In this document: one piece after another, positions 1 through 64,000 of the stretch
How positions within the stretch are numbered: position 1 is the first letter of the stretch
Layout: the number at the start of each line of letters is the position of its first letter
DNA from: a virus
Virus record (IMG/VR): IMGVR_UViG_3300030329_003696
Span: 1-64,000 of that record
Length of the DNA stretch: 64,000 nucleotides
Strand: one strand, 5' to 3'
Position numbers and translations under genes: made by a program
Notes under the pieces: model-generated
The model's database searches: none
What the model was told of the DNA's origin: nothing
What the model saw: only the letters and a program-made list of their open reading frames with translations

Positions 1-942
1 CTTGAAAAATTATTGGCGGGTGATGTAGAAGGGTTTATTTCCGGTCAAGCCGCCGCTGGTGCTGGTGCAGCCTTGGCCACTGGGGATGCCGGATTAGCCG
101 GTCTGTTTGGTGCTAGTGCTTTAGGTGCAGGATTTAAAACACTAGAGGGGCAGGGTCTCTCAGACGCACAGATGCAGCAGGCTGCTGGTCTAAGCTTGGG
201 TGCGGTTGGCATAAATGATACTAGATCTGCACAACTGTTAGCTGGCACCACTGCCGAAGAGGAAGCAATAAAATCAGAGGGTAGAGAACTCGCTGGAGTC
301 ATGGGTGACTTAGCACAAAATCAGGCAGAGTTTGAAAAAGCAGAAATTGCAATTCAAGACGCAGTAATCAATGCTACAAACGCGACATTCAGTAGGGAGG
401 TAGAGGCTATATCTAATAGAAATGTTCAACCTCTAGCTCGTGGTGGAATGGTTTATGCTAGCCGTGGAATGTTTGTGCCTAGGGGTACAGATACGGTGCC
501 TGCCATGTTAACCCCCGGAGAGTTTGTAGTAAACCGCAACGCAGTCCAAAGGGGCAATAATTTACAAATACTAAGAGCTATGAACGGTAGGGGTCAAGGT
601 GGTTCTAATGCGGTCGCCATGAGTAATGGAGGTTCTGTGGGTTACTATCAAGACGGAGGCAGCGTTGAAGCTGCTGCTGGATCGCTAGCTAGCGTTATAC
701 CAAATCTACAGAATGTATTCTCAGATTTTGCTGCAACAGTAGATAAACTTGTTAGTACTAAATTCCAAGTAGCCTTAGATCCTACAAATGTTAATGTAAA
801 CTTTAATGGTGCTTCTTTCTTAGAAACAATGAAAGAGGACATCAAGACAGAACTGTTAAATGAGGTTGGTGAACAAATTAAGAAGGCCAAGCCAAACACC
901 TCTGGAGATCTCAAAACCGGAAACACAGTATTAGGAAACTAG
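1..942 (+). CDS. Tail tape-measure protein, C-terminal end (5' truncated by window edge)
   Basis: The reading frame is open to base 1, so the gene begins upstream of the window; the apparent TTG start at 13 is not real. About 313 residues are visible. The first part is Ala/Gly-rich and probably helical. The middle (near bases 436-540) carries the Gly-rich, Arg-containing segment followed by GTDTVPAMLTPGEFVV, a sequence typical of the C-terminal region of phage tail tape-measure proteins. A final helical segment ends at the stop at 940-942. Tape-measure proteins set tail length and sit inside the tail tube. The gene lies one base upstream of the giant tail protein, consistent with the usual tape measure to tail-tip gene order. 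Family assignment rests on the TVPAMLTPGEFV motif; the rest of the protein is not visible. Confidence 0.8.
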   Translation, partial: LEKLLAGDVEGFISGQAAAGAGAALATGDAGLAGLFGASALGAGFKTLEGQGLSDAQMQQAAGLSLGAVGINDTRSAQLLAGTTAEEEAIKSEGRELAGVMGDLAQNQAEFEKAEIAIQDAVINATNATFSREVEAISNRNVQPLARGGMVYASRGMFVPRGTDTVPAMLTPGEFVVNRNAVQRGNNLQILRAMNGRGQGGSNAVAMSNGGSVGYYQDGGSVEAAAGSLASVIPNLQNVFSDFAATVDKLVSTKFQVALDPTNVNVNFNGASFLETMKEDIKTELLNEVGEQIKKAKPNTSGDLKTGNTVLGN

Positions 943-943
943 G

Positions 944-3900
944 ATGTCACAGCAATTCTTAAAAAGTTTAGAGTGCCTCTGCATAAAAGGCATTGAGCAG
1001 ACCTGTCCAGCAGGTGGCTCCTTAGAAGCAGAGATGACACTCAAAGAAGCCTCTCTCGTTGCTGATATCAAAAGCGAGGATTCAAAAATATCCTCACCCG
1101 GCGAGAAGCTATCCTGCACCTCTACAGACGTTGAGGTTACCGGTACCGGCCCCTATTACGAAGTTACTATCAATAGCCCCACTGAAAATATTGATGGGTC
1201 TTGCGATTTTATTGAAGCTGGTTGGGAACTGGTTGTTACTAGGGAAAACTTTACGGGTAAGCAGTTTGAATACTATGATGTAAAAAGGAAAAACCTTGAC
1301 GGCACAATTTTAGTATTTGGTTTAAGCCCATTTCTTTTAGAGGAAGGGGTCACGTTTGAGTTTCGTGGCGTTGGGCTAATAAAACGTCCAGACGCGATTG
1401 TTGCGAAAGCTTTTGACCAACTTCTAGAAGCTACATCTGAAATAAATAAGGCTCATTTGGGTGCAAGTTTATCTATTAAACCTGACGAACAACCGTTAGA
1501 AACCGGCACAATATACTCATTTCACTTGAGGCCCAGTCAAACCGTCAGATCTGGTGAAGTCACGACAGTAACATTTATACTACCGCCTCTACAAAATGAA
1601 TATATAACCCACCTAATCAAAAATAATCAGAGTGATGCTACAGTAGTTTTCAGAAACGAGCTTGGCGAGATTATATCTACTGGGCAATTTACAGGCTTCG
1701 TCGGAGAGTCCCTCGCTGATGGATTTACGCTGAGTGGAACTACTTTTCCAGAAGACGAAGTTCAAGAATATTTAAGAGCTGAACTCATAATAGATGTTCG
1801 GTTTAAAAATATGGTGATGAATGAGGGTAGTGTTTTACCTGATCTCACCGCTACATATTCAGTAAAAGAATCGTTGGAAGCTGAAGGAGTCCTTGATCCG
1901 GGTTTTACAGACAAGGTTGTTGGAGACTTTGGACTGTTTAGGTGCGAGCAGAAGTTGTTCCCATCGGGAGACCGAGTCATACAAGAGGGTTTTGGTTCTT
2001 TTGTCGGCCCAAGAAAAGAGGAAAGCAATCTTTTCACATTTATAGATGAGGGCGTTTTTGATGGTTTGATGTTTGACCAGAAAGACGCGTCCACACTGAG
2101 TGATGGTACCGATAGTTTCATAATACCAGATTCTGTACACACAGAGGGATTATTCCAATATAAGTGTAACCTCACAGACTTCACCGTTAGACCGGATCAC
2201 ACTAGGCTGCACATGCGTATTGCTGCACCCATTAGCAATTACGAGTCTAGGATCGCCCCATTATATACCGTCTACAATATAAATCTTCTTGATCCGTCCG
2301 GCAACCTCGTCATTAAATACAAAGACTTTAGTCTTCGTGGTGATTCTACAGACAGAAATAACAATTTTGGAACATATTCAACTGCTCCCGAATATAACCT
2401 TTTCACTGATTATTATGATTGGAATCGTCCCCAAAAAGCCCACCTTTATGAAGGCAGTGGCTATTCTCTCTCTTTTAGCGTTAGGGCTGTTTCTTTAGAT
2501 GACGCCTTTGATTTTGGTTTTGATGAAGGCTTTGAGGAAAATTTTGTATTTCCAGAGATTATAGCAGATGAAGACGGAAATAATTATTTAGCCCTAGATG
2601 GAGCACCCCTCTCCACACAAGAGTCTAGGTTCATCAACCCAACTGACGCGTTTAGGGTTTCGGCTGTAGAAATTTGTAATAGCGGTGGAATAGGCATTAG
2701 AAGAGAGCAATATCTGCCAATCCACATAAAAGTTCCTACAAAAGGAAGAAGGGTTGAACAAGATTTCCTACCGTCCTTTTTACCTCTTTCTAATTTTGAT
2801 TCTACCATCTGGCCATCTGTTAGCAGTGTGTGGAGCTGGTCTTCCGATTCTGATATAACTAATGTAAATAAATGCAATGCAGACACAATGCTGTCTGCTA
2901 TTAGAAATAATGCAACTTCTCAGTATATAACAATGGATTCAGCTGAGGGTGGAGGCGTTGCAGATTCTGGCAAGCTAACAATCAAGTTCTCTAACCAAAA
3001 GGCTAATGTAAAAGATATATCTAAGGGTGCATTCAATTTTGCGTTTGATCAAAGCACCAAGAATATTTGGTGGAAACCTAGCGGTGCATTTAATGTAGAA
3101 AACTCTGTAGACACCAACGTTAAAGATATATCGTTCTTTAGTGTTGACACCCTAACCTTGAAAGTCCTAGCTAAAAAACAAGCTGGGTCTAGGGATTACG
3201 CATTAGACGTAGTAGGATATAGCGACGATAAACTTCTTAACAGAACATCGCCATCCGGAGGTTTTATACAAGACCCTTCCGGTATTCACCTAAACAACCT
3301 AATTGTCACACAGCAGGGTCAATACCCCATTGTCTCGGGCTTTAAAGGTAATTCCAATCAATTTGCTTTAGGTGGTAGGTCTATTTCTGAGCATGATGAT
3401 TTCTTCACATCTAGCGGTAATGACCATTACAAGCTGACGCAATATCCTATGGTTACGGGTACTGATTTTGAACTGTATGAAGTTCCCCTTAAAATCAACC
3501 CCGACGTTGATAAACTTGGGATGTTAAGAGATTATACATTAAGCTCTCTGTTAGAACATGTTTACTTAGATATCTTCCCAATTCCTAGTGGTGCTTCGAT
3601 AGCCCACATCTCTCTAAGTGTTAGATACAAACCACAAGACGGTTTGAACATGTCTACATATGGGGGACCAGTCGCCCGTGCTCAAGATGGTAGACGTGAA
3701 GGTGCCCTGTTCCCAACATCTATGGGGCCGCTTGACAATATATTGAATGCTGGTTCTGGATATGCCCCACTTTCTAGGATTTTAGATATACCTCACTCGT
3801 ATAGAACGCCTAAGACAATCAAGAGTAACTATGCAAGGAGATGGCGTGGTGCAGAAGGTACTGTTCGAGGGCCATACGACCCAGATCAATTTAGCTTTGG

Positions 3901-6900
3901 GTTTGAGAACCCGATCATAGATTATCCCTTCCTGTCTGGTTACTTCAAGTTTGACCAAGTAGACGGTAAGTATATAAAATCTTCAGATCTTGGACCTACA
4001 GATGTAACTAATCCTATGGGTACCCTTAGCGGACTCATGGTTGGAAATACGGATATATACCACAATGTCGGTTGGCGTTTTGCTAGTGGAACACTTTTCC
4101 AGCAGCATTTACCCAGTTATAGCGGCAACTACACCACCACAGACTGGACATCCTTATCCAAGGGTTCGTTTAATTTTGTTGGCGACCCAATGTATGGAAA
4201 AATTGCCGACGCCTTCGATAGAACTGCTAGGGTTTCTGGGGTTCACGGAAACATAAACTTCGGCAATATTGATACGACCAGCGGATTTGCCATATTTACT
4301 AGGTTTACCCCAGACGCTAGTATCTCCGGCCAAAGCCACAACCTATTCAATAGCGGTGTATTGTTTGCTAAGTGGGACACGCCGTCTCAACTAGACTTTG
4401 CCTTGGGCTATAAAAACGGCTTCTTGTGTGCATATGCTAAAGACGATGAAGATGATTCAATAGTTGAAGTTATTGACACAATACCTTACAGTGGATACGT
4501 TTACCCATTAAATATATTATTGACATATAACGATCATCAAAGCAGTGGTCTTAAGTTATATGTGGATGCGGAAAATTATTTTGGTGATTACGAATCTGGA
4601 GACTTTGACCCAAGCTATGACGCACCACATCTTCTTCGTGCGTCTTCAAGTAAGTTTTATAAAAAACCCACAAATGGTAGTCTGACTTTAGGTTGGGGTG
4701 CTGGTTCTGGCGTTGGAATAAATGGGTTTATTAGTGAGTTTGGTGTATCTACTTGGAGTTCTGGAGCGGATACTCTTTATGGCTCCGGTACGAATATTGT
4801 TGAAGCAAATGCTGACAGGACATACAAGCAGGTAACTGCCAAAGACTTCTTTGATAATCTTCGGGTAACGTTCTTTAATTCTGGCGTACCACACGGAAAT
4901 GATCAGTTTGGCTTATGGGACAGAGTCAATGAAAACACTTTCCACGATTGGCAGATTGGCGACTTTAAATACTGTGAATTCTCTATAGCGTTTGACCAAT
5001 GGCAAAAACGCCCAAATAGAGAACAGATTATATTTGATATAAAACATCATGGCTCCGGATACTCCTCTAGGAATGATTTATCCCTACCTTCAAGTATAGA
5101 CCCCAGAGTCTCCTATCACACACAGATAGAAAACGACTTCTTGAGATTCCACCTCAGTGATGTTCCTGACCATTTCTATTCTGTAAACAGAAGAATAACA
5201 AAGAGCTTACCGGCAGGATACAAATTCTCAGAGAGAGCTTTGGTTGTTGAAAGTGTGATTCAACACACAACAGACCATTCTATCATTTGGCCACACTGTG
5301 ATGGCAAAGAGGGACCAAGGCTAGTTGTTAGTTTGTACAGTAAAAAGCAAGACCCGTACTGGACCGAGGATGAACCCAACTGGGGCTTGGTAAATAGAAA
5401 GATACATAATGTAGAACCTTCTAGCTGTGTTATGCGTTTAGACACAACCTTTACGTACAACGATCTTGTTGACACCGATGAAGAGTGGGCTATATTCCCG
5501 CAGGAACCTAGACAAACAGAGTTTAAAGAAAAGTACTTCTCCGAAGACGTTAACGATATGTTTGTTCAGTATGACTTGGTTTATCCTTCGGGCAAGGCGT
5601 TTGAGTCTAAAATACAACTACACTCATCTCATGTAAGAATGTCTGATTGTAACGTTCTTTCTCGTGCCACATCTGGTTCAGGCAATCTGTACACTGTGGG
5701 TGCGTTGGGTGTTCCTTCTGGCACTTTAAACTTGAACCTGCCAGAAATACCTGTACCCACCTCTGGCACGCTAAATCTGGGAATAAACGTTCCGATACCG
5801 GTAGATGTTCAAATTCCTTCTGGGCTACCGCTTAATATTAGCGGTCAATACGTCGAGAGAGGATTTATGATCCTCTATACGCCGGAATTCAATACACAGG
5901 GCGAATTGAATCTATTTATGCCAGACCCTGCGGACTATACGTTTACACCGGTTTCTGGCTCTCTTAACTTCTCCATTCCGACACCGATAGATCGGATTTC
6001 GGAGGGTGACGATTCTATAAAGAATAAGTATTTAACATATCCAAGTGGATTTGCCACATCTGAAGCAGCAGAGACGGAGGCAAAACGATTGGGACTCTCC
6101 GGCTCCCACCAAGACTTTACCGGTGATGTATTCTTCCCAGGCGGAAGATCGGATTGGGATGAAAATGGCGATGGATACGTAGACAATTCAAGAATAAGGG
6201 GTCCATATGTTCCCCTATTCATGTTAAACACTGACGACCCAAAACTAGATCAATTAAACCTGTTTACTTTTGCGGTAGGTTCAGGCTCAGGTATCAGAGG
6301 GATACTTAATCTTTCCATACATAACGAGCTGCCGAACTCAGAACCTGGACCGGTAAGTGGTTCGATTAATCTAAATGTTATAGGTGTCCCAATCTTTAAA
6401 CAGATTAGAACTAATAACAATATACCATTATACATTAATGCTCCGAATATAATTAGTAGCAACCCACTCCCACTTACCCTAGGCTTCAACGAGACTGATA
6501 CGCCACACAGCGGAGAAATGAACCTTTATACTGCCAGCTATAATGTGGGGTCAAAAGGGTTTGGCTCTGCTTATGGTATGTGGAACAACAATAACTATGG
6601 AACAGGTATTGAATTACAAGATGACTATTTAGCTAAAATTGATGCATCGAATGAGATCAGGGGTGTAGACCTCTTTGGTTATGGGTCTTGCACCGGAGAT
6701 AGCCCCAGAAAAGCATTTGATTCAGCACTGATCACTGATGGTGTTACGTGGAGAGAGGCTACATGTAACGACGGTGGAATATTCAGAGCAACGGATACAT
6801 ATACTAATTCTGGAGCTAGAAACTTTTCTGGTGATCTAGGATATAGCGGTAACTATTACGGCATCAGGAAGTTCACGCAACTACTACCATCTAGACCGTA

Positions 6901-9900
6901 CTTTACCGAACTAACAATAAAGACGGGTTCCACAGATCCAATTAAAGTTCCTAGAACTTTTGAGGAATGGGAATATGGTATGTGTGGCCCAGACCTAATG
7001 AACGATAGCGGCTGCTGCACATCGGACTGTGATCAAAACCTCATGTTCTCTGGGGTTAAGCTGATTGGTGATGATGCCTGCGGAGTTCCACCTTCTAGCA
7101 ACTTGTGCATAGACCCTGAGACGATAGTCGCATCCGGAAGAAACATTGCAGATAAGTATGGTTACAAGGTTTCCGTAAAGGGAGATCTAATGGCTATTTC
7201 TGCACCAAAAATCACCATTCCTGAGTACGATCAATACGGCGGCGGTCATGTTGGTGTTCCTTCTGGAGGTTCAGTATTCTTATACAGAAGAGGGGTGGAT
7301 GTAGCTGGCAAAAAGGCTAGTTGGGAATTAGAAGAGCAGTTAATGCTCCCGACCGGATTCAGAAAAGACTACATAGAATTTACGGTACAAAACTTACTGA
7401 AATTTGATAACTTTACAATTTCCGGTGCTAAGTGGCAGATCGGTCAAGAAGGTAGAGAGTTTGGATCTTCTTTAGACATGGCCGTAAGCGGTGATGTTGA
7501 GACGATTGTTGTCGGTGCTCCTAGAGCTAAGTGGACAAGACAGTTTAATGAGATAACTACGTCTGGAGTACCATGCGGAACAATGGTGGTAGCAGACCTG
7601 TTTGAGTACAAAGAGAGTGATATCGCTACAATAGCTTCTACCGCCAAGAGATTTGACATTCTTTGGAAATATTTCTCCGCACCTTGGTATGGAGATTGCG
7701 ATTTAGGATGCTTACCCGCTTCTCAGCAATTCTATCCGCAAATCGACATGAAGACTATAGTACTGCAAACAACCTTTGCCGGAAGAAACTACCCAGAAGT
7801 TCCTTCCGACGATACTTGGTTCGTACATAAGTATATCAACAGGCTTGATGATTTTGATTTGCTTGTTGATGTCGGTTCCGGAGTATTAGGGGGAGAAGGT
7901 ACGCTCTCTGAGTTCTTCAGAGCCGGACAACCGGTTGTGTTTAACGGGATGGTTTCCGGTATGAAGTCGGCATTCCTAGAGGCGTTCCCCTATAACACTA
8001 GCCTACTTTATGATGGAACACCAGCAATATTTGGTATGTTTAAAGAAAAGTCTGGATCTACAGCTGGTGCCTTACAATATACAGACGGCGATGGGATTGT
8101 TCATTCACTCTACGACGAGTTTGAAAACTTCTACAACGAGTACACCTTTGAGAGTGGCGTTTACGATCAGACTACAAACCTAGACGCCAGCGGTCACCTT
8201 AATACGGTTCTTGGGGTTTCCGAGAACTGGGCCACTACAACCGTCAATTTGATACGGGATACGTTCGACTCAGGAAGACTCTCTACAACAAAGACTAATG
8301 ACACCCTGAATAGAGATTTTATAACGAGTGGTGTTGGCCAAGAGTGGGGTGACAGTAAAGCTTATGACATAACCCAGTTTCAAATTCCTCCACACTCTGG
8401 GGGTAGGGTCTATGTGTTTGAAAAAGAAAGGGACAACTTCAACTGTGTTCAGATTATATCTTCTCCGAAAAACTTTACAGACTTTGTAGCAGAAGAAATG
8501 GAACCAGATGAAAATGGAAACTATCTGTTTTATGGTAGAGAGTTTAATGACAGATTTGGACACTCCGTTGGAATCAGTGCTAACAGCGAAGTCATATCGA
8601 TTGGCTCACCATTCACTAATTCTCCATGTAGGATATACGAGAAAGACCCCGACGAACAAGCTAGAGTCTATGCCGCACTTTCTGGCTGGTTAGTAACAAA
8701 TAGTAAGAATGCCGGTCTCTCGCACTTCCATACAATTTTTACCGAGTCTGGTAGACTTAAAGCACAAGAGTCTGCTTACGACTTCTTAACACCTTCTGAA
8801 AGACTACAATTTAGAGTAGACAATAACTCAAAGCCTTATAAACTATCCCACAAATACGGTTACGGAAACATCAAGTACGTTGGAACTAGACAGTTTTTAC
8901 CAAGCTTCTTTGCACCAACGTCTAGACTTGGGTGGAGTACAGCCGTTAGTGACGACGGATCTTCTGTTGCGTTTGGTGCTCCCACCGACTCATTTAATGA
9001 ATTTGAAGACGCTAACGTTTATGCAGACACTTTAGACACTTGGGCTTCTTATCAACACGCTGGTGCTGTTAGAATGTTTGAGGCTAGAAAAACATTTGAT
9101 CATAGCGGTGTTGTAGAGTTTGGTAGGTTTGGCAACTTAGACAGAGCTTTACACCCAAGCGAGGTATCTAAAGGTTTCTACGACCAAATGGGCTTATATT
9201 TTGGTGCGGGAGATGATCTGGGCGGTACTAAAACCTTCAGAAGAATGGATTTCTCTGAAATAGAAATTCCTAGAGATGCGGGCTTGGCTTTCATTATTAC
9301 CCCAGAAATAGACGCAGTAAGCGATGAAATTATAGATAACATTAAGAACTGGCTGGTGCTTGGTGATAGACACTTAGTATTGGTCGGGAACGATCCGGTA
9401 TGGGAAGAAAACGGCGTTTACTCTAAATCTAATGATGTAATCAATAAGATCTTAAAAGAGCTTGGCTCGCATATGCGTATAACCGCAGCCAAGAATAAGG
9501 AGATGTCATTACCAGATTGTGTATCTGAGGAAGATAAACTAGACAATAAATATAACATTACGCCTTCATTACAACCCAAACATGGTGCGGGGTCTGTTTC
9601 TCTGAGAGATAATTTCTACGCTCGCGGTGTAGGCGATATCAGAATCAATATTGAAAAGTACGGCTATTCAGATTACGAACAGTACATGGATTGCCCAGAG
9701 GGTGAAGACTGCGATGGTAGTAAGTTTATTGTTAACGAACGTTGCGAGTTTCCTCTAAAGAATAGCGGAGACCTAAGAGCAGAGTGGCATGATACATGCA
9801 CTAAGACCGTTGGGAAAAAGTGTCGCGTTGTGCATTATACACAAAGCTGGCCTTTACACTTCGCTAATTATACACCCAACTGCGACTCAAAACCTTTACA

Positions 9901-12900
9901 GATAATTAACAGGCCAAAGTTTGAGCCTGTCCCAGTATTAACAACCGCCGAACACCTTCCGGCTAGAGTAATAACATATCCAGACACTTCTGGGTATAGT
10001 TCCAAGTTTAAAGATATTTATGAAACCATTATTGAAGATAAGTTCACACCTTTTGCTGACTATTCTGGGGAGCCAGAAGGTTCAAAACATCTACCTATAG
10101 AATCGTTTAAGATTAAAGAAGATTCGGATTCCAACCTAGAAGGAACATTTAATTCGTTTAATCTAGGAGCTTTAGTAGATCCAGATCCAAAGAATGGAAG
10201 AGATGGAATACTTCAGGGGGTAGCAAAAACCTACGATCCAGACAAACCTATAACCTACAAACGAAAAGATTTGTACAAACCTTCGACGCTGGCACTGTCT
10301 GAGTCTGGCGTTAAGGAAGACGGTACGTTTAATAACTCCAAGGTTTACCTATTAGCCAGTCAGTGGCCAGAAGACGATGGTGGACGAGGTTTAACATTCG
10401 CAACTGAGAATAAGGACAAGAACACAGAATTCTACATAAACATGCTAAAGTATGACTGTAATGAAGTTCCTCGTGGGTGGCACTTAGGAGGATGGACTGG
10501 CAACACATCTCTTAAAAATGCTTATTATGTTAATAGAGAAATAGATGACGCGGATAGTCAGCATTCTTTAGCTAGTAAACTCAGGGCAGAATTCCAAGGT
10601 CGTGGTCTTGGCGGATACTTCAAAGAAAATATGACTATACCGGCAGACGGAGATATAAGCCAAGAGGTTACCTTTATTTGGATAGCGAATCCAGAAGGGC
10701 TACCTTCTGACAAAGAAGTTGAAAAGATAAAAACTTGGATGAATACTGGCGAGAAGAGACTTATAATTACCTATACCGCTGCGGACAAACAAAAAGCACA
10801 GCTTTATGCGGGTAATGTAAATGAGATTTGTGAAAAACTTAATATATCCAGTAGGCCATTCTTTGTGCCAAACGATGGCGAATTCTTTGTTACACCTGAC
10901 CCAGACTCGCACTACTTGAAACCATACTCACTACGTGGTAATCGTAACAGCGAGCAAGCACAACTTACGAATACGTCAACAGAGCCTCTATCCGGATGTA
11001 AGGATGGCTACGGTTTCACACCCGCTTACAATGATAGCACAAGTGTTTCAGGGTTATGGGTTTCCGATAAGAGTAACGAACTGTGGCGTGGACACGTACC
11101 TGACGCTCAGGGCGGAGGCGGTGATACATCTTTTGCGAATGATTTACGACTATTTGTTCCTATCTCGGGTGGTTCAAACTACGAGAATATAATATTTTAT
11201 GATGAACCAATTTTCACCCATATACCCAACATACCTAACCCAATATGGAAGATAGAAGGACAGTCTATAATAAAATTCCCAACAATTCCCCTATCTGGAT
11301 ATAAACTTTTCTTTGACTGGGTGTCTGAAACAGCTGTCGAAAAAGAAAGCTTGCTGGTTGAGATAGAGGGTATCAAATCTCGTGTACCCACAGCTTGCGA
11401 CTACTTCCCGCTGCACGATAAATGCAATTCAGAGAATGAAGGAGGAGGGGAGCTTGACCAAGAGGGTGATGACGCCAGTGGAGGAGTTGGTCTTCACCTT
11501 GACCCGACCCCACCAATGACACCTCATTACAGGACAGATATTAACTTCGTTGCTAGGGGTGAAGAAGTAACAATTAAGTTTTCTGCCGCAAGTAGAGGTG
11601 AAATACAGGGAGACCCACTAACACCCGATACAACACCTAAAACAGTTAGAGTGCTCTCAGTTTCGGGTTGTCCAATTCCTATTGATAGCGGCATAAACTT
11701 CAAGAGAACTGAGAAGAAAAAACTAGTAGATAGAATTGAATACGATAAAAAATGGACGGTATTCCCAGGTGGTAGCAGGGTTATACCAGCTGTTTCTAGA
11801 CCCGTTATGCACAAGAGCCATGATTACTGTCGTCCGTTCCCACCGGAAACCGATGAGGGTTGTGAAAACTTCGGAAATGTGTTGATTGAAGATGGACCTG
11901 TAGTCGTAGCAGAAGAGTACGAAAACTTCTCAAGCTTCCCGAATGGTAAATCTAGATCTAAGATTATACTGATCTCCGACTCTACAATGATACAAGGTCA
12001 ATGCTCACACTATCGTAGCGAAACGAGTAAGGGCAACCAAGCATTTATTAGAAGCCTATACCCCAGTAGGCCTAGCAAAGAAGCTACACGTGGTCTTGCG
12101 GGTGGGAAGGACTTCGTGTTTAGTGTTACACCTCTTGACCATGATAGCGACCAAGAAACGGTCTCTTCTCAAGGTAGAAGCTTCTACTTTACACAAAAAC
12201 TCAGAAGTCCAGAAAGAGGTAGTCCAGCTAAATATCATGCGGTTTCAGGTATGATTCCAAACATGACAGAACCTCTATATAGTCTAGGTGGAGCAGTAGG
12301 AAGTCTAGACACCTTTTACGACAACGAGGATACATATCACCCAAGCGATCTAAGCAGACCAAAAGAAATAATAAAATCAGAAGAGATTAAACAAAGAATA
12401 AGGAACTGGGGTAACGACGCTAAGAGTGATTACGGCGTATTTCCTAAGTTCAGTGGTGACTTTTTGAATTATGTTCAGACTGGTCCTCCAAAACGCGATT
12501 ACGCTGATTGGCCTCAGAACCCACTAGGGATACCGGAAGGAAAAGAAAGAAAGTATATACTAGATGCTGGCGTTGGCGGAGGATTACCCGAGCTAATGAA
12601 GTTGAATAATACAGACTATCTAGATCTTGATGTTTACTACTCCGGCTGCTTGGGTGATCTTTTTGGCTATTCAGTTGACCTAGTAGATAATCAACTTGTT
12701 GTAGGCTCTCCGTTTAATGGTTTTGTTTCTAGCGGAACTAGTGTTAGCGGTATTGTGCAGTGGTCAGAAATCAAGGTTGATGAACCTACCGATGGCTTAG
12801 AGTTAGCACAGGATGGTGGTGGCGGTGCAGCCTTCCACTTCGAGAAAACCGGCAGTGGCCAGAACGTTGTTAGCGAATTTTTACCTTGGGAGTTTGGTTC

Positions 12901-14179
12901 TAAGATTAAACCTAGCAGTGTGAACGTCGGCATATATGATTTCGGGGGAGATGCAACCACGGCTTTAACACAACAAAAGGGTAGTCATAACATAGACGAC
13001 GCATCGTTCATAGAAGAGTACGCTAAGAGATCTGATAACTTTGGATTCTCTGTTGCTATAGATTATGACATGATTGCTGTTGGTGCTCCGAACCACGACT
13101 ACGAAACACTCCATCACCACATATATAGTGGAGTTATACATGAGAATGGCCTAAGCACTGCTTTCCAAAGAAAAAGCTTTAATGCTGAATATGACATTCC
13201 ACAGCATAGTTTCTATGACCTAGGCGACTCTGGTGTTAGGGTAGACAAATTTGATAACCTAAGCGGGACAATGGTCTTGAACAATGGAGCTGTCTTTAAC
13301 TTTAGAAATGAGCTAGTAGACTTTGCAAATAGAACAAAAAATTGGATTTTTGCTGAAAAACTTTACTCTCAGGGCTATAATGATAGGGGGCAATCCGATT
13401 ATGAGCCTAAGTTTGGATCACCTGGGGAGTATGTTGTATCAGTTAGCGGTGCTGAGAATGATAGATTTGGCTGGTCAGTTTGTATTGATAGAGCCAAAAG
13501 GGGCGATAGTGGATACACACTGGTAGGAGGTTCTCCTTATCACGATTGGCCAACTAGCGGAAATCACCCCACAAGCGGGCTAAATAACGCTGGAAGTGCG
13601 TACACTTTCGACGCAATGCTGAGAGAACAAACGCCTAGTATTCCAAATGAAGGAAGCTGGATGGATGCTCATGTATTTGCACAAAAAGTAGATGCGGCTG
13701 AAAATCTGTTTAAGAGAGTTTACCAAAACGTAACTGGTGATAGTGTCACACACTTAGTCACTGGTATAATTATAACAAATGACAATGGAGATGCATTCTT
13801 AGAGGTTTCTGGATTCGACCCCTCCACCAAGGGATTTGTTTCCCATAGACCGTATGTAGATTCCGTAAAATTTGTATTGGCCACTGGAACTCCATCTTCA
13901 GGTTCTATGAATTTGAATATTTCCGGAAGTCCAGTCGTTGTAACAGATAATATGAACCTCATGTTATCGGGTGCTCCGTCCGCAAATGTGTATAATAGTG
14001 TGAATATGTACCAATTTGGGGCACTTGGTACTACTCCTTCTGGAATGTTTAATGGAAGTCCAAGCGGAATGAATATGTTTATGGCTGTTCCTAGCGGGTA
14101 TTCGTCAGGAATACTTAATTTGAACCTTACTTCTACACAGACAACCGGAAACCTAGATTTGAATATACGGGGTTACTAA
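944..14179 (+). CDS. Giant virion (tail-associated) protein with FG-GAP propeller, LamG-like and LNL-repeat regions
   Basis: One uninterrupted frame encodes 4,411 residues directly after the tape-measure gene, so it is most likely a tail-tip, fibre or baseplate-associated adhesin. Visible parts: a beta-rich N-terminus with several Cys; a LamG/concanavalin-like segment about residues 1093-1283; a block of roughly eleven short repeats ending in LNL-x-hydrophobic about 1589-1867; seven FG-GAP (integrin alpha type) repeats with cores near 2072, 2173, 2538, 2662, 3907, 4033 and 4175, each of the form FGxSV...VGAP...G-A/S-xxxF; a roughly 1,200-residue insertion between repeats four and five; and a second LNL-repeat block about 4318-4411. 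Within the insertion, 2775-2846 and 3240-3312 resemble each other (IxNWLxxGxRHLVL type) and 3671-3706 has IILISDSTMIQ, together recalling GldG/DUF4350 domains. Ser-Gly dipeptides are strikingly common. The role in host binding is inferred; no catalytic site was recognised. Confidence 0.75.
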   Translation: MSQQFLKSLECLCIKGIEQTCPAGGSLEAEMTLKEASLVADIKSEDSKISSPGEKLSCTSTDVEVTGTGPYYEVTINSPTENIDGSCDFIEAGWELVVTRENFTGKQFEYYDVKRKNLDGTILVFGLSPFLLEEGVTFEFRGVGLIKRPDAIVAKAFDQLLEATSEINKAHLGASLSIKPDEQPLETGTIYSFHLRPSQTVRSGEVTTVTFILPPLQNEYITHLIKNNQSDATVVFRNELGEIISTGQFTGFVGESLADGFTLSGTTFPEDEVQEYLRAELIIDVRFKNMVMNEGSVLPDLTATYSVKESLEAEGVLDPGFTDKVVGDFGLFRCEQKLFPSGDRVIQEGFGSFVGPRKEESNLFTFIDEGVFDGLMFDQKDASTLSDGTDSFIIPDSVHTEGLFQYKCNLTDFTVRPDHTRLHMRIAAPISNYESRIAPLYTVYNINLLDPSGNLVIKYKDFSLRGDSTDRNNNFGTYSTAPEYNLFTDYYDWNRPQKAHLYEGSGYSLSFSVRAVSLDDAFDFGFDEGFEENFVFPEIIADEDGNNYLALDGAPLSTQESRFINPTDAFRVSAVEICNSGGIGIRREQYLPIHIKVPTKGRRVEQDFLPSFLPLSNFDSTIWPSVSSVWSWSSDSDITNVNKCNADTMLSAIRNNATSQYITMDSAEGGGVADSGKLTIKFSNQKANVKDISKGAFNFAFDQSTKNIWWKPSGAFNVENSVDTNVKDISFFSVDTLTLKVLAKKQAGSRDYALDVVGYSDDKLLNRTSPSGGFIQDPSGIHLNNLIVTQQGQYPIVSGFKGNSNQFALGGRSISEHDDFFTSSGNDHYKLTQYPMVTGTDFELYEVPLKINPDVDKLGMLRDYTLSSLLEHVYLDIFPIPSGASIAHISLSVRYKPQDGLNMSTYGGPVARAQDGRREGALFPTSMGPLDNILNAGSGYAPLSRILDIPHSYRTPKTIKSNYARRWRGAEGTVRGPYDPDQFSFGFENPIIDYPFLSGYFKFDQVDGKYIKSSDLGPTDVTNPMGTLSGLMVGNTDIYHNVGWRFASGTLFQQHLPSYSGNYTTTDWTSLSKGSFNFVGDPMYGKIADAFDRTARVSGVHGNINFGNIDTTSGFAIFTRFTPDASISGQSHNLFNSGVLFAKWDTPSQLDFALGYKNGFLCAYAKDDEDDSIVEVIDTIPYSGYVYPLNILLTYNDHQSSGLKLYVDAENYFGDYESGDFDPSYDAPHLLRASSSKFYKKPTNGSLTLGWGAGSGVGINGFISEFGVSTWSSGADTLYGSGTNIVEANADRTYKQVTAKDFFDNLRVTFFNSGVPHGNDQFGLWDRVNENTFHDWQIGDFKYCEFSIAFDQWQKRPNREQIIFDIKHHGSGYSSRNDLSLPSSIDPRVSYHTQIENDFLRFHLSDVPDHFYSVNRRITKSLPAGYKFSERALVVESVIQHTTDHSIIWPHCDGKEGPRLVVSLYSKKQDPYWTEDEPNWGLVNRKIHNVEPSSCVMRLDTTFTYNDLVDTDEEWAIFPQEPRQTEFKEKYFSEDVNDMFVQYDLVYPSGKAFESKIQLHSSHVRMSDCNVLSRATSGSGNLYTVGALGVPSGTLNLNLPEIPVPTSGTLNLGINVPIPVDVQIPSGLPLNISGQYVERGFMILYTPEFNTQGELNLFMPDPADYTFTPVSGSLNFSIPTPIDRISEGDDSIKNKYLTYPSGFATSEAAETEAKRLGLSGSHQDFTGDVFFPGGRSDWDENGDGYVDNSRIRGPYVPLFMLNTDDPKLDQLNLFTFAVGSGSGIRGILNLSIHNELPNSEPGPVSGSINLNVIGVPIFKQIRTNNNIPLYINAPNIISSNPLPLTLGFNETDTPHSGEMNLYTASYNVGSKGFGSAYGMWNNNNYGTGIELQDDYLAKIDASNEIRGVDLFGYGSCTGDSPRKAFDSALITDGVTWREATCNDGGIFRATDTYTNSGARNFSGDLGYSGNYYGIRKFTQLLPSRPYFTELTIKTGSTDPIKVPRTFEEWEYGMCGPDLMNDSGCCTSDCDQNLMFSGVKLIGDDACGVPPSSNLCIDPETIVASGRNIADKYGYKVSVKGDLMAISAPKITIPEYDQYGGGHVGVPSGGSVFLYRRGVDVAGKKASWELEEQLMLPTGFRKDYIEFTVQNLLKFDNFTISGAKWQIGQEGREFGSSLDMAVSGDVETIVVGAPRAKWTRQFNEITTSGVPCGTMVVADLFEYKESDIATIASTAKRFDILWKYFSAPWYGDCDLGCLPASQQFYPQIDMKTIVLQTTFAGRNYPEVPSDDTWFVHKYINRLDDFDLLVDVGSGVLGGEGTLSEFFRAGQPVVFNGMVSGMKSAFLEAFPYNTSLLYDGTPAIFGMFKEKSGSTAGALQYTDGDGIVHSLYDEFENFYNEYTFESGVYDQTTNLDASGHLNTVLGVSENWATTTVNLIRDTFDSGRLSTTKTNDTLNRDFITSGVGQEWGDSKAYDITQFQIPPHSGGRVYVFEKERDNFNCVQIISSPKNFTDFVAEEMEPDENGNYLFYGREFNDRFGHSVGISANSEVISIGSPFTNSPCRIYEKDPDEQARVYAALSGWLVTNSKNAGLSHFHTIFTESGRLKAQESAYDFLTPSERLQFRVDNNSKPYKLSHKYGYGNIKYVGTRQFLPSFFAPTSRLGWSTAVSDDGSSVAFGAPTDSFNEFEDANVYADTLDTWASYQHAGAVRMFEARKTFDHSGVVEFGRFGNLDRALHPSEVSKGFYDQMGLYFGAGDDLGGTKTFRRMDFSEIEIPRDAGLAFIITPEIDAVSDEIIDNIKNWLVLGDRHLVLVGNDPVWEENGVYSKSNDVINKILKELGSHMRITAAKNKEMSLPDCVSEEDKLDNKYNITPSLQPKHGAGSVSLRDNFYARGVGDIRINIEKYGYSDYEQYMDCPEGEDCDGSKFIVNERCEFPLKNSGDLRAEWHDTCTKTVGKKCRVVHYTQSWPLHFANYTPNCDSKPLQIINRPKFEPVPVLTTAEHLPARVITYPDTSGYSSKFKDIYETIIEDKFTPFADYSGEPEGSKHLPIESFKIKEDSDSNLEGTFNSFNLGALVDPDPKNGRDGILQGVAKTYDPDKPITYKRKDLYKPSTLALSESGVKEDGTFNNSKVYLLASQWPEDDGGRGLTFATENKDKNTEFYINMLKYDCNEVPRGWHLGGWTGNTSLKNAYYVNREIDDADSQHSLASKLRAEFQGRGLGGYFKENMTIPADGDISQEVTFIWIANPEGLPSDKEVEKIKTWMNTGEKRLIITYTAADKQKAQLYAGNVNEICEKLNISSRPFFVPNDGEFFVTPDPDSHYLKPYSLRGNRNSEQAQLTNTSTEPLSGCKDGYGFTPAYNDSTSVSGLWVSDKSNELWRGHVPDAQGGGGDTSFANDLRLFVPISGGSNYENIIFYDEPIFTHIPNIPNPIWKIEGQSIIKFPTIPLSGYKLFFDWVSETAVEKESLLVEIEGIKSRVPTACDYFPLHDKCNSENEGGGELDQEGDDASGGVGLHLDPTPPMTPHYRTDINFVARGEEVTIKFSAASRGEIQGDPLTPDTTPKTVRVLSVSGCPIPIDSGINFKRTEKKKLVDRIEYDKKWTVFPGGSRVIPAVSRPVMHKSHDYCRPFPPETDEGCENFGNVLIEDGPVVVAEEYENFSSFPNGKSRSKIILISDSTMIQGQCSHYRSETSKGNQAFIRSLYPSRPSKEATRGLAGGKDFVFSVTPLDHDSDQETVSSQGRSFYFTQKLRSPERGSPAKYHAVSGMIPNMTEPLYSLGGAVGSLDTFYDNEDTYHPSDLSRPKEIIKSEEIKQRIRNWGNDAKSDYGVFPKFSGDFLNYVQTGPPKRDYADWPQNPLGIPEGKERKYILDAGVGGGLPELMKLNNTDYLDLDVYYSGCLGDLFGYSVDLVDNQLVVGSPFNGFVSSGTSVSGIVQWSEIKVDEPTDGLELAQDGGGGAAFHFEKTGSGQNVVSEFLPWEFGSKIKPSSVNVGIYDFGGDATTALTQQKGSHNIDDASFIEEYAKRSDNFGFSVAIDYDMIAVGAPNHDYETLHHHIYSGVIHENGLSTAFQRKSFNAEYDIPQHSFYDLGDSGVRVDKFDNLSGTMVLNNGAVFNFRNELVDFANRTKNWIFAEKLYSQGYNDRGQSDYEPKFGSPGEYVVSVSGAENDRFGWSVCIDRAKRGDSGYTLVGGSPYHDWPTSGNHPTSGLNNAGSAYTFDAMLREQTPSIPNEGSWMDAHVFAQKVDAAENLFKRVYQNVTGDSVTHLVTGIIITNDNGDAFLEVSGFDPSTKGFVSHRPYVDSVKFVLATGTPSSGSMNLNISGSPVVVTDNMNLMLSGAPSANVYNSVNMYQFGALGTTPSGMFNGSPSGMNMFMAVPSGYSSGILNLNLTSTQTTGNLDLNIRGY
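5710..6543 (+). repeat. LNL repeat block 1 inside the giant tail protein
   Basis: About eleven degenerate units of the form SG-x-LNL-x-hydrophobic, such as SGTLNLNLP, SGTLNLGIN, GELNLFMP, SGSLNFSIP, RGILNLSIH, SGSINLNVIG and SGEMNLYTA, spaced roughly 20-40 residues apart. They predict short beta strands separated by Pro/Gly turns. The repetition is at the protein level; codons differ between units, so it is old and maintained. Confidence 0.75.
7140..9100 (+). repeat. FG-GAP repeats 1-4 of the giant tail protein
   Basis: Four copies of the integrin-alpha FG-GAP pattern. Copy 1 has GDLMAISAP and ends GGSVFLYRR; copy 2 has FGSSLDMAVSG and VVGAP; copy 3 has FGHSVGISA and ISIGSP; copy 4 has LGWSTAVSDDG and VAFGAP and ends GAVRMFEA. 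In the family each copy is one four-stranded blade of a seven-bladed propeller. Confidence 0.7.
12640..13640 (+). repeat. FG-GAP repeats 5-7 of the giant tail protein
   Basis: Three further copies: FGYSVDLVDN with VVGSP and GGAAFHFEK; FGFSVAIDYD with IAVGAP and NGAVFNFRN; FGWSVCIDRA with LVGGSP and AGSAYTFDA. Together with the four upstream copies they make exactly seven, the number needed to close an integrin-type propeller. Confidence 0.7.
13896..14176 (+). repeat. LNL repeat block 2 at the C-terminus of the giant tail protein
   Basis: Six or seven units of the same type as block 1 (SGSMNLNISG, DNMNLMLSG, NSVNMYQFG, GMNMFMAVPSG, SGILNLNLT, TGNLDLNIRG) make up the last ~95 residues. Placement at the extreme C-terminus suggests a distal, surface-exposed or trimer-forming segment; this is inference. 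Confidence 0.7.
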
Positions 14180-15900
14180 TGCCTATTAGAGTTAGATATA
14201 AAAACGATCCATCGCAAGAGTGTAACATTAGACCTACACCCTTTGTGCAAATCTCTACAAACACCCTTAAAAATAAACAAGGGAATTTTGGTGTTACGTA
14301 TAGTATAACGTTGACGGGGACTCTGTTGCCAGACGAAGGCTCGCCGCTAGCATTAGACCCACAAACAGATCTCCCCTATGCGTATCTAAAACCCGGCTCT
14401 GTTGTAGGATCAAATGAGCTTACTGGACCATACGGCCTGTTTGACAAGACACCGCTAAGTGCCCAGAGTAGACCACCTAGGCAGCAAGTTAAAAACAGGT
14501 TTGCCTCCGCCCTACTGAGTAAACAGCGGGCTTTAAGAGCCTTATTTGCACAGGATGGTCAGAGGATAGAAATAACTGACATCTATGATCAGGTCGGGGC
14601 GACATTGTATTGTAACCCGAGAGTTACAAGCATCAGCTTCACCGAGGGGAACTATGTAAATAAGTGTGAGTATACTATAAATTTAGAGGCCGACGTTTTA
14701 CTTAGAGGTACTGGCCCAGATTCCTATATGGACGCTGAGTCAACTTTGGCGGGTAGCGGCGACTTAACAACCACTTTTGAGCTATCAGACTTTTTAGAAG
14801 ATCCTGGGTCTGCTTTCTTAGAAAGCTTCGATGAAAACTGGGGGTTGGAGGTAGATGATCAGCAGGGCCAAAGTGTTGATCATCCAAGGTCTTATAGAAT
14901 ATCACACTCTATTAACGCAACGGGCAAAACTTTTTACAAAGAAGATGGCAAACTTTCCAAACCGGCTTGGCAACAAGCCAGAGATTTTGTCTTAAGAAAA
15001 CTCTCCAGTAATCCAAGCGGAAACTACCCAAACGTTGCCGGAATTATAGGCAGTGGCACAATAAATCTTGTTAAGTCATACAGGGGTTATAACCACGTAA
15101 GAACAGAGCAGGTAAACGAAACTGCTGGAACCTATAGCGTGACAGAAAATTGGCTTTTAAGTAGTGGTTTAGCCAATGAAAATTATAGCATGTCTACGTC
15201 CACATCCAATACAGATCCGTTTGTAAACGTCAACATTGACGGAACAATAACCGGAATGTCTGAGATATCACCAAGTGGATTTGATAACTCGATAGTGACT
15301 GCCGCTAGCGGTGCATATACAAACGCACTAAGGAAATATAATGAAATATCAAACAGCGGAAAGTTTGGAATATCTAGTGATATTTATAAAAGGGCTAATA
15401 ACTTAGTTGCTGTACAGCTAAATTCGCAGCCGGTGTCAATTAGTTTAGGAACGAATCAGTATAATGGTCAGATTACCTACAGCCTAGGTTTTAACAATAG
15501 GCCAACGAATATTATATCGGGAGTCATAGCTGAGTCAATACAGGTAGATGATACTTATCCCGGTGACATTTTTGCTGTTATACCAGTGTTGGGTAGAAAA
15601 ACCGGTCCAGTTTTACAGTATATAGGCGGTAGGTCAGAATATAGCAGGAATATATCAATTAACCTTACAATGGACTATACTAAAATCCCCTATGGGTCAG
15701 AGAGAGACACGCTACTCCTTAAAAAACCCAGTGTTGTCGAACCAACTGCTACCCAGATTGCAGATCTACTAAAGGAACTTAGCCCACAGGGTGAACCCGG
15801 TATTCGTAAGTACTTCATTTCTCCCCCATCGGAAAGTTGGAATCCCAAGGAAGGTACTTACTCTTTTAATATATCATTTACATATGAGTTGGATAGATAA
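14179..15900 (+). CDS. Putative tail/baseplate structural protein
   Basis: A 573-residue protein whose ATG overlaps the stop of the giant protein in TAATG. I do not recognise a named family. The first ~190 residues are beta-rich and contain QVGATLYCNPRVTSISF, followed by an acidic linker and a second part (about 225-340) with a RISHSINATGKTFY stretch and SVTENWLLSSG. The pattern resembles tail-proximal structural proteins seen in large phages, but that is an impression rather than a domain hit. Its position between the giant tail protein and the probable hub protein supports a virion role. Ser-Gly dipeptides are again frequent. No signal peptide, membrane segment or enzymatic motif was seen. 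Confidence 0.5.
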   Translation: MPIRVRYKNDPSQECNIRPTPFVQISTNTLKNKQGNFGVTYSITLTGTLLPDEGSPLALDPQTDLPYAYLKPGSVVGSNELTGPYGLFDKTPLSAQSRPPRQQVKNRFASALLSKQRALRALFAQDGQRIEITDIYDQVGATLYCNPRVTSISFTEGNYVNKCEYTINLEADVLLRGTGPDSYMDAESTLAGSGDLTTTFELSDFLEDPGSAFLESFDENWGLEVDDQQGQSVDHPRSYRISHSINATGKTFYKEDGKLSKPAWQQARDFVLRKLSSNPSGNYPNVAGIIGSGTINLVKSYRGYNHVRTEQVNETAGTYSVTENWLLSSGLANENYSMSTSTSNTDPFVNVNIDGTITGMSEISPSGFDNSIVTAASGAYTNALRKYNEISNSGKFGISSDIYKRANNLVAVQLNSQPVSISLGTNQYNGQITYSLGFNNRPTNIISGVIAESIQVDDTYPGDIFAVIPVLGRKTGPVLQYIGGRSEYSRNISINLTMDYTKIPYGSERDTLLLKKPSVVEPTATQIADLLKELSPQGEPGIRKYFISPPSESWNPKEGTYSFNISFTYELDR

Positions 15901-16499
15901 TGACACACGAATGGAAGGACTTTCATCCAGACGATGGCCCTTTGTTGCCCCTTAGTAGTGGACAACAGGCACCTCCCGTTTCTGGAGTTTTGCCGTCTGG
16001 TGAGGCACACTTTTTTGATTATCGACAAGATAGAAGTGTTAACCCTACGGTAAGAAGTGACAACGGTAGTGGGATCAACTATCCCTTTCCCCACCCCAAT
16101 CCAGACACACCAAATCAAGAGAAATTTTTATCCCGAGAAAACCCACTGGGCCTTGACGATAAATTTACGAAGGAGTGGTGGGACGCTAGTGGGATATTGA
16201 AGACATATCCAGAGTCACCCAATTCAGGTTTCTATGATTCAGATTATAAAAGCACAATATTCTCACCAACCGGAGATAAAGTTCCTTTCTCCAACGGTAG
16301 AGATATAAAATTTACACAGATAGATGATTTTGCAGTATTCAATCACTATGTTCACCACTATAGATTGAATTTTGATTCTGCTCCCCCAATAACCATACCA
16401 TATATTTCTCAATACTTTATTTCGACTATGAAACAGATTGAAGGATTTTCAGCTGACTTTGAGGCACCAGCTGCAAGTGGAGAACAAGATGACAATTGA
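15900..16499 (+). CDS. Small structural-region protein of unknown function
   Basis: A 199-residue protein starting at the ATG of a TAATG overlap with the previous gene. It begins MTHEWKDFHPDDGP and is rich in Pro, Ser, Gly and Asp, with at least seven Ser-Gly pairs in under 200 residues. No known domain was recognised. Its placement between two tail-region genes, with translational coupling on both sides, suggests a virion component or tail assembly factor. The last 11 bases overlap the start of the next gene. Confidence 0.5.
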   Translation: MTHEWKDFHPDDGPLLPLSSGQQAPPVSGVLPSGEAHFFDYRQDRSVNPTVRSDNGSGINYPFPHPNPDTPNQEKFLSRENPLGLDDKFTKEWWDASGILKTYPESPNSGFYDSDYKSTIFSPTGDKVPFSNGRDIKFTQIDDFAVFNHYVHHYRLNFDSAPPITIPYISQYFISTMKQIEGFSADFEAPAASGEQDDN

Positions 16500-19400
16500 T
16501 CATAATTATAGCACTATTCCAACTAGCGGAACAATAGACCCGCAGGGTTCTTGGCCCAAAAAACATGTGTTACCGCAGGGGAAAAACGGCTCTCTGTCTG
16601 TGGGTGGATGGACAGTGGACAACGAAGGGTTTATACAGCAGACCTTTTTGGGTGCATCTATCACCAACTTTAACCTTAACGCTGGATTTGGTGACACCTC
16701 CTCGTCCCTATCTTGTCAACTCGTTAATGACGAATACAACAGGTCTGACGGTTATAAAGTGGGGATTGGTGACGACCCGTATCATAACGGAAAGTTTGAC
16801 ATGTTTGCACCACCGGTTGTGGGTTCCCCCGTATTCTTTAAGTTTGGTAAGAACCCAGCCACGGTAGAACAAGCGTTTAGAAAAACCTTTGACGATTTAT
16901 ACAATATAAAAACACTGGCTGATTTTCAGGATTTTCCAGAATCTAGTTATAGCGAACCATTGGAAGAGGTGGAGCCTTACCATTATGTAGATTTAGATAG
17001 GAAGGTGGTTATAGATAAGTCTAGACTGTGGGACTTAGGAACGTTTGATAGGGGAAGAAATCACTTTGCTTTTGGCGGTATCTTACAAAGCTATACGCAA
17101 AACAGGGGGGCTGGAGGTAGCCCGCTGTTTTCTGTAAATGTTGTTGACCCCAGAGAAGTTTTGTCTAATGCAATCTTAATATTTAACAACTATCAAGGAA
17201 CTACCTACAACAATAAAAATCTCTTTAATATCTACGGATTTTTAGAATATGATCCTACTGATGACCTTAAAAGTGATCTTGACACCCGAGCACTAGGTAA
17301 AGGTATTGTTAAAAGGGTTCTGAACCCAGACGGCACTTCTATTTATGCCGGTTTTGAAGATCCCGACCTAAGTTCCCCACCACCGGCAAATCTTCATATC
17401 GGTAAACTAGATGCAAACGGACTCCCTGTTGTCACTAATTTATTAGATCAGTATTATATTGATGATGTGCTTTTCCCAATAACGGGTCAGGGCTTTTCTA
17501 GAAGATCCTCTCGTGGTATACCATTCTACAGAATATCTCAAGCAATAAGAACGCTATTTGAGTATGATGGACCAATGCCCAGCGAGTACACTCAGGCTGG
17601 GTTTGGTGGCGTTGTGAACTTTAGAGGCTTTAATTATGTCGTTGACTTCACGGGCATTCCTACCGACTTGATCCCATTGGGTTATTTTGTTGACTTCGAT
17701 CAATTGGATATGTTAAGTTTTGCACAAGAACTCTGTGATATTATTAGTCACGAATTATATGTTACACTTTTACCAGTGATAGATCATCCCGCCTGTAGCT
17801 ATTTATATGAAAGAAATAACATACTCGCTAGAGCCGGTAAGACTTCGGAAATGGTTGCTGGTATAATAAGAATTGATGCAATTGACAAGACTAGGCAACC
17901 CAAGTATGGTGCAATCAAAGAATACTTAGATGGTCTTGAAAATAGAGGTGTTCATGTAGAAAATCAAGACGTTGGCTTTGAACTATCAAACGTTACTACA
18001 GATAAGTTTGTTGTTGGTGCTCAGAAGGTTGACATGGTATTCCTCACGGGCAATAAAGATAGAGACGACTTACAGCAGAGAAGAAACGAAGCTGGTCTTT
18101 CAAATAAGGTTGAACAACTACAAAAAGATCAGTGGTCCTTAGAAACATCCTTAAAACAGCAATTTCTTCCATTTTACGGTTTCTTAGGTGATAATAAGGC
18201 CGTTACAATACCCAAGGGGTTTGGTTCGTACCAACAGATACTTCTGGATAGTTCTAACCTTAATGCTTACGGCGTTGGAAATTATTATGTTGCCACAGAA
18301 ATGGAACTGAGGGCGGCATTGGTTTCCTTTGAAAGATGGAAAGAATTTTTACTTTCTTATAACGAGACCTACATACAAGACGTTGCTCAGTACGGTGCCA
18401 CATACGCGGCTGCTGCAAACGCAAACCCAGAAATAAACAAAGCGTTAAGAGACTGGAAATCAACCTTGGGCCTTCAACAGGGCGATGAGTTGGATTTGGC
18501 CGTGGCGGGTTTTGAAGAGAGAAAGTTTGCCGTTGCGGTACCTAGATCTGTTTGGAATTCCGATAAGCCTTATATGGGTGCTGATGGATATCCAGCAAGT
18601 CCCTGCAATCCCCCGTACGGATACCCACTATATTACAAGCGTGCTCAAAAGATAGGAATTCCGGAAGCGGGTGTTGTCCAAATACAAAACTCCGTTACCA
18701 AACTGATAACAAACTATCAATCGTTAAATAATACTACTGGCAAGCCCGATAAATTTTCTGTTATCCCCAAGGACGATATAAGGGAGAGAATAGAGCACTA
18801 CGAAAAGGCACTAATGGAGATGAGAGAGTCTTGGTTAGCTGCCAATCCCAAAGAAGAGGAAAAAGATGGCTATAGAGATACCCCGAGGTTCAAAACGTTA
18901 GCATTAGCTATCAAAAAGGCCAGAGACTTTCAAGAAAATTATGCGGGAATAGTCAAGAACCTAGAAGACGCCAAGAGCAATAGGCTTGCTGCGACCAAGA
19001 ACGCATTGGGTCTTGTGGATGGTGACGGTAAACCAAAAGATACACCTATCACTAGAATGATAGCGAACTTGCCCAAGACTGCCAAAAATCACCTAGACAA
19101 TGCTAAGAAAGTTTACAACTTTGTCAAAAAGGTGGCAGAAGAGAACCTAGGTAAAAAATATTTAGTTAAGATACCAAAAGCTTGTAACACACGTTGGCAA
19201 CCAAATATCGTCCACTGGAACGATGGAACTTATAATGAGGCTGCTGGCCCCTTCGGGTTTAGGCCGGAACCAATAAACTCTGATTTCGGGTTTAGGTTAA
19301 GCTTAGTTGGCAACCGCAAGTCCCAACCAGCAGACGCCTTTACAACTTACCTCAACTATAGAATATTAGACCATAATAATAGAAGAACCGGACATGCGAC

Positions 19401-21462
19401 CGAAACAAATTATCCAGACGCATATACTTACGGTGCGTTAAAGTGTAATTTTAATCCGTTCGAGGAGCAGTGGAACTACAACTACAAGCCGGAGCCGCAG
19501 GGTGGATTTTTTGATTTTACGCTGATTGGCGGAAATCTTTTATCTAGGACGCAGGCAAATACGCTTCCGGCAAACAAGTTACCACAGGGTGCTAGACAGG
19601 GACTCTTCCCAATCGACACCGAGGCTATTATAGAAGATAGCAACAGAATCAAGTGCTACGCTAGGTATGACAATAGCCACTTCTTAGATTTTACTAATGT
19701 TCCTACAGATGATTTTACTCAGCAGACACTGGATAAAGCTGGTAACTTTATTCCCGACGTTATTGAGACCCAGCCAAATGTACGCCCAGACAAAAGAATG
19801 GCGTTTGACAAAATTCAATCAACGATGACTGATAACCAACTTTTGGATAGGCAACCTCCATCGATGGCGTTTGTTAAGTGTCAGCTAGATGAGAGCTTCT
19901 ACTTACCACCAAAACTGCAAAGAAGAAGTTTATCCGTGTGGGCTACCGAGTACGACCTACACCTAGGTGAACCCTCATTTGACATTGTTGAGGCAGAAGA
20001 TCCAGACACCGGTTGTCCCGCTTTCCAGTTTAAGCTCAGGAGGCTTCAGCCGATATTCTCCGTTGCTGAAGGCGGAGGAAAAGGTCAAAATGTTAATCAT
20101 TGTGATTTCTTGAGAAGGGGGGATGGGATTGTTCACACAGAGCTTAGAGATTTAGACTCAGACCATGTCTATGCCATCATAACAGTGCCCGGTAGAATAC
20201 AGTCAACGGTAGACCAACGATGGGCTTCTGGACCAATGAAGGCTTACAACACAGTACAGATAGAAAACATATTAACGGCAGACGTTGTAAAGCATCCAGA
20301 TTTTAATAAACCAGCATTCCCTGAATTACAAGATGAGGTTGTGGTATGCCAAACTAAGGAAGAAGAGTATCCTGGAGGATTTAATACTTTTGAAGAGGCT
20401 TTCGCTGCCGGTTCTCCTCGTGGTCAGGTGGGTGCATTTTTTGAAGACGGAAAGTGGTGGCCTGGTGAGGCTTCCGACTATGTTGAATTTACCTTTGAGA
20501 ACCTAAACGAAATGGAAAGGGTGCAAAGAGCAGCCGTGAAGGGTATCGCACTTAGTTCCCCCGAGGGAGGTTTATCCTTTATACAGCCGTCACCCGTGTA
20601 CCCGAGCATGGTAGCAATACCGTTAATGTCAGAAGAAAGATGTTATGGACCTTGGCTTTCTATGGCTAGTTTAAACACGGCGAACCCTAGAGAGCGTTAT
20701 ACAAATATTGGTGGTAAGATAGAGTTTATCAAAGATGAAAAACTAGCACCTTGGAATTTTGCGGGATACCAACTACTCAACGAGGCTGGTTCCTTACAGG
20801 CAGACTTCTCAAACAGTTTACTATTATTTAGTGAAAGAGGTGGATTTGTTATGCCAGAGGCTCCAACGGGCCTAGCTATAGCGACAGCACTAAAGAAAGA
20901 AGGACCGCTAATAACCTCCATTTCAGTTGACGTTGGTGACGGAGGCGTTAAGACCACCGTTAAAATGGATCTTTATACTGCACAATATGGAAAGCTACAG
21001 AAACAAAAAGAAGGTGCGATAGCAAAAATTGCTAGAGACAGACAAAAGATTATTGATCAAACAAATGACGCAGCAAGGAAGGGTTTTGGCAAGGGCCAAA
21101 GTAACAAAAACTTAGTTGCATCCTTGTTAGCAAATGGGGGGCAACAGATTTTAGACTTGGTTAAAGGCAACGACCAATTCTTTACTGACGCACAGAAGGG
21201 TAAAAACCCGAGAACGCTATTTGTTCTAGATGATGTTGGTGGACAAATGATTTCAGAAGACTCTATCAAAGAATCTATGGAACAATACCCAGACGAACTA
21301 TTAAGACAAAAGGCACTAGAGGACAAAGCAATAGCTGGACCAGAAAATATTTTTACGGGAGTTTCTGCTCAAGATAACCATCCAAATATGGTTTCGTTTG
21401 AATATTCAAACCCTAGAGCCATACAGGAATCCATTATGCCCCATCAGGGCCGAAATGCATAA
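16489..21462 (+). CDS. Large tail protein, possible baseplate hub
   Basis: A 1,657-residue protein. The frame is open from 16438, but ATG 16489 is preferred: it has GGAG six bases upstream and overlaps the preceding stop by only 11 bases. The first ~350 residues are beta-rich, with the sequence order V-G-SPVFFKFG ... FAFGGILQSYTQ ... FSVNVVDPREVL, which resembles tail hub/late-control type proteins that cap the tail tube; this similarity is my inference. Residues about 550-900 are charged and helical with likely coiled coils. The remainder is mixed beta, followed by a helical, Lys/Gln-rich C-terminal third. No lysozyme or peptidase motif was seen. Size and position next to the tape-measure/tail-tip genes fit a baseplate or tail-tip role. 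Confidence 0.5.
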   Translation: MTIDHNYSTIPTSGTIDPQGSWPKKHVLPQGKNGSLSVGGWTVDNEGFIQQTFLGASITNFNLNAGFGDTSSSLSCQLVNDEYNRSDGYKVGIGDDPYHNGKFDMFAPPVVGSPVFFKFGKNPATVEQAFRKTFDDLYNIKTLADFQDFPESSYSEPLEEVEPYHYVDLDRKVVIDKSRLWDLGTFDRGRNHFAFGGILQSYTQNRGAGGSPLFSVNVVDPREVLSNAILIFNNYQGTTYNNKNLFNIYGFLEYDPTDDLKSDLDTRALGKGIVKRVLNPDGTSIYAGFEDPDLSSPPPANLHIGKLDANGLPVVTNLLDQYYIDDVLFPITGQGFSRRSSRGIPFYRISQAIRTLFEYDGPMPSEYTQAGFGGVVNFRGFNYVVDFTGIPTDLIPLGYFVDFDQLDMLSFAQELCDIISHELYVTLLPVIDHPACSYLYERNNILARAGKTSEMVAGIIRIDAIDKTRQPKYGAIKEYLDGLENRGVHVENQDVGFELSNVTTDKFVVGAQKVDMVFLTGNKDRDDLQQRRNEAGLSNKVEQLQKDQWSLETSLKQQFLPFYGFLGDNKAVTIPKGFGSYQQILLDSSNLNAYGVGNYYVATEMELRAALVSFERWKEFLLSYNETYIQDVAQYGATYAAAANANPEINKALRDWKSTLGLQQGDELDLAVAGFEERKFAVAVPRSVWNSDKPYMGADGYPASPCNPPYGYPLYYKRAQKIGIPEAGVVQIQNSVTKLITNYQSLNNTTGKPDKFSVIPKDDIRERIEHYEKALMEMRESWLAANPKEEEKDGYRDTPRFKTLALAIKKARDFQENYAGIVKNLEDAKSNRLAATKNALGLVDGDGKPKDTPITRMIANLPKTAKNHLDNAKKVYNFVKKVAEENLGKKYLVKIPKACNTRWQPNIVHWNDGTYNEAAGPFGFRPEPINSDFGFRLSLVGNRKSQPADAFTTYLNYRILDHNNRRTGHATETNYPDAYTYGALKCNFNPFEEQWNYNYKPEPQGGFFDFTLIGGNLLSRTQANTLPANKLPQGARQGLFPIDTEAIIEDSNRIKCYARYDNSHFLDFTNVPTDDFTQQTLDKAGNFIPDVIETQPNVRPDKRMAFDKIQSTMTDNQLLDRQPPSMAFVKCQLDESFYLPPKLQRRSLSVWATEYDLHLGEPSFDIVEAEDPDTGCPAFQFKLRRLQPIFSVAEGGGKGQNVNHCDFLRRGDGIVHTELRDLDSDHVYAIITVPGRIQSTVDQRWASGPMKAYNTVQIENILTADVVKHPDFNKPAFPELQDEVVVCQTKEEEYPGGFNTFEEAFAAGSPRGQVGAFFEDGKWWPGEASDYVEFTFENLNEMERVQRAAVKGIALSSPEGGLSFIQPSPVYPSMVAIPLMSEERCYGPWLSMASLNTANPRERYTNIGGKIEFIKDEKLAPWNFAGYQLLNEAGSLQADFSNSLLLFSERGGFVMPEAPTGLAIATALKKEGPLITSISVDVGDGGVKTTVKMDLYTAQYGKLQKQKEGAIAKIARDRQKIIDQTNDAARKGFGKGQSNKNLVASLLANGGQQILDLVKGNDQFFTDAQKGKNPRTLFVLDDVGGQMISEDSIKESMEQYPDELLRQKALEDKAIAGPENIFTGVSAQDNHPNMVSFEYSNPRAIQESIMPHQGRNA

Positions 21463-21479
21463 ACAAAGGAGAAAAGGAC

Positions 21480-24400
21480 ATGGCTAAAGATTTTTTCGCT
21501 GCATCGAACTCTAAAGAGCCGGTAGCGGACTTTCACGCAATAATCACAGAGCATCCCAGAATGATAGCTTTGGGGTTAGGTGTATTCACCACCGGAGATC
21601 TAAACGCTTGGTTGCAAACTTTAGAGGGTAATACCCCCCTAGACCCAACACCTCCCCCGCAAGAGTTCTATAAGAACTGGCGAGCTGTAAACTATGCAAG
21701 CATTGATGACATACTTGGACACGGTTCTAAAGATGAAGATGACTGGGGCGTCTTCCATGCTTGGAGGAGAAGTGAGGCCACCGGTAAATATGCCCAAAAG
21801 TCAATATCAGCTTGGGATTATAGCTACATGGGTCTTGATGGTGCTTTTACGCAAGACGATTTATTGTTGGGTAGCTATTGGAACCTATCTGACCCAGACG
21901 GCGTGATCTTTACACACATAAGTCCAGACGGGGAAGGTATCGCTGATGGTTGGACGGCTCGCGGCCAAGCTCCTTCTAAGTTCGGCAGAAACTTCTTCTC
22001 GGGGTCTCAAAGCTCTATTTTACAAATCATAGAAATGAATCGATTTGTTAATCAATTCAGAAGATTCTACCCAAGAGGCGAATGGTCAGATAGCGTCCAC
22101 CCAGATTTACAATCCGCAAACCTGTTTGCAATGGATTCATTTTTAACTGATATAAAAGCTAGCAAGTACGGTTTCTTAGAATTTTATGCCGATGTTCCTT
22201 TTAATATAAATCAAGCTGATGGCGGGATACAATGTGTAAAGGTTGACAGGGTAAAATTTAAGTTATACTTATACGACGACTCAAAAGTTAGAAATTCCAA
22301 TAAGCTTGTTGTACTCAAAGACCCTAAATTTGCTGGATACAAAAGAGATAGTTTAGGTAGGATTTACAGGTCTAGTAATGATGGAGAAATGGTGGAAGCT
22401 AATACTTCCAACCCAGGGGAGCAGTCTGTTGGAGAACTAGAGCGAAAATGGAATCCATATACCCAGAAGTGGGAATCTGGAAGTGCCAACGTGTTTGCCA
22501 AAGTAGTCACTAGAATCAGACAGGCTGTTAATAACCCTAGCGTAGAAAGCTTAGTAGATAGTGATATAAAACAAGATCTAGATGGAGATCCAGATAGACA
22601 CTTTGCTCCAAGTAGTGGTCTGTGTATGCCAATTGAAATGCAAAACGGAAACCCCATGCAGTGGCAACCAAATTATGCTAGAGCTTCTGGGTGTAGGGAG
22701 GAGTCTAGGGAAAAAGCTACAGTAGTGGGGTATAACTACAACCCCCTAAAATCTTACCCCAAAGACACACTGGTTATGTTAACTCAAATGGGTGGGATAT
22801 GGCACATAACCGACATGGGTAGCGGCATTATTGACGACGAAATCTCTGAGGTTGATGCTACCATCGAGGGCAAGTGGGAGTTTCAGTATATGGGCACCAA
22901 CGCAAACAACTATTTTGTTGCACTAGATTGGAATGGTGATAACTCCGTATTACCCGTAAAAAAAACCAAAGTAGACCCAGAGGCTATTGAGCGTGCTGTA
23001 CACAGAAGCTACTACTGGGACGACGTTCAAAATGGTGGGGATGGAGTGAGTTTATTAGGAGGATTGCTAGGTGCCTTTGACGACTTTCACGATGCAGGAG
23101 AGGTAAGGTGGAGTAAAAAGGGTCAAAAACCGCTGGTAAGCATGAATGGTTATTGGCAATTCACATCTTTTGATTTTATGGACCCCCTTGTTGGCGGCAC
23201 CCATACTCACAATTTCTTAGCTTCAACAAATGCACTACAAAATAGTGCTGGAACACAAACTGGTGGTGGAGGAGACATCGATGTGGGTCAATCAGCTCAT
23301 ACAGGCGGTTTTTTTGGCTGCTGTTTTCCAGACGGGTATACACTAAACAGCACTAACGCATATTTTAATGCTCCGGGTACTGAAAGAGACTTTGTTATAT
23401 TTCCAGCCAGTAATGGAACAAGTGCCTATTCATTAGTTAATAATTTTAATAGCAAGCTCTTTAACACAAGTATCCTAAATAGCAGTCCAGCGGCTGAACC
23501 ATTCATAGATCCAGCACCTGGTTTTCAGAGGAAGGATCAACTTCCTACACGCAATGACTATGATAATGAAGGAAACTTGATTACTCTAGAAGAGCCTTGG
23601 GGAGACCATCCAGGGCCTATGAGTCCACTAATAGGTGCATATATTCCGGCAAGGAGCAAACTTAAGAGTCTTCTTCCTGGGGCAGACCCAGAGGCTCCAA
23701 ACCCAGCATACGACACTCAGTATGACAGAGAGGGGGAAGCACGTCGGAGTTTCACAAGACCGCATCAGCCGTATTATTCTCCATCTATGTTTTATCAAGA
23801 AACGCATTATAACGCTAGGGACTTGAAGCATCTACCTGCTGACATAGCTACCCTTTCAGCCCCCGGTACTGAAAACGGCTGTCCAATTCAAAATATACAT
23901 GCGTATGCCGCACTTATGTCTTCCACTAAAGGCGGGACTATGCGGGAGGCTGTTAAAGATATTTTTAGGGAAAGACACTGGCTTTTCAAATCAACGCCGT
24001 TACCCACGACGGAACAGAGATACTCTCCCTCAGATTCAGCCTATGGCTTTAAACCAAAACGTGTTAATAAAATTCAATTTAGCCCGTTAAAATATGGGAC
24101 TTGGACGCAGTTTATAGGGGGGTGGGGTAAGGTTTCTGATTATGTCTATGGTGCTGACGGAACGAAGCGTTTTGATGAGCTTGATAGAAGAGACAAAGCC
24201 GCTGAAGCCGTTAGATTTTATCATCCTAGCGACGGAAATAAGATAGTGCCGATATGTTCAGAATTGTCAGCTATAAGAAATTTGGGTTGGTTGTCATATG
24301 AGTCGGCTATTGGTACGAGACCGACGACTGCGGGGACGATAGGGGGGAACAGATATATAGCCCTCGATTCAATATGGGACGATAAAAAAGGATTGAAACT

Positions 24401-26051
24401 AAGAGGTGACCTAAAACAAAACGGTATGAGTATAAATGTTATGGGGTATGGCGGCAGAGCACACTCTAGAGATTGGTGGAAAGGGGCTTTATACAATGGT
24501 GGAATAGATCCACATAAGTACACCAGTGAAGCTAATTTTCCGAGTGATCTTAAAGATGGTCAAACCGGAGACAATATTGGTGCCAATGTTTTTGGAGTAA
24601 TAGGTGCAACAGCCACAGCTGCCGCAAACCAGCAGATAACGTTTAACACTAGAAATACTCTTGGTATGATGTGTGAGAGTAAACGTGGAACCATGAGTGC
24701 CTACCTCAAGCCTTCTTGGGGTGGTAGTGATGTTAATACGCTATATTCAAACAAAACCACTATACTGTTCGCAACCATATACCATGCTCATGCTAGGGAA
24801 GATACCATTTATGATCCTAGATATTTTGCCGTACATCACTTTAATCCAGACGGGTTGAAGCTCCTAAGTCCTGCGGTCCCGGGCTATTTCAATAACGATC
24901 CAATTCTTTATATTCCCACGCCCTTTCAGCAGCGGCAAGGAAGAAATATCGTTACAATAACTCAAAACATCATGACCAGAGACGTTGTATTAGATGATAA
25001 CGGTGTACCATATCAGGATAGTGATAACTTCTATAAACTTGGTCCAAACAGAATGCTTTCAAAAGAAGTTCCTCAACCATCGAGATATGGTCCAGATGGG
25101 GGTACACCCGTAACATGCCAAGTAGGAGAGCAAGTATTTAAGGATGTTGTGCTGGGTCAGACAGCTATACTTCCAGAGCAGTTCTGGAATTTTACTAGCG
25201 ACAGAGTAGGAAAGCTTTTACCATACAGGCATTATAAAAGACAGATTGGTGTACCCTTTGCAAGCGGTGACGTGATTGATCTAAATAGTGCGGCTACTTC
25301 ACACACCTCAGACGTAGATGATAGGGAAGCTTCTACACATTTCGATGAGTTAATAATAAAATCATCTGGAGAGAACTATAAAAAGGGCGATATACTAGGC
25401 AACATAGGTACTAAAGTCAATATTTCAGTGGAAGAAGTTATCACCGTAAATAAGCCAAATAAACCGGGTGAACAGATTAGGGGTGTTGTCTCTAAAATTA
25501 AGGTGTATAATCCGGGGGTCATAAGTCCTAGTGTGTTCCCAAATAGTGACGCTAAATTAAAAGATGGTGTCACAGACGGTTTAGCAATTAGAAATGTAGC
25601 TGCCGCAGGCACTGGATTTGATGCATTTTTTGTTAATGGCAAAGTATACGCCAGCCTACCCATAGATCACAAGCCTAAGTATTTATCATCAGCCGGTAGG
25701 TACGTACAATTGAGTGCAGATGCAGACGTTGGACGTAGCGATTCTGTTACAAACACCAGAGATGATCCAGTAATTATTCTGGGCGGATTTGGCAATTTAT
25801 TTGGATTTGGAGGAGGTGGCGGTGTTACCACCAACAGGGTTGGTAAGGATTTTGGCGTAGTTTACACCGGTAGGGACGTTTCCGTTCAGATTAAGTCTGA
25901 CGAAAGATCACCAAATAGTAAATATGACATATTTTTCCATATGCATAACGATATTACCTTCACTCTTACTGATCCCGATAGATATGCGGACGTTCAAAAC
26001 CCCACTGAAGTTGTCCAGAACTGGATTGAAACTACAATCAATGCAATTTGA
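21480..26051 (+). CDS. Large virion protein of unknown function
   Basis: A 1,523-residue protein with a clear ribosome binding site (AAGGAGAAAAGGAC just before the ATG). I recognise no family. It starts MAKDFFAASNSKEPVADF, has no signal peptide or membrane segment, and looks predominantly beta with many aromatic residues and Asp/Asn-Gly turns, as in fibre or baseplate wedge proteins. A glycine-rich loop (GFGGGGGV) lies near residue 1440. It lies in the same dense + strand block as the tail genes, 17 bases after the putative hub gene, so a tail or receptor-binding role is likely but unproven. Confidence 0.45.
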   Translation: MAKDFFAASNSKEPVADFHAIITEHPRMIALGLGVFTTGDLNAWLQTLEGNTPLDPTPPPQEFYKNWRAVNYASIDDILGHGSKDEDDWGVFHAWRRSEATGKYAQKSISAWDYSYMGLDGAFTQDDLLLGSYWNLSDPDGVIFTHISPDGEGIADGWTARGQAPSKFGRNFFSGSQSSILQIIEMNRFVNQFRRFYPRGEWSDSVHPDLQSANLFAMDSFLTDIKASKYGFLEFYADVPFNINQADGGIQCVKVDRVKFKLYLYDDSKVRNSNKLVVLKDPKFAGYKRDSLGRIYRSSNDGEMVEANTSNPGEQSVGELERKWNPYTQKWESGSANVFAKVVTRIRQAVNNPSVESLVDSDIKQDLDGDPDRHFAPSSGLCMPIEMQNGNPMQWQPNYARASGCREESREKATVVGYNYNPLKSYPKDTLVMLTQMGGIWHITDMGSGIIDDEISEVDATIEGKWEFQYMGTNANNYFVALDWNGDNSVLPVKKTKVDPEAIERAVHRSYYWDDVQNGGDGVSLLGGLLGAFDDFHDAGEVRWSKKGQKPLVSMNGYWQFTSFDFMDPLVGGTHTHNFLASTNALQNSAGTQTGGGGDIDVGQSAHTGGFFGCCFPDGYTLNSTNAYFNAPGTERDFVIFPASNGTSAYSLVNNFNSKLFNTSILNSSPAAEPFIDPAPGFQRKDQLPTRNDYDNEGNLITLEEPWGDHPGPMSPLIGAYIPARSKLKSLLPGADPEAPNPAYDTQYDREGEARRSFTRPHQPYYSPSMFYQETHYNARDLKHLPADIATLSAPGTENGCPIQNIHAYAALMSSTKGGTMREAVKDIFRERHWLFKSTPLPTTEQRYSPSDSAYGFKPKRVNKIQFSPLKYGTWTQFIGGWGKVSDYVYGADGTKRFDELDRRDKAAEAVRFYHPSDGNKIVPICSELSAIRNLGWLSYESAIGTRPTTAGTIGGNRYIALDSIWDDKKGLKLRGDLKQNGMSINVMGYGGRAHSRDWWKGALYNGGIDPHKYTSEANFPSDLKDGQTGDNIGANVFGVIGATATAAANQQITFNTRNTLGMMCESKRGTMSAYLKPSWGGSDVNTLYSNKTTILFATIYHAHAREDTIYDPRYFAVHHFNPDGLKLLSPAVPGYFNNDPILYIPTPFQQRQGRNIVTITQNIMTRDVVLDDNGVPYQDSDNFYKLGPNRMLSKEVPQPSRYGPDGGTPVTCQVGEQVFKDVVLGQTAILPEQFWNFTSDRVGKLLPYRHYKRQIGVPFASGDVIDLNSAATSHTSDVDDREASTHFDELIIKSSGENYKKGDILGNIGTKVNISVEEVITVNKPNKPGEQIRGVVSKIKVYNPGVISPSVFPNSDAKLKDGVTDGLAIRNVAAAGTGFDAFFVNGKVYASLPIDHKPKYLSSAGRYVQLSADADVGRSDSVTNTRDDPVIILGGFGNLFGFGGGGGVTTNRVGKDFGVVYTGRDVSVQIKSDERSPNSKYDIFFHMHNDITFTLTDPDRYADVQNPTEVVQNWIETTINAI

Positions 26052-26062
26052 CCGTTTTTGTG

Positions 26063-26068
26063 TATAAT
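26063..26068 (+). promoter_or_regulatory. Possible -10 element (TATAAT) before the 263-aa structural gene
   Basis: A perfect TATAAT, continuing TATAATATATAG, lies in the 52-base gap before the gene at 26104. No good -35 sits 16-18 bases upstream (ATGCAA at best), so it may be an AT-rich phage late promoter or chance. The sequence TTGACA at 26081-26086 lies downstream of it and cannot be its -35. Confidence 0.3.
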
Positions 26069-26103
26069 ATATAGAACTTTGTTGACAAAAAGGAGACATT
26101 TTT

Positions 26104-26895
26104 ATGGCTACAATAACTTTTCATTGTAATGCGGCGACGAATACGCTCGAATCAGACTTTGATGCAGATCCAACACTCATAGAAAATTCCGCTGGATCTG
26201 GTCTAGGATTTTTTGGTGCTGGCTTTGGGCTTTCCGTGCCCGTTGGTCAGTATCAGCAGCAAACTTATGTAACAAATGCTAATGGTACGTCTTCCGGCGT
26301 ACAGTCTACAAATACTAGGTATTCTTCGACAGAAGCCGATGCGGGCGGTATGCCCGGAAGCGGCATGTTTGCTGGAAATGACGCTTTTTTTATTGGAAAT
26401 TCTGGATTGCCAAACCATATGGCACCACTAAATATTAGATTTGAACACAATACTGACGACGCCGGTGTTAAAGTTCAAAACTGTAAACTTAGAATTTTTG
26501 ATAGAGCGAACATTAATAATCACGCCAGTGGTGTGACAACTAAAGTATATGAAGTCCGTCGTCCCCATCCAGTCAAAAACGGTTTTGCTGCTGGACAGGG
26601 AGCTTTAAAGCTTAGGGGTGACGTTGGCGATCACAAATGGAACACTTGGGATCATGAAGAAGACGCTTCTGTTGCAGATATGAATTTTACCCCAAGCCCA
26701 GGTCCTAGCGGTCTTAATACCTCTAGCGACGATCCAATCGCGGAGACAGAAGGGTCATATAGGAATTGGATCTCAAAATCTGGAGAGGCTTGTAGAGCCA
26801 AGCGTCATGATTGGTATGTCGCAATTAGTGCATCTCCCAATGAAATAGGATCTAAGACTGATTTTGGAATGTACTTTACCGTCGAATATCTTTAA
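26104..26895 (+). CDS. Putative minor virion protein
   Basis: A 263-residue protein with a strong ribosome binding site (AAAAAGGAGACA before the ATG). It starts MATITFHCNAATNTLESDF. Residues 50-110 are rich in Gly, Ser, Asn and Thr; the rest is likely beta-structured, with NCKLRIFDRANINNH in the middle and a hydrophobic beta-like C-terminus (DFGMYFTVEYL). No domain was recognised. It is separated from the tail block by a possible promoter and is followed closely by another small beta-rich protein, so the two may be a pair of decoration, fibre or neck proteins. That is inferred from position only. Confidence 0.45.
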   Translation: MATITFHCNAATNTLESDFDADPTLIENSAGSGLGFFGAGFGLSVPVGQYQQQTYVTNANGTSSGVQSTNTRYSSTEADAGGMPGSGMFAGNDAFFIGNSGLPNHMAPLNIRFEHNTDDAGVKVQNCKLRIFDRANINNHASGVTTKVYEVRRPHPVKNGFAAGQGALKLRGDVGDHKWNTWDHEEDASVADMNFTPSPGPSGLNTSSDDPIAETEGSYRNWISKSGEACRAKRHDWYVAISASPNEIGSKTDFGMYFTVEYL

Positions 26896-26921
26896 TTTCT
26901 ATTTAATGGAGAACAAATAAA

Positions 26922-27362
26922 ATGGCATTTTCACATACAAACCAAATAGCTTTTACATACACGGCTGGCGGGACATCCGCTAAAAAAACGATTTCTAGAA
27001 CAGAGACCTCTGGTGCTGAAATGAATGTCTCTGAAGCAGTTACTACCGATGCCTCCACGGCAACTACCCCTATTGACATAGACGGTTTTGAATTCGCTAC
27101 GAAAGCTAAGGCCGTGTCTGTTTATCTTAGGATAGATGGATTTGATTGCGAACTCAAAGGCGGAGCTTCGGGTGCAACCAAGATGGCAGACCTAGTCGAT
27201 GGGGAGCCTTATGTCTGGTCTGGAACGGGCGGAGACTTCCCAGCTGGGAATGAGAACCCTATGGTAGACGCCACAGACATGTTAAAGGTAGTACCTGCCA
27301 GTGATGCTGGACTCGAAACCGCTGGGACTCTCACTGTTAAGGTATTATACGACCCAACGTAG
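26922..27362 (+). CDS. Small putative virion protein
   Basis: A 146-residue, acidic, Thr/Ala/Gly-rich protein with a good ribosome binding site (TGGAGAAC before the ATG). It looks all-beta: alternating hydrophobic stretches such as AVSVYLRIDGFDCELKG and a terminal TLTVKVLYDP strand. No family was recognised. It is the last gene of the + strand block and stops about 37 bases before the terminator hairpin. Its size, composition and location would fit a decoration or tail-attached protein; no sequence motif proves this. Confidence 0.45.
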   Translation: MAFSHTNQIAFTYTAGGTSAKKTISRTETSGAEMNVSEAVTTDASTATTPIDIDGFEFATKAKAVSVYLRIDGFDCELKGGASGATKMADLVDGEPYVWSGTGGDFPAGNENPMVDATDMLKVVPASDAGLETAGTLTVKVLYDPT

Positions 27363-27398
27363 TCTTTAGGTCTTCAAGTCTTCAAGGTTCAAAAGAAA

Positions 27399-27430
27399 AA
27401 GGGGTGGTTTCGGCCACCCCTTCTTCGTTT
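27399..27430. terminator. Bidirectional intrinsic terminator between convergent transcription blocks
   Basis: Perfect 9-bp stem AAGGGGTGG / CCACCCCTT (27399-27407 and 27414-27422) with loop TTTCGG. For the - strand it is followed by TTTTTCTTTT, a strong U-tract; for the + strand by TTCTTCGTTTCTCC, a weaker one. It lies between the stops of the convergent genes at 27362 and 27443. Confidence 0.85.
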
Positions 27431-27442
27431 CTCCTTTGTTGT

Positions 27443-27775
27443 TTATTCGTTCTTTTCAGTTTTAGGGTTCCACTTGACCCAACCTCTGTCGGGCAACCAG
27501 TTGTCGCCATCTTTCCTTTTTGGAAATAGACCACCTCCCTTCTTATGAGAACCAAAGGATAGTTTTGCCCCGCAATCCATACAACGCAGTTCATAATATA
27601 GATTATCATCTACATTCCTCACTACGAAGCGTAGGTTTTCGGAGCCACATTTTCCACAGACCGTCTCCTCAAACACCTCCTGAAATCTTGCAATCTCAGC
27701 AAAAATGTCTCTTTGAGAATCGCCCTCTATTTCGACGCTTATGCGACCGTTACTAGTTTGATAATTTACCTTCAT
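27443..27775 (-). CDS. Zinc-ribbon protein
   Basis: A 110-residue protein. The frame extends to a TTG at 27787, but ATG 27775 forms a TAATG overlap with the upstream stop and has GGAG eight bases before it, so it is the likely start. Two CxxC knuckles (Cys40/43 and Cys65/68) make a four-Cys zinc ribbon, followed by a basic Gly/Lys/Trp tail. The N-terminal 35 residues predict a beta hairpin and a helix. It is translationally coupled to the probable single-strand annealing protein upstream, so it may be an accessory DNA-binding factor in recombination or replication. The function is inferred from the ribbon and the neighbour. Confidence 0.6.
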   Translation of the reverse strand: MKVNYQTSNGRISVEIEGDSQRDIFAEIARFQEVFEETVCGKCGSENLRFVVRNVDDNLYYELRCMDCGAKLSFGSHKKGGGLFPKRKDGDNWLPDRGWVKWNPKTEKNE

Positions 27776-28545
27776 TAATTTCTCCAATCTGCTACGTAGG
27801 CACTAATATTATCAGGAATCAAACTTTTATCCTGTTGAAAATCGTTTAGTTTCTTGATGGCATCACTCGCTTGACGCTTATCAATCTTTCTTTTAACATT
27901 CAAGCTAAACACAACGTCGAAAAACTCAGTAACGCTTAGGTTTAGTTGTTTGCATTTTGAGTCAATAAAGTTGGCCTGAGCATCACTCATTCTATAGGAA
28001 TCGTCATACTCGCCCTCAGTTTCCACTCGTTTTGTTTGGCTAATACTCTTTACAATACTAGCCGTATCCTTCTTGGTCATCTCTTCAGCGGCGACAGTAC
28101 GCAACCTAAGAGCTTTTCTTAAAGCCCTGCCCTCAGCACGGGTGGCTGCTGTGGCGGTGTTAAACACACAAAACATGTCGTCTGTGTTGCCTTCCCAGCT
28201 ATCAGCCACATCGGAGAAAACGGAGCCGTCACCAAACACAACTTCCCAAATAACAGTGGCTCTTCCAACCTCGTCACCGGTGGATGGAGGAAAAACCTGT
28301 GTTGGTTTACTAGAAACAATTTGCCCTAAAACTAGTTCAGAGACTCTTCTTAGGCCAGCACAAGTGGGCCGTCCATCAAACAGTTCATTATCAGCAAACA
28401 AGCCTAATACGTAGTCGTTCCATTCTGGAGACGTAATATTGGGTGCATCATCCATAATTATATCCTTCACGCTAGTATCCACCGTAGATGGAGATTCTAA
28501 CTCAACATGTTCAAACAAATCGTCATTCTTCTCTAATTCAATCAT
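27775..28545 (-). CDS. Probable Rad52-like single-strand annealing recombinase
   Basis: A 256-residue protein starting at the ATG of a TAATG overlap. Residues about 95-150 run ATVIWEVVFGDGSVF ... ATRAEGRALRKALRL, matching the beta-strand, DG turn and TRAxGRALRxAL helix typical of phage Rad52/ERF-type annealing proteins. The C-terminus (about 186-235) has MSDAQANFID and KRQASDAIKKLN, like the helical tails of such proteins. Annealing proteins pair complementary strands during phage recombination and end repair. The neighbours fit: a zinc-ribbon protein downstream and a nuclease upstream, with SSB and a RecB-like nuclease elsewhere in the window. The assignment rests on a short motif; an unrelated DNA-binding protein cannot be excluded. 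Confidence 0.45.
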   Translation of the reverse strand: MIELEKNDDLFEHVELESPSTVDTSVKDIIMDDAPNITSPEWNDYVLGLFADNELFDGRPTCAGLRRVSELVLGQIVSSKPTQVFPPSTGDEVGRATVIWEVVFGDGSVFSDVADSWEGNTDDMFCVFNTATAATRAEGRALRKALRLRTVAAEEMTKKDTASIVKSISQTKRVETEGEYDDSYRMSDAQANFIDSKCKQLNLSVTEFFDVVFSLNVKRKIDKRQASDAIKKLNDFQQDKSLIPDNISAYVADWRN

Positions 28546-29309
28546 TATTCAACCTCTATAAAACGTTTTGACCTTGCCGGAAACTTTCCTTTAATAGAAT
28601 TCAGTTTTTGTAAAACCTGCTCTATAATACTTTCCTTCTTAGCTAGGGATTCAGAACCTAGAGACTTGACCCTTATTACGACGTACCCCTTACTTAGTAA
28701 GGTTCCACTTTTTCTTAGGTCTGCGTTCACTTGTTTCTGCAACTTATCATCTCCCCAGATAGGAAGAAAATGAGAAGGCCCATCTACCTCTATTATAGTC
28801 TTCAGCTCTGGAATATACAAATCTATTTCTAGATTTTCTGACGGAATAATCATTTCATGCATCTTCACCCTAAATCCGTCCTTCTCAAGGCGAGACTGTA
28901 TAAATTTCTCCAGCTTAGAACCCTCAGTAGCTGCGGTACGAATGGCGGCGATCCCTTTAGAACGCATGTTTTCTTTTTGTTGTGCCGTCATGCTTTTCCA
29001 GTTCTTCTTGGCCATCTTGACACGTTTCGCCCTTTCTTTATCGCTCATTTCTCCCCAGTAGTCAACCAAGCTGCTACTAATTTTTAATCGCTCCTCACGA
29101 GATCTTTTCTTGCCCATTGTGGGGTGAGCACTTCGACCGCTTTCAAGTGCGTTTTTCTGTGCCTCACTTTTATTTTTTAGAGGGATGTTATGTTTTATTA
29201 ATGTTCGTCTAATTTTATTTGGATATGTTTCCAGATGTTTAGCTATTTCATATGTGCTAAAGTTATCGTTATTATACATATCTATTACTTTTTGTTCAAA
29301 ATCTTTCAT
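28545..29309 (-). CDS. Homing-type endonuclease, HTH/NUMOD-like N-terminus and EDxHD (Vsr-like) nuclease domain
   Basis: A 254-residue protein. The N-terminus (about 1-45) is a helix-turn-helix with YEIAKHLETYPNKIRRTL. Residues 65-85 (MGKKRSREERLKISSS) match the NUMOD3 DNA-binding motif of homing enzymes. The C-terminal domain has Glu134, Asp163 (NLEIDLYIPEL), Asp176 and His180 (EVDGPSH) and Asp197, the pattern of the EDxHD/Vsr-like nucleases such as I-Bth0305I within the PD-(D/E)XK group. It overlaps both neighbours by 1-4 bases, which is unusual for a freestanding mobile gene, so it may have been integrated stably into the operon. No intron was seen beside it. Confidence 0.65.
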   Translation of the reverse strand: MKDFEQKVIDMYNNDNFSTYEIAKHLETYPNKIRRTLIKHNIPLKNKSEAQKNALESGRSAHPTMGKKRSREERLKISSSLVDYWGEMSDKERAKRVKMAKKNWKSMTAQQKENMRSKGIAAIRTAATEGSKLEKFIQSRLEKDGFRVKMHEMIIPSENLEIDLYIPELKTIIEVDGPSHFLPIWGDDKLQKQVNADLRKSGTLLSKGYVVIRVKSLGSESLAKKESIIEQVLQKLNSIKGKFPARSKRFIEVE

Positions 29310-29749
29310 GATAGCACCTTTTTAATTTCGTCAATACTCAGTTCTTTTATTTTTAGGGGTTCCACACCAGTTAGCCTGAACACTTCGTCCGAGTCTTCTT
29401 CGCCCGTAACAATCACTGGTACAGATCTAGCTAGTCTAAATAACTCTAGAACACCAAACCTTTCCTTATCCTGCTCACTGTAAAGATAGGACAATTTAAA
29501 TTTATTGACTATCCTAGCGGCTGCTATTGTGTTTTCCATAGTAGTAGCTATTAAGTTGCCGGTAAACGACCACATGTCGGCAGAATTAAACATACCAAAT
29601 CTATTACTAACTGGACTAAATTCTACATAGTTGTAAAACAAGCTGGCATCTTTTATGCTTCGCTCATCTACAGCCTCGTTTAAGGCATTGAAGATTTCTG
29701 TGTTCTGGGGGCTTCCCCCATTACTGTCTGTATAAAAAGCTATGTGCAT
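29306..29749 (-). CDS. Short protein of unknown function in the glycan locus
   Basis: A 147-residue protein. The frame opens at 29770, but ATG 29749 (MHIAFYTDSNGG) has AGGAG eight bases upstream and overlaps the preceding stop by 10 bases, so it is preferred. The N-terminal beta strand followed by a Gly-rich turn resembles the start of a GT-B or sugar-nucleotide protein, and the C-terminus (VPVIVTGEEDSDEVFRL) looks like the end of a Rossmann-like fold, but no family signature is complete. It sits directly after GDP-fucose synthase, so a role in the glycan pathway is plausible. It could be a reduced glycosyltransferase or a regulator. Confidence 0.4.
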   Translation of the reverse strand: MHIAFYTDSNGGSPQNTEIFNALNEAVDERSIKDASLFYNYVEFSPVSNRFGMFNSADMWSFTGNLIATTMENTIAAARIVNKFKLSYLYSEQDKERFGVLELFRLARSVPVIVTGEEDSDEVFRLTGVEPLKIKELSIDEIKKVLS

Positions 29750-30660
29750 TTTTGTTCTCCTAAAAACCATTCTATTGTTTGTTTTAATCCGGTTTGAAAA
29801 TCTGTTTTCGCTTCAAACCCAAGCCTAGCCTTAGCACGAGTAGTGTCCAAACATCTGCGAGGTTGACCATCCGGCTTGTCGGACTCCCAGACTATTCGCC
29901 CCTCATATCCCATCTGCTCACCAATTTCAGTAACTAGGTCTTTTATCTTTATCTCCTTGCCTGTTCCCACGTTGATTGGCTCTGGGTCTACATCCTTTTC
30001 GATAGCTAGTCTAACCGCTTCTGCACAATCTAGTGCGAATAGAAACTCTCTAGATGCTTCTCCAGTACCCCAAACCCTTACCTCTCGATCACCGTTCTTC
30101 ATAGCATTATAAAACTTCAAAATAAGGGCTGGTATAACATGGCTACTTGTTAAATTAAAATGATCGTGCGGGCCGTACATATTAACAGGAATGAGATTTA
30201 CACAGTTCATTTTATATTGTTCGTGATAAGTCTCCAGAAGCTTCATTAAAGTCTTTTTAGCTATGCCATACGGTGCGTTAGTTTCTTCTGGGTAGCCACT
30301 CCATATCCGTTTTTCCTCAAATGGAACCGGTGTAAACTTTGGATAAGCACAGACAGTTCCCAATAAAATAAACTTACCCACCGAGTATATTCTGGAAGCT
30401 TCTATTATGTTAGCACCCATGATAAGATTTTCGTACATAAACTTACCTGGGTTTTCTCTGTTAGCTAAGATTCCACCAACAGAACCAGCTGCGTGTACCA
30501 CAATGTCAAACCCACCATCTCTTATCAGCTTGTTGCATATTTCTTGACTTCTTAAGTCAAAGTTAGAACCAATTCCGTGCAGGTCGTATTGGCTGGATAG
30601 TACCTTGGTTAGGTTTTTTCCTAAGAATCCAGTTGCACCAGTTAGTAAAACTTTCTTCAC
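29740..30660 (-). CDS. fcl: GDP-L-fucose synthase (GDP-4-keto-6-deoxymannose 3,5-epimerase/4-reductase)
   Basis: A 306-residue extended short-chain dehydrogenase, the usual length for the family. It converts GDP-4-keto-6-deoxy-D-mannose to GDP-L-fucose in the cytoplasm. Visible features: NAD(P)-binding TGATGFLG (7-14), AAGSVGGILANRENP (57-71), GTVCAYPK (101-108), Tyr131 and Lys135 of YxxxK, and the fucose-synthase stretches NMYGPHDHF and SSHVIPALI followed by VWGTGEASREFLF. The start is GTG, overlapping the upstream stop in GTGA, with AGGAG upstream. The partner enzyme GDP-mannose 4,6-dehydratase is not in this window and must come from elsewhere in the phage or from the host. It supplies donor sugar to the adjacent glycosyltransferases. 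Confidence 0.92.
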   Translation of the reverse strand: MKKVLLTGATGFLGKNLTKVLSSQYDLHGIGSNFDLRSQEICNKLIRDGGFDIVVHAAGSVGGILANRENPGKFMYENLIMGANIIEASRIYSVGKFILLGTVCAYPKFTPVPFEEKRIWSGYPEETNAPYGIAKKTLMKLLETYHEQYKMNCVNLIPVNMYGPHDHFNLTSSHVIPALILKFYNAMKNGDREVRVWGTGEASREFLFALDCAEAVRLAIEKDVDPEPINVGTGKEIKIKDLVTEIGEQMGYEGRIVWESDKPDGQPRRCLDTTRAKARLGFEAKTDFQTGLKQTIEWFLGEQKCT

Positions 30661-31370
30661 ACCATTCTCCTTTGTTTAAAATTCTTCCAAGCCTTACAGT
30701 CGATTGTCCAAGGTTTGAATTTGTACCAATAGTGATTTATACAAATCTCGTTAAAGTCGTCGCAGAAGCCAGCACAATTATTCCATCTCCAATCTATCTC
30801 CTTGTCCGTATAATTGTAGTCAATATACCTGAAGTAATTGTAGAGCATCGCTTGGTCTGTTCCGGGACAGAGAAAGGCCGTGTGAAGATTTTGGTAATGA
30901 ACTATATTCTTAAAGTCTAAGATAGTTGGATCACTACAAACCTGAAGTCCACTGTTCAAGAACTTAAACGGTATATGCGAAGTATGCCCCGGAATATTCT
31001 GGTGATCTACCGTTATAAATGGCTTCCTTGTCGAGGCTTCGAGTAGTGGCTCTATATCCCTCATAATTATAGCGTCCGCATCTATAAATATAAACGGCTC
31101 AGGTTCTGAGCAAAGGTTATAAAGTTTAAAACCTACATTGTGTCTAGATTTGTCACTAATTAGGTTATTGGGGAGTACGGTGTCTATATCTAATCTATCT
31201 TTTCTATGATAGCTAACCCTGCTAGAGTCTTCTAGATCTAGATGAATGGAGTCTTCGTACCAAACCTCTATAGGTATACTGGAATACTTTAGAGCACTTT
31301 TCAACCACCAGTCGCAAAGGTCATTGTATTCTTCGCTGTTCGGAAAGTTGAATATTGTTACTATCTTCAT
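30657..31370 (-). CDS. GT-A type glycosyltransferase
   Basis: A 237-residue protein with the GT-A hallmark DxD in FIFIDADAII (Asp97, Asp99), which binds the metal and sugar nucleotide. A nearby FLNSGLQV segment matches the acceptor-side loop of GT8/GT32-like enzymes. There is no signal peptide or membrane segment, so it should act in the cytoplasm. It overlaps fcl by four bases and the sulfotransferase by four, suggesting coordinated expression. Donor and acceptor cannot be read from the sequence. Confidence 0.7.
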   Translation of the reverse strand: MKIVTIFNFPNSEEYNDLCDWWLKSALKYSSIPIEVWYEDSIHLDLEDSSRVSYHRKDRLDIDTVLPNNLISDKSRHNVGFKLYNLCSEPEPFIFIDADAIIMRDIEPLLEASTRKPFITVDHQNIPGHTSHIPFKFLNSGLQVCSDPTILDFKNIVHYQNLHTAFLCPGTDQAMLYNYFRYIDYNYTDKEIDWRWNNCAGFCDDFNEICINHYWYKFKPWTIDCKAWKNFKQRRMV

Positions 31371-32020
31371 ATCCTGACGCTCTCTAACATTAATCTAACA
31401 TCCGATGGCAACATATCCGCTATAACACCCGTTTTTCCGGAAGTATTAACTGACATATGCTTAGGCATAGATTTATACGAAAGCATAATATTCTTATGCT
31501 CATCATAGTTTTTCATAAAGGCTTTTTGTTTCCTAGGGCTTGCTACACCAAAAAATGATGTAAGCCCTTTTATCGCCTTGTCGGGATCATTCATTAGCTG
31601 GTCATAGTCTAACAGGTATTTTTCACCGTTAAAATTTTTGAAGTAGGATATAGCGGAAGCGTATCTTGAGACAGACATCAATAGCCTATCCGCTGTTAAG
31701 TTAGATAAAAAGTCCTCTATGGGTGTCGCCTTGTTCGCATGATTGTCGCTATAACAGTAGCTTGGTATAACTTCTACAGGATCTCTATACGATAGACAAA
31801 GACGGTCAATATCCCTAATGTCCACGTGGTCGTGTACCATAGTGCAAAAGATCTTTTGTCTATCGACATCAAATAGCGGCTCAAAACCGTTTTGTTCAAT
31901 AGTCTCGTTTACAGATTTCTTGTCGTAATACCCGTCTACACATTGTCCAGAAAAGTACTCAAGGATGTATCTAGTCCAAGAGCTTCCGGTTCTGGGGAAG
32001 GAAAGTAAGATGTCTGCCAT
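31367..32020 (-). CDS. PAPS-dependent sulfotransferase
   Basis: A 217-residue protein of the P-loop sulfotransferase fold. The 5'-phosphosulfate loop is SFPRTGSSWTRYIL (7-20). The 3'-phosphate site is LCLSYRDPVEVIPSY (74-88), with Arg79 and Ser87. The C-terminal LLDYDQLMNDP and LTSFFG are typical of carbohydrate sulfotransferases. Such enzymes transfer sulfate from PAPS to a hydroxyl, usually on a sugar. It is shorter than many family members (about 250-300 residues) but the cofactor sites are present. Set among glycosyltransferases, it most likely sulfates the phage-made glycan; PAPS would come from the host. Confidence 0.78.
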   Translation of the reverse strand: MADILLSFPRTGSSWTRYILEYFSGQCVDGYYDKKSVNETIEQNGFEPLFDVDRQKIFCTMVHDHVDIRDIDRLCLSYRDPVEVIPSYCYSDNHANKATPIEDFLSNLTADRLLMSVSRYASAISYFKNFNGEKYLLDYDQLMNDPDKAIKGLTSFFGVASPRKQKAFMKNYDEHKNIMLSYKSMPKHMSVNTSGKTGVIADMLPSDVRLMLESVRI

Positions 32021-32694
32021 TATGTTCTCCCGTCTGTATGTTCTATTTGTTGAGGGTAATTGTATTCCCCGTATATATATCCAGTCAATCCGACCATCAT
32101 ATTTTCTATTCCGTCTGCACGCTTGGGCGTATTTGAAAGGTCAATCCTATCGTTCCAACCATTTAAGTACGACTTCCTGTTTATTATATGAGGATTGTTG
32201 GATCTTTTGGTTGTCTTACAAAAGGTGCAACCATTAACCTGTATTTCTGTCAGTGACTCATTAACAGCGTGAATATTATTTCTCTTATTAAATCTCAGAT
32301 GATCCATGTCCTGTTTTTTCATACAGTCGACTAAAAACCCTAAGCCGTGTTTTATTGTAGGTAAAAACTTCCAGTCGTGTTCAACCTGAAATATATAGTC
32401 AGTATCACAATACTGGGTAGACTTTATGTATCCGTCAGCAAGTCCGTTAGTCACAAAACACTCTTTAACTAAGGGAATTGCCCTAGATATGTGCTCTATG
32501 TAAGAGTTCAACTTGTCTTCGCAGGGTTGCGGATCAATAAAAACTCTTATGTTTTTGATGTGTTGATCCCCAAAGACATCTACAAGACTTCTAAAAGTTC
32601 CCCCGATTAGTTCTCCGCTATCAGAATAACCGTCTGTACAGTTTGTGAATATATTAAGATCTACGCAAGATTGAGACGTATCGTCCGAACTCAT
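32020..32694 (-). CDS. Putative GT-A glycosyltransferase
   Basis: A 224-residue cytoplasmic protein with YIFQVEHDWKF (EHD at 105-107), a DxD-like motif preceded by a hydrophobic strand, as in GT-A enzymes. The N-terminal strand RVFIDPQP and the C-terminal region around GLTGYIYGEYNYPQQIEHTDG fit the same fold. The ATG at 32694 has GGAGG six bases upstream, so the 41-base overlap with the methyltransferase gene upstream appears real. Specificity is unknown. Confidence 0.55.
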   Translation of the reverse strand: MSSDDTSQSCVDLNIFTNCTDGYSDSGELIGGTFRSLVDVFGDQHIKNIRVFIDPQPCEDKLNSYIEHISRAIPLVKECFVTNGLADGYIKSTQYCDTDYIFQVEHDWKFLPTIKHGLGFLVDCMKKQDMDHLRFNKRNNIHAVNESLTEIQVNGCTFCKTTKRSNNPHIINRKSYLNGWNDRIDLSNTPKRADGIENMMVGLTGYIYGEYNYPQQIEHTDGRT

Positions 32695-33178
32695 CTTTAA
32701 CCTCCGTTATTTCTGTTAGTTTCCACCCATCATTTGCCGCAAGGTCGCGACACATCTGGATATAGCTTGGATCATGGCAATCGTCAATAATACAGATAGA
32801 ATTAGTGAACTTCTCTTTCACCTTTAAAAATTCTGTCTTTCTAAATGATTGGTTCTTTAGATCCCAAACGATTAAATCAAAGTCCTCTGAAAAATCATCG
32901 GTATAGGTGTGTAGGTTATCTGAATTTACACCCTCCCTTTTTAGATAACCTTCCGTTTTTTTAAGCCATTCAGCATCTGTGTCGTAAGAATTATTTTCAA
33001 CTTGTGGGCAGTATTTTCTTATTGCGAAGGACGAAAACCCACTACCAAAATCAGCAACTCTTTTAATGCCTTGGTTAGAGTTAATGTATTCGATTAACCA
33101 CTTTACGCTCTGTAGTGACATTGGATGCCCGTACTTAGATACGTTATCGCAGTAGTCTTTATATTCCTCATCAATCAT
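32654..33178 (-). CDS. Class I SAM-dependent methyltransferase
   Basis: A 174-residue protein with motif I VADFGSGFSS (41-50), an acidic residue at the end of the next strand (SYDTDAE), and FDLIVWDL in the motif IV position followed by CIIDDCHD. These are the core elements of a Rossmann-like methyltransferase. It is short, without an N-terminal substrate domain. Embedded in the glycan locus, it may methylate a sugar hydroxyl or carboxyl group. The 3' end overlaps the next glycosyltransferase by 41 bases. Confidence 0.65.
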   Translation of the reverse strand: MIDEEYKDYCDNVSKYGHPMSLQSVKWLIEYINSNQGIKRVADFGSGFSSFAIRKYCPQVENNSYDTDAEWLKKTEGYLKREGVNSDNLHTYTDDFSEDFDLIVWDLKNQSFRKTEFLKVKEKFTNSICIIDDCHDPSYIQMCRDLAANDGWKLTEITEVKDEFGRYVSILRRS

Positions 33179-33179
33179 A

Positions 33180-33977
33180 TTATGTTATTCCCTTAATAGC
33201 GGTTTCCGTGATTCTAAATTTATCGTTATTATTAAAATCTATTTCAGTGATTTGGTTCTTGTGTCCCATATGAATAAACATCGTTTCCCTGCCGTCCTCA
33301 TCTATGGTTAGTTTGCCGTTGTTCCAAGTGGCTGGGATTCTAAGGGGTGGCTGGAGATGCGGACTGCCGTAGTTTTGCATTGTTCTACCTTCGGACAACC
33401 CATAGCAAACATTAAGGTTAGAAGATTTAATAGCTTGATCAAGTCCCACCTCGTCGTAGGCCACATGATCTAACTCTATCATTATGGTATACCACAACTG
33501 ATGAAGCTTAAATACATCTCCTAGGACGGTTCTATAAATACTAAAAGGCCCACAAAGCCTAGTAACGTCTCCGGATATTACCTCGAACTCATCTAGTAGG
33601 CCACTCAGGTAGGAGTCAACGTCCCCAAAAATTAGGTCGAGATCGCAATGTCCCCAAAATTCGTATTTGTTCGCTATGGTCGGAAAAAGGAAATTGTATG
33701 CTGTTTTCCAGTCACATATTTTTCTAACCCTAGGCATTTTATAGTCAATGTTGAGTTTTGTGGAAACGGAAGCTTCGAGGTCAGCTACTGTGTAAGGCAA
33801 AAACCTAACATTTGCAAATCCAAACTCTTCGCAGAACCTATTAGCCTCATCTAGTTCTGGATCATCGGTCATAATACAAAAGTCTGCTGTCTTAACTGTT
33901 GAAGCAGATTTGACAAAAAACGGTATCCAAGACGGAAGTTTTCCAAAGTGGCAGTTAAATAAGCACACCCTTTTCAT
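33180..33977 (-). CDS. DUF6625-type glycosyltransferase
   Basis: A 265-residue protein with the signature EFWGHCDLDLIFGDV (106-120), where Asp112/Asp114 form the metal-binding DxD, preceded by KICDWKTAYNFLFP. This order is characteristic of the DUF6625 family of polysaccharide-type glycosyltransferases. The N-terminus MKRVCLFNCHFGKLPSWIPFF is a typical first strand and helix of the fold, not a signal peptide. It overlaps the exostosin-like gene upstream by four bases. Donor and acceptor are unknown. Confidence 0.7.
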   Translation of the reverse strand: MKRVCLFNCHFGKLPSWIPFFVKSASTVKTADFCIMTDDPELDEANRFCEEFGFANVRFLPYTVADLEASVSTKLNIDYKMPRVRKICDWKTAYNFLFPTIANKYEFWGHCDLDLIFGDVDSYLSGLLDEFEVISGDVTRLCGPFSIYRTVLGDVFKLHQLWYTIMIELDHVAYDEVGLDQAIKSSNLNVCYGLSEGRTMQNYGSPHLQPPLRIPATWNNGKLTIDEDGRETMFIHMGHKNQITEIDFNNNDKFRITETAIKGIT

Positions 33978-34711
33978 ACTAGTGCCTCCAGTTTTTTATA
34001 TAGCTCATCATGGCGACAGTAATTGTCCCAAAATAACATTCCGAGACTACGCATCTTTTGGTATTCATCCTCTGACATACATGAAGCCATAGATGTAAGT
34101 CTATCAATCTCGGGTCTGTTTTGTTCTGCGATTTGTTTCCAACTACGCCCTTCTCCTCCTCTTAGGCAAAAACTGTCCCAATCAATCTCTTTCTTAAATG
34201 GGTAATCGTTCATACCAGTAATAATTGGTATTGAACCAGCCATTAATGATTGATAGGCACGAAAAGAACTAGAACCGATGCCTCTAGGACAAAACACAAA
34301 CTTGGCTCTAGCTATAACCCTTAAAAAGTCCTTTAGTACTGCTCTCTTTACCGATGGCTCAAGGTTGTAAACGGGTGCAGTTTCTTGGAAAACGTATTCC
34401 GGTAGGTTCAAATCTCTAAACACTTCCCTTCCAGCGTAGCTTGTCTGACCCATAAAGTTGAAGACATGATCTTTGGGGGTGGATCTTAGCTCATCAATAA
34501 AATCCGGATCTTCGTTTATAATATCCCATTCGTCGGTCATCATGAGTGGGACGGGTATAACATCAAAATCTTCGCTCTTATATTCCAGCGGCTGTGCAAC
34601 AAAGAAGGTTCCTCCACGCTGATAAGCTATAAATGGCGAATCATCATTTAAATAAGGGTACTTAGTCCCCCCTATGTCTATGTGGCTACATGCTTCAAAT
34701 GGTCTAGTCAT
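33974..34711 (-). CDS. Exostosin-like (GT47) glycosyltransferase
   Basis: A 245-residue protein whose C-terminal half has ARAKFVFCPRGIGSSSFRAY followed by QSLMAGSIPIITG, the signature of the exostosin/GT47 GT-B C-terminal domain, which binds the nucleotide sugar. An N-terminal GT-B half is shortened compared with eukaryotic exostosins, as usual for bacterial and phage versions. Family members transfer glucuronic acid, galactose, xylose or arabinose among others; which one applies here cannot be read. It is a soluble protein, overlapping both neighbours by 4-8 bases. Confidence 0.75.
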   Translation of the reverse strand: MTRPFEACSHIDIGGTKYPYLNDDSPFIAYQRGGTFFVAQPLEYKSEDFDVIPVPLMMTDEWDIINEDPDFIDELRSTPKDHVFNFMGQTSYAGREVFRDLNLPEYVFQETAPVYNLEPSVKRAVLKDFLRVIARAKFVFCPRGIGSSSFRAYQSLMAGSIPIITGMNDYPFKKEIDWDSFCLRGGEGRSWKQIAEQNRPEIDRLTSMASCMSEDEYQKMRSLGMLFWDNYCRHDELYKKLEALV

Positions 34712-35414
34712 TTGTTATTCTTTCCTTTGGGAATCCTAGTTCCTTTCTCTTGTTAAAGACCACTTGGTCTCTCCCCGAGTAGTGCAATGTTTTTTGGGCC
34801 GCTAGGTCTAAATCTCCGTGATTCTCTGTGCCTTGTACGCTATAGTGTTCATGAGAGACTATAACTTTGTCAATAAATTTAGCTTTGGACATCTTGTTTA
34901 CCTCTTCTGTAAACTCGTTATCGCAATACAAGCTCTTGTAATCAGGATGATAAATATAACCAAAGTGATCGTAAAGAGCCTTCCCAAGAATAGAAAAAGT
35001 AATAAGTTCTCCATTTGTATTTCCGTCATTAAAATGAACACAGCCGTCTAGGTTTGGAAAGTGCTCTTGCATAGCTATAGCTATCTCGTTATCCCAATTA
35101 TGAGCCTTTGGAACCATGTCGTCGGACGCACATATAACTATGTCAAAATCTTTACCCTCTATGTGGTTGTTAATAGCACTTATTTTTTCCGTACTCTGAT
35201 CAAAATTGACCACGCCATCAACATTAGACTTTTTATTTAAAATGTATTGTATTCGTTCTTGCACATAAGAGTCTGTCATACTCAAATCTGACAGATCACA
35301 ATTAATGTTAAAGAAAAGTTGGTGGTGCGAACTAGCCGTTTCCACGTATTCATTTAGCACCCTCAAAAACTTTTCTGCCCTCGCAAAGGTCGGGAATTGT
35401 ATTAGTAGCTTCAT
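34704..35414 (-). CDS. Putative family 2-like (GT-A) glycosyltransferase
   Basis: A 236-residue protein beginning MKLLIQFPTFARAEKFLRVL, the usual first strand and helix of a GT-A fold. DFDIVICASDDMVPK carries the DD metal-binding equivalent of the DxD motif, and the later segment IVSHEHYS ends the fold as in GT2-like enzymes. No membrane segments, so it is not a processive synthase. A purine-rich GGGGGATATAATATAT stretch precedes the gene; the GGGGG may serve as ribosome binding site. Confidence 0.6.
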   Translation of the reverse strand: MKLLIQFPTFARAEKFLRVLNEYVETASSHHQLFFNINCDLSDLSMTDSYVQERIQYILNKKSNVDGVVNFDQSTEKISAINNHIEGKDFDIVICASDDMVPKAHNWDNEIAIAMQEHFPNLDGCVHFNDGNTNGELITFSILGKALYDHFGYIYHPDYKSLYCDNEFTEEVNKMSKAKFIDKVIVSHEHYSVQGTENHGDLDLAAQKTLHYSGRDQVVFNKRKELGFPKERITND

Positions 35415-35430
35415 ATATATTATATCCCCC

Positions 35431-36306
35431 TTATTGGCCTTTTACAACTTGATTTTGTAGTTTTTGTAGATTTTTTACAGCCTCTTCATTCTTAAGAAAT
35501 CTCATTAATCTCTCTGCTCGATTGAACGGGGTATGCTTGGCTACGATCTGTTTCTTTAGCTGAGTACCGATATCCGTACACTCTTCTTCGGGTTCTTTGA
35601 AGATACTACCTAGAAACTTATTAAATTGTTCTACAGAGTCCTCTTGTGGAAGTATGTCAACCTTGTGGCAGGCCAAACATGAATCAAAAAATATCTGAGA
35701 CGTTGACAGCTCAACAGATCCAGCTATTACAAACCGTTCATAGAAGTGGTATAAGTTATGTAACATTGCCACATCGGTCTCAATATCTGTATATTCACCA
35801 CCTCCAAGGGATAAGAGGTGATAGTTCTTATTTGACTGCACTGCTTTCTCTACAGACTCTTTATCGCCCTCGTTTAAAATACCTAAAGCCATAGCCGGTT
35901 CGGACGGTCTTTTTTGAAGAAAAATATCAGCCGCTGGATATATCCCATTTAACTTAAGTTTTCTAAACTTCTCTTTTTTGTTAAAGGCGTTAGTGAAAAC
36001 AAAGGGAATATTTATCTTGCCCTCGCTCACCTTTTCTATTGACTCACACTCTTCTGGGTTTGCCCCCGTGACGTTAAGAACCAAATCTGGCCCGCCGTTT
36101 CGCTCAATATATTTTATAACATCATTTCCAAGAAATCTGTAGTGCGTGACCATTACGTCTGGCTTAAATGAGTCAAGTGCGTCGTATGCACTGACATTTG
36201 GATTAGCCCAAATTTCACAGTTGACCCCAGCTATACGCAGAGCATGTGACAAGTAATTCGCTTCTGTAGACAGCTTATTGCTGTAATTTTGAAACATTAT
36301 TTTCAT
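35431..36306 (-). CDS. GT-B fold glycosyltransferase, CgeB-like
   Basis: A 291-residue protein. The N-terminal half (MKIMFQNYSNKLSTEANYLSHAL) looks like the acceptor domain of a GT-B enzyme, with a middle FTNAFNKKEKF segment. The C-terminal part has SQIFFDSCLACHKVDILPQ and ends HTPFNRAERLMRFL, resembling the end of CgeB-like or DUF3880-like glycosyltransferases. The EX7E motif of GT4 is not obvious. It is soluble. The assignment is by overall pattern and is less certain than for the neighbours. Confidence 0.5.
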   Translation of the reverse strand: MKIMFQNYSNKLSTEANYLSHALRIAGVNCEIWANPNVSAYDALDSFKPDVMVTHYRFLGNDVIKYIERNGGPDLVLNVTGANPEECESIEKVSEGKINIPFVFTNAFNKKEKFRKLKLNGIYPAADIFLQKRPSEPAMALGILNEGDKESVEKAVQSNKNYHLLSLGGGEYTDIETDVAMLHNLYHFYERFVIAGSVELSTSQIFFDSCLACHKVDILPQEDSVEQFNKFLGSIFKEPEEECTDIGTQLKKQIVAKHTPFNRAERLMRFLKNEEAVKNLQKLQNQVVKGQ

Positions 36307-37055
36307 AATTCGTTAACCCTTTTTAACGTTTTAATTGTATTTATTTTGACTATCGGTGTACCGGCATTCTCTTTTAGTGTAACCCTTCTTCTGTTTGGCC
36401 AAGCGTTGATCGCCTCGAATAAAAATCTGTTTTTATACTCGGGGTTTGATACGGTATTGTAGAAAGACTGGACTAAGTAGTCACCGGTAATATAAGTAAG
36501 CTCAGTCCATCTGTTCTCCGATACTGCCAATGATAAATTTTCTAGGTTCCCATTATTATCTATAACTCCAACATCAAACTCATCGTCACTATGTCCAACC
36601 TGAAATAGCGTTGAAGACTCTTTGAGATCAATTGATTGTAGATACTCAGGGGTTAGCAAGACGCCCCCACCACATATCACTATATTAGAGTTTGTAACGT
36701 TGTTCAAACAAAGCCTTATGCTCTCGCAACAGTTTGAGTGGAAGTAAACTTGGTTCTCCACTATTCTTATGTTTTCAGAATGCCCAAAAGTTTTTCTTAT
36801 GAAGTTGTATATTTTTGATGTCTCGAAACCGGAACATATGATCACTTCAAAATTTAGAAATGATGCTTTTATTGCCTCTATCTGCCTTTCTATTAGTGTT
36901 TTATCCCCAATCTTGACTAAAGATATCGGACCATATGACTTCATCCTGTAGCCATGATTCTCAGCAAGTAGCACAAAAGAAACCGGACTTTCCCTTTTCT
37001 TCCTGTCTGCCGCAAGAGGACTTGTTATAAACTTCTTATTTTTAGATCTACTCAT
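36303..37055 (-). CDS. Sugar/phosphocholine-type nucleotidyltransferase
   Basis: A 250-residue protein of the NTP-transferase fold: SFVLLAENHGYRMKSYGPISL is a variant of the LAAGxGxRMxxxGPKxL nucleotide-binding loop, followed by IGDKTLIERQIEAI and FEVIICSGFE. The later IVICGGGVLLTPEYL corresponds to the GD metal-binding strand, here GG. Such enzymes make CDP-, GDP- or UDP-activated sugars or alditols. The loop departs from consensus (Glu-Asn for Ala-Gly), so activity should not be assumed. It overlaps its neighbours by 4-8 bases within the glycan operon. Confidence 0.6.
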   Translation of the reverse strand: MSRSKNKKFITSPLAADRKKRESPVSFVLLAENHGYRMKSYGPISLVKIGDKTLIERQIEAIKASFLNFEVIICSGFETSKIYNFIRKTFGHSENIRIVENQVYFHSNCCESIRLCLNNVTNSNIVICGGGVLLTPEYLQSIDLKESSTLFQVGHSDDEFDVGVIDNNGNLENLSLAVSENRWTELTYITGDYLVQSFYNTVSNPEYKNRFLFEAINAWPNRRRVTLKENAGTPIVKINTIKTLKRVNEL

Positions 37056-37791
37056 ATAAATCTTGATACATTCCTTGTTTTATAGATGTATTTTGTAAAT
37101 CTTTTAGCATTAGATCATAGTCGTTGTGGTTTAAATAAATCTCTCTTACCACTTTTGACTGTGTGTAGTAAGTGTTACCCATGCCCCTAAAGAGACATAT
37201 CTGCTTGAGGTCATCATTCAATATTTCATCGATCCGTTTGAAATCGCCGGAACCTATTAGGTCGCCACACTTGAGGTACACAAAAAAATTGTAATTAACT
37301 ATTTTTTGAAACGAGTCCTTTTCTTTGAGTGGTTTGACATCGTGTAAGTGAGAAACAAATTCTACCTTATCAATAGATTTTTGAGACTCGTGGATTAAAT
37401 TTACTAACTTTGCAACATCTCTGGATGGGGATGTGGATACAACAATTTTTACCTTTTCTTTGTCATAATCTACTGAGGTTGCCGAAAGGACAGATTTTTG
37501 TAATTCTTCAAATGTTTTAGAGGGGTCGTCCTGAACGACAACTCCAAACGAAAGAGTTACCTCTTCTCGTGCCTCTTCAGGTGTCTCACCGTTCCACCGA
37601 CTAGATCTAAACATGTTGCAAAACTGTGTCAATTCGTAGGAGTCTTGATCTACCCGCCTAGTAGCTTTACCCCTATCAATTAACTTTTGTAGTCTACCGG
37701 CCTCACATCCGGTCTGACCTCCACCCCAAGGGCCACCACTCATTGGTGGGTTCCCATCTGTAATTTTAAAAACACAGTTTCCACAGTCCAT
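37048..37791 (-). CDS. GT-A-like protein with N-terminal four-Cys module
   Basis: A 247-residue protein. The first 60 residues hold Cys3, Cys6, Cys29 and Cys58 around a Gly-rich segment (SGGPWGGGQTGCEAGR), likely to bind zinc or an iron-sulfur cluster. From about residue 77 (VTLSFGVVVQDDPSKTF) a GT2-like fold follows, with FFVYLKCGDLIGSGDF taking the place of the DxD region (only one acidic residue). It may be a glycosyltransferase with altered metal binding or a non-catalytic partner. A related Cys module precedes the two-domain glycosyltransferase at 50994. Confidence 0.5.
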   Translation of the reverse strand: MDCGNCVFKITDGNPPMSGGPWGGGQTGCEAGRLQKLIDRGKATRRVDQDSYELTQFCNMFRSSRWNGETPEEAREEVTLSFGVVVQDDPSKTFEELQKSVLSATSVDYDKEKVKIVVSTSPSRDVAKLVNLIHESQKSIDKVEFVSHLHDVKPLKEKDSFQKIVNYNFFVYLKCGDLIGSGDFKRIDEILNDDLKQICLFRGMGNTYYTQSKVVREIYLNHNDYDLMLKDLQNTSIKQGMYQDLYE

Positions 37792-37794
37792 CTA

Positions 37795-38211
37795 TTAAGC
37801 CCTCACCGCTTTAATTTCAAAGTGTATTCCCGTCATATGGGTATCAACCACCTTGAGACCCAAGCCAGACACGATCTCTTCAATCGTCACGAGAGAAGAC
37901 GCAGAGCTAATAGATGAAACCACAGAGGACGCCTGATTTAGATCGATAATTCCGTTCAGTACTCCTTTACAAAAAAGTCTTATATCTGTTCCTCCGATGG
38001 AAAGCTCCCCATTCATTCTTAACTTAGTGGAAATAGCTGAAATTAATTCAGGGATAGCATCAATGGTAAAGTCGTCTAAAATATCAGTAGCTAATATTTG
38101 GTCACACTCGTTATTGACAATTTCGCTTAGATCTACGTTGTTTGTCGTAACAGTTATGTGGTGGTAGTTCTCTATTTTGTCTTGACCTTCTCTTAGAATT
38201 TGTAGCTTCAT
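37795..38211 (-). CDS. Methyltransferase-like fragment, probably without SAM site
   Basis: A 138-residue protein. ECDQILATDILDDF and AISTKLRMNGELSIGG look like the motif IV strand and motif V region of a class I methyltransferase, and the end (MTGIHFEIKAVRA) like its last strand. The Gly-rich SAM-binding motif I expected near the N-terminus is absent. It may be a degenerate enzyme kept as a partner for a neighbouring glycosyltransferase, or a minimal unrelated domain. Reading frame and operon spacing (three bases from the upstream gene, four-base overlap downstream) look maintained. Confidence 0.45.
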   Translation of the reverse strand: MKLQILREGQDKIENYHHITVTTNNVDLSEIVNNECDQILATDILDDFTIDAIPELISAISTKLRMNGELSIGGTDIRLFCKGVLNGIIDLNQASSVVSSISSASSLVTIEEIVSGLGLKVVDTHMTGIHFEIKAVRA

Positions 38212-39185
38212 TTTTTCACCTCGTAAGCCTTGTTAAAAATTGTGTTCCATTCTTCGATAAACCTATCTTCGGAGAAAAGGTTTTTAATTGTCTCCCTAGC
38301 ACTTTCGCCCATTTCTTTGGCTAGTTCGGGATCTGCTAATAGCTTTTGTATATAACCCCTTAACTCCTCTTCGTCATTCGATATAAAGCCGTTTTCGCCG
38401 TTGTTTATTATATTGGGCATTTCACAGGTAGCTGTTGTTACTACAGCACAACCGCAAGACATCGCCTCTAGCATAGACGTTGGTACTGGACTTAGTGTGC
38501 TGGGGTTGATATAAACTAGAGAATTTTGGTACTCCTCGACAAGGTGCTCTACAGATTCACTTTGCTTCGATAGACCCTCTGTTTCGCCTACAACCTTTCT
38601 TGGGAGGTCTTTAGTTATTCTTTCCCAACCTTGGTAGTTTAGTGCGTAGTCCCTATTTTTGAAATCGTGAGCAACCGTTAAAACACCCTCTCTTTTTGCT
38701 TCTGGGTCTGGCCTAAAAAGTTCTGTGTCAATTGAGTGATACACAACTTCTCCGCCCATCCCCCATTCTCCCATAGAGTATTTCGTTATGAATACATCAA
38801 TATCACCCTTCATGTTTTGATAGCTTTTCATTTGACTATCCGGCCAGCTAGATAGTGGTAATGTATGCTCAAGTGATATCACGGGAATCTGTAGTGTCCT
38901 ATTTATTTGCTCAGAGATTTGAAATTGACCAAACTTACTATTGGATAGTATGAAGTCAAAATTTATCGCGGAGAATAGAGAATTCTTGGGCAAAACATAA
39001 TAATTCTCCGGCATCGGTGCGTGTCCACTGTACCAATCTTTAGCACCCTCATGCATAAAAGCATAAAAGTTATGTCCCGTTTTCGCCAGTTGCGACTGGT
39101 ATCTTTCGTGGGTATTGAAAGTCAGTATATTGTACTTTTTAGAGGTTCTTTGTACATCACCTATTATGTTTTTTGTTTTAATCAT
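38208..39185 (-). CDS. GT-B glycosyltransferase (GT4-like)
   Basis: A 325-residue protein with an intact GT4-type C-terminal domain: GVLTVAHDFKNRDY, then YINPSTLSPVPTSMLEAMSC and GCAVVTTATCEMPNII followed by GENGFI. The Glu in MLEAMSCG sits where retaining GT4 enzymes bind the sugar nucleotide. The C-terminal helix contains FIEEWNTIF, as in many family members. No membrane segment. It is paired with another GT-B enzyme upstream by an eight-base overlap. Confidence 0.78.
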   Translation of the reverse strand: MIKTKNIIGDVQRTSKKYNILTFNTHERYQSQLAKTGHNFYAFMHEGAKDWYSGHAPMPENYYVLPKNSLFSAINFDFILSNSKFGQFQISEQINRTLQIPVISLEHTLPLSSWPDSQMKSYQNMKGDIDVFITKYSMGEWGMGGEVVYHSIDTELFRPDPEAKREGVLTVAHDFKNRDYALNYQGWERITKDLPRKVVGETEGLSKQSESVEHLVEEYQNSLVYINPSTLSPVPTSMLEAMSCGCAVVTTATCEMPNIINNGENGFISNDEEELRGYIQKLLADPELAKEMGESARETIKNLFSEDRFIEEWNTIFNKAYEVKK

Positions 39186-40296
39186 TTAGAATGTCCTTCA
39201 TTATTGATCCTACGCTTTCAAAAGAAAGGGACTCGCATACTGAGAATCCTGTGCTTTTTGCAGAGTTCTCAAAAGCAACTGGGTTTTTCTCCCAGTCGTT
39301 GTATGCTGATCTCATGGAATTTTTAAGATCTCTATCGTCAGATAGACACGTAAAGTCATGGCCGCAATTCATCTGTAAAATGCTATCTGAGGTTGTCTTG
39401 TTAGATTTTAGACAGAATCCTACTGGATATCCTTGATTTTCCGGCGTAACCTTGAGCAAATCTTTAGACGCTGAAATGTTAGTTAGTATAACCCTGCTAC
39501 CAAGACCCAACGCATCGACACCATGAGTTGCTGATGGAGAGTTTTTGAGATCTATAAAACAGTGCCCATACTGATGTGCTGCCATTAAGTGGTCTTCACT
39601 AAGGTTATTGTCTGTTATAATAACCTCTTTTAAGTAGTCTTTTGCGTCCTTGTTTAGCCTTAGCGTTTCCTTTACATTTGCAGCCGCCCTATTAACCGTT
39701 TCCCTAGCTTGATCTGAAGGATTTGTAACAACAATTATTAGTACAGCTCGATCAGTGTAGTCAAACTCGGAATGGAAGCTAGAAAGGATGGAGTCAAGAG
39801 AGTGACTATCACTGGAATCCACAAAGCAGTAAAGTCTAAATTTATTTCTAGCGTAGGGTATATCTATTGGTTGATAGCGTTGTTTAAACTTCTCTAGGTT
39901 GCATGAGGCTGGCACCACCTTGGTTGAAACTAAATCCCCAATGTTATCACTATAATCTTGATTGGGAACCCATACCTCATCTACTTGCTGTAAGTGTTCT
40001 ATAGTAGAGCTGTGTCTTATGTTTAGGAATGTATTCGATAAGATTGCTATATTCTTTTTAAATTTACTAGAGCCTACTATCGAGTCTGGAAAAACATGCT
40101 GTATGCAGACATCGCAGTCGTCAGCTTTTTTATTCTCAAGCTCAAGTATTCTTCCCTGCGAGGGGATTGAAGACTGTACCTTGATCCCCCTACAAACAAC
40201 GTCAACCCCAGCCTTATCTAGGGATAAAATGTTGTTTCGGGTTATTTGACCCCAATCGCTATTTTCCTTATGGTATCCAATATAGAGAACTTTCAT
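39178..40296 (-). CDS. GT-B glycosyltransferase
   Basis: A 372-residue protein with a Rossmann-like N-terminus (MKVLYIGYHKENSDWGQITR) in which the SDWGQITRN region corresponds to the donor loop of GT4 proteins. VDEVWVPNQDYSDNIG is the typical interdomain segment, then KVVPASCNLEKF and a C-terminal domain with HQYGHCFIDLKNSPSATHG and ALGLGSRVILTN, the shape of the GT4 donor site. The canonical EX7E is not intact, so either donor binding differs or it is a diverged partner of the adjacent GT4 protein. Confidence 0.65.
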   Translation of the reverse strand: MKVLYIGYHKENSDWGQITRNNILSLDKAGVDVVCRGIKVQSSIPSQGRILELENKKADDCDVCIQHVFPDSIVGSSKFKKNIAILSNTFLNIRHSSTIEHLQQVDEVWVPNQDYSDNIGDLVSTKVVPASCNLEKFKQRYQPIDIPYARNKFRLYCFVDSSDSHSLDSILSSFHSEFDYTDRAVLIIVVTNPSDQARETVNRAAANVKETLRLNKDAKDYLKEVIITDNNLSEDHLMAAHQYGHCFIDLKNSPSATHGVDALGLGSRVILTNISASKDLLKVTPENQGYPVGFCLKSNKTTSDSILQMNCGHDFTCLSDDRDLKNSMRSAYNDWEKNPVAFENSAKSTGFSVCESLSFESVGSIMKDILND

Positions 40297-40868
40297 TAGT
40301 TATCTCCTCCCGACTTCTTAGCCACAATCATAATATCGTCATACCTATCTTTGTTAGATCTCAGGTCTATGGTTTTAATGTCATTAAATACAACCGGAAG
40401 ACTATTCATAATTGGTTCGCAAAATTGTATATCTTGCACATCTTCGATAACAAACACTCCGTCATCTTTCAGTAGCTGAGACCAAAACTTACAGGAAAAA
40501 ACCTGATGATTGGGAAGGTGTGAGCCATCGTCTATGATTATATCAAATTTAATACCTAAGTCTTCTATCTTTCTAATCGTGTCAAAAGAGATGGCATCAG
40601 TGTTTTCGTAAATGGTTACGTTTTCAATGTCATCAAATTGTCGAAGACCGCTTCTTTCATCTAATTCTATACCAATAATATTTGCGTCAGAGAAATAATC
40701 GTTCCAGAGACTAAGCGATCCACCGTGATGGTTCCCAATTTCAAGTAAATTTATCTTCTTATCCTTGTACTCTGAAAACAAGGAGTCATATGTTTCTATG
40801 TAAGAATGACTAGTGTCCTTATCTGTCCCGTAAGACCCACTAGTTATTAGCTCTTTTAAAGTTGACAT
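40296..40868 (-). CDS. SAM-dependent O-methyltransferase (macrocin/rhamnosyl OMT-like)
   Basis: A 190-residue protein with NLLEIGNHHGGSLSLW (40-55), GIELDERS, and FDIIIDDGSHLPNHQ (109-123). This order is typical of the sugar O-methyltransferases related to macrocin and rhamnosyl tetracenomycin enzymes, in which the DDGSH region binds a metal. It probably methylates a hydroxyl on a sugar residue of the locus product. The start ATG has GAAAC upstream and the gene overlaps its upstream neighbour by 13 bases. Confidence 0.75.
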   Translation of the reverse strand: MSTLKELITSGSYGTDKDTSHSYIETYDSLFSEYKDKKINLLEIGNHHGGSLSLWNDYFSDANIIGIELDERSGLRQFDDIENVTIYENTDAISFDTIRKIEDLGIKFDIIIDDGSHLPNHQVFSCKFWSQLLKDDGVFVIEDVQDIQFCEPIMNSLPVVFNDIKTIDLRSNKDRYDDIMIVAKKSGGDN

Positions 40869-41632
40869 TGTTTCTCCAAATTGTAAAACTTTATGAATTG
40901 CATTCCGGCGTTATTGAATTCTCCGTGAAATCCGAAGGATGAATATGACAATAAGACATCCCTGTTAAAATATTTATACTCAGTGGGATGCTCAACGGAG
41001 AACTTAGCCGCAAGAGAGGGTGGTGCAAAGGTAATGCCCTGTTCCGTCATGCGATCATAATTGAAAACACAAGTGTTGAGGTCTTCGTTCTTATGCTCCC
41101 ACCCCAGACTTGCCGATTCTTCCACAAACTTACGTGTTCTCAGGGAAAACCCTCCGTTGCCAACAACGTTCGGGATTTTCTCTATGCGACCAGCTACCAT
41201 GTCGCTTGCTTGAACTATTGACATCGGCCAAGGAGCACCTATATAGTCATACTCTAAATATTTATCATCCCAATTGGTTATATCTATAATAGTTGAATCA
41301 TGCTGCACATTCAAACAAAAATCATCTAAAATATACTTATTTGTCTGTTGAATAAATGATTCGCAGAATCCGCTTCGATTTTTATCATCATCCGACATGT
41401 TTGATGTTAGTTCTACGCTCATATCGCAGACATCAATGTCGTACTTGTTTATTACATCGTCAAATAAACTTAGGTTTGTTTTACTACTATCTGTAATTAA
41501 AACCGCACGCTTAAACTTTACCTGATCCATACCAATCAGCATAGATCTTAAAGATTTTCTTACATGCTCCTCTCCCCAGCAGAATGTAAAAATAGTTACA
41601 TCCGGAAGCTGCAACTTATTTCCAATAGTCAT
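40856..41632 (-). CDS. DUF5672-type glycosyltransferase
   Basis: A 258-residue protein with NVQHDSTII (108-116), DYIGAPWP (129-136) and VGNGGFSLRTRKF (157-169), the signature series of the DUF5672 family, in which QxD serves as the metal-binding DxD equivalent and the NGGFSLR loop contacts the acceptor. Cytoplasmic, no membrane segment. Specificity unknown. It overlaps the epimerase gene upstream by 17 bases. Confidence 0.8.
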   Translation of the reverse strand: MTIGNKLQLPDVTIFTFCWGEEHVRKSLRSMLIGMDQVKFKRAVLITDSSKTNLSLFDDVINKYDIDVCDMSVELTSNMSDDDKNRSGFCESFIQQTNKYILDDFCLNVQHDSTIIDITNWDDKYLEYDYIGAPWPMSIVQASDMVAGRIEKIPNVVGNGGFSLRTRKFVEESASLGWEHKNEDLNTCVFNYDRMTEQGITFAPPSLAAKFSVEHPTEYKYFNRDVLLSYSSFGFHGEFNNAGMQFIKFYNLEKQCQL

Positions 41633-42629
41633 AGATTCCCTTCTCTATTTCGTAGTCCATTCTTTTCTGTTCTCTTTCCGGTTGCTTCATAGCCCACTTG
41701 AACATTTCGTCGATAAGTTCTTCTAGATTTGTACCATCGTGAAACCCAAGATTTCTAGGGTCTTTTGCCAACGTGTGGTCGCAGTGTGCGTGTTTAGCTT
41801 CATGACGACCCTCTACATGCTTCTTTTCTGCTTCAAAGCCATTCTTCCAAGCTACACGTTGAACCGTGTCTGCAAGCTCGTTAATCGTATATGCTTTGTC
41901 TGCACCTAAATTAAATGTATAACCATTACATCTATCGATTAAGGTTTCAAAGGGTTTCATGTAATACTTAACGTCTGAGAACGCACGTGTTTGTTCTCCA
42001 TCGCCATAAATCAACATCGGCTCGCCAGCGAGGACGCGACGAATAAAAATGCCCGCTACGTTACGATATTTATCCCAGATATTCTGATAGATACCAACAA
42101 CGTTATGTGGCCTAATAATAGTGTATCGAAGGCCGTGTTGTTCACTAGCAATCTTTATATCCATTTCAATAGCATACTTTGCAACCCCGTATGGGTCGAT
42201 GGGTGCTGGCCCCATCTTTTCGTTGAAGGGAGGAAAGTGGTTTCCGTATACCGCCATAGAAGACGTGAAGATCATCTTCGTATCATGTTCGATACATTGA
42301 TTGATGATATTAACACTCCCTAAAACGTTATTTGTATAATTAAAGTGTCTTATATAGGGCGATAACCCCTCAGCTGCGTAAGCGGCAAAATGAAAACAGG
42401 CAGCTACATCATTAAAATGGAAGATATTATTTAAAGCCTTACTTGCCCAACGGTCAGAAATATTAATGGGCCAGAATTCAAATTGTTCTGGAGGTGCTTG
42501 CGGCAGATAGTCTGAGTATCCACCGCTAAGGTCATCAATCCCAATAACCCTGTAGCCTTCACTTAAAAGGTGTCTACTAAAATGACTACCAAAAAGCCCA
42601 GCTGCTCCTGTTACAACAACGGTTCTCAT
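41616..42629 (-). CDS. GalE-like NAD-dependent sugar-nucleotide epimerase
   Basis: A 337-residue extended short-chain dehydrogenase, a usual length for GalE-type enzymes. Features: VVTGAAGLFGSHF (5-17) for NAD binding, FHFAAYAAEG (79-88), IFTSSMAVYG with Ser123/124, and DPYGVAKYA with Tyr147 and Lys151, followed by IIRPHNVVGIYQN and a C-terminal FNLGADKAYTINELAD segment. It likely interconverts UDP- or NDP-sugars at C4, for example UDP-glucose/galactose, though dehydratase or other epimerase activity cannot be ruled out. It overlaps the next glycosyltransferase gene upstream by four bases. Confidence 0.82.
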   Translation of the reverse strand: MRTVVVTGAAGLFGSHFSRHLLSEGYRVIGIDDLSGGYSDYLPQAPPEQFEFWPINISDRWASKALNNIFHFNDVAACFHFAAYAAEGLSPYIRHFNYTNNVLGSVNIINQCIEHDTKMIFTSSMAVYGNHFPPFNEKMGPAPIDPYGVAKYAIEMDIKIASEQHGLRYTIIRPHNVVGIYQNIWDKYRNVAGIFIRRVLAGEPMLIYGDGEQTRAFSDVKYYMKPFETLIDRCNGYTFNLGADKAYTINELADTVQRVAWKNGFEAEKKHVEGRHEAKHAHCDHTLAKDPRNLGFHDGTNLEELIDEMFKWAMKQPEREQKRMDYEIEKGIYDYWK

Positions 42630-44311
42630 TGAATGACTCCCGCCTGCTTCATGGCCTCAATTCTTTTTTGTTCCCAGTTGTTTCTCCTTTCACATAACTG
42701 CCGCATGTGAGAGTATGCCATGTCTATATTAAACTCTTGCCTAACGTTTGATCCGTCAAAAGCGGCGGACGATTCATTAAAATACATTCCCCCTGTAGAG
42801 CCTGTAGAGGACTTATACATTAGGTCTCTAGACATCCTAGCTTCAAAGAAACTATTTATTCGGTGAGGCTCTCCAAGGACTTCTGCTATCAACCATTTAG
42901 AAATTTGATTGATTGGTAAAGAGTTTATCTGCTCCTCTGGTAGCATTGGTGAGGACTGGTGAATTCTAGGCTCAGAACCCCAAGTCTGCTTTATATCTGG
43001 AGTCTCAAATGCATCAAAAATTCTTTCCCACTGCTTACCACTAAGATCCCACTGATAATACTTATCAAAGTTTTTGCGAGTCTCAGTCCCAATCTTGGCT
43101 ATTTCCTCGTCGCTCTTTTGGAAAAACTCAAGGAACAGTTCACTCGCCCTATCATTGTCGGGGACAGCACGTAGACAACCAGTCTCTAACTCTTTATAAA
43201 GTGCTGAGGGGCGTATGGGGAAGCCTCCGAGCTTTCTCAGTACACTTTCCATTGCGGAATAATCTGTACCGCAGACCGGAACCCCGCACGCCGCAGCCTC
43301 AACCTGTGGTAAACCAAAACCTTCACAGTTTGCGTATTGAGTATAAAGGTCAAATAGGTTAATGATATTGGACAGATCTTCGTATGACGCACCGTTTTTC
43401 ACGTTAGATAGGGTACTTCCCCACTTACCCGTGAAAGGTGACTGTGCTACGGCACCTTTAAACAGAGACGGAAAGGGCTTCTTTGTTTCTGGACATATAT
43501 ACGTAAACAATACGTGTGATGCTAGGTCGTTCTCGATTATGAGTTCTGGTATGTCCCACCCCAAATCTGGATACGACGTGTGGCAATAAAGATAGAACTT
43601 TTTATTCTCAGATTTGTCTAGAAACTTTCTGAAGGCCTTAAAAAGATCTGGGTACAGCTTGCGTCTTTGATTACGCATAACTGTTCCAATAATTTTATAT
43701 GAGGGATCTATACCGTATCTCAGCTTATGTTGCATCTTGTCCTCTACGGGACTGTAAGCCGGATGTGCGGACGGTGGTGCGGAACCAAGATACTGTATTT
43801 TACCGCCAGATTGATCGTTCAGAATAAGGCCAGCCCAGTCGGAATAGGTGAGACAGGCATCGGCAGACTCATATGTTGATATCCACTGTCTAGCTTGTGG
43901 CCTAGCGTCTACGGTGGGCATTACGACCCACTTAAAATAAGGTCTAAAGGGGCTTCTTTCAGCAAAGTCTAGCATCCAGAAGTCTCGAATATCACAAACG
44001 ACATCTGGGAGAAAGTCTAAACAGACATGCTCGAAGATCCATTCTCCAAACTGATTGGTGCCGCCCTGATTGTAGGCCTGCATTTCTTCTGGGGTTGCCT
44101 TGGGTTCAAAGTCAGTATTGGGTGCTACCCCGTAATATTTCCAAGGTATACTAGCTGCCCTCGGGTCATTCCTTTGCCCGTATGCACCAAGCTCTGCAAG
44201 CTCATACTTACCTGTACTGTGTAGATAATTCAATATCTCCCGCGTATAAGTGGCGTACCCAGTATTTAAAAACGTAGCTTCGCTACAGAACAGTATCCGT
44301 TTCTTTCTCAT
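42626..44311 (-). CDS. Large GT4-type glycosyltransferase
   Basis: A 561-residue GT-B protein. The N-terminal FCSEATFLNTGYATYTREIL is the glycine-containing donor loop typical of GT4 enzymes. IGTVMRNQRRKLYPDLFKAF opens the C-terminal domain. Further on, NCEGFGLPQVEAAACGVPV carries the EX7E catalytic/donor motif. A C-terminal extension of about 100 residues past the GT domain (including the EARMSRDLMYKSSTGSTGGM region) is unusual and of unknown role. It is the first gene of the long glycan operon, immediately after ssb. Confidence 0.82.
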   Translation of the reverse strand: MRKKRILFCSEATFLNTGYATYTREILNYLHSTGKYELAELGAYGQRNDPRAASIPWKYYGVAPNTDFEPKATPEEMQAYNQGGTNQFGEWIFEHVCLDFLPDVVCDIRDFWMLDFAERSPFRPYFKWVVMPTVDARPQARQWISTYESADACLTYSDWAGLILNDQSGGKIQYLGSAPPSAHPAYSPVEDKMQHKLRYGIDPSYKIIGTVMRNQRRKLYPDLFKAFRKFLDKSENKKFYLYCHTSYPDLGWDIPELIIENDLASHVLFTYICPETKKPFPSLFKGAVAQSPFTGKWGSTLSNVKNGASYEDLSNIINLFDLYTQYANCEGFGLPQVEAAACGVPVCGTDYSAMESVLRKLGGFPIRPSALYKELETGCLRAVPDNDRASELFLEFFQKSDEEIAKIGTETRKNFDKYYQWDLSGKQWERIFDAFETPDIKQTWGSEPRIHQSSPMLPEEQINSLPINQISKWLIAEVLGEPHRINSFFEARMSRDLMYKSSTGSTGGMYFNESSAAFDGSNVRQEFNIDMAYSHMRQLCERRNNWEQKRIEAMKQAGVIQ

Positions 44312-44312
44312 T

Positions 44313-44630
44313 TTATTCCTTATCCAAACATCCGAAGTCGAATTGATTAACCCTAAAAATGACTTCTGTGTCGCTTTCGGGTTCTAGGTTTTTAGCTGAG
44401 GCGTTTATGGTCATTTTCATACCTTCTTTACCCAATTTTGCGATTGTCCTTGCCCCACTATCCCAAGCTATGAATCTAAGATATGTAGAGTGTCTTTTCT
44501 TTTCACCCCTTTTATTTCTAAAATACTCATAGATATATAGAGTAAACTCGCAGTATTCAGCACCGGAATCTTCATCTATTTCGACCTCTGGGTCATCGTA
44601 TAGGTATCCCGTAAACATGCAGTTGTTCAT
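44313..44630 (-). CDS. ssb: Single-stranded DNA-binding protein
   Basis: A 105-residue OB-fold protein. MNNCMFTGYLYDDPEVE is the first strand and turn of bacterial/phage SSB, CEFTLYIYEYFRNKRGEKKR the second, then TYLRFIAWDSGARTIAKLGK and GMKMTINASAKN, all in the classic order. It lacks an extended acidic C-terminal tail; it ends FGCLDKE. It binds single-stranded DNA at phage replication forks. It is located between the polymerase operon and the glycan operon and has its own possible promoter, with AAAGGAGAA as ribosome binding site. Confidence 0.85.
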   Translation of the reverse strand: MNNCMFTGYLYDDPEVEIDEDSGAEYCEFTLYIYEYFRNKRGEKKRHSTYLRFIAWDSGARTIAKLGKEGMKMTINASAKNLEPESDTEVIFRVNQFDFGCLDKE

Positions 44631-44676
44631 TAATTCTCCTTTATACGTATAGTAGTCTACACGTCGTCATAAACCA

Positions 44677-44703
44677 ATTATATTTCGTGAATTTTATTGA
44701 CAA
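44677..44703 (-). promoter_or_regulatory. Possible sigma70-like promoter upstream of ssb
   Basis: On the - strand, TTGTCA (44698-44703) and a perfect TATAAT (44677-44682) are 15 bases apart. The -10 overlaps the stop codon of the polymerase C-half. The predicted start would give a leader of about 35-40 bases before ssb. The short spacer lowers confidence. Confidence 0.35.
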
Positions 44704-46237
44704 TGAACGAATTATCCTTAGCCACGTCTCCACACAGAAGAAGGTTATTACCTTCATAAAGTATATACTGGTATTTATCTCTTGCCTCTGGGAACACGAC
44801 TACACTATCTAAGGAACATGTATTGTCCTCTATCGTAAGAAAAGCCATCTTCCTCCCCTTAGTTTTACCTCGTTTAACCGTGGTGGTCGCTACTCGGTTC
44901 ACATTAGCTGCTATGCAAAGGTTTTTGCCCGTCTTTCCGTTGAGAACATCCTTGCAGTAAGTATTTGCAACCGATGTGTCCGCTGAGTCAATTTTAGACA
45001 GGGATACTGGACAGCCCAAGAATTTGCCCTCCTGTTCAATGATCCATGCAGGATCATCATCCAAGCTGTATGGAGGGTTTTTGATCAAGTTTGCCTCGTT
45101 TTCCACTATCTGACTTCGTTCGACCTTACTTGTTCCCCCACCCATCTTTTTCGTGGGAGATAGATCTATAAAGCAGTCATACAGATTGTCCCACTGTTTG
45201 CTCTGATAATTCTTTACGACCCAGTTAGACTCTGCCTTAGTTAACTCTCTGAATATAAGGTACTCATAAAGTGCTCTATTTCTAGACGTGTTGGTTGCGG
45301 CTGTAGAGAAAAAGCCTATGGAACATAGTGCTTTGAAGGCTGTCGCATTAATTTTTGGCGACAGGTAAACAATGATGTCCATCCAAGAGAACTCGCTAGG
45401 GTCTTTGCCCGTTTCTTCAGACGCCTCCTGCACAGCCTTCATCACTTTATCGCCCGTTACCCCCGTAAGAGATTTAACGTCCTTGACCCCGAAGTATATC
45501 CCATCATCCTGAATGTTGAATTTGGACTCAAACGAGGAAATCTTGGGAATCTTCACTTCAAGGTCAAAAAGCTTGGCTTCGGAAACCAGTTCATAAATTT
45601 CTTGATGGGGGTCTTGTTTCTCATTCGCATGGTATAGGTAGGACAGGAAGAATTCCTTGGTGTGATTTGCTTTATACCAAGCGGACCAAAATGAGTCAAC
45701 CGCATACGCAACAGCGTGAGACTTGTTGAAGGAGTACCTAGACGACTTCTCGATCCAACCAAAGATCTCAGATGCGGTGTCCTCGTTGACTAATCCAGTC
45801 TGGTGACATCCTAGAATAAAGTCTCCTCGTATCATAGCCATTAGCTCTGCATCCTTTTTACCAATAGCTTTTCTCAGGTCATCGGCCTTCTTGAGGTCAA
45901 AACCTGCAAGCTTCTGTGCTATACGCATAGATTGTTCTTGATAAACAAGTACGCCGTATGTTGGCTTGAATATCTCTTCGAGAGACTCGTGTAGATACGA
46001 GACTTCTTCTTCTTTATTCTTTCTATCAACAAACCTTTGCGTCATAGACTTTCCGTCAATAATCGCCTTCAAACAGCCCGGTCTAATCAACGCTATCAGA
46101 GCCGCAAGTTCCTCTAGATTTGAAGGTGCTAGCCTTTTAGACCAAGCACGCCCAAGGTTACTCTCTAGTTGGAAAACCCCTTTTGTGAGGCCGTCCTTGA
46201 AGAGGTTCCATGTTTTCTCATCTTTATAATCAATCAT
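44678..46237 (-). CDS. dnaE: DNA polymerase III alpha subunit, C-terminal half (fingers and OB domains)
   Basis: A 519-residue protein that begins where the N-half stops. MIDYKDEKTWNLFKDGL leads into GVFQLESNLG (20-29), then ALIRPG (49-54), YLHESLEEIFKPTYGVLVYQ (81-100), AGFDLKKADDLRKAIGKKD (111-129) and RYSFNKSHAVAYAV (167-180): the fingers region of C-family polymerases in order. The last ~100 residues form an OB domain (GRKMAFLTIEDNT ... VVVFPEARDKY). The three catalytic Asp residues lie in the other half, so both proteins must associate. It overlaps the endonuclease gene by eight bases and has no intein motifs at its N-terminus. Confidence 0.93.
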   Translation of the reverse strand: MIDYKDEKTWNLFKDGLTKGVFQLESNLGRAWSKRLAPSNLEELAALIALIRPGCLKAIIDGKSMTQRFVDRKNKEEEVSYLHESLEEIFKPTYGVLVYQEQSMRIAQKLAGFDLKKADDLRKAIGKKDAELMAMIRGDFILGCHQTGLVNEDTASEIFGWIEKSSRYSFNKSHAVAYAVDSFWSAWYKANHTKEFFLSYLYHANEKQDPHQEIYELVSEAKLFDLEVKIPKISSFESKFNIQDDGIYFGVKDVKSLTGVTGDKVMKAVQEASEETGKDPSEFSWMDIIVYLSPKINATAFKALCSIGFFSTAATNTSRNRALYEYLIFRELTKAESNWVVKNYQSKQWDNLYDCFIDLSPTKKMGGGTSKVERSQIVENEANLIKNPPYSLDDDPAWIIEQEGKFLGCPVSLSKIDSADTSVANTYCKDVLNGKTGKNLCIAANVNRVATTTVKRGKTKGRKMAFLTIEDNTCSLDSVVVFPEARDKYQYILYEGNNLLLCGDVAKDNSFIVNKIHEI

Positions 46238-46613
46238 TATCTTTACTCAAATAGTTAATTGCTCTTTGTAAACCTTCAACACTATCGCTAAATGCTCCAA
46301 TTCCCCTATTGCACTTATGACATAGCCATCCCCTAAAAACATCTGTTGCATGGCAATGGTCAACGACAAAGGGTGATGCTCTCTTGCTGCCTTCGCCAGA
46401 GACTTCCGATGCTGTTCTTCCACAAATTGGACACTCATAATCTTCTGGCGGTCGCCCATATTTGGTCCGAAGCTCTTTCCTTCTTTTGCTTAAATGCCTA
46501 TTACAATCTTTACATTCTGTCCTCAAATAGTTTTCCCCACCCCTTTTACTGAAGTGTATTGTGGGTAGTTCTTTTTTACATTTACTGCATGTTTTATACG
46601 TACAAATTTCCAT
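46230..46613 (-). CDS. Endonuclease VII-like HNH nuclease between the polymerase halves
   Basis: A 127-residue protein. ATG 46613 is preferred over a TTG at 46631. Two zinc knuckles lie in the N-terminal part (Cys9/Cys12 and Cys34/Cys37, CSKCKKELP ... CKDC), a form common in freestanding phage HNH enzymes. The nuclease core has CPIC (61-64), VDHCHATDVFRGWLCHKCN (84-102) and GIGAF. Asp85, His86 and Asn102 match the catalytic residues of T4 endonuclease VII. It could be a resolvase or a homing endonuclease; location between two halves of a conserved replication gene favours a homing origin. Confidence 0.85.
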   Translation of the reverse strand: MEICTYKTCSKCKKELPTIHFSKRGGENYLRTECKDCNRHLSKRRKELRTKYGRPPEDYECPICGRTASEVSGEGSKRASPFVVDHCHATDVFRGWLCHKCNRGIGAFSDSVEGLQRAINYLSKDND

Positions 46614-47268
46614 CAGCAAACGCCTTATCAAATTTCATATTTCTGTATACTGCACGTCTTGATTTTTGTAGTTTAATAAAGATGTTTGCAGTGTCTTTAA
46701 CGTCTTGGAGGGCGTCATGAGCGTTGTCTCCGGAGAGACCCATGCGTTCTCTGAGGCTATCCATACTGATGGACTTTACGTTTGGATCTCCTTCAGTCCA
46801 AAGCCACACGTCATCCATAACATCAATTTTATAAATCTGGTGAAACAACTTCTGGGATTGTCGCTTTTCGTCCCAAGGCCCGTATTCTTTGCACAACCTG
46901 TTCACGATATGCATGTCATAACCGATAATATTAAAACCGGCGGGAATCGGTGCGAAGTATGGCGTTCCCTTCCAATTATATTTATTGACGAAGTTGCAGA
47001 ACTTTTTCCACACACCCTTCGGAAGCGGTGCTCTCGCCAGCTTCGATCTGGTCTGCCCAGTTACTTTCAACGCACCCTCTTCTAGTGGGTCAACTCCAGC
47101 AGCTATAGCCTCATCGTCATCAATAATAGGACGCATCATACTATTGAACTCACCCTTTAGTCTAAAGTTTCTTCCGTCTAGGGCAATCGCAGCGATTTGT
47201 GTAGGTTGGCATCGTAAAGGATTTCTACCGCCTGTCTCAAAGTCAAAAACAATTATGTCACGATTCAT
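46594..47268 (-). CDS. DnaQ-like DEDDh 3'-5' exonuclease
   Basis: A 224-residue protein with Exo I IVFDFETGG (Asp9, Glu11), Exo II AGFNIIGYDMHI (Asp118) and Exo III NAHDALQDVKDT (His184, Asp189), the complete DEDDh set. It is the expected proofreading subunit for the alpha polymerase encoded around it. The ATG at 47268 overlaps the stop of the polymerase N-half (ATGA), with AAGGAG as ribosome binding site inside that gene. The 3' end overlaps the endonuclease gene by 20 bases. The N-terminal clamp-binding motif was not sought in detail. Confidence 0.9.
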   Translation of the reverse strand: MNRDIIVFDFETGGRNPLRCQPTQIAAIALDGRNFRLKGEFNSMMRPIIDDDEAIAAGVDPLEEGALKVTGQTRSKLARAPLPKGVWKKFCNFVNKYNWKGTPYFAPIPAGFNIIGYDMHIVNRLCKEYGPWDEKRQSQKLFHQIYKIDVMDDVWLWTEGDPNVKSISMDSLRERMGLSGDNAHDALQDVKDTANIFIKLQKSRRAVYRNMKFDKAFADGNLYV

Positions 47269-48887
47269 ACTAACTCCTTGATCATCATTAGTTTATCCAA
47301 AAGGTTGATGCCTAAAACATCAAACTTAACGTGTCCGAGAGCCTCTAGGTCGGCCATTTCAAGGCCAGCGATCTTCTCTGTTCCGCTTTTAGGATTAACC
47401 ATAGGGCAAACTTTGTAAAGTTCTTCTGCCGATATTACAACACCGGCTGCATGTTTTCCTTGTGTCTTAAATGTTCCTTCTATGTCAATAGCCTGCTGAA
47501 ATAGTTCAGAATAATCACCCTCCAATTGACCCGCATCATTTATAAAACAATAGTCACGGAGGTCGTCTGGATTATTGAGCAATGCCCAACGAATAATCGA
47601 TCTGTCTTCTTCATCCATCTCGGCTAACTGGTCTGAGATAGCGGCTTCGTCTGGAATAGACTTAGTGATTTCATTCATTTCACTAAAACCGCAAGCATTG
47701 TTCACTCGCAACACTTCTTTCAAAGCACTGCGTCCCTGAAGTCTACCAAATGTTAACATCTGACTAACATTATTTTGTCCGTATTTATCTTTTAGGTAGG
47801 TAATGATTTCATCTCTTTTGCCACCGGGTACGTCCATGTCAATATCGGGTAGGGAGATGTGGTCATCTGTGTTACGACCGGCATTGTAGAATCTTTCAAA
47901 CAGTAAATCAAACTCAATGGGGTCTATCTGAGTTATACCAATGAGGTACGAGATTAGACAACCCGCTGCTGAACCACGCCCCGGACCTACCATCCACCCC
48001 TGAGTAACGCAGTAGTTAATAACATCCCAAACAATTAGAAAATAACCAAAAAGCTTGGCCTCTTCAATAACCTCATATTCGGAACGAAACCTATCCCCAT
48101 AAATCTTTTTCAGTTCTGGGTCTTTTATCTTGTGCGACAGAAGATCCGTCCACCCCTCACGAGCAAGCTCTCTAAGGTATTCCTTTTGAGTTTGTCCGTT
48201 CGGTGTATCGAATCTTGGTAGAATCGGTTGGCTAAGTATATTGTAGTTCTCGCACTTTTCAAAGATCTCGTCAAACGAATCAATCACTGGGTCTTCTGTT
48301 AATATCTTTGCTACTTCGGACCTATCTTTCAGGTAAAAGTCATTGGTCTCAAAGAAAACCGAGTTATCGATATCTTCTTTATTTGCTAATGATTTCTTAA
48401 TCTTTGGTAGCGTTGTCTTCATGCTTGAACATAATATGACCCTGTGTAATGGTGCGTGCTCCCTTTCTGTATAGTAGACATCCATAAAGGCTTCCGACTT
48501 CTTGTAAAAGTCCTTGCCTTTAATTGGTGATTTAGCTGGGTCTTCGGCAACACAGATAAAGTTCCCGTGGGAAGATAGCCTAACCAATAGTGGTTTGTCA
48601 ACAACTCCGTCCGAATCTATGCTGGAGACTATCTGTATTAGCTCAAGCCAGCCGGAGTGATTTTTGGCAAATAGCGAAAACCCATCAAAAGAACAGCCCA
48701 GTATGGGCTTTATATTATTACTTATGCACGCCTTGTAAAAAGTAACAGCACCAGATATAGACTTGTAGTCCGCAATTCCGCAAGCCGGAAAAGAATTTTG
48801 TGAGCATTTTTTAGCAAGCTCTCTAGGCTTAGAGAAACCCTTTTGTAGAGAATAGTGTGTGTAATTGCACAGTGGAAACCACTTCAT
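47265..48887 (-). CDS. dnaE: DNA polymerase III alpha subunit, N-terminal half (PHP and palm domains)
   Basis: A 540-residue protein. ATG 48887 is chosen: GAAGGA lies eight bases upstream, and the alternative TTG at 48902 lacks a site. The PHP domain occupies about 1-200, with GIADYKSISGAVTFYKACI recognisable, but the usual HxHS metal site reads NYTHYS, so PHP activity is probably lost. The palm carries GPGRGSAAGCLISYL (302-316) and LPDIDMDV with Asp350 and Asp352, plus HVKFDVLG with Asp523, the three catalytic carboxylates. It stops 20 residues after that motif, exactly before the fingers, which are encoded by a separate gene at 44678-46237. Confidence 0.93.
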   Translation of the reverse strand: MKWFPLCNYTHYSLQKGFSKPRELAKKCSQNSFPACGIADYKSISGAVTFYKACISNNIKPILGCSFDGFSLFAKNHSGWLELIQIVSSIDSDGVVDKPLLVRLSSHGNFICVAEDPAKSPIKGKDFYKKSEAFMDVYYTEREHAPLHRVILCSSMKTTLPKIKKSLANKEDIDNSVFFETNDFYLKDRSEVAKILTEDPVIDSFDEIFEKCENYNILSQPILPRFDTPNGQTQKEYLRELAREGWTDLLSHKIKDPELKKIYGDRFRSEYEVIEEAKLFGYFLIVWDVINYCVTQGWMVGPGRGSAAGCLISYLIGITQIDPIEFDLLFERFYNAGRNTDDHISLPDIDMDVPGGKRDEIITYLKDKYGQNNVSQMLTFGRLQGRSALKEVLRVNNACGFSEMNEITKSIPDEAAISDQLAEMDEEDRSIIRWALLNNPDDLRDYCFINDAGQLEGDYSELFQQAIDIEGTFKTQGKHAAGVVISAEELYKVCPMVNPKSGTEKIAGLEMADLEALGHVKFDVLGINLLDKLMMIKELV

Positions 48888-48927
48888 AGTTTGATCCTTC
48901 AATATTTATATTCAACTTGTCTACCCT

Positions 48928-48956
48928 ATTATAGGCTAGGGAAGGCTATTTTGCAA
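48928..48956 (-). promoter_or_regulatory. Sigma70-like promoter for the polymerase operon
   Basis: On the - strand, TTGCAA (48951-48956), a 17-base spacer and TATAAT (48928-48933). The -10 is perfect, the -35 matches four of six, and the spacing is optimal. The predicted transcript would start near 48921, about 34 bases before ATG 48887. A short inverted repeat, CCCTA-N8-TAGGG, spans the -10 and could be an operator. This is the largest gap on the - strand. Confidence 0.65.
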
Positions 48957-48962
48957 TGGGTT

Positions 48963-49382
48963 TTATGAATTTTTTACCCTTTTAATTATATCTGTTGTTG
49001 AAATGTCCCTAGTGTAGGGTAGATATATCAGTAGGATCTCCCGCTCATCTAGCCATTCCTGCGTAAAATCCATCTGCTTGTAGTAGTCTCTTTTACACCA
49101 GTCGTCGCCAATGGCAATTATGTCCGGTTTAACAGAAAGTATAGCTGGCTTGCTATCTGAGCCACCTGAATTTTCTATAACTTCATCTGCACATCCAGAC
49201 ATTAATATGCTTTTCTTTCTTTCTTCAAAACTTAAAAAGGGTTTTTTACCCTTGTACTCCTCTATAAATTCATCTGTGTTTAAAGAAACAATAACTCTAC
49301 GTGACAATCTTTTGCAATTTTTTAGAAACTGCATATGCCCGTAGTGAAACAGATCGAAGGTTCCGCCGGTGTATAACTTCAC
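48963..49382 (-). CDS. TagD-like cytidylyltransferase
   Basis: A 139-residue protein of the nucleotidylyltransferase family, with GGTFDLFHYGH (6-16; HxxH at 13/16) as the CTP-binding signature and RDISTTDIIKR (125-135) as the ISTT motif. The length matches glycerol-3-phosphate cytidylyltransferase (about 130 residues). It likely makes CDP-glycerol or a related CDP-alditol or NDP-heptose donor for the nearby glycosyltransferases. It starts one base upstream of the stop of the preceding gene. Confidence 0.85.
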   Translation of the reverse strand: MKLYTGGTFDLFHYGHMQFLKNCKRLSRRVIVSLNTDEFIEEYKGKKPFLSFEERKKSILMSGCADEVIENSGGSDSKPAILSVKPDIIAIGDDWCKRDYYKQMDFTQEWLDEREILLIYLPYTRDISTTDIIKRVKNS

Positions 49383-50237
49383 TTAACGAAACATCCTTGA
49401 GTAAGTAGCCATCCCACCCTTAGCTGAAGCTATAAAATGGAAAAATATAAATTCGTTTTCTGAAAATTGCCGCAAATTTAAATCGCCACTACCAACCTGC
49501 CAAGGCGATCCACATATCGACGAGGACTGCTTGAAGTTGCTGTCCTCCCAGTCGTCAGCAAGTGTTAACTCTATAATATGCTCATCGTGAAACTTTGTTA
49601 GACCGGGGTTTAATTCCGATGCGATTATTTGCCTTCTCCATTCTTCCTGAAGAAAATTTATTCTTTTTTTTCCAGCCGTCGTTAGGGGGTTTATACCATA
49701 CTCGTCCATCCTGCTTATCACTTTTTCGCAAACAGACCTATTAAAGATTGAAAAGCCAGTGTCAAGATTCAATCGTCTCTTAGGGGTGATTCCCACTTCT
49801 TTAAAAGCTACCTCATGTAGGAATGGCTTTCTAGCTAGAGTCCAAGTGCGTTTGTCCAAACTCAAGCTCATTTGGGTTTTTGCGAAGTTGCTAAGTTCAT
49901 CTTCGTCGCTCTGATATATAGAGTGGTTTATGTAATTAAAACCATCTTCTATGCAACCTCTAATGTCAACATGTTTGTTTATTACAGCTGTATCTAAATC
50001 AACGAAGATGCCGTATTGAGCGTCAGTTTCCAAGAATCTGTACAATCTAAAAATCTTTCTCAAGAGCGGAGTTAAGTTATCATTGTCACCGATTTGCTTG
50101 ATTAGGTGATTATCACTAGACAATATGTTAAGCTTGATATCGTGGTTAGCGAAGTAAGATGTTAAACTTGCAGTCGCGTCTAGATGCCAGCGTTCAGTGT
50201 TTGGAATTGTATTTAGTAAGAATGCTTCAAATTCCAT
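49383..50237 (-). CDS. GT32-like (GT-A) glycosyltransferase
   Basis: A 284-residue protein with YGIFVDLDTAV (75-85; Asp80, Asp82), the DxD of GT32/capsular glycosyltransferases, preceded by IFRLYRFLE, a helix seen in that family. NLDTGFSIFNRSV is the acceptor-side loop, and the late FIFFHFIASAKGG segment corresponds to the conserved terminal His motif. Cytoplasmic. Overlaps the DUF6492-type gene upstream by 11 bases. Confidence 0.68.
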   Translation of the reverse strand: MEFEAFLLNTIPNTERWHLDATASLTSYFANHDIKLNILSSDNHLIKQIGDNDNLTPLLRKIFRLYRFLETDAQYGIFVDLDTAVINKHVDIRGCIEDGFNYINHSIYQSDEDELSNFAKTQMSLSLDKRTWTLARKPFLHEVAFKEVGITPKRRLNLDTGFSIFNRSVCEKVISRMDEYGINPLTTAGKKRINFLQEEWRRQIIASELNPGLTKFHDEHIIELTLADDWEDSNFKQSSSICGSPWQVGSGDLNLRQFSENEFIFFHFIASAKGGMATYSRMFR

Positions 50238-50994
50238 CTCTACCTCCCTTTATTTTGTTATAAATTTCCATGTGCTCTTCTACAGTTATCGGTAAAACAG
50301 ATTGAATAAATCCTACGGGAAATTGCCCGTAGCATTTTCTCTCTATAAAATTCTGTAGGTTTGTGTATATATGTTCTTCCTCTAAGGAGAAAATTGCAGC
50401 GTAATGAGTCTCCCCCAATGCATACATGTCTGCTATCATTGGCCAATAGTGCGTCCAATATAGTGCGTTTTCGGTACAGTCGTGATCTGGATGGATTGCT
50501 TCGTATAAGTTTACCGCCTCACAAAAATCTCTTGTTAGCTGAGTATGATAAATACATGGGGTGACTGAGCAGTGAATTGGTGGGTTTGGCTTACCGAGGT
50601 ATTTTGAACAAGCGTTCCACCATCGCGGCTTTACCTTTAGTCCGTGCGTTTTCATCTTAGGTTTTCCGTCTTTGAATAACATCTGCATAGCATCCCCACG
50701 TTGCATAAAGAAGCAGTCTGCATCCATAGTCATAAACCATTCTGTTTCAATATGTTTGCTGGCCATCAATTTTATTATTTGCTGAATACGCCACCCCGTA
50801 TTGTTAGAAACCATATCCATATCAATGATATCCGAATCTGAGTGTGTGGACTTCAAAAATTTTGAGTCCGAGATAAGAAGGTGCTCGAAATTATAAATAT
50901 ACTCCATTGAAGGTTTCTGTATATTTTCGTAGAGCCAAGCGTCCTTATGCTTAGATCCAATTGGGGTTACGATGGTTATCTTATCAGATCGCAT
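50227..50994 (-). CDS. DUF6492-type glycosyltransferase
   Basis: A 255-residue protein with KITIVTPIGSK at the start, the TGWRIQQIIKL helix (66-76) and EWFMTMDADCFF (85-96; Asp91, Asp93), an order typical of DUF6492 GT-A enzymes, followed by SVTPCIYHTQL and WTHYWPMIADM. No membrane segment. The start ATG overlaps the upstream stop in TGATG. Specificity unknown. Confidence 0.72.
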   Translation of the reverse strand: MRSDKITIVTPIGSKHKDAWLYENIQKPSMEYIYNFEHLLISDSKFLKSTHSDSDIIDMDMVSNNTGWRIQQIIKLMASKHIETEWFMTMDADCFFMQRGDAMQMLFKDGKPKMKTHGLKVKPRWWNACSKYLGKPNPPIHCSVTPCIYHTQLTRDFCEAVNLYEAIHPDHDCTENALYWTHYWPMIADMYALGETHYAAIFSLEEEHIYTNLQNFIERKCYGQFPVGFIQSVLPITVEEHMEIYNKIKGGRDGI

Positions 50995-52898
50995 CAGTCT
51001 TCTTTCCTGTCGAGAAAAAATTTATAAAACCTTTTAGACGCATGTCTTTTATCTTCAACAAACTCAAATATTCCATCCTCATTGATGTATATGTCATTAT
51101 CTAGGTCTAATTCACAATCCGTTATTATGTCGTGCCTAGTAACATATTGTCTGTTTTTAGAGTCTCCGTGCCAAATATGAAATGCGGGCCAAGGGCAAAA
51201 GGTTGAATTAAAATGTAGCTCCGCTATGTTATCTATAGTTTCTAGCATGAGCTTGGAATAGGTTTTGCCAAACTCTTTAAGTGCTCGATGTTTCGTACCA
51301 CCTATTAAAGCTGACATAATCCTTTGTATATCTAGCTGCCTTACTATACCCATGCAAAAGTATTCGTCACCACTACCTATTACAGCATTTGGCCAAGGGG
51401 ACTCACCTATCTTTTTCAACGAGTCAACCCTTGCCCCCCAAGCCAATCCTGGGTTTCCTACATATGGGTTGATTTCAACTCCGTCAAACTGACTCGGAAT
51501 TTTTGCGGATTGATCCTGTAAAGATGACACCCTTCCCCTTTTTATCATCTCAATGTTACCGTATTTATCAGACCACGCAATCACATCAAACAGCTGAACA
51601 AAGTCAAAGCCACTCTTCATTTTATCCAATGCGTACTCTAACCATTTAGGACTTTGAAAACAAGCGTCGTGATCAATCCAAAAAAAGTATTTTTTATTTT
51701 TGTCGATGTTTTTGAAAGCTAGATTTAGTAGGGACTCCTTTTGCCATAGACAATTTTTATCTAAAGATGCTGGTATTACAATGGAGTTTGGTATCTCTGG
51801 TTCTCTACCATCAAAGACAATCTCATAACACTTTACGAATGGTGCTATATTTTTTAAACTTTTTATCCATAACTTATATGTCTTCGTGAGCCTTTTGGAC
51901 TGTATGGCGTTATAGTGGATTGTAACTATCTCTACTTCGTCCATGTTATCCGGCATGGCATAAGAGGTGGGCAGTTTCCAGTTTTTAGAAATGGCCTCGT
52001 ACTCAGACGTTACACCGCTGACTAATTGTTGCAGCAGGTTTTTTCTAGCCTTCTGTTTTCTCTCCCCGTTCACATGTTGAACATAAGAGGTTTTTAGCCC
52101 GTCCCAAAAGCCGCTGGTTGCTAGGCAATTATTCCACCTTCTATCTAACCTAAAAAACTTATCATCGGGTAAGCACATAGAAAGATATTGTTGGTCAAAG
52201 CACCATATTTGAGGATAAGGCTCGCTAGGCTGCTTATAGTATTCGCAGCATGAGTTTGGTATAACAAGAACCCCGCTGTTGATCATAAACCTTGGGATGT
52301 TTGAATCAAACGGTCTACCAAATGCCTTATTTATAGTTTGATATTGGCTGATTATCCATTCGCGATCAGTCCAGTCGTGGTATTCATCGTATGCAGATAT
52401 CTTGTCGTCCGGAGTAATTCTAAAAAGATTAGGAGCGTTATCTTTCACCATAACGTCGCAGTCCAAGAATACTGTTTTTTCATAGACGCTGGTTACGTGA
52501 TAGAGCCTGAACTTGTTCCCAATCGGCCATTCTTCACATTGGTCTCCGGTTAGCTCTATGTAGTCTGCACCGCATCTCTCGGCATAAGACTTTATTGAGT
52601 CCCTGCTAATGTCTAGAAGTTCAGTTGCCGATTTGTTTGCGGGAATAACACAGACTGCAAACTTACTATTTTGCTCTGGAAGTTCGTCATAAAAATTAAA
52701 AACCGGAACAAAGTGTTCTCGTTCCTTAACCTTTCTTACGCTTTTAGACATGTTACTAAAAAATTTCTTCCTTTGCTTCTCAGTGGCGGATTGACACCAA
52801 GCAAAGTTGGGCGGAGAAATACCCATCTCCATGTTGAAGATAGGGCAAAAACCCGCCCGTTCACATTGACATTTAGATAAATCTCGGTCTTCCATCAA
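50994..52898 (-). CDS. Two-domain glycosyltransferase with N-terminal Cys module
   Basis: A 634-residue protein. The N-terminus has Cys10, Cys12, Cys18 and Cys35, a probable metal or Fe-S site. The first GT-A domain (about 76-290) contains YEKTVFLDCDVMVKD (Asp146, Asp148) and FMINSGVLVIPNS, like GT8 enzymes. The second GT-A domain (about 320-600) contains YFFWIDHDACFQSP (Asp409, Asp411) and GNPGLAWGARVDSL then VIGSGDEYF. Two transferases in one chain suggest a disaccharide repeat or two consecutive linkages. It overlaps its neighbours by 1-4 bases. Confidence 0.75.
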   Translation of the reverse strand: MMEDRDLSKCQCERAGFCPIFNMEMGISPPNFAWCQSATEKQRKKFFSNMSKSVRKVKEREHFVPVFNFYDELPEQNSKFAVCVIPANKSATELLDISRDSIKSYAERCGADYIELTGDQCEEWPIGNKFRLYHVTSVYEKTVFLDCDVMVKDNAPNLFRITPDDKISAYDEYHDWTDREWIISQYQTINKAFGRPFDSNIPRFMINSGVLVIPNSCCEYYKQPSEPYPQIWCFDQQYLSMCLPDDKFFRLDRRWNNCLATSGFWDGLKTSYVQHVNGERKQKARKNLLQQLVSGVTSEYEAISKNWKLPTSYAMPDNMDEVEIVTIHYNAIQSKRLTKTYKLWIKSLKNIAPFVKCYEIVFDGREPEIPNSIVIPASLDKNCLWQKESLLNLAFKNIDKNKKYFFWIDHDACFQSPKWLEYALDKMKSGFDFVQLFDVIAWSDKYGNIEMIKRGRVSSLQDQSAKIPSQFDGVEINPYVGNPGLAWGARVDSLKKIGESPWPNAVIGSGDEYFCMGIVRQLDIQRIMSALIGGTKHRALKEFGKTYSKLMLETIDNIAELHFNSTFCPWPAFHIWHGDSKNRQYVTRHDIITDCELDLDNDIYINEDGIFEFVEDKRHASKRFYKFFLDRKED

Positions 52899-53458
52899 GT
52901 CCTCTTCACGGCAAGTCTATAGCTTTTAAAAATAACTTCCGTAGACCACCCCTTAGTCATCTCAACAAAACAATCAATTGCCACTTTTGGCATCTTGTGT
53001 CTTTGGCCACCATGATTATTATCCCATAGGTAATCGTCAAATAAAATTACACAACCCTTTTTAATAAGCCTGAATGATTGGATGGCATCACTCATTACAT
53101 CAATTGCTTCATGACTACCATCAACGTAGATACCGTCAAAGAGCTGGTCTTCCAATGTCGGAAGGGTGTGCTGTGACTCACCCCTAATCACTTCTATTCT
53201 GTCTTTAAGGTCTTCCATATTGTCTAAGAATAGATTGTAGTGTTCGTTATCAACATCGCCCCGCCACCAGTCAAGACAATAAAGCTTGTCCTCTGGGTGA
53301 TTGAACATGTTCTCAACGATCCACCTAGATGTTCTACCCTCAAAACATCCAATTTCTAGGAAATTGATGGGGTGCTCCCTTTCCTCGAAGAGTTTTGGGA
53401 ACACTCTAATCATATCCTGCGAAGCAACCGTGGTCCAGTTTTGCGTGTACCTTACCAC
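52895..53458 (-). CDS. Class I SAM-dependent methyltransferase (Methyltransf_24-like)
   Basis: A 187-residue protein with INFLEIGCFEGRTSRWI (31-47), KLYCLDWW in the motif II place, and FDGIYVDGSHE with GCVILFDDY later, the hallmarks of the Methyltransf_24 group often found in glycan and O-antigen loci. The start ATG lies inside the last seven bases of the upstream gene. It probably modifies a sugar residue made by this block. Confidence 0.75.
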   Translation of the reverse strand: MVRYTQNWTTVASQDMIRVFPKLFEEREHPINFLEIGCFEGRTSRWIVENMFNHPEDKLYCLDWWRGDVDNEHYNLFLDNMEDLKDRIEVIRGESQHTLPTLEDQLFDGIYVDGSHEAIDVMSDAIQSFRLIKKGCVILFDDYLWDNNHGGQRHKMPKVAIDCFVEMTKGWSTEVIFKSYRLAVKRT

Positions 53459-54084
53459 GCCCTACAACTCCAGTAACGAGCTTTCCATCTCGGCCCCGGA
53501 TTATCGCAGTTATGGCGTGCCCTAAAACTTTTTCTGCGTTTTGGATTATCTTTTTTGATCTCCATGTTGGGATCTCCAAAGTTGACCTTAACCACATTCC
53601 CTTTACCATTCTTCACATAGACTGACATTTTTTTAGGACCATCTGGTGTTCTAAATGGCTTGCCAAGTTTGACCTTTCTACCCTGATACTCTGCCGCCCT
53701 AACCGGAACTAGATTCCTACCATTTTTTTGGTAGACACCTTTTCTCTCGTACTCGTAAACCTCGCCGGTCTTAGGGTCTTTGTATTTATATTTATTCTGG
53801 GCCTTCTTCCAAGACTCAGGATCTGGTCTGTCGGGGTCTCCCTTTTTTGCGGGCTTGTAGTCCTTACCTTCACGTTCTTTCTTCTTGCGGATGTTCTCCC
53901 ATAGACCCGGTTTAGCTTCTGAGATATCCCAGTCTTCAACCTCAGACTCTTCGTAAAATACTTCTTCGGCAGAAACATATTCTTCCTCTGCCGGTACATA
54001 ATAATTTTCCTCTGTAATTTCTTCTTCTGAGCCGTATGATTCAAAATAGTAGTGTTCATCAGCTTCAGATATGTAATCAGGCAT
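53452..54084 (-). CDS. Conserved phage protein with acidic N-terminus and SFRARHNC motif
   Basis: A 210-residue protein of two parts. Residues 1-55 are Glu/Tyr-rich and strongly acidic. Residues 130-210 are basic and hold MSVYVKNGKGNVVKVNFGDP and KSFRARHNCDNPG then KARYWSCRAW, a block I recognise from many marine and large phage proteins with no established function. The middle (60-130) is Lys/Pro/Asp-rich and probably disordered, with a YKYKDPKTGEVYEYERKG strand. No membrane segment. In other phages this C-terminal block is found in different protein contexts, so it may be a modular assembly or nucleic-acid-binding tail. Function unknown. Confidence 0.55.
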   Translation of the reverse strand: MPDYISEADEHYYFESYGSEEEITEENYYVPAEEEYVSAEEVFYEESEVEDWDISEAKPGLWENIRKKKEREGKDYKPAKKGDPDRPDPESWKKAQNKYKYKDPKTGEVYEYERKGVYQKNGRNLVPVRAAEYQGRKVKLGKPFRTPDGPKKMSVYVKNGKGNVVKVNFGDPNMEIKKDNPKRRKSFRARHNCDNPGPRWKARYWSCRAW

Positions 54085-54092
54085 GTTATCTC

Positions 54093-54758
54093 CTAAAAGT
54101 GTGGTAGTTCTGGAAATAGTTTATATCGTATATCTTCCCACACAGCACCAGTAATAATCATTGATGCCTCGTTGTCGGAAGGGTAGTGTACGCCCATAAG
54201 CATTCTAGCCATCCCAGCCATCTGAACCTTGTCAAAAAAGTGTTCTGAAAACTGTGGATATTTAGCTGCTAAGATGTAAGCACTCAAAGCGGCACCAGCC
54301 GTATGTCCGGATGGATAAGCTGGAGTTTGTGCGGTGTGAGAATCGAGCAAGTTGATGTCTATACCGTATTTCTCGGCAAGCTGATAAGGCCTTGGTCTGT
54401 TGTGTCTGTGTTTTAAATTGAGAATGATTGGTAGGATTATACTCCAAGACTTGTCAAATATTTCCTTGGGAAAAGTTATATTTAGCTTTCGTAGGGTCTT
54501 ATGAAACAAATCGTTGGGTTCTCGGTCTACCAGTTTAATTAAATCAACTTGAGAGTTACTTCTGTTTCTTGTCAGATTAGAAAGATACACAAGTTCTTTT
54601 TTGGTTGTCTCACTATTATTTTCTGGAGGGTCCGGAAGAATATCGTCCCAACCAATAGTAACCTTGTTAGACACCTTCCAAGTTCTTGTCTTGTCGGTGT
54701 ACTTCATGTTCTTAATTTGTTCGGATATAAATTTATCCGCACCGATTATATAGTTCAT
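54093..54758 (-). CDS. PAP2-family phosphatase (class A acid phosphatase/vanadium haloperoxidase-like)
   Basis: A 221-residue protein with all three PAP2 motifs: K-x6-RP (Lys116, Arg123, Pro124 in KHRHNRPRP), PSGH (149-152) and R-x5-H-x3-D (Arg185, His191, Asp195). Family members remove phosphate from lipids, nucleotides or other small molecules through a phospho-His intermediate. There is no signal peptide and only one or two helices that could approach a membrane, so it may be cytoplasmic, like other phage PAP2 proteins. It overlaps a small membrane protein gene upstream by four bases. Confidence 0.85.
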   Translation of the reverse strand: MNYIIGADKFISEQIKNMKYTDKTRTWKVSNKVTIGWDDILPDPPENNSETTKKELVYLSNLTRNRSNSQVDLIKLVDREPNDLFHKTLRKLNITFPKEIFDKSWSIILPIILNLKHRHNRPRPYQLAEKYGIDINLLDSHTAQTPAYPSGHTAGAALSAYILAAKYPQFSEHFFDKVQMAGMARMLMGVHYPSDNEASMIITGAVWEDIRYKLFPELPHF

Positions 54759-55039
54759 TGCTGTACCATCATATTCTTTGACCTGTTATGTTCGTCGCAT
54801 AGTGGACACATGTCCTGTTTACCAGCCGGATGTATTTCTCTGTCGTGATGTATCATTAAAATACCCTGAAGTATCTGTGTATCTCTAATCATCGAGTGTT
54901 CATTTATTTCTCTAAGTGCTGGATCGGGAGCCACAATAACGTTGGGCGTTCTTAGTTCCCTATACATGTAAGCACTAAAACCTAAGTTACATAAACTGAT
55001 TGCAAACAGCACGTATGCTGCACATCTAAAAAATTTCAT
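54755..55039 (-). CDS. Small single-pass membrane protein with a CPLC motif
   Basis: A 94-residue protein. Residues 5-27 (CAAYVLFAISLCNLGFSAYMY) form an N-terminal signal anchor or uncleaved signal; the rest is hydrophilic, contains a HHDREIHPAGK stretch and ends with Cys78-Pro-Leu-Cys81, perhaps a metal site together with neighbouring His. Nothing matches a known family. Coupled to the PAP2 gene (ATGA) and eleven bases from the DUF1501 gene upstream. It may tether or assist an envelope enzyme; spanin-like function is possible but there is no lipobox or partner. Confidence 0.5.
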   Translation of the reverse strand: MKFFRCAAYVLFAISLCNLGFSAYMYRELRTPNVIVAPDPALREINEHSMIRDTQILQGILMIHHDREIHPAGKQDMCPLCDEHNRSKNMMVQQ

Positions 55040-55050
55040 TTTGACACCTG

Positions 55051-56262
55051 CTAGGAAAATAGTTCGGAAATTACTTTTCCTGAATTAGCTATTTTCATAG
55101 GTCGCCCACTATTACTTGTGTAGGTGGTTTGTAGCGAAATGCCAAGAGCCTTACAAACTGAGGCCATAACATCTTGGGATGAATATGCCATTGACTCCAC
55201 TCGTGTGCCGTCTTCGTTAGTTTCACCAACGGCTATGCCGCCGTTCATGCCAGCACCGCCAACGACAACACTCCAGCTTCTCGCCCAGTGATCTCGTCCA
55301 GCGTTTTGATTGATACGTGGAGTCCTGCTAAATTCACCCATCCATATGATAGCTGTGTCCTCCAATAACCCTCTTTGCTCTAAGTCCTCTACTAACGCAC
55401 TCATGCCTTGATCTAGCATGGGTAGTTTCGTGTCTCTTAAGGTTGGGAAGATGTTCTGATGATTATCCCATCCACCTAAACCAACTTCTACAAATGGAAC
55501 TCCAACCTCTACTAAGCGTCTAGCCATCAAGCATCCTTTGCCAAAGCTGTTATCCCCATACCTGTCCCTTACAGATTGTGGTTCTTTTGCTACTTTGGTT
55601 GCGTCCATCTCTGTGCTTGTCAAGACGTTGAAGGTCTTTCTTAATATTTTCTGATGCTCCTTTGCCATACTTCCCCGATTAGTGTTGATAAAATTAGTTT
55701 CTATCATATCGAGAACTTGTGCTCTTTGATAAAATCTTTCATCTATCTTTATGTTGAGATTTCTAATGTTGCCATCACTATTGAGAACCAACGGAGAAAA
55801 CTCTGCACCTAAGAAGCCTGCCCCCATACTCCCACCATTTACAGATATAAACTGTGGAATCATAAGCTCTCTGTCTAATTGCTTAGAGATGACGGAGCCA
55901 TAACTTGGGTGAACCATACTTTGGCTTGGAACATATCCTGTGTGCATGTAGTATCTGCCACGCATATGATCTGCTTCTCTGGTACTCATGCTACGGATGA
56001 TTGCCATGTTGTGCATCTGCTTGGCCATTAATGGCATGTGCTCGCAGATTTCAACGTCGCCAGTCGTAGAGATTGGCTTAAAAGGCCCACCAGTAGCAGC
56101 TCCGGGTTTTAGATCCCAGATATCCATAGTAGATGGTCCACCGCCCATCCAAAGTAGGATGGCCGATTTACCGTTTTTCTTTAGCTGCTGCTCATTAGCT
56201 TTGAGCGTCGTGGTTAAGGTGGCAACTCCCGCTAGGGATGTTAGAAATTCTCTTCTTTTCAT
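55051..56262 (-). CDS. Tat-exported DUF1501 protein (alkaline phosphatase/sulfatase superfamily-like), copy 1
   Basis: A 403-residue protein starting at ATG 56262 (MKRREFLTSLAG); the frame is open to 56292 but the upstream extension has no ribosome site. The twin-arginine motif KRREFLT and following hydrophobic stretch indicate Tat export. DUF1501 landmarks: LLWMGGGPSTMDIWDLKPG near residue 45, GLGGWDNHQNIF in the second half, and MGEFSRTPRINQNAGRDHW, which supply the Asp/His/Glu metal ligands of the superfamily. The substrate of DUF1501 proteins is not established. Tat export implies folding and cofactor loading in the cytoplasm. It is one of three non-identical copies in this cassette. Confidence 0.88.
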   Translation of the reverse strand: MKRREFLTSLAGVATLTTTLKANEQQLKKNGKSAILLWMGGGPSTMDIWDLKPGAATGGPFKPISTTGDVEICEHMPLMAKQMHNMAIIRSMSTREADHMRGRYYMHTGYVPSQSMVHPSYGSVISKQLDRELMIPQFISVNGGSMGAGFLGAEFSPLVLNSDGNIRNLNIKIDERFYQRAQVLDMIETNFINTNRGSMAKEHQKILRKTFNVLTSTEMDATKVAKEPQSVRDRYGDNSFGKGCLMARRLVEVGVPFVEVGLGGWDNHQNIFPTLRDTKLPMLDQGMSALVEDLEQRGLLEDTAIIWMGEFSRTPRINQNAGRDHWARSWSVVVGGAGMNGGIAVGETNEDGTRVESMAYSSQDVMASVCKALGISLQTTYTSNSGRPMKIANSGKVISELFS

Positions 56263-56263
56263 A

Positions 56264-56641
56264 TTAAAACCTAAAGTGGAAGAACAGCCCACTGAATGGG
56301 GCGGGATAAACCGGCACGGGCTGTGGTTGAATAATGACGGGAGGTCCGTAATAGTGATGATGAATCATTGGCGGATATACCCTGTACTGATATGGATAAA
56401 CGTATGGCCTACCGATTATTATGCTTCCATGTCTATAGTTATGACTGGGTCTAACTTGGGGCTGCTGAGGCCTCTGCCAATCTTGTTTTCCAAAACCAGA
56501 AGGTCTTTGCGGTTGTGGCCTTGTAAAATCCCTAGGGACGCTCTTTACAGTCGGCGGTTTAATAACTTTACGCTCAGGCTGTTGTGCTTCAGCAGACAAC
56601 GGTATAAAAAACAAACATAACAGTGATGCTAAATATTTCAT
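56264..56641 (-). CDS. Secreted Pro/His/Tyr-rich protein
   Basis: A 125-residue protein; ATG 56641 overlaps the upstream stop in TAATG and opens a clear Sec signal peptide (MKYLASLLCLFFIPLSAEA, cleavage before Gln). The mature part is rich in Pro, Gln, Arg and, later, Tyr and His, with HHHYYGPP near residue 97, and no Cys. It looks like an extended surface or periplasmic polypeptide, possibly metal-binding through the His cluster. No family recognised. It is two bases from the DUF1501 gene downstream, so the two are probably co-expressed. Confidence 0.55.
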   Translation of the reverse strand: MKYLASLLCLFFIPLSAEAQQPERKVIKPPTVKSVPRDFTRPQPQRPSGFGKQDWQRPQQPQVRPSHNYRHGSIIIGRPYVYPYQYRVYPPMIHHHYYGPPVIIQPQPVPVYPAPFSGLFFHFRF

Positions 56642-56835
56642 TATGCAGCCTCGCAATCTGGGCATTCACAACCGTCTTGACACACACATTCTTGAGTTGG
56701 GCATGGGCATTCGTTTTCGCAGATATCACAAATCACGGGGTTCTCCTTTGTGAACATATTTTTAATTTCATCTTTGTTAATTAAGCAGATTGCGGCAACA
56801 ATAATAACCGCTAAAAAAGGTATTTTAAACTTCAT
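56641..56835 (-). CDS. Membrane-anchored Cys-rich mini-protein
   Basis: A 64-residue protein: residues 4-20 are a hydrophobic anchor, and residues 36-61 hold nine Cys (36, 39, 43, 45, 50, 52, 56, 58, 61) with Glu/Asp between, as in CDICENECPCPTQECVC. This is metallothionein-like in density but unlike any family I can name. It could bind metal for the DUF1501 enzymes next door, which need divalent metals if they follow their superfamily. That link is inference. The gene is coupled to the secreted protein downstream by TAATG. Confidence 0.55.
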   Translation of the reverse strand: MKFKIPFLAVIIVAAICLINKDEIKNMFTKENPVICDICENECPCPTQECVCQDGCECPDCEAA

Positions 56836-56845
56836 GGTATTTTCC

Positions 56846-58102
56846 TTAAATGAGAATGTCTGTTAGTATTTTGCCACCGTCTACAATTTCTATTGGGCGG
56901 TCACCGGGAGCCATAAGCTCTTTATCAGCGACAATACCAAGTCTGTTGTAAATAGTAGCTGCCCAGTCTTCTATATTAACTGGGTTTTGATCTGGTTCGC
57001 TCGCCGTAGCGTTGGAGGTTCCGTATGTCATCCCCCCTTTGATTCCACCGCCAGCCAAAACTGTACTGAATACTTTTGGCCAATGGTCTCTTCCTGCACG
57101 ATTGTTAATCTTTGGAGTTCTTCCAAATTCAGAAACCACACAAACCAAAGTAGAATCTAATAATCCACGTTGATCTAAATCTTCAATAAGGGTTGCAAAC
57201 CCTTGATCAAAAGCTGGTAGCTGACTTTTCATTCCGTTCGCTATGTTGTCATGCATATCCCATCCGCCATAGGTTAAAGTGACGAAGCGTGTACCAAATT
57301 CCACCAATCGTCGAGCGAGTAACATTCTAGCACCAGCGGTGTTTCTACCGTATTTGTCTCTGGTTGCCGCTGACTCCTTCTCAAGATCAAACGCATCTTT
57401 TGCGTTCTGGTCTCCTATTAGGCTATAGGCACGGTCATAAAAAGAATTGACAGCCGAGACGGAGTCGGCGTTTTGTTTTTTATTGAAGTCGGTATTTACT
57501 ATGTCTAGCACACGCCGCCTTCTGGAAAATCTCTCGTCTGGAACTGGAACTTTTAAGTCTCTAACCTCGAAGCCCTCGCTTGCCGGATCAGACCCTAAAC
57601 CAAACCCAGAATATGAGCTACTTAGATATCCAGTACCTGCATATTCATTGGGTTGGTTTGGTATGCAGACATATGGAGGAAGGTTTTTGCGTGGGCCAAA
57701 TTCATGTGCAACCACTGAACCCATAGATGGGTATTGAAGGGCTGGGCTAGGTCTATAGCCAGTAAACATATTGTGTGTCCCACGTTCATGAGCAGCCTCC
57801 CCGTGTGTAATACTGCGGATAATTGCAATCTTGTCTGCTACCTTGGCTGTTTTGCCCAATAGTTCTCCAAGGCGTATGCCCGCAACGTTGGTACTAATAC
57901 TACCAAGTGGTCCTCGGTATTCTAACGGGGCGAATGGCTTAGGATCAAATGTCTCCTGATGAGCCATTCCACCCGGAAGATAAATGAAAATAATACTTTT
58001 AGCTGGCCCTTCTTTACTATCGTAGTGTTTTTGATCTGCTCTAGCGAGAGACGCACCTAAAGTACCTAAAACGCCAGCCTTTAAAAAATATCTTCTTTTC
58101 AT
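56846..58102 (-). CDS. Tat-exported DUF1501 protein, copy 2
   Basis: A 418-residue protein counted from the third of three consecutive ATG codons (58108, 58105, 58102); the AAGGAA site is best spaced for the last. MKRRYFLKAGVLGTLGASL has a canonical Tat motif. DUF1501 landmarks: IFIYLPGGMAHQETFDPKP, LTYGGWDMHDNI, and SEFGRTPKINNRAGRDHWPK, with all expected metal-binding residues. The family lies in the alkaline phosphatase/sulfatase superfamily, but no DUF1501 substrate is known. It starts 13 bases after the small membrane protein gene at 58116-58256. Confidence 0.88.
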   Translation of the reverse strand: MKRRYFLKAGVLGTLGASLARADQKHYDSKEGPAKSIIFIYLPGGMAHQETFDPKPFAPLEYRGPLGSISTNVAGIRLGELLGKTAKVADKIAIIRSITHGEAAHERGTHNMFTGYRPSPALQYPSMGSVVAHEFGPRKNLPPYVCIPNQPNEYAGTGYLSSSYSGFGLGSDPASEGFEVRDLKVPVPDERFSRRRRVLDIVNTDFNKKQNADSVSAVNSFYDRAYSLIGDQNAKDAFDLEKESAATRDKYGRNTAGARMLLARRLVEFGTRFVTLTYGGWDMHDNIANGMKSQLPAFDQGFATLIEDLDQRGLLDSTLVCVVSEFGRTPKINNRAGRDHWPKVFSTVLAGGGIKGGMTYGTSNATASEPDQNPVNIEDWAATIYNRLGIVADKELMAPGDRPIEIVDGGKILTDILI

Positions 58103-58115
58103 CATCATTTCCTTG

Positions 58116-58256
58116 TTAGAATAAAAACCTTGACCACCAACCTTGGGATGCTCCCAAGAAGTACACTCCTACTAGAGCACCACCGATGAGGGCGGCACGT
58201 CTAATCAATCGGTGCTTTCTAATAAAGCTAGCGATAGGACCGTTAAACAGGGGCAT
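58116..58256 (-). CDS. Small membrane protein, 46 residues
   Basis: A small gene with a strong ribosome binding site (TGGAGGTAACT before the ATG at 58256). The product starts MPLFNGPIASFIRKHRLIRR, then has a hydrophobic helix AALIGGALVGVYFLGASQG and ends GWWSRFLF. The basic segment before the helix and the aromatic end suggest one membrane pass with the N-terminus inside. It sits between two DUF1501 genes. Function unknown; it may belong to the same envelope cassette. Confidence 0.6.
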   Translation of the reverse strand: MPLFNGPIASFIRKHRLIRRAALIGGALVGVYFLGASQGWWSRFLF

Positions 58257-58272
58257 AGTTACCTCCATTAGG

Positions 58273-59532
58273 TTAAAGAATTACTTTTGCTTCACCCTCC
58301 AACAAATATCTGGGACGACCAGACATGTCAGTACGTTGAATCGCTCCATCAATTCCAAAATGGTCAAACAGCGTTGCTTGTAGATCGAGTGGTCCCACTG
58401 GGTTTTCTATGGGGCTATACGACCTGTCTGCTTCACCAATCGTTCTTCCTGATTGATAATTACCACCAGCCATCATCATTGGTGTAATTGCAGGCCAATG
58501 GTCTCTACCAGAGTTAGCATTGATTTTGGTTCTACCAAACTCTCCGGTAACTACCAGTAAAACTTTCTCATTTAAGCCTCTATCCCAAACATCTTGTAAA
58601 AATCCTGCAATCGCTTTGTCGATGGGGGGAACTCTTCCCTTCAATGACTTAGAAATATTACTATGCATGTCCCATCCACCATAGTGCAGGGTGATGAACT
58701 TGGTTCCATACTCAACTAATCTTCTTGCTAATATCATTTGTTCACCAATGTCGTTGGCCTTTTCAGAACCGTACAGAGCTTTTGTCGTTTCTGATTCTTG
58801 ATCTGTAGCAAACGCATCTTTAGCAGAACCAAGAATCACGTCATAGGCTTGCCCCTTATAGAAACCAACTGAATCAGCACTCTTCCCCTGAATACTTTTT
58901 GATGCTGAACCAAGTGCTCCCAATAGATCCTTTCTAGTGTTGAATCTGTTAATCTCAATCCGTGGTTTAAGATTATCCTTATTGGATGGGTCAAATGGTT
59001 TGTATGCACCACCAAGCCAAGCTCCCTCATCCCCCTCGATTTTGCCTTGCTTCACATAAGAAGGCACTCCATTTCGAGGGTGGTTGGTTCCATACACTGA
59101 AGATATCAGCGAACCAAAAGAGGGGTATTTAGCAGTGGAGGTGGTTGTTCTTTCTGGATTATAATGCCCAGTCATCATAAAGTGGGTACCCTGTCTATGT
59201 GAGGAATCTTTATGACTAAACGAATTAACCACGTTTAACTTAGCTGTGTGTTTAGAAAGCTCGTACCAGTCCTGACCTAAAGTAATGTTAGTACTGGAGT
59301 CATGCGTAGCACCGTTTACTGGTCGCCACTCTGTGGGTACCGTGTCCTTTGGTGCGTGAAAAGTTTCAAACTGCGTAGGACCGCCACCAAGCCACACCCA
59401 GACAACAGCTTTGTCATTCAGGCTCTGTGCATTAGCGGCAAAGACTTCATCAGAGAAGCCTGCCATTGTCATCCCCGCTCCTATAGATCCAACCCTAAGA
59501 AAATCCCTTCGATTAAAGATAAAATCGAGCAT
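58273..59532 (-). CDS. Tat-exported DUF1501 protein, copy 3
   Basis: A 419-residue protein, MLDFIFNRRDFLRVGSIGAG, with a Tat motif (NRRDFLR) set eight residues from the start, and a predicted cleavage after VFAANA. DUF1501 landmarks: VVWVWLGGGPTQFETFHAP, LHYGGWDMHSNI, and TGEFGRTKINANSGRDHWPA; here the Pro that normally follows GRT is missing, a small change beside a metal site. The sequence differs clearly from copies 1 and 2, so the trio is not a recent duplication. It is 20 bases from the nuclease gene upstream, continuing the - strand operon. Confidence 0.88.
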   Translation of the reverse strand: MLDFIFNRRDFLRVGSIGAGMTMAGFSDEVFAANAQSLNDKAVVWVWLGGGPTQFETFHAPKDTVPTEWRPVNGATHDSSTNITLGQDWYELSKHTAKLNVVNSFSHKDSSHRQGTHFMMTGHYNPERTTTSTAKYPSFGSLISSVYGTNHPRNGVPSYVKQGKIEGDEGAWLGGAYKPFDPSNKDNLKPRIEINRFNTRKDLLGALGSASKSIQGKSADSVGFYKGQAYDVILGSAKDAFATDQESETTKALYGSEKANDIGEQMILARRLVEYGTKFITLHYGGWDMHSNISKSLKGRVPPIDKAIAGFLQDVWDRGLNEKVLLVVTGEFGRTKINANSGRDHWPAITPMMMAGGNYQSGRTIGEADRSYSPIENPVGPLDLQATLFDHFGIDGAIQRTDMSGRPRYLLEGEAKVIL

Positions 59533-59552
59533 TTTAGTCTCCCTTTTTCTAA

Positions 59553-60590
59553 CTACCCCGGAGCTTCATAGAAGCCTATGTTAAAGCCCGGACGAGTACA
59601 TTCGTTTACTGTTTTTTCCATACCATGTTTTTTAAGGTGCTTCTCTATATATATACACATTTTTTCGTCTGTACCCTCCCAATTGTTTTTGCAAAAATGA
59701 CAAAGGTATTTGCATTTCCAGTGACTTCTCGTAGGATCTAGGGGTTTAGGGTTAACATTATGTCTTATTTCTTCTACTCTATTCTTTAGCATCTCTAAAA
59801 ATCTAGCTTCGTCGCTTTTATCAAACATTAAAGAAAACGGTTTTGGATCTGGTTCTCCTTCTGCGTCCTTGTAGAAAAAAATACTCATAATTCTATTTGG
59901 ATACTCTGGATAGAGCTTAGATATGGCGTAGAAATAGAGGAGAAGCTGGGCGTCATTCTCAAGTTTTTTATAGTCCTTAACCTCACCCGTGGCCCAGTCC
60001 ATACGACGACCTGATTTCCAGTCAATAACCTCTATCGTATCCTCATTGAGTAGTGTTACGAGGTCGATTGTTCCCTTGATTGCTAACTGCCCCTGAACCT
60101 TCTCTCCATCTATTTCGTATTCAAACTTTGCCCAATCTTCTTCAATCGGGATGTCAAAATGAGGCTCAGGGTGGTGGATATTTCTTTTTCTGGGGTCAAA
60201 CATTCCGTCACTATGCGTAAGGAATGTCCATACCGTTTGAGCCACCTCTTTTCTTTCCTTTGGATAGAATTTATGTTTAGAGTTTTTTGCGTAACAGTCT
60301 ATGGATATCTCTATAAGATCGTTCACAAAGTCGTCTGTATATAACTCGTCCTTCTTAATCCTGATTTTGCCAGCAGCATCATCTTCTACAACCAAATACT
60401 TTCTTCTAGGGTTGTCTTGTTGGAACTTCTTGAGTCCAGCTAGGATCTCCATAGCTTTATGGGCCATAGTCCCCATATCTGCCTTTTTACCGCTATCAGA
60501 TTGGTGCCCAAGAACATAGGTAATAAAGTACTGCATTTGGCAATACGCATAATTATTATAGCTGGAACTTCTCACATACGTGACTAACAT
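59553..60590 (-). CDS. PD-(D/E)XK nuclease of the RecB/Cas4 type, probable Fe-S enzyme
   Basis: A 345-residue protein. The N-terminal SSSYNNYAYCQMQYF (Cys17) and GTMAHKAMEIL (His44) are typical of RecB-family nucleases; KGTIDLVTLLNEDTIEVIDWKSG gives Asp176 and Asp190-x-Lys192 of the active site. Cys293, Cys297, Cys300 and Cys312, with Cys17, suggest a 4Fe-4S cluster as in AddB and Cas4. Phage versions act in replication-linked recombination or host DNA breakdown. It is located with the primase and dNMP kinase, and an annealing protein is encoded further along, so recombination is the better guess. Confidence 0.8.
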   Translation of the reverse strand: MLVTYVRSSSYNNYAYCQMQYFITYVLGHQSDSGKKADMGTMAHKAMEILAGLKKFQQDNPRRKYLVVEDDAAGKIRIKKDELYTDDFVNDLIEISIDCYAKNSKHKFYPKERKEVAQTVWTFLTHSDGMFDPRKRNIHHPEPHFDIPIEEDWAKFEYEIDGEKVQGQLAIKGTIDLVTLLNEDTIEVIDWKSGRRMDWATGEVKDYKKLENDAQLLLYFYAISKLYPEYPNRIMSIFFYKDAEGEPDPKPFSLMFDKSDEARFLEMLKNRVEEIRHNVNPKPLDPTRSHWKCKYLCHFCKNNWEGTDEKMCIYIEKHLKKHGMEKTVNECTRPGFNIGFYEAPG

Positions 60591-60592
60591 AC

Positions 60593-61321
60593 TTACTCCT
60601 TAAGGGATTGGTAGAAATGTTTAACCTTCACCATTAAGGAATCAATGCTATTATCTTGGTTATCTATATAGTCTGTGAAGGGATAATCGTCTAAAGCTAC
60701 TTCGCTAGAGTGATTATCTTCAATTGTTTGTCTTGTTAAGCGAATTAGAGTGCCGCCAGCTTTTTCGATAGCCTTGGCTTCGTTGGGAAATCTCACGTCA
60801 GCAATAATCGCTAATTCTGATTGTTCTTGCTGTATTTTCTTGATGCAAGAACTGACCCAAATCGGTTCGTACATTTTACGCATAACGTCTGTACCAAAAA
60901 ACTGCATAAATTCACGAGCCGTCATCGGCCCTCTTTTGTTCGGATTGTTTAATATTTCCAAACAAGGCATATTTTCCCAGAGTAGATGCGACTGATGTTG
61001 ATTCTTTTGTTCGTCAGTTCCCCACACACACTCATGCGGAATGTTAAACAGTTTTACACATATCCACTTGAGATAATCTGCGAAGCTATATAGTTTTACG
61101 AAGGGCCACATGTTCCCCTCTGCGTATTGTGAAAAGGCTTCATCATTTCTAGTAATGTCAAACTCTCCCCAAGACCCCTCGGTGAGAATGAGAAGCTCAC
61201 CCTTCTTGCCAATCTTCCACCCCTCGACATTATTTAACCGTTCAAGCACAATACCATGTAAAATATTTGCTGTGGTGTTTTTACCCGCCTGCTTTCTTCC
61301 TGATATGCCTAGTATTCTCAT
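60593..61321 (-). CDS. Deoxynucleoside monophosphate kinase
   Basis: A 242-residue P-loop kinase: ILGISGRKQAGKNTTANIL (3-21) is the Walker A loop, and the later FMQFFGTDVMRK, IIADVRFPNEAKAI and GGTLIRLTR match the phage dNMP kinase family (as T4 gp1). It phosphorylates dNMPs to feed phage DNA synthesis. It overlaps the primase stop by one base (TAATG). The order helicase, GMP reductase, primase, kinase is consistent with a nucleotide/replication module. Confidence 0.85.
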   Translation of the reverse strand: MRILGISGRKQAGKNTTANILHGIVLERLNNVEGWKIGKKGELLILTEGSWGEFDITRNDEAFSQYAEGNMWPFVKLYSFADYLKWICVKLFNIPHECVWGTDEQKNQHQSHLLWENMPCLEILNNPNKRGPMTAREFMQFFGTDVMRKMYEPIWVSSCIKKIQQEQSELAIIADVRFPNEAKAIEKAGGTLIRLTRQTIEDNHSSEVALDDYPFTDYIDNQDNSIDSLMVKVKHFYQSLKE

Positions 61322-62355
61322 TAATAAAGTCCTCGTAGATTTATTAGTATTTCATTCTTTATCTTGTTGACACTCGTGTCACCCAAGTCTTTACCGTATG
61401 TCGCTGGAAAGACTAGACTAAAGAGCCTTCCCAGTTCCCTATTTATTTTTATTTTCGACTCTCTGCCAGCCTGATCGTTGTCTGTTAATACAACCAAGGT
61501 CGTTACACCACTTTTTAGTAGTAACTCTTTTTGTCTAATAGAAACATCTTTACCAAATAGCCCAACAACATTGTTTACTCCAGCCTCGTAGAGTCTCCAT
61601 ACATCCCCCTGCCCCTCAACCAAAAAGAGGCAGTGTTTGTTTCTGGCTGTATCTATTGCATTATCATAATTATAAAGATAGTCTGTTTTTTTTATACCTT
61701 CTGAAAATAGATACTTCGGTTGAAGCCAGTCTTTTGTAGACCTAGCTATGTATCCAATCTTTTTACCGTTGTTCTTTATTGGAATAATTGATCTATGTCT
61801 CATGGCACAGCTATTGTCTTGACAATCTTCTACACCAAAATACCTCAGTGTTTTGCTCTTGAAGTTTCTACTTTCAAAATACGGAGAACTACCAATAGTA
61901 TGTACGTCTAGACAAGATGCGGTTGGTTTAGTAACCGGATCTGATTTCTTAAAAGTTCTCACTAGGTCTGAAAAAAAGTCTTCAGTGCGTTCACCCTTTT
62001 CTTTGTACTCTGTTTTAGCATTGCTTACATTGTATATATTACATATCAACCTTAAAGCGTCTGAAAACTGGTGCGGCTCATCTCTGGAATAAAGTACACC
62101 TCTAACAAAAGCGAAAATGTCCGTCCCAAATTCTTCATGACACCCACGAGTCCAGCATCTCCACACTTGCTTATCCAGCGATATGGACAATGCGTTTGGG
62201 TTATCACTTCCCTCGTGAATGGGACAGCTCATAAATATATTATCCGAATCTTGGGCATATTCCAAATCAAAATGCCCAAGAAGTAAATCTATATCGTTAA
62301 AAACGATGGTTTTCACTTTGTTAAGATCAAGCGTTTGGGTTTTTTGAAAACTCAT
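61321..62355 (-). CDS. DnaG-like primase
   Basis: A 344-residue protein. The CHC2-type zinc finger is Cys44, His47, Cys67 and Cys72 (MSCPIHEGSDNPN ... WRCWTRGC). The Toprim domain has LVEGQGD (Glu247) and VVLTDNDQAGR (Asp292, Asp294). A linker with MRHRSIIPI and GYIARSTKDW matches the RNA polymerase basic region of DnaG-type enzymes. It is shorter than bacterial DnaG (about 580 residues) and has no C-terminal helicase-binding domain, as in small phage primases. It overlaps a small membrane protein gene by 29 bases. Confidence 0.88.
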   Translation of the reverse strand: MSFQKTQTLDLNKVKTIVFNDIDLLLGHFDLEYAQDSDNIFMSCPIHEGSDNPNALSISLDKQVWRCWTRGCHEEFGTDIFAFVRGVLYSRDEPHQFSDALRLICNIYNVSNAKTEYKEKGERTEDFFSDLVRTFKKSDPVTKPTASCLDVHTIGSSPYFESRNFKSKTLRYFGVEDCQDNSCAMRHRSIIPIKNNGKKIGYIARSTKDWLQPKYLFSEGIKKTDYLYNYDNAIDTARNKHCLFLVEGQGDVWRLYEAGVNNVVGLFGKDVSIRQKELLLKSGVTTLVVLTDNDQAGRESKIKINRELGRLFSLVFPATYGKDLGDTSVNKIKNEILINLRGLY

Positions 62356-62491
62356 ACCATAAAAATCCTGTGTTAGCCGCTGCGTACGAGAACCATATCA
62401 ATGCGTGTGGAAAATCCTTTTGCCTTAAATTATCTATGCCACAAGCTAAATAACAAAGCGTTGAAATTGTTATTGCGTATGTTGCTAACAT
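62327..62491 (-). CDS. Small membrane protein, 54-55 residues
   Basis: A small gene starting at ATG 62491 (or the adjacent ATG 62494, giving one extra Met) just after GAGGAGGT, a strong ribosome site within the end of the GMP reductase gene. The product is MLATYAITISTLCYLACGID, then NLRQKDFPHALIWFSYAAANTGFLWYEFSKNPNA. Two hydrophobic stretches (about 2-19 and 29-47) suggest a hairpin in the membrane. Its stop lies 29 bases inside the primase gene. The overlaps at both ends make a chance frame less likely. Function unknown. Confidence 0.6.
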   Translation of the reverse strand: MLATYAITISTLCYLACGIDNLRQKDFPHALIWFSYAAANTGFLWYEFSKNPNA

Positions 62492-63567
62492 CATACCTCC
62501 TCTACTGATAAATCGTTATGCGTTCTGTTAACTCTTACAAATCTTGCTGTTTTACTGAAATCCTTTAGTGACGTAGCACCGGTGTATGCACAGGCACTAC
62601 GAACGCCACCGAGTATGTCGTTAACAACCAACTCGGCTTTACCTTTGTATGGAATCTCCTTGACTCTACCCTCACTAGATCTGTAACTGAGTAGTCCATC
62701 TCCATGTTTTTCTTGTGCTTTTTTAGAGGACATGCCATAGAACACAAGTGACTTCTTCTCGTGCGTGTCTGCATATTTAATCCACTCGCCTTCACACTCT
62801 TCTGTGCCAGCTAGCATACCGCCAAGCATGACAAAGTCGGCTCCTGCTGCATAAGCTTTAGCTACATCTGCTGGATAGCGACATCCACCATCTGCACAAA
62901 TCAGTCCCAGCCTGCCAGTGTCAGAACGTAATCCATGAGCAACATGGGAGCATTCAGCAATAGCGGAAAGTTGTGGATAGCCGACCCCAGCTTTAAGCCT
63001 TGTTGTGCAAGCAGAGCCGGGACCAATACCGACTTTAACAATGTCAACTTCTCCGTGTAAAATTAGTTCCGATACCATCTCTGGGGTGGCTACGTTGCCA
63101 GCCATGATGATTGAATTGGGAAACTCTAGCCTGACTTTAGCACAATAGTCAATAAACTTTTCTGTGTATCCATTGGCTATGTCGATACAAATGTTGGGCT
63201 GAATTGATGTATTATCTTCAATTTTGAACAAACGTTCAAGTTCATGTTCAACGTCCATACCAATACTAACCCATACATTGCTCTCCACGTTATAGTACTT
63301 ATAGTACCCCTCTATAGCATCTGAACTGTAGTATTTATGTAAGCACGTTATTGCTTCATGATTGTTCAGGGATATACCCATATTAAAAGTGCCGGTAGTG
63401 TCCATATTTGCAGCCATGAGCGGTACACCATGCCACTCTTTATCGGACCAATAAAACTTAAAGTTCCGTTTTAAATTTACTTCCTTTCGACTCGCAGCAT
63501 ATGACCTTTGTGGTACGAGTAAGACATCATCGAAGTCTAATTTAATGTCATTATCAATTTTGAGCAT
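62491..63567 (-). CDS. guaC: GMP reductase
   Basis: A 358-residue protein of the IMPDH/GMP reductase family, close to the 347 residues of E. coli GuaC. DFDDVLLVPQRS is the family N-terminus; GIGPGSACTTR holds catalytic Cys187; LICADGGCRYPADVAKA and FVMLGGMLAGTEE form the IMP-binding region; VFYGMSSKKAQEKHG and YRSSEGR are the flap typical of GMP reductase rather than IMP dehydrogenase. No CBS domains. It turns GMP into IMP with NADPH. This is a seldom-seen gene in phages. It overlaps the helicase gene by 14 bases. Confidence 0.92.
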   Translation of the reverse strand: MLKIDNDIKLDFDDVLLVPQRSYAASRKEVNLKRNFKFYWSDKEWHGVPLMAANMDTTGTFNMGISLNNHEAITCLHKYYSSDAIEGYYKYYNVESNVWVSIGMDVEHELERLFKIEDNTSIQPNICIDIANGYTEKFIDYCAKVRLEFPNSIIMAGNVATPEMVSELILHGEVDIVKVGIGPGSACTTRLKAGVGYPQLSAIAECSHVAHGLRSDTGRLGLICADGGCRYPADVAKAYAAGADFVMLGGMLAGTEECEGEWIKYADTHEKKSLVFYGMSSKKAQEKHGDGLLSYRSSEGRVKEIPYKGKAELVVNDILGGVRSACAYTGATSLKDFSKTARFVRVNRTHNDLSVEEV

Positions 63568-64000
63568 CTTCTTCCTCTATATCAAATGGTAAATCTGAAC
63601 CCTCAATTATGCCTCCCTCTGGGGAAGAGCGAACCTCGTCTCTAGTTCTAAGCTCTAGGAGTTGAGAGTGAGACCCTATCATATTCATATTAATGTAATT
63701 CCCATCAAGAAGTCCAGCCCCATGCCTAGCTTTGAGGGTAACTAGCTTTCTATTACCCGAGCTTGGACCGTCCTCTGCTAGCTCCTCTGCCGACTTTAAT
63801 TTAAATATGGAGAATGACGTGCATAACCAGATGAGTCTGTCAGATCCACTCACAGCGTCTGTAGATTCCTTTGTTATCCCGTCCCTATTGAGTTGTACAA
63901 AGGAAAGGCAAGGGAAATCTAATTTTACCGCGAGATTATGAAGATTGGTGATCTGAAAACCCAACGCTTGATATTCCTGCATATTGTTATTGATTGAGCT
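63554..64000 (-). CDS. Replicative helicase, C-terminal end (5' truncated by window edge)
   Basis: The frame stays open to base 64000 (SSINNN precedes the first visible Met), so only the last ~148 residues are seen. The RecA-like core end is present: ITNLHNLAVKLDFPCLSFVQ with LNRDG, then DAVSGSDRLIWLC, the DnaB/gp41-type stretch around motifs H3 and H4, and TLKARHGAGLLDG before an acidic, probably disordered tail. It unwinds DNA at the fork with the primase encoded downstream. Confident as a RecA-fold replicative helicase; the exact subfamily is not visible. Confidence 0.75.
   Translation of the reverse strand, partial: SSINNNMQEYQALGFQITNLHNLAVKLDFPCLSFVQLNRDGITKESTDAVSGSDRLIWLCTSFSIFKLKSAEELAEDGPSSGNRKLVTLKARHGAGLLDGNYINMNMIGSHSQLLELRTRDEVRSSPEGGIIEGSDLPFDIEEEDAQN

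Follow-up and report, generated by a model that had tools for sequence, protein, structure and literature searches.

FG-GAP propellers, the αI insertions of integrins and the presence of propellers in phage receptor-binding proteins are all already known. Integrin α chains (αL, αM, αX and αE) carry seven FG-GAP blades, with the αI domain inserted between blades 2 and 3 (PMC3192720), and the receptor-binding protein of Staphylococcus phage 80α is trimeric and possesses a five-bladed β-propeller (PMC7048315). Bacteria have propellers of the FG-GAP_2 family (PF14312), as in the Chlorobiota protein L220, and the viral structure library BFVD holds predicted FG-GAP or propeller-like folds in A0A6J5S3H5 (uncultured Caudovirales) and in a 'hemagglutinin' of Agrobacterium phage Atu_ph07. 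In the literature that we searched we found neither a description of a split seven-bladed phage tail propeller with two conserved insertions nor a paper linking FG-GAP to jumbo phages or to phage receptor binding.

Here we analyzed a stretch of 64,000 nucleotides (positions 1 to 64,000 of the IMG/VR virus record IMGVR_UViG_3300030329_003696, hereafter the window), whose second gene (944-14179) encodes a putative giant tail protein of 4411 aa that carries a split propeller; all features of this gene lie on the plus strand. Similar to the integrin α chains, which are the best fold match of its first four blades, the protein has seven FG-GAP blades and, at blade 2, an α/β domain with a MIDAS-like motif that strand parity places on the same face as αI. 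However, the phage domain is inserted inside blade 2 (in the 2-3 loop) rather than between blades 2 and 3 and, unlike αI, has no vWA sequence match; moreover, a second insertion of ~1,100 aa separates blades 4 and 5 in the phage protein only, and the Ca2+ motifs (DxDxDG) of integrin blades 5-7 are not in its propeller. As judged from its sequence the 4411-aa protein is not an integrin α subunit, because it shares neither the calcium motifs of blades 5-7 nor the position of αI. The bacterial FG-GAP_2 propellers have the same repeat and strand order, but the repeats of L220 are uninterrupted whereas the phage tail gene has two conserved insertions. With phage 80α the likeness lies in the use of a β-propeller as platform in a siphophage host-recognition protein, and no sequence link was found between the two proteins; the matches to A0A6J5S3H5 and Atu_ph07 are local, and neither was seen to have a tape-measure gene as neighbor or this pair of insertions.

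The reading that we favor, and consider probable, is that of a giant tail-tip protein in which one seven-bladed FG-GAP ring serves as a platform and a variable arm contacts the host. The gene would specify such a protein in a family of large uncultured phages, and blades 1-4 and 5-7 would close across the insertion of ~1,100 residues to form an integrin-type seven-bladed core. The arm (in a 4-1 loop) and the α/β domain (in the 2-3 loop of blade 2) would then leave the same face, the one where the αI domain projects in leukocyte integrins, so that the propeller would act as the conserved platform and the arm as the variable part, contacting host surface glycans or proteins and being swapped among related phages. 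If this is true, the adhesion wheel of animal integrins doubles as a phage tail scaffold that carries large modules at fixed loops in dozens of genomes, and, with the platform conserved and the arm exchangeable, the host range of uncultured phages gains a testable address.

Seven FG-GAP blades in two groups

Pfam FG-GAP_2 (PF14312) is matched in the 4411-aa protein at E=6.2e-18 (65.2 bits, with a cut-off of 23), as it is in 68/68 family members. When units were placed by aligning the relatives, FG-GAP motifs were found to start at residues 2072, 2173, 2538, 2662, 3907, 4033 and 4175. Blade 1 (7139-7351, residues 2066-2136) is supported by Pfam FG-GAP_2, profiles and the structural model described below, and blades 3 (8540-8863, residues 2533-2640) and 4 (8909-9148, residues 2656-2735) by the alignment, profiles and the model. 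Blade 2 comes in two parts, strands 1-2 (7442-7534, residues 2167-2197; alignment, profiles and model) and strands 3-4 (8396-8467, residues 2485-2508; alignment, profile scan and model). After these four blades follows a gap of ~1,170 residues and then the remaining three, namely blade 5 (12644-12913, residues 3901-3990), blade 6 (13025-13369, residues 4028-4142) and blade 7 (13448-13663, residues 4169-4240), each recognized by alignment and profiles and blade 6 by Pfam as well. The propeller extends from 7139 to 13663, in good agreement with the span of 7140-13640 given in the original prediction, which had also put the distance between blades 4 and 5 close to our measurement, at about 1,200 residues.

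In blade-against-blade profile-profile comparisons 20/21 pairs were related at E between 2e-19 and 6e-5, the weakest pair being blades 4 and 7 (E 9.5e-4), and in the control comparisons of blades with Rossmann-like segments of the large insertion 27/28 gave E>=0.027 (lowest 0.0023). A scan of the rest of the protein with each blade profile revealed no eighth blade, and the claim of exactly seven copies therefore holds. The Gly of FG and the Pro of GAP were scored as the conserved positions in common with the Cage motif (PMC3192720). The former is kept in 66-68/68 members in every blade and the latter in 66-68/68 for blades 1-6 and 41/68 for blade 7. The Ca2+-binding DxDxDG is absent from the whole propeller of the 4411-aa protein, and across the family it occurs 16 times in 68 propeller regions, chiefly at blade 4.

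The family was opened by a two-sequence alignment of the window protein and a second copy on contig C9, the only match among 97 related genomes and a member of the same bin. A scan of IMG/VR with the single 4411-aa protein as query gave no matches, and none came from tblastn of INPHARED or from sequence searches of the PDB. Successive searches of IMG/VR yielded 16, then 70, 54 and 78 loci, which overlap heavily and amount to ~80 contigs with homologues. As starting set we took 137 ORFs that were hit at both blade 4 and blade 5, and found that 127 of them have all seven blades and both insertions in order; the exceptions that could be read were truncated at contig ends or had a weak blade-6 hit that was misplaced. 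Of these 127, 67 are non-redundant (<95% mutual identity), with a lowest pairwise identity of 26%. An insertion-free relative did not turn up in these searches, which were run with conserved peptides and could have missed a very distant one.

An AlphaFold2 model of blades 1-4 (residues 2045-2748, from 68 sequences) reached a pLDDT of 84.5 and a pTM of 0.76 and shows the four blades as an open arc, like consecutive blades of the seven-bladed integrin ring. When this model was compared with known structures by VIA-align, rows 1-45 were all integrin α chains (best Z 16.3, 2.6 Å over 197 residues), and the top non-integrin row had a Z of 12.2. The original prediction of an integrin-like propeller is thus upheld for the fold of blades 1-4, which is where the model applies; blades 5-7 are assigned by profile alone. 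We regard one closed seven-bladed ring as the likeliest reading, since blades 1-4 match integrin α chains in the 45 best rows.

An α/β domain within blade 2

Overlooked in the first reading of the DNA was an insertion within blade 2 (7535-8395, residues ~2198-2484), which lies after the GAP strand (strand 2) and before the third strand, is present in every intact relative with a length of 229-283 aa (median 242), and appears as an α/β domain in the AlphaFold2 model of residues 2045-2748. One strand of this domain ends, in the model, with a MIDAS-like motif [DE]x[ST]xS (8045-8059, residues 2368-2372), identified from the 68-member alignment, in which the first position is D in 52/68 and E in 16/68, the third is S in 50/68 and T in 18/68, and the fifth is S in 67/68. 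The 4411-aa protein itself carries ExSxS (EKSGS) and not DxSxS. A DxSxS-type motif is the form that the MIDAS takes in vWA and αI domains, and the insertion is located close to where αI sits in integrins.

In a Foldseek search the six best PDB matches were αI-bearing integrins (E 7.9e-7 to 2.5e-4, in alignments with long gaps), and integrins that lack αI followed at E about 1e-2; long gapped alignments also arise with other FG-GAP proteins in BFVD. VWA was not among the Pfam matches of the 68 members at E<=1, hhalign of the insertion against the vWA profile gave a non-significant E of 0.07, and a PDB profile search with the insertion returned no hit. Kinship with vWA was also tried by profile with the domain doubled to allow for circular permutation, and was again not significant. 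As none of these family and profile comparisons with vWA was significant, we treat the αI-likeness of this domain as a lead. A fuller analogy, in which the protein would be an integrin-α-like phage headpiece with a seven-bladed ring, a metal-binding αI-like (possibly a permuted vWA) domain and a swappable arm on the same face, and would bind the host in a metal-dependent manner, is conceivable although we think it rather unlikely.

The arm between blades 4 and 5

The large insertion, or arm (9149-12613, residues 2736-3890, ~1,155 residues), is present in all 67 non-redundant relatives with a length of 962-1271 aa (median 1079). That other domains lie between blades 4 and 5 had been proposed, and we do see candidate DUF4350/GATase1-like units and a probable jelly roll there. 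Unit 1 has a first half at 9236-9523 (residues 2765-2860; Pfam in relatives, and profile) and a possible second half at 10307-10528 (residues 3122-3195), seen by its weak similarity to residues 3640-3715; unit 2 has a first half at 10616-10918 (residues 3225-3325) and a possible second half at 11861-12088 (residues 3640-3715), both from profiles. By profile comparison the two first halves are related (E 3.4e-10) and the two second halves weakly similar (E 7e-4), which suggests a tandem of two GATase1-like units in the arm, with a beta-rich segment interrupting each. The segment within unit 2 (10919-11860, residues 3326-3639) contains, in the model of a relative (L037), a carbohydrate-binding-module-like jelly roll that matches CBM folds at VIA-align Z of about 10-11, the model being locally better in this part and of low confidence overall. 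Pfam DUF4350 is matched in the arm of 10/13 members (best E 1.7e-7) and ABC_transp_aux in 3/13; in the 4411-aa protein itself DUF4350 scores 17.7 bits, under the cut-off of 30.4.

These domains bear on whether the arm might instead modify the host envelope, as an enzyme or depolymerase, with the propeller as a mere holder and receptor binding assigned to another tail protein. The DUF4350/GATase1-like units do resemble an enzyme superfamily and a tail-spike-like protein (phrog_4636) is also encoded on C7, the contig of the window, but the sequence analysis picked out no catalytic residues and DUF4350 is a family without a known function, and we hold this alternative to be unlikely.

The arm also changes faster than the blades. 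In closely related pairs compared by Fisher tests (p from 2e-6 to 6e-11), amino-acid differences in arm and blades were 3.5 vs 0.4% (p=2e-6), 10.1 vs 4.1% (p=1e-6) and 19.6 vs 8.7% (p=6e-11), and a fourth pair gave 15.7 vs 7.3%. Two independent comparisons also showed a synonymous divergence that was higher in the arm than in the blade halves by a factor of ~1.6 to 3 (0.160 vs 0.053 and 0.588 vs 0.374; permutation p=0.0005), and because it too is raised there, arm segments appear to be exchanged between phages by recombination. In the pair L028-L038 synonymous divergence was equal and amino-acid change was faster in the arm. The faster change fits a module in contact with the host and could in part reflect relaxed constraint. 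The original prediction had suggested a receptor-binding head formed by the propeller; since sequence variation concentrates in the arm, the arm is the likelier specificity part, and it is there that we would expect receptor binding.

Probable ring closure and the tail context

The strands of a propeller blade alternate in direction, so that the 2-3 loops and the 4-1 loops share one face. The large insertion comes after strand 4 of blade 4, that is in a 4-1 loop, and the insertion in blade 2 occupies a 2-3 loop, and by strand parity both should project from the same face of the wheel. This differs from the original proposal of an arm leaving from the edge, as parity puts the exit of the insertion on a face and not on the rim.

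A single ring within one chain has to be weighed against completion between chains, in which blades 1-4 would pair with blades 5-7 of another protomer in a tail-tip oligomer, with the insertion as linker. Phage tail-tip proteins are often oligomeric, the long insertion would permit such a swap, and the designed protein Ika4 is among the matches of the four-blade arc (Z 11.1). Closure within the chain is, however, simpler, and the insertion varies in length (962-1271 aa) without blades ever being lost, which leaves the interchain arrangement distinctly improbable. Even less probable, in our view, are two independent partial folds of four and three blades. More than 1,100 residues lie between the halves, and they are not joined in any confident model; for the relative L037, a model running from blade 4 through the insertion to blade 5 (1189 residues, 13 sequences) had a mean pLDDT of 49.5, with the blades below 50. 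Yet the arc of blades 1-4 matches seven-bladed integrins, the sum of four and three is kept at seven in every intact relative, and the three-blade half itself counts against this reading because we know of no stable natural three-bladed propeller. A single closed ring, which we prefer, would make this protein a clear example from nature of how a propeller can accommodate an insertion of 1,000 residues.

Upstream of the propeller gene the window opens with the last 313 codons of a tape-measure gene (1-942, plus strand; 2178 aa overall and mostly outside the window; best PHROGs E 2.8e-27). One MAG bin contains both C7 and C9, which are large-phage contigs, related yet distinct, with an identical order of the tail module; on both the upstream neighbor matches tape-measure families, and a tape-measure gene stands immediately upstream in 63/64 loci where the neighbor could be read. 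In siphophages the genes downstream of the tape measure specify the tail tip, and a structural hub protein is another possible product of the gene in this place. As its gene follows the tape-measure gene, we infer that the 4411-aa protein sits at the tail tip. Scanned jointly, C7 and C9 encode a terminase large subunit, rIIA, rIIB, PhoH, ribonucleotide reductase and virion structural proteins, and a 668-aa protein of C9 has 26% identity to terminases of Bacillus phages. The phage origin and the tail context assumed from the start are thus supported, and a bacterial adhesin or assembly artefact, suggested by the binning of the window with a bacterial genome, is scarcely credible in view of the phage hallmark genes, the tape-measure neighbor, the ~80 viral contigs and the fact that bacterial bins gave just a single comparable hit.

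Elsewhere in the giant gene, stretches rich in SGxLNL-type repeats flank the propeller region (5654-6568, residues ~1571-1875, and 13889-14176, residues 4316-4411), and a single DENGDG motif resembling a calcium loop (6158-6175, residue 1739) lies outside the propeller. An impression of a LamG-like domain near the N-terminus (residues ~1076-1300) found no Pfam support.

On the minus strand, the tail module is adjoined by ~20 consecutive genes, mostly of 140-370 aa (~27443-44311), including those for glycosyltransferase-like, NTP-transferase-like, DUF6625 and DUF559 proteins. DNA polymerase III α is encoded on the same strand as two genes (44678-48902), the break falling close to where the finger domain starts, and between the halves lie genes for an RNase_T exonuclease and an Endonuclease_7-like protein. 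Three neighboring minus-strand genes (55051-56292, 56846-58108 and 58273-59532) belong to DUF1501, a family known mainly from bacterial genomes, and a homologue of IMP dehydrogenase / GMP reductase (E 3e-65) lies at 62491-63567 on the same strand.

Follow-up and report, generated by a model that had tools for sequence, protein, structure and literature searches.

A DNA polymerase of the Pol III alpha type that is encoded in two separate genes was found in a 64,000-nucleotide stretch of viral DNA (IMG/VR record IMGVR_UViG_3300030329_003696, positions 1 to 64,000; hereafter the window). The best explanation, to which a probability of about 0.84 is assigned, is that this polymerase was split once, that its halves are made from one message and assemble non-covalently, that the exonuclease encoded between them proofreads, and that an HNH endonuclease gene at the same locus is a later guest. 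In this explanation we infer the single message, translation by termination-reinitiation, physical assembly, and polymerase activity.

ORF and Pfam analysis of the window identified on the minus strand, in order, the N-half of the polymerase (PHP, palm, and thumb; 540 aa; positions 47265..48887), a proofreading exonuclease gene of the DEDDh type (46594..47268), an endonuclease VII-like HNH gene (46230..46613), and the C-half (fingers, C-terminal helical region, and OB fold; 519 aa; 44678..46237). The genes and domains reported in a preliminary description, made from the sequence, were thus confirmed, and successive genes overlap by 4 nt (N-half and exonuclease), 20 nt and 8 nt, exactly as it had claimed. 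A possible sigma-70-like promoter, TTGCAA-17-TATAAT, recognized by its consensus match only (10 of 12 positions), lies upstream of the N-half on the same strand (48928..48956), and the next gene downstream of the C-half, also on the minus strand, encodes a single-strand DNA-binding protein (44313..44630; PF00436, 39.9 bits).

The domains of a C-family (Pol III alpha/DnaE) enzyme are all present above the Pfam cut-offs. The N-half matches PHP (PF02811, 51.1 bits) and DNA_pol3_alpha (PF07733, 231.5 bits, over positions 1-260 of the 260-position profile) and holds all three catalytic Asp motifs, GPGRGSAAG, LPDIDMD, and KFDVLG. The C-half matches DNA_pol3_finger (PF17657, 154.2 bits) and carries the finger motifs GVFQLES and YSFNKSHA. 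Both halves are predicted to fold on their own, and every PDB entry that they hit significantly is a Pol III alpha or a PolC. The AlphaFold2 model of the N-half (pLDDT 84, pTM 0.84) had a best Foldseek E value of 1.7e-32 (2hpi) and a TMq of 0.79 to E. coli 2hqa. That of the C-half (pLDDT 85.9, pTM 0.78) matched Pol III alpha 4iqj at 6.7e-19, but over its full length the TM was low and the rmsd high; its fit to complete solved structures was poor (TMq below 0.5), perhaps as a result of a domain chain that is flexible without its partner. The exonuclease scores 39.6 bits with RNase_T (PF00929), above the cut-off, and 2.1e-25 with phrog_192, annotated as "DNA polymerase exonuclease subunit"; the motifs FDFETGG, NIIGYDMH, and NAHDALQDVKD are those of DEDDh proofreading enzymes.

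Alignment to E. coli alpha located the break. The aligned part of the N-half reaches about residue 564, that of the C-half covers residues 591 to 855 and, weakly, 976-1058, and the break therefore falls at the palm/finger boundary. Since the match of the C-half stops near residue 1058, out of 1160 in E. coli alpha, the protein lacks the C-terminal part, including the tau-binding region of cellular alpha. The N-half had been said to end 20 residues after the Asp of KFDVLG, but the actual distance is 17 residues. The accompanying claim that the two halves restore one alpha subunit without loss is only approximate: even when the terminal stretches that do not align are taken into account, about 15-20 residues of the linker are without an equivalent.

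The usual C-family polymerase is a single polypeptide, and one explanation for its division into two ORFs is that a split intein, an intron, or some other splicing reunites the halves, the working protein being one chain. Cyanobacterial split DnaE, likewise a C-family replicase in two genes, is made whole by a split intein that sits at another position; the intein N and C motifs that would flank such a break are missing here. In agreement with the preliminary description, no Pfam intein match was found in the window and no intein motifs in the N-half ends or C-half starts of aligned members, while Rfam detected no intron in the window or in seven relatives. Splicing does have precedents, in the PolB of phage MIJ3, a published example of a phage split intein (PMC6892783), and within the clade described below, where locus L125 carries a split intein inside its N-half (GPGRG|CFVPETN... 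and ...VHN|SAAGC, i.e., GPGRG|SAAGC). The L125 intein is clear and serves as a positive control: where a member of this clade has an intein break, it can be recognized, and the N/C break is therefore not of this kind. Moreover, start and stop codons overlap at the junctions, and the DNA that separates the halves consists of one or more complete genes. Rejoining by splicing is thus extremely unlikely, and these results support a gene truly split at the palm/finger boundary.

Relatives of the locus were retrieved from IMG/VR and GTDB by means of peptide patterns inside the C-half, and the scans were thus blind to whether a polymerase was split or intact. They yielded 214 loci including the window, down to 38% identity; some of these share a contig, and 149 are non-redundant. 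N-half, exonuclease, and C-half are complete in 207 of the 214, the other seven being cut by contig ends. All 207 complete loci have the polymerase in two ORFs, with the exonuclease gene between the halves and the order always N–exonuclease–C, and none has an intact copy. GTDB contributed only two clade loci (L224 and L225), its next matches being intact bacterial DnaE proteins at about 30%; the closest intact polymerases are also about 30% identical. A second scan, with a DNA pattern spanning the junction and aimed at intact viral polymerases, returned 24 loci. The intact viral enzymes among them are about 24-42% identical in their best segments and score far below any split member, and those included in the tree were placed outside the split clade. 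One junction-pattern match, L327, is a split member; the piece of bacterial-type dnaE at the end of its contig probably got there by a chimeric join. The phage collection held no close isolate, the best identities being below 40%. A search of related phages for intact versions, as the preliminary description had proposed, thus found none in the clade and only distant intact enzymes elsewhere. An origin of the break in sequencing or assembly could be considered, as the window comes from a metagenome bin, but about 200 contigs from many metagenomes share the same break; this rules out misassembly as a general cause, and the chance that the break is an artefact is close to nil.

In two maximum-likelihood trees, which sampled 43 and 28 split sequences together with intact phage, viral, and bacterial polymerases, the split sequences formed one clade with a support of 100 on a stem of 0.85-0.88, neighbouring intact phage polymerases. 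The simplest reading of one clade on a long stem is a single origin, and the split would thus be old, having arisen once in the ancestor of a large clade of uncultured phages.

Values of dN/dS between close pairs were 0.01-0.08 for the N-half, the exonuclease, and the C-half, values that indicate strong purifying selection acting on the two halves, and alignments of diverse members revealed catalytic and polymerase motifs that are invariant or nearly so. These findings bear on the proposal that the halves act separately or are decaying, the phage being replicated by a host or other polymerase. Assembly of the halves is argued from sequence, and the N-half of the window lineage, at 540 aa against about 630 aa in deep branches, has a shorter PHP region, both of which would fit this proposal. 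However, both halves are retained in every complete locus under strong selection, and a C-family enzyme that has a palm but lacks fingers cannot work as a normal polymerase. Separate action or decay is therefore very unlikely.

The genomic context was also surveyed for other polymerases. The window sits on a 152,655-bp contig, C7, within a 1.36-Mb metagenome bin. C7 carries RIIA, RIIB, ribonucleotide reductase, a UvsX-like recombinase, and a DnaG-like primase, and therefore represents a large phage. No second polymerase was found on C7 and no PolB in the assembly or bin; PolA occurs only on contig C24 of the bin. A full-length dnaE elsewhere in the genome had been named as an observation that would count against a split; one encoding a protein of 1071 aa, only 24-27% identical, was found on contig C16. 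As C7 was binned with other DNA and this gene lies on a different contig, it does not refute the split. C7 shows no terminal redundancy, and thus part of the genome may be missing from it, perhaps with a further polymerase encoded there. A search for a sliding clamp (PF00712) found none in the whole assembly, not even a cellular one, and this carries little weight.

Given the split, the motifs, and the selection on both halves, assembly in trans, as suggested in the preliminary description, is supported as their simplest function. In the reading we prefer, a C-family gene would have become two polypeptides once, with the exonuclease gene lodged between the halves. N-half, exonuclease, and C-half would be made from one coupled message, in which each gene usually starts inside or beside the preceding stop codon and is probably translated by termination-reinitiation. 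The fingers/OB protein would then dock non-covalently on the PHP/palm/thumb protein across the palm/finger boundary, and the neighbouring exonuclease would add proofreading to the assembled polymerase. Translational coupling, also proposed earlier, is likely from the overlapping start and stop codons, which were found in 52 of the 149 non-redundant loci at the N/exonuclease junction and in 91 of the 149 at the exonuclease/C junction. Deeper branches have a 55-78-aa ORF or longer genes between N-half and exonuclease, and in L073 and L076 about 6 kb separates the two; tight coupling is therefore not required in all members. The constant position of the exonuclease gene may be a relic of the gene-breaking event or an aid to assembly. 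A more speculative and rather unlikely possibility is that the core polymerase obligately consists of three parts, with the exonuclease as the assembly subunit that bridges the PHP/palm and finger proteins during synthesis, so that only a proofreading-competent polymerase is built.

The HNH gene (Endonuclease_7, PF02945, 57.2 bits) had been suggested as the agent that split an intact polymerase by invasion, the split being fixed afterwards. Its location between the halves in the window is in line with this suggestion, and so are the splits of T4-like phages that involve endonucleases (mobE in nrdA; seg43(25) with gene 43; PMC2988022) and the polymerase fragments of Alicyclobacillus phage MMB025, which are parted by an endonuclease gene, at another site. 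The distribution of the gene argues otherwise. Whereas the split is universal, an endonuclease VII-like gene occurs at the exonuclease/C junction in only 11 of 148 non-redundant loci, scattered over the tree with 10 gains or losses, 9 of them forced by well-supported branches. A search of relatives for the gene at the same site, as the preliminary description had proposed, thus found it in these loci, but it is missing from the nearest relative, L005, as it is from L003 and L004. With this distribution the gene is not the cause of the split, and its place at the exonuclease/C junction would leave the exonuclease between the halves unexplained. That the present HNH endonuclease split the polymerase is thus highly unlikely, although another endonuclease, since lost, could have been behind the original break.

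A later and repeated entry of the HNH gene into a pre-existing seam, as in the preferred reading, agrees better with the comparison of occupied and empty sites. In blastn comparisons of the window with L004 and others, the alignment breaks at the exonuclease stop and restarts at the C-half start, between which L004 has nothing; the inserted DNA spans approximately 46235..46593 on the minus strand (about 359 nt) relative to such HNH-less relatives. Occupied L018 and empty L020 have colinear flanks that are 84-86% identical and differ by an insert of roughly 333 nt exactly at the junction, thus showing entry into an existing junction. A comparison of sequences across the seam suggests that the insert appropriates the former start codon of the C-half and provides another in its place. 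Between L018 and L019, the dS of the HNH gene was 0.39 versus 1.0-2.4 in flanking genes, a value from one pair of a short gene that points to recent transfer of the cassette. Extra DNA is present at the exonuclease/C junction in 33 of 148 non-redundant loci; other loci have different HNH genes there, and the N/exonuclease junction or another place between the halves can hold GIY-YIG, sugar-nucleotide, or other genes. Having a nuclease domain, a scattered presence, and an empty site (L020), as free-standing homing endonucleases do, the window gene is probably such an enzyme and an optional passenger of the junction; its mobility is read from distribution, occupied and empty sites, and divergence. 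It resembles the free-standing homing endonucleases of T4 (mobA-E, segA-G), nuclease cassettes between phage genes, many of which lack a promoter and share 1-24 nt with the gene upstream (PMC2988022), except that here the nuclease is endonuclease VII-like and its cleavage and homing are presumed.

Other phage replicases are also divided between genes. The closest precedent with experimental backing is the split gp43A/gp43B polymerase of Aeromonas phage 25, the halves of which co-purify and have polymerase activity (PMC2988022); the same split occurs in Aeromonas phage 44RR, and phage 25 has the endonuclease seg43(25) (Petrov et al., 2006, in PMC2988022). As in the present locus, the two genes are adjacent, sometimes with a homing endonuclease between them, but gp43A/gp43B belongs to the B family, of unrelated fold, is known in few phages, and, in the description of it, has its halves not separated by an exonuclease gene. 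Group 2.2 jumbo phages possess a minimal split Pol III alpha, the two proteins of which are expected to cooperate (Iyer et al., 2021, PMC7824862). That enzyme comprises the minimal core only, is encoded by distantly located genes, and is accompanied by a family B polymerase (PMC7824862), whereas in the window locus the two genes lie close together on either side of the exonuclease gene, PHP and OB are kept, and no PolB was found. Cellulophaga phages phi13:1 and phiST and Bacillus phage Jayan also have Pol III alpha in two genes; in contrast, their break lies about 200 residues upstream, just before PDID (window residues 338/345), with no exonuclease between, and their polymerases fall outside the split clade in the trees. 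Among freely accessible papers, no description of the N–exonuclease–C arrangement was found, the minimal split of jumbo phages being the only C-family case. What appears to be new, judged from these comparisons, is the break site, the gene order, the domain content, and the fixation across a clade.

These findings suggest that a replicase of the cellular type can stay split for good at the palm/finger boundary, with no protein splicing to mend it, and yet remain the replication enzyme of a diverse group of phages. The naturally separate halves offer a way to test the folding of C-family polymerases, the docking of fingers on the palm, and the role of the exonuclease in assembly. The findings also set apart two things that are often conflated: the split itself, which is ancient, and the arrival of nuclease genes at its seams, which came later and repeatedly.

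In the window, the polymerase cluster sits within a long block of minus-strand genes (27443-53458), as judged from a reading of the open reading frames, and by the same reading many genes of this block resemble those for glycosyltransferases, sugar-nucleotide enzymes, and methyltransferases.

C-family polymerases are also broken at other sites. A second break site, directly upstream of the PDID motif, is common to the two-gene polymerases of Cellulophaga phage phi13:1 (L151) and Bacillus phage Jayan (L153), both placed outside the split clade, and this same position is also where PHROG family 13169 stops and PHROG family 12219 starts. Alicyclobacillus phage MMB025 carries a two-piece Pol III alpha (L152:3150-7512) that is broken within the fingers region and has an endonuclease gene between the pieces; this break possibly reflects a recent invasion, or an intein or intron. 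Within the split clade, the N-half of L125 is itself interrupted by a split intein, between GPGRG and SAAGC (L125:4754-7096), and thus the polymerase of this member consists of three pieces. At the contig end of another member, a bacterial-type dnaE fragment forms an in-frame fusion with a phage gene (L327:1-600), probably as a result of chimeric assembly.

The junction between the N-half and exonuclease genes holds additional genes in several relatives. In L073 and L076, about 6 kb of metabolic-type genes are inserted there. In the deep branches of the clade, a small ORF of about 55-78 amino acids, of two sequence types, is common at this junction, with examples at L072:6641-6859 and L138:7041-7232. 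Three of the four such ORFs tested had no PHROG match, and the fourth matched weakly a family of unknown function; their product might constitute an extra subunit.
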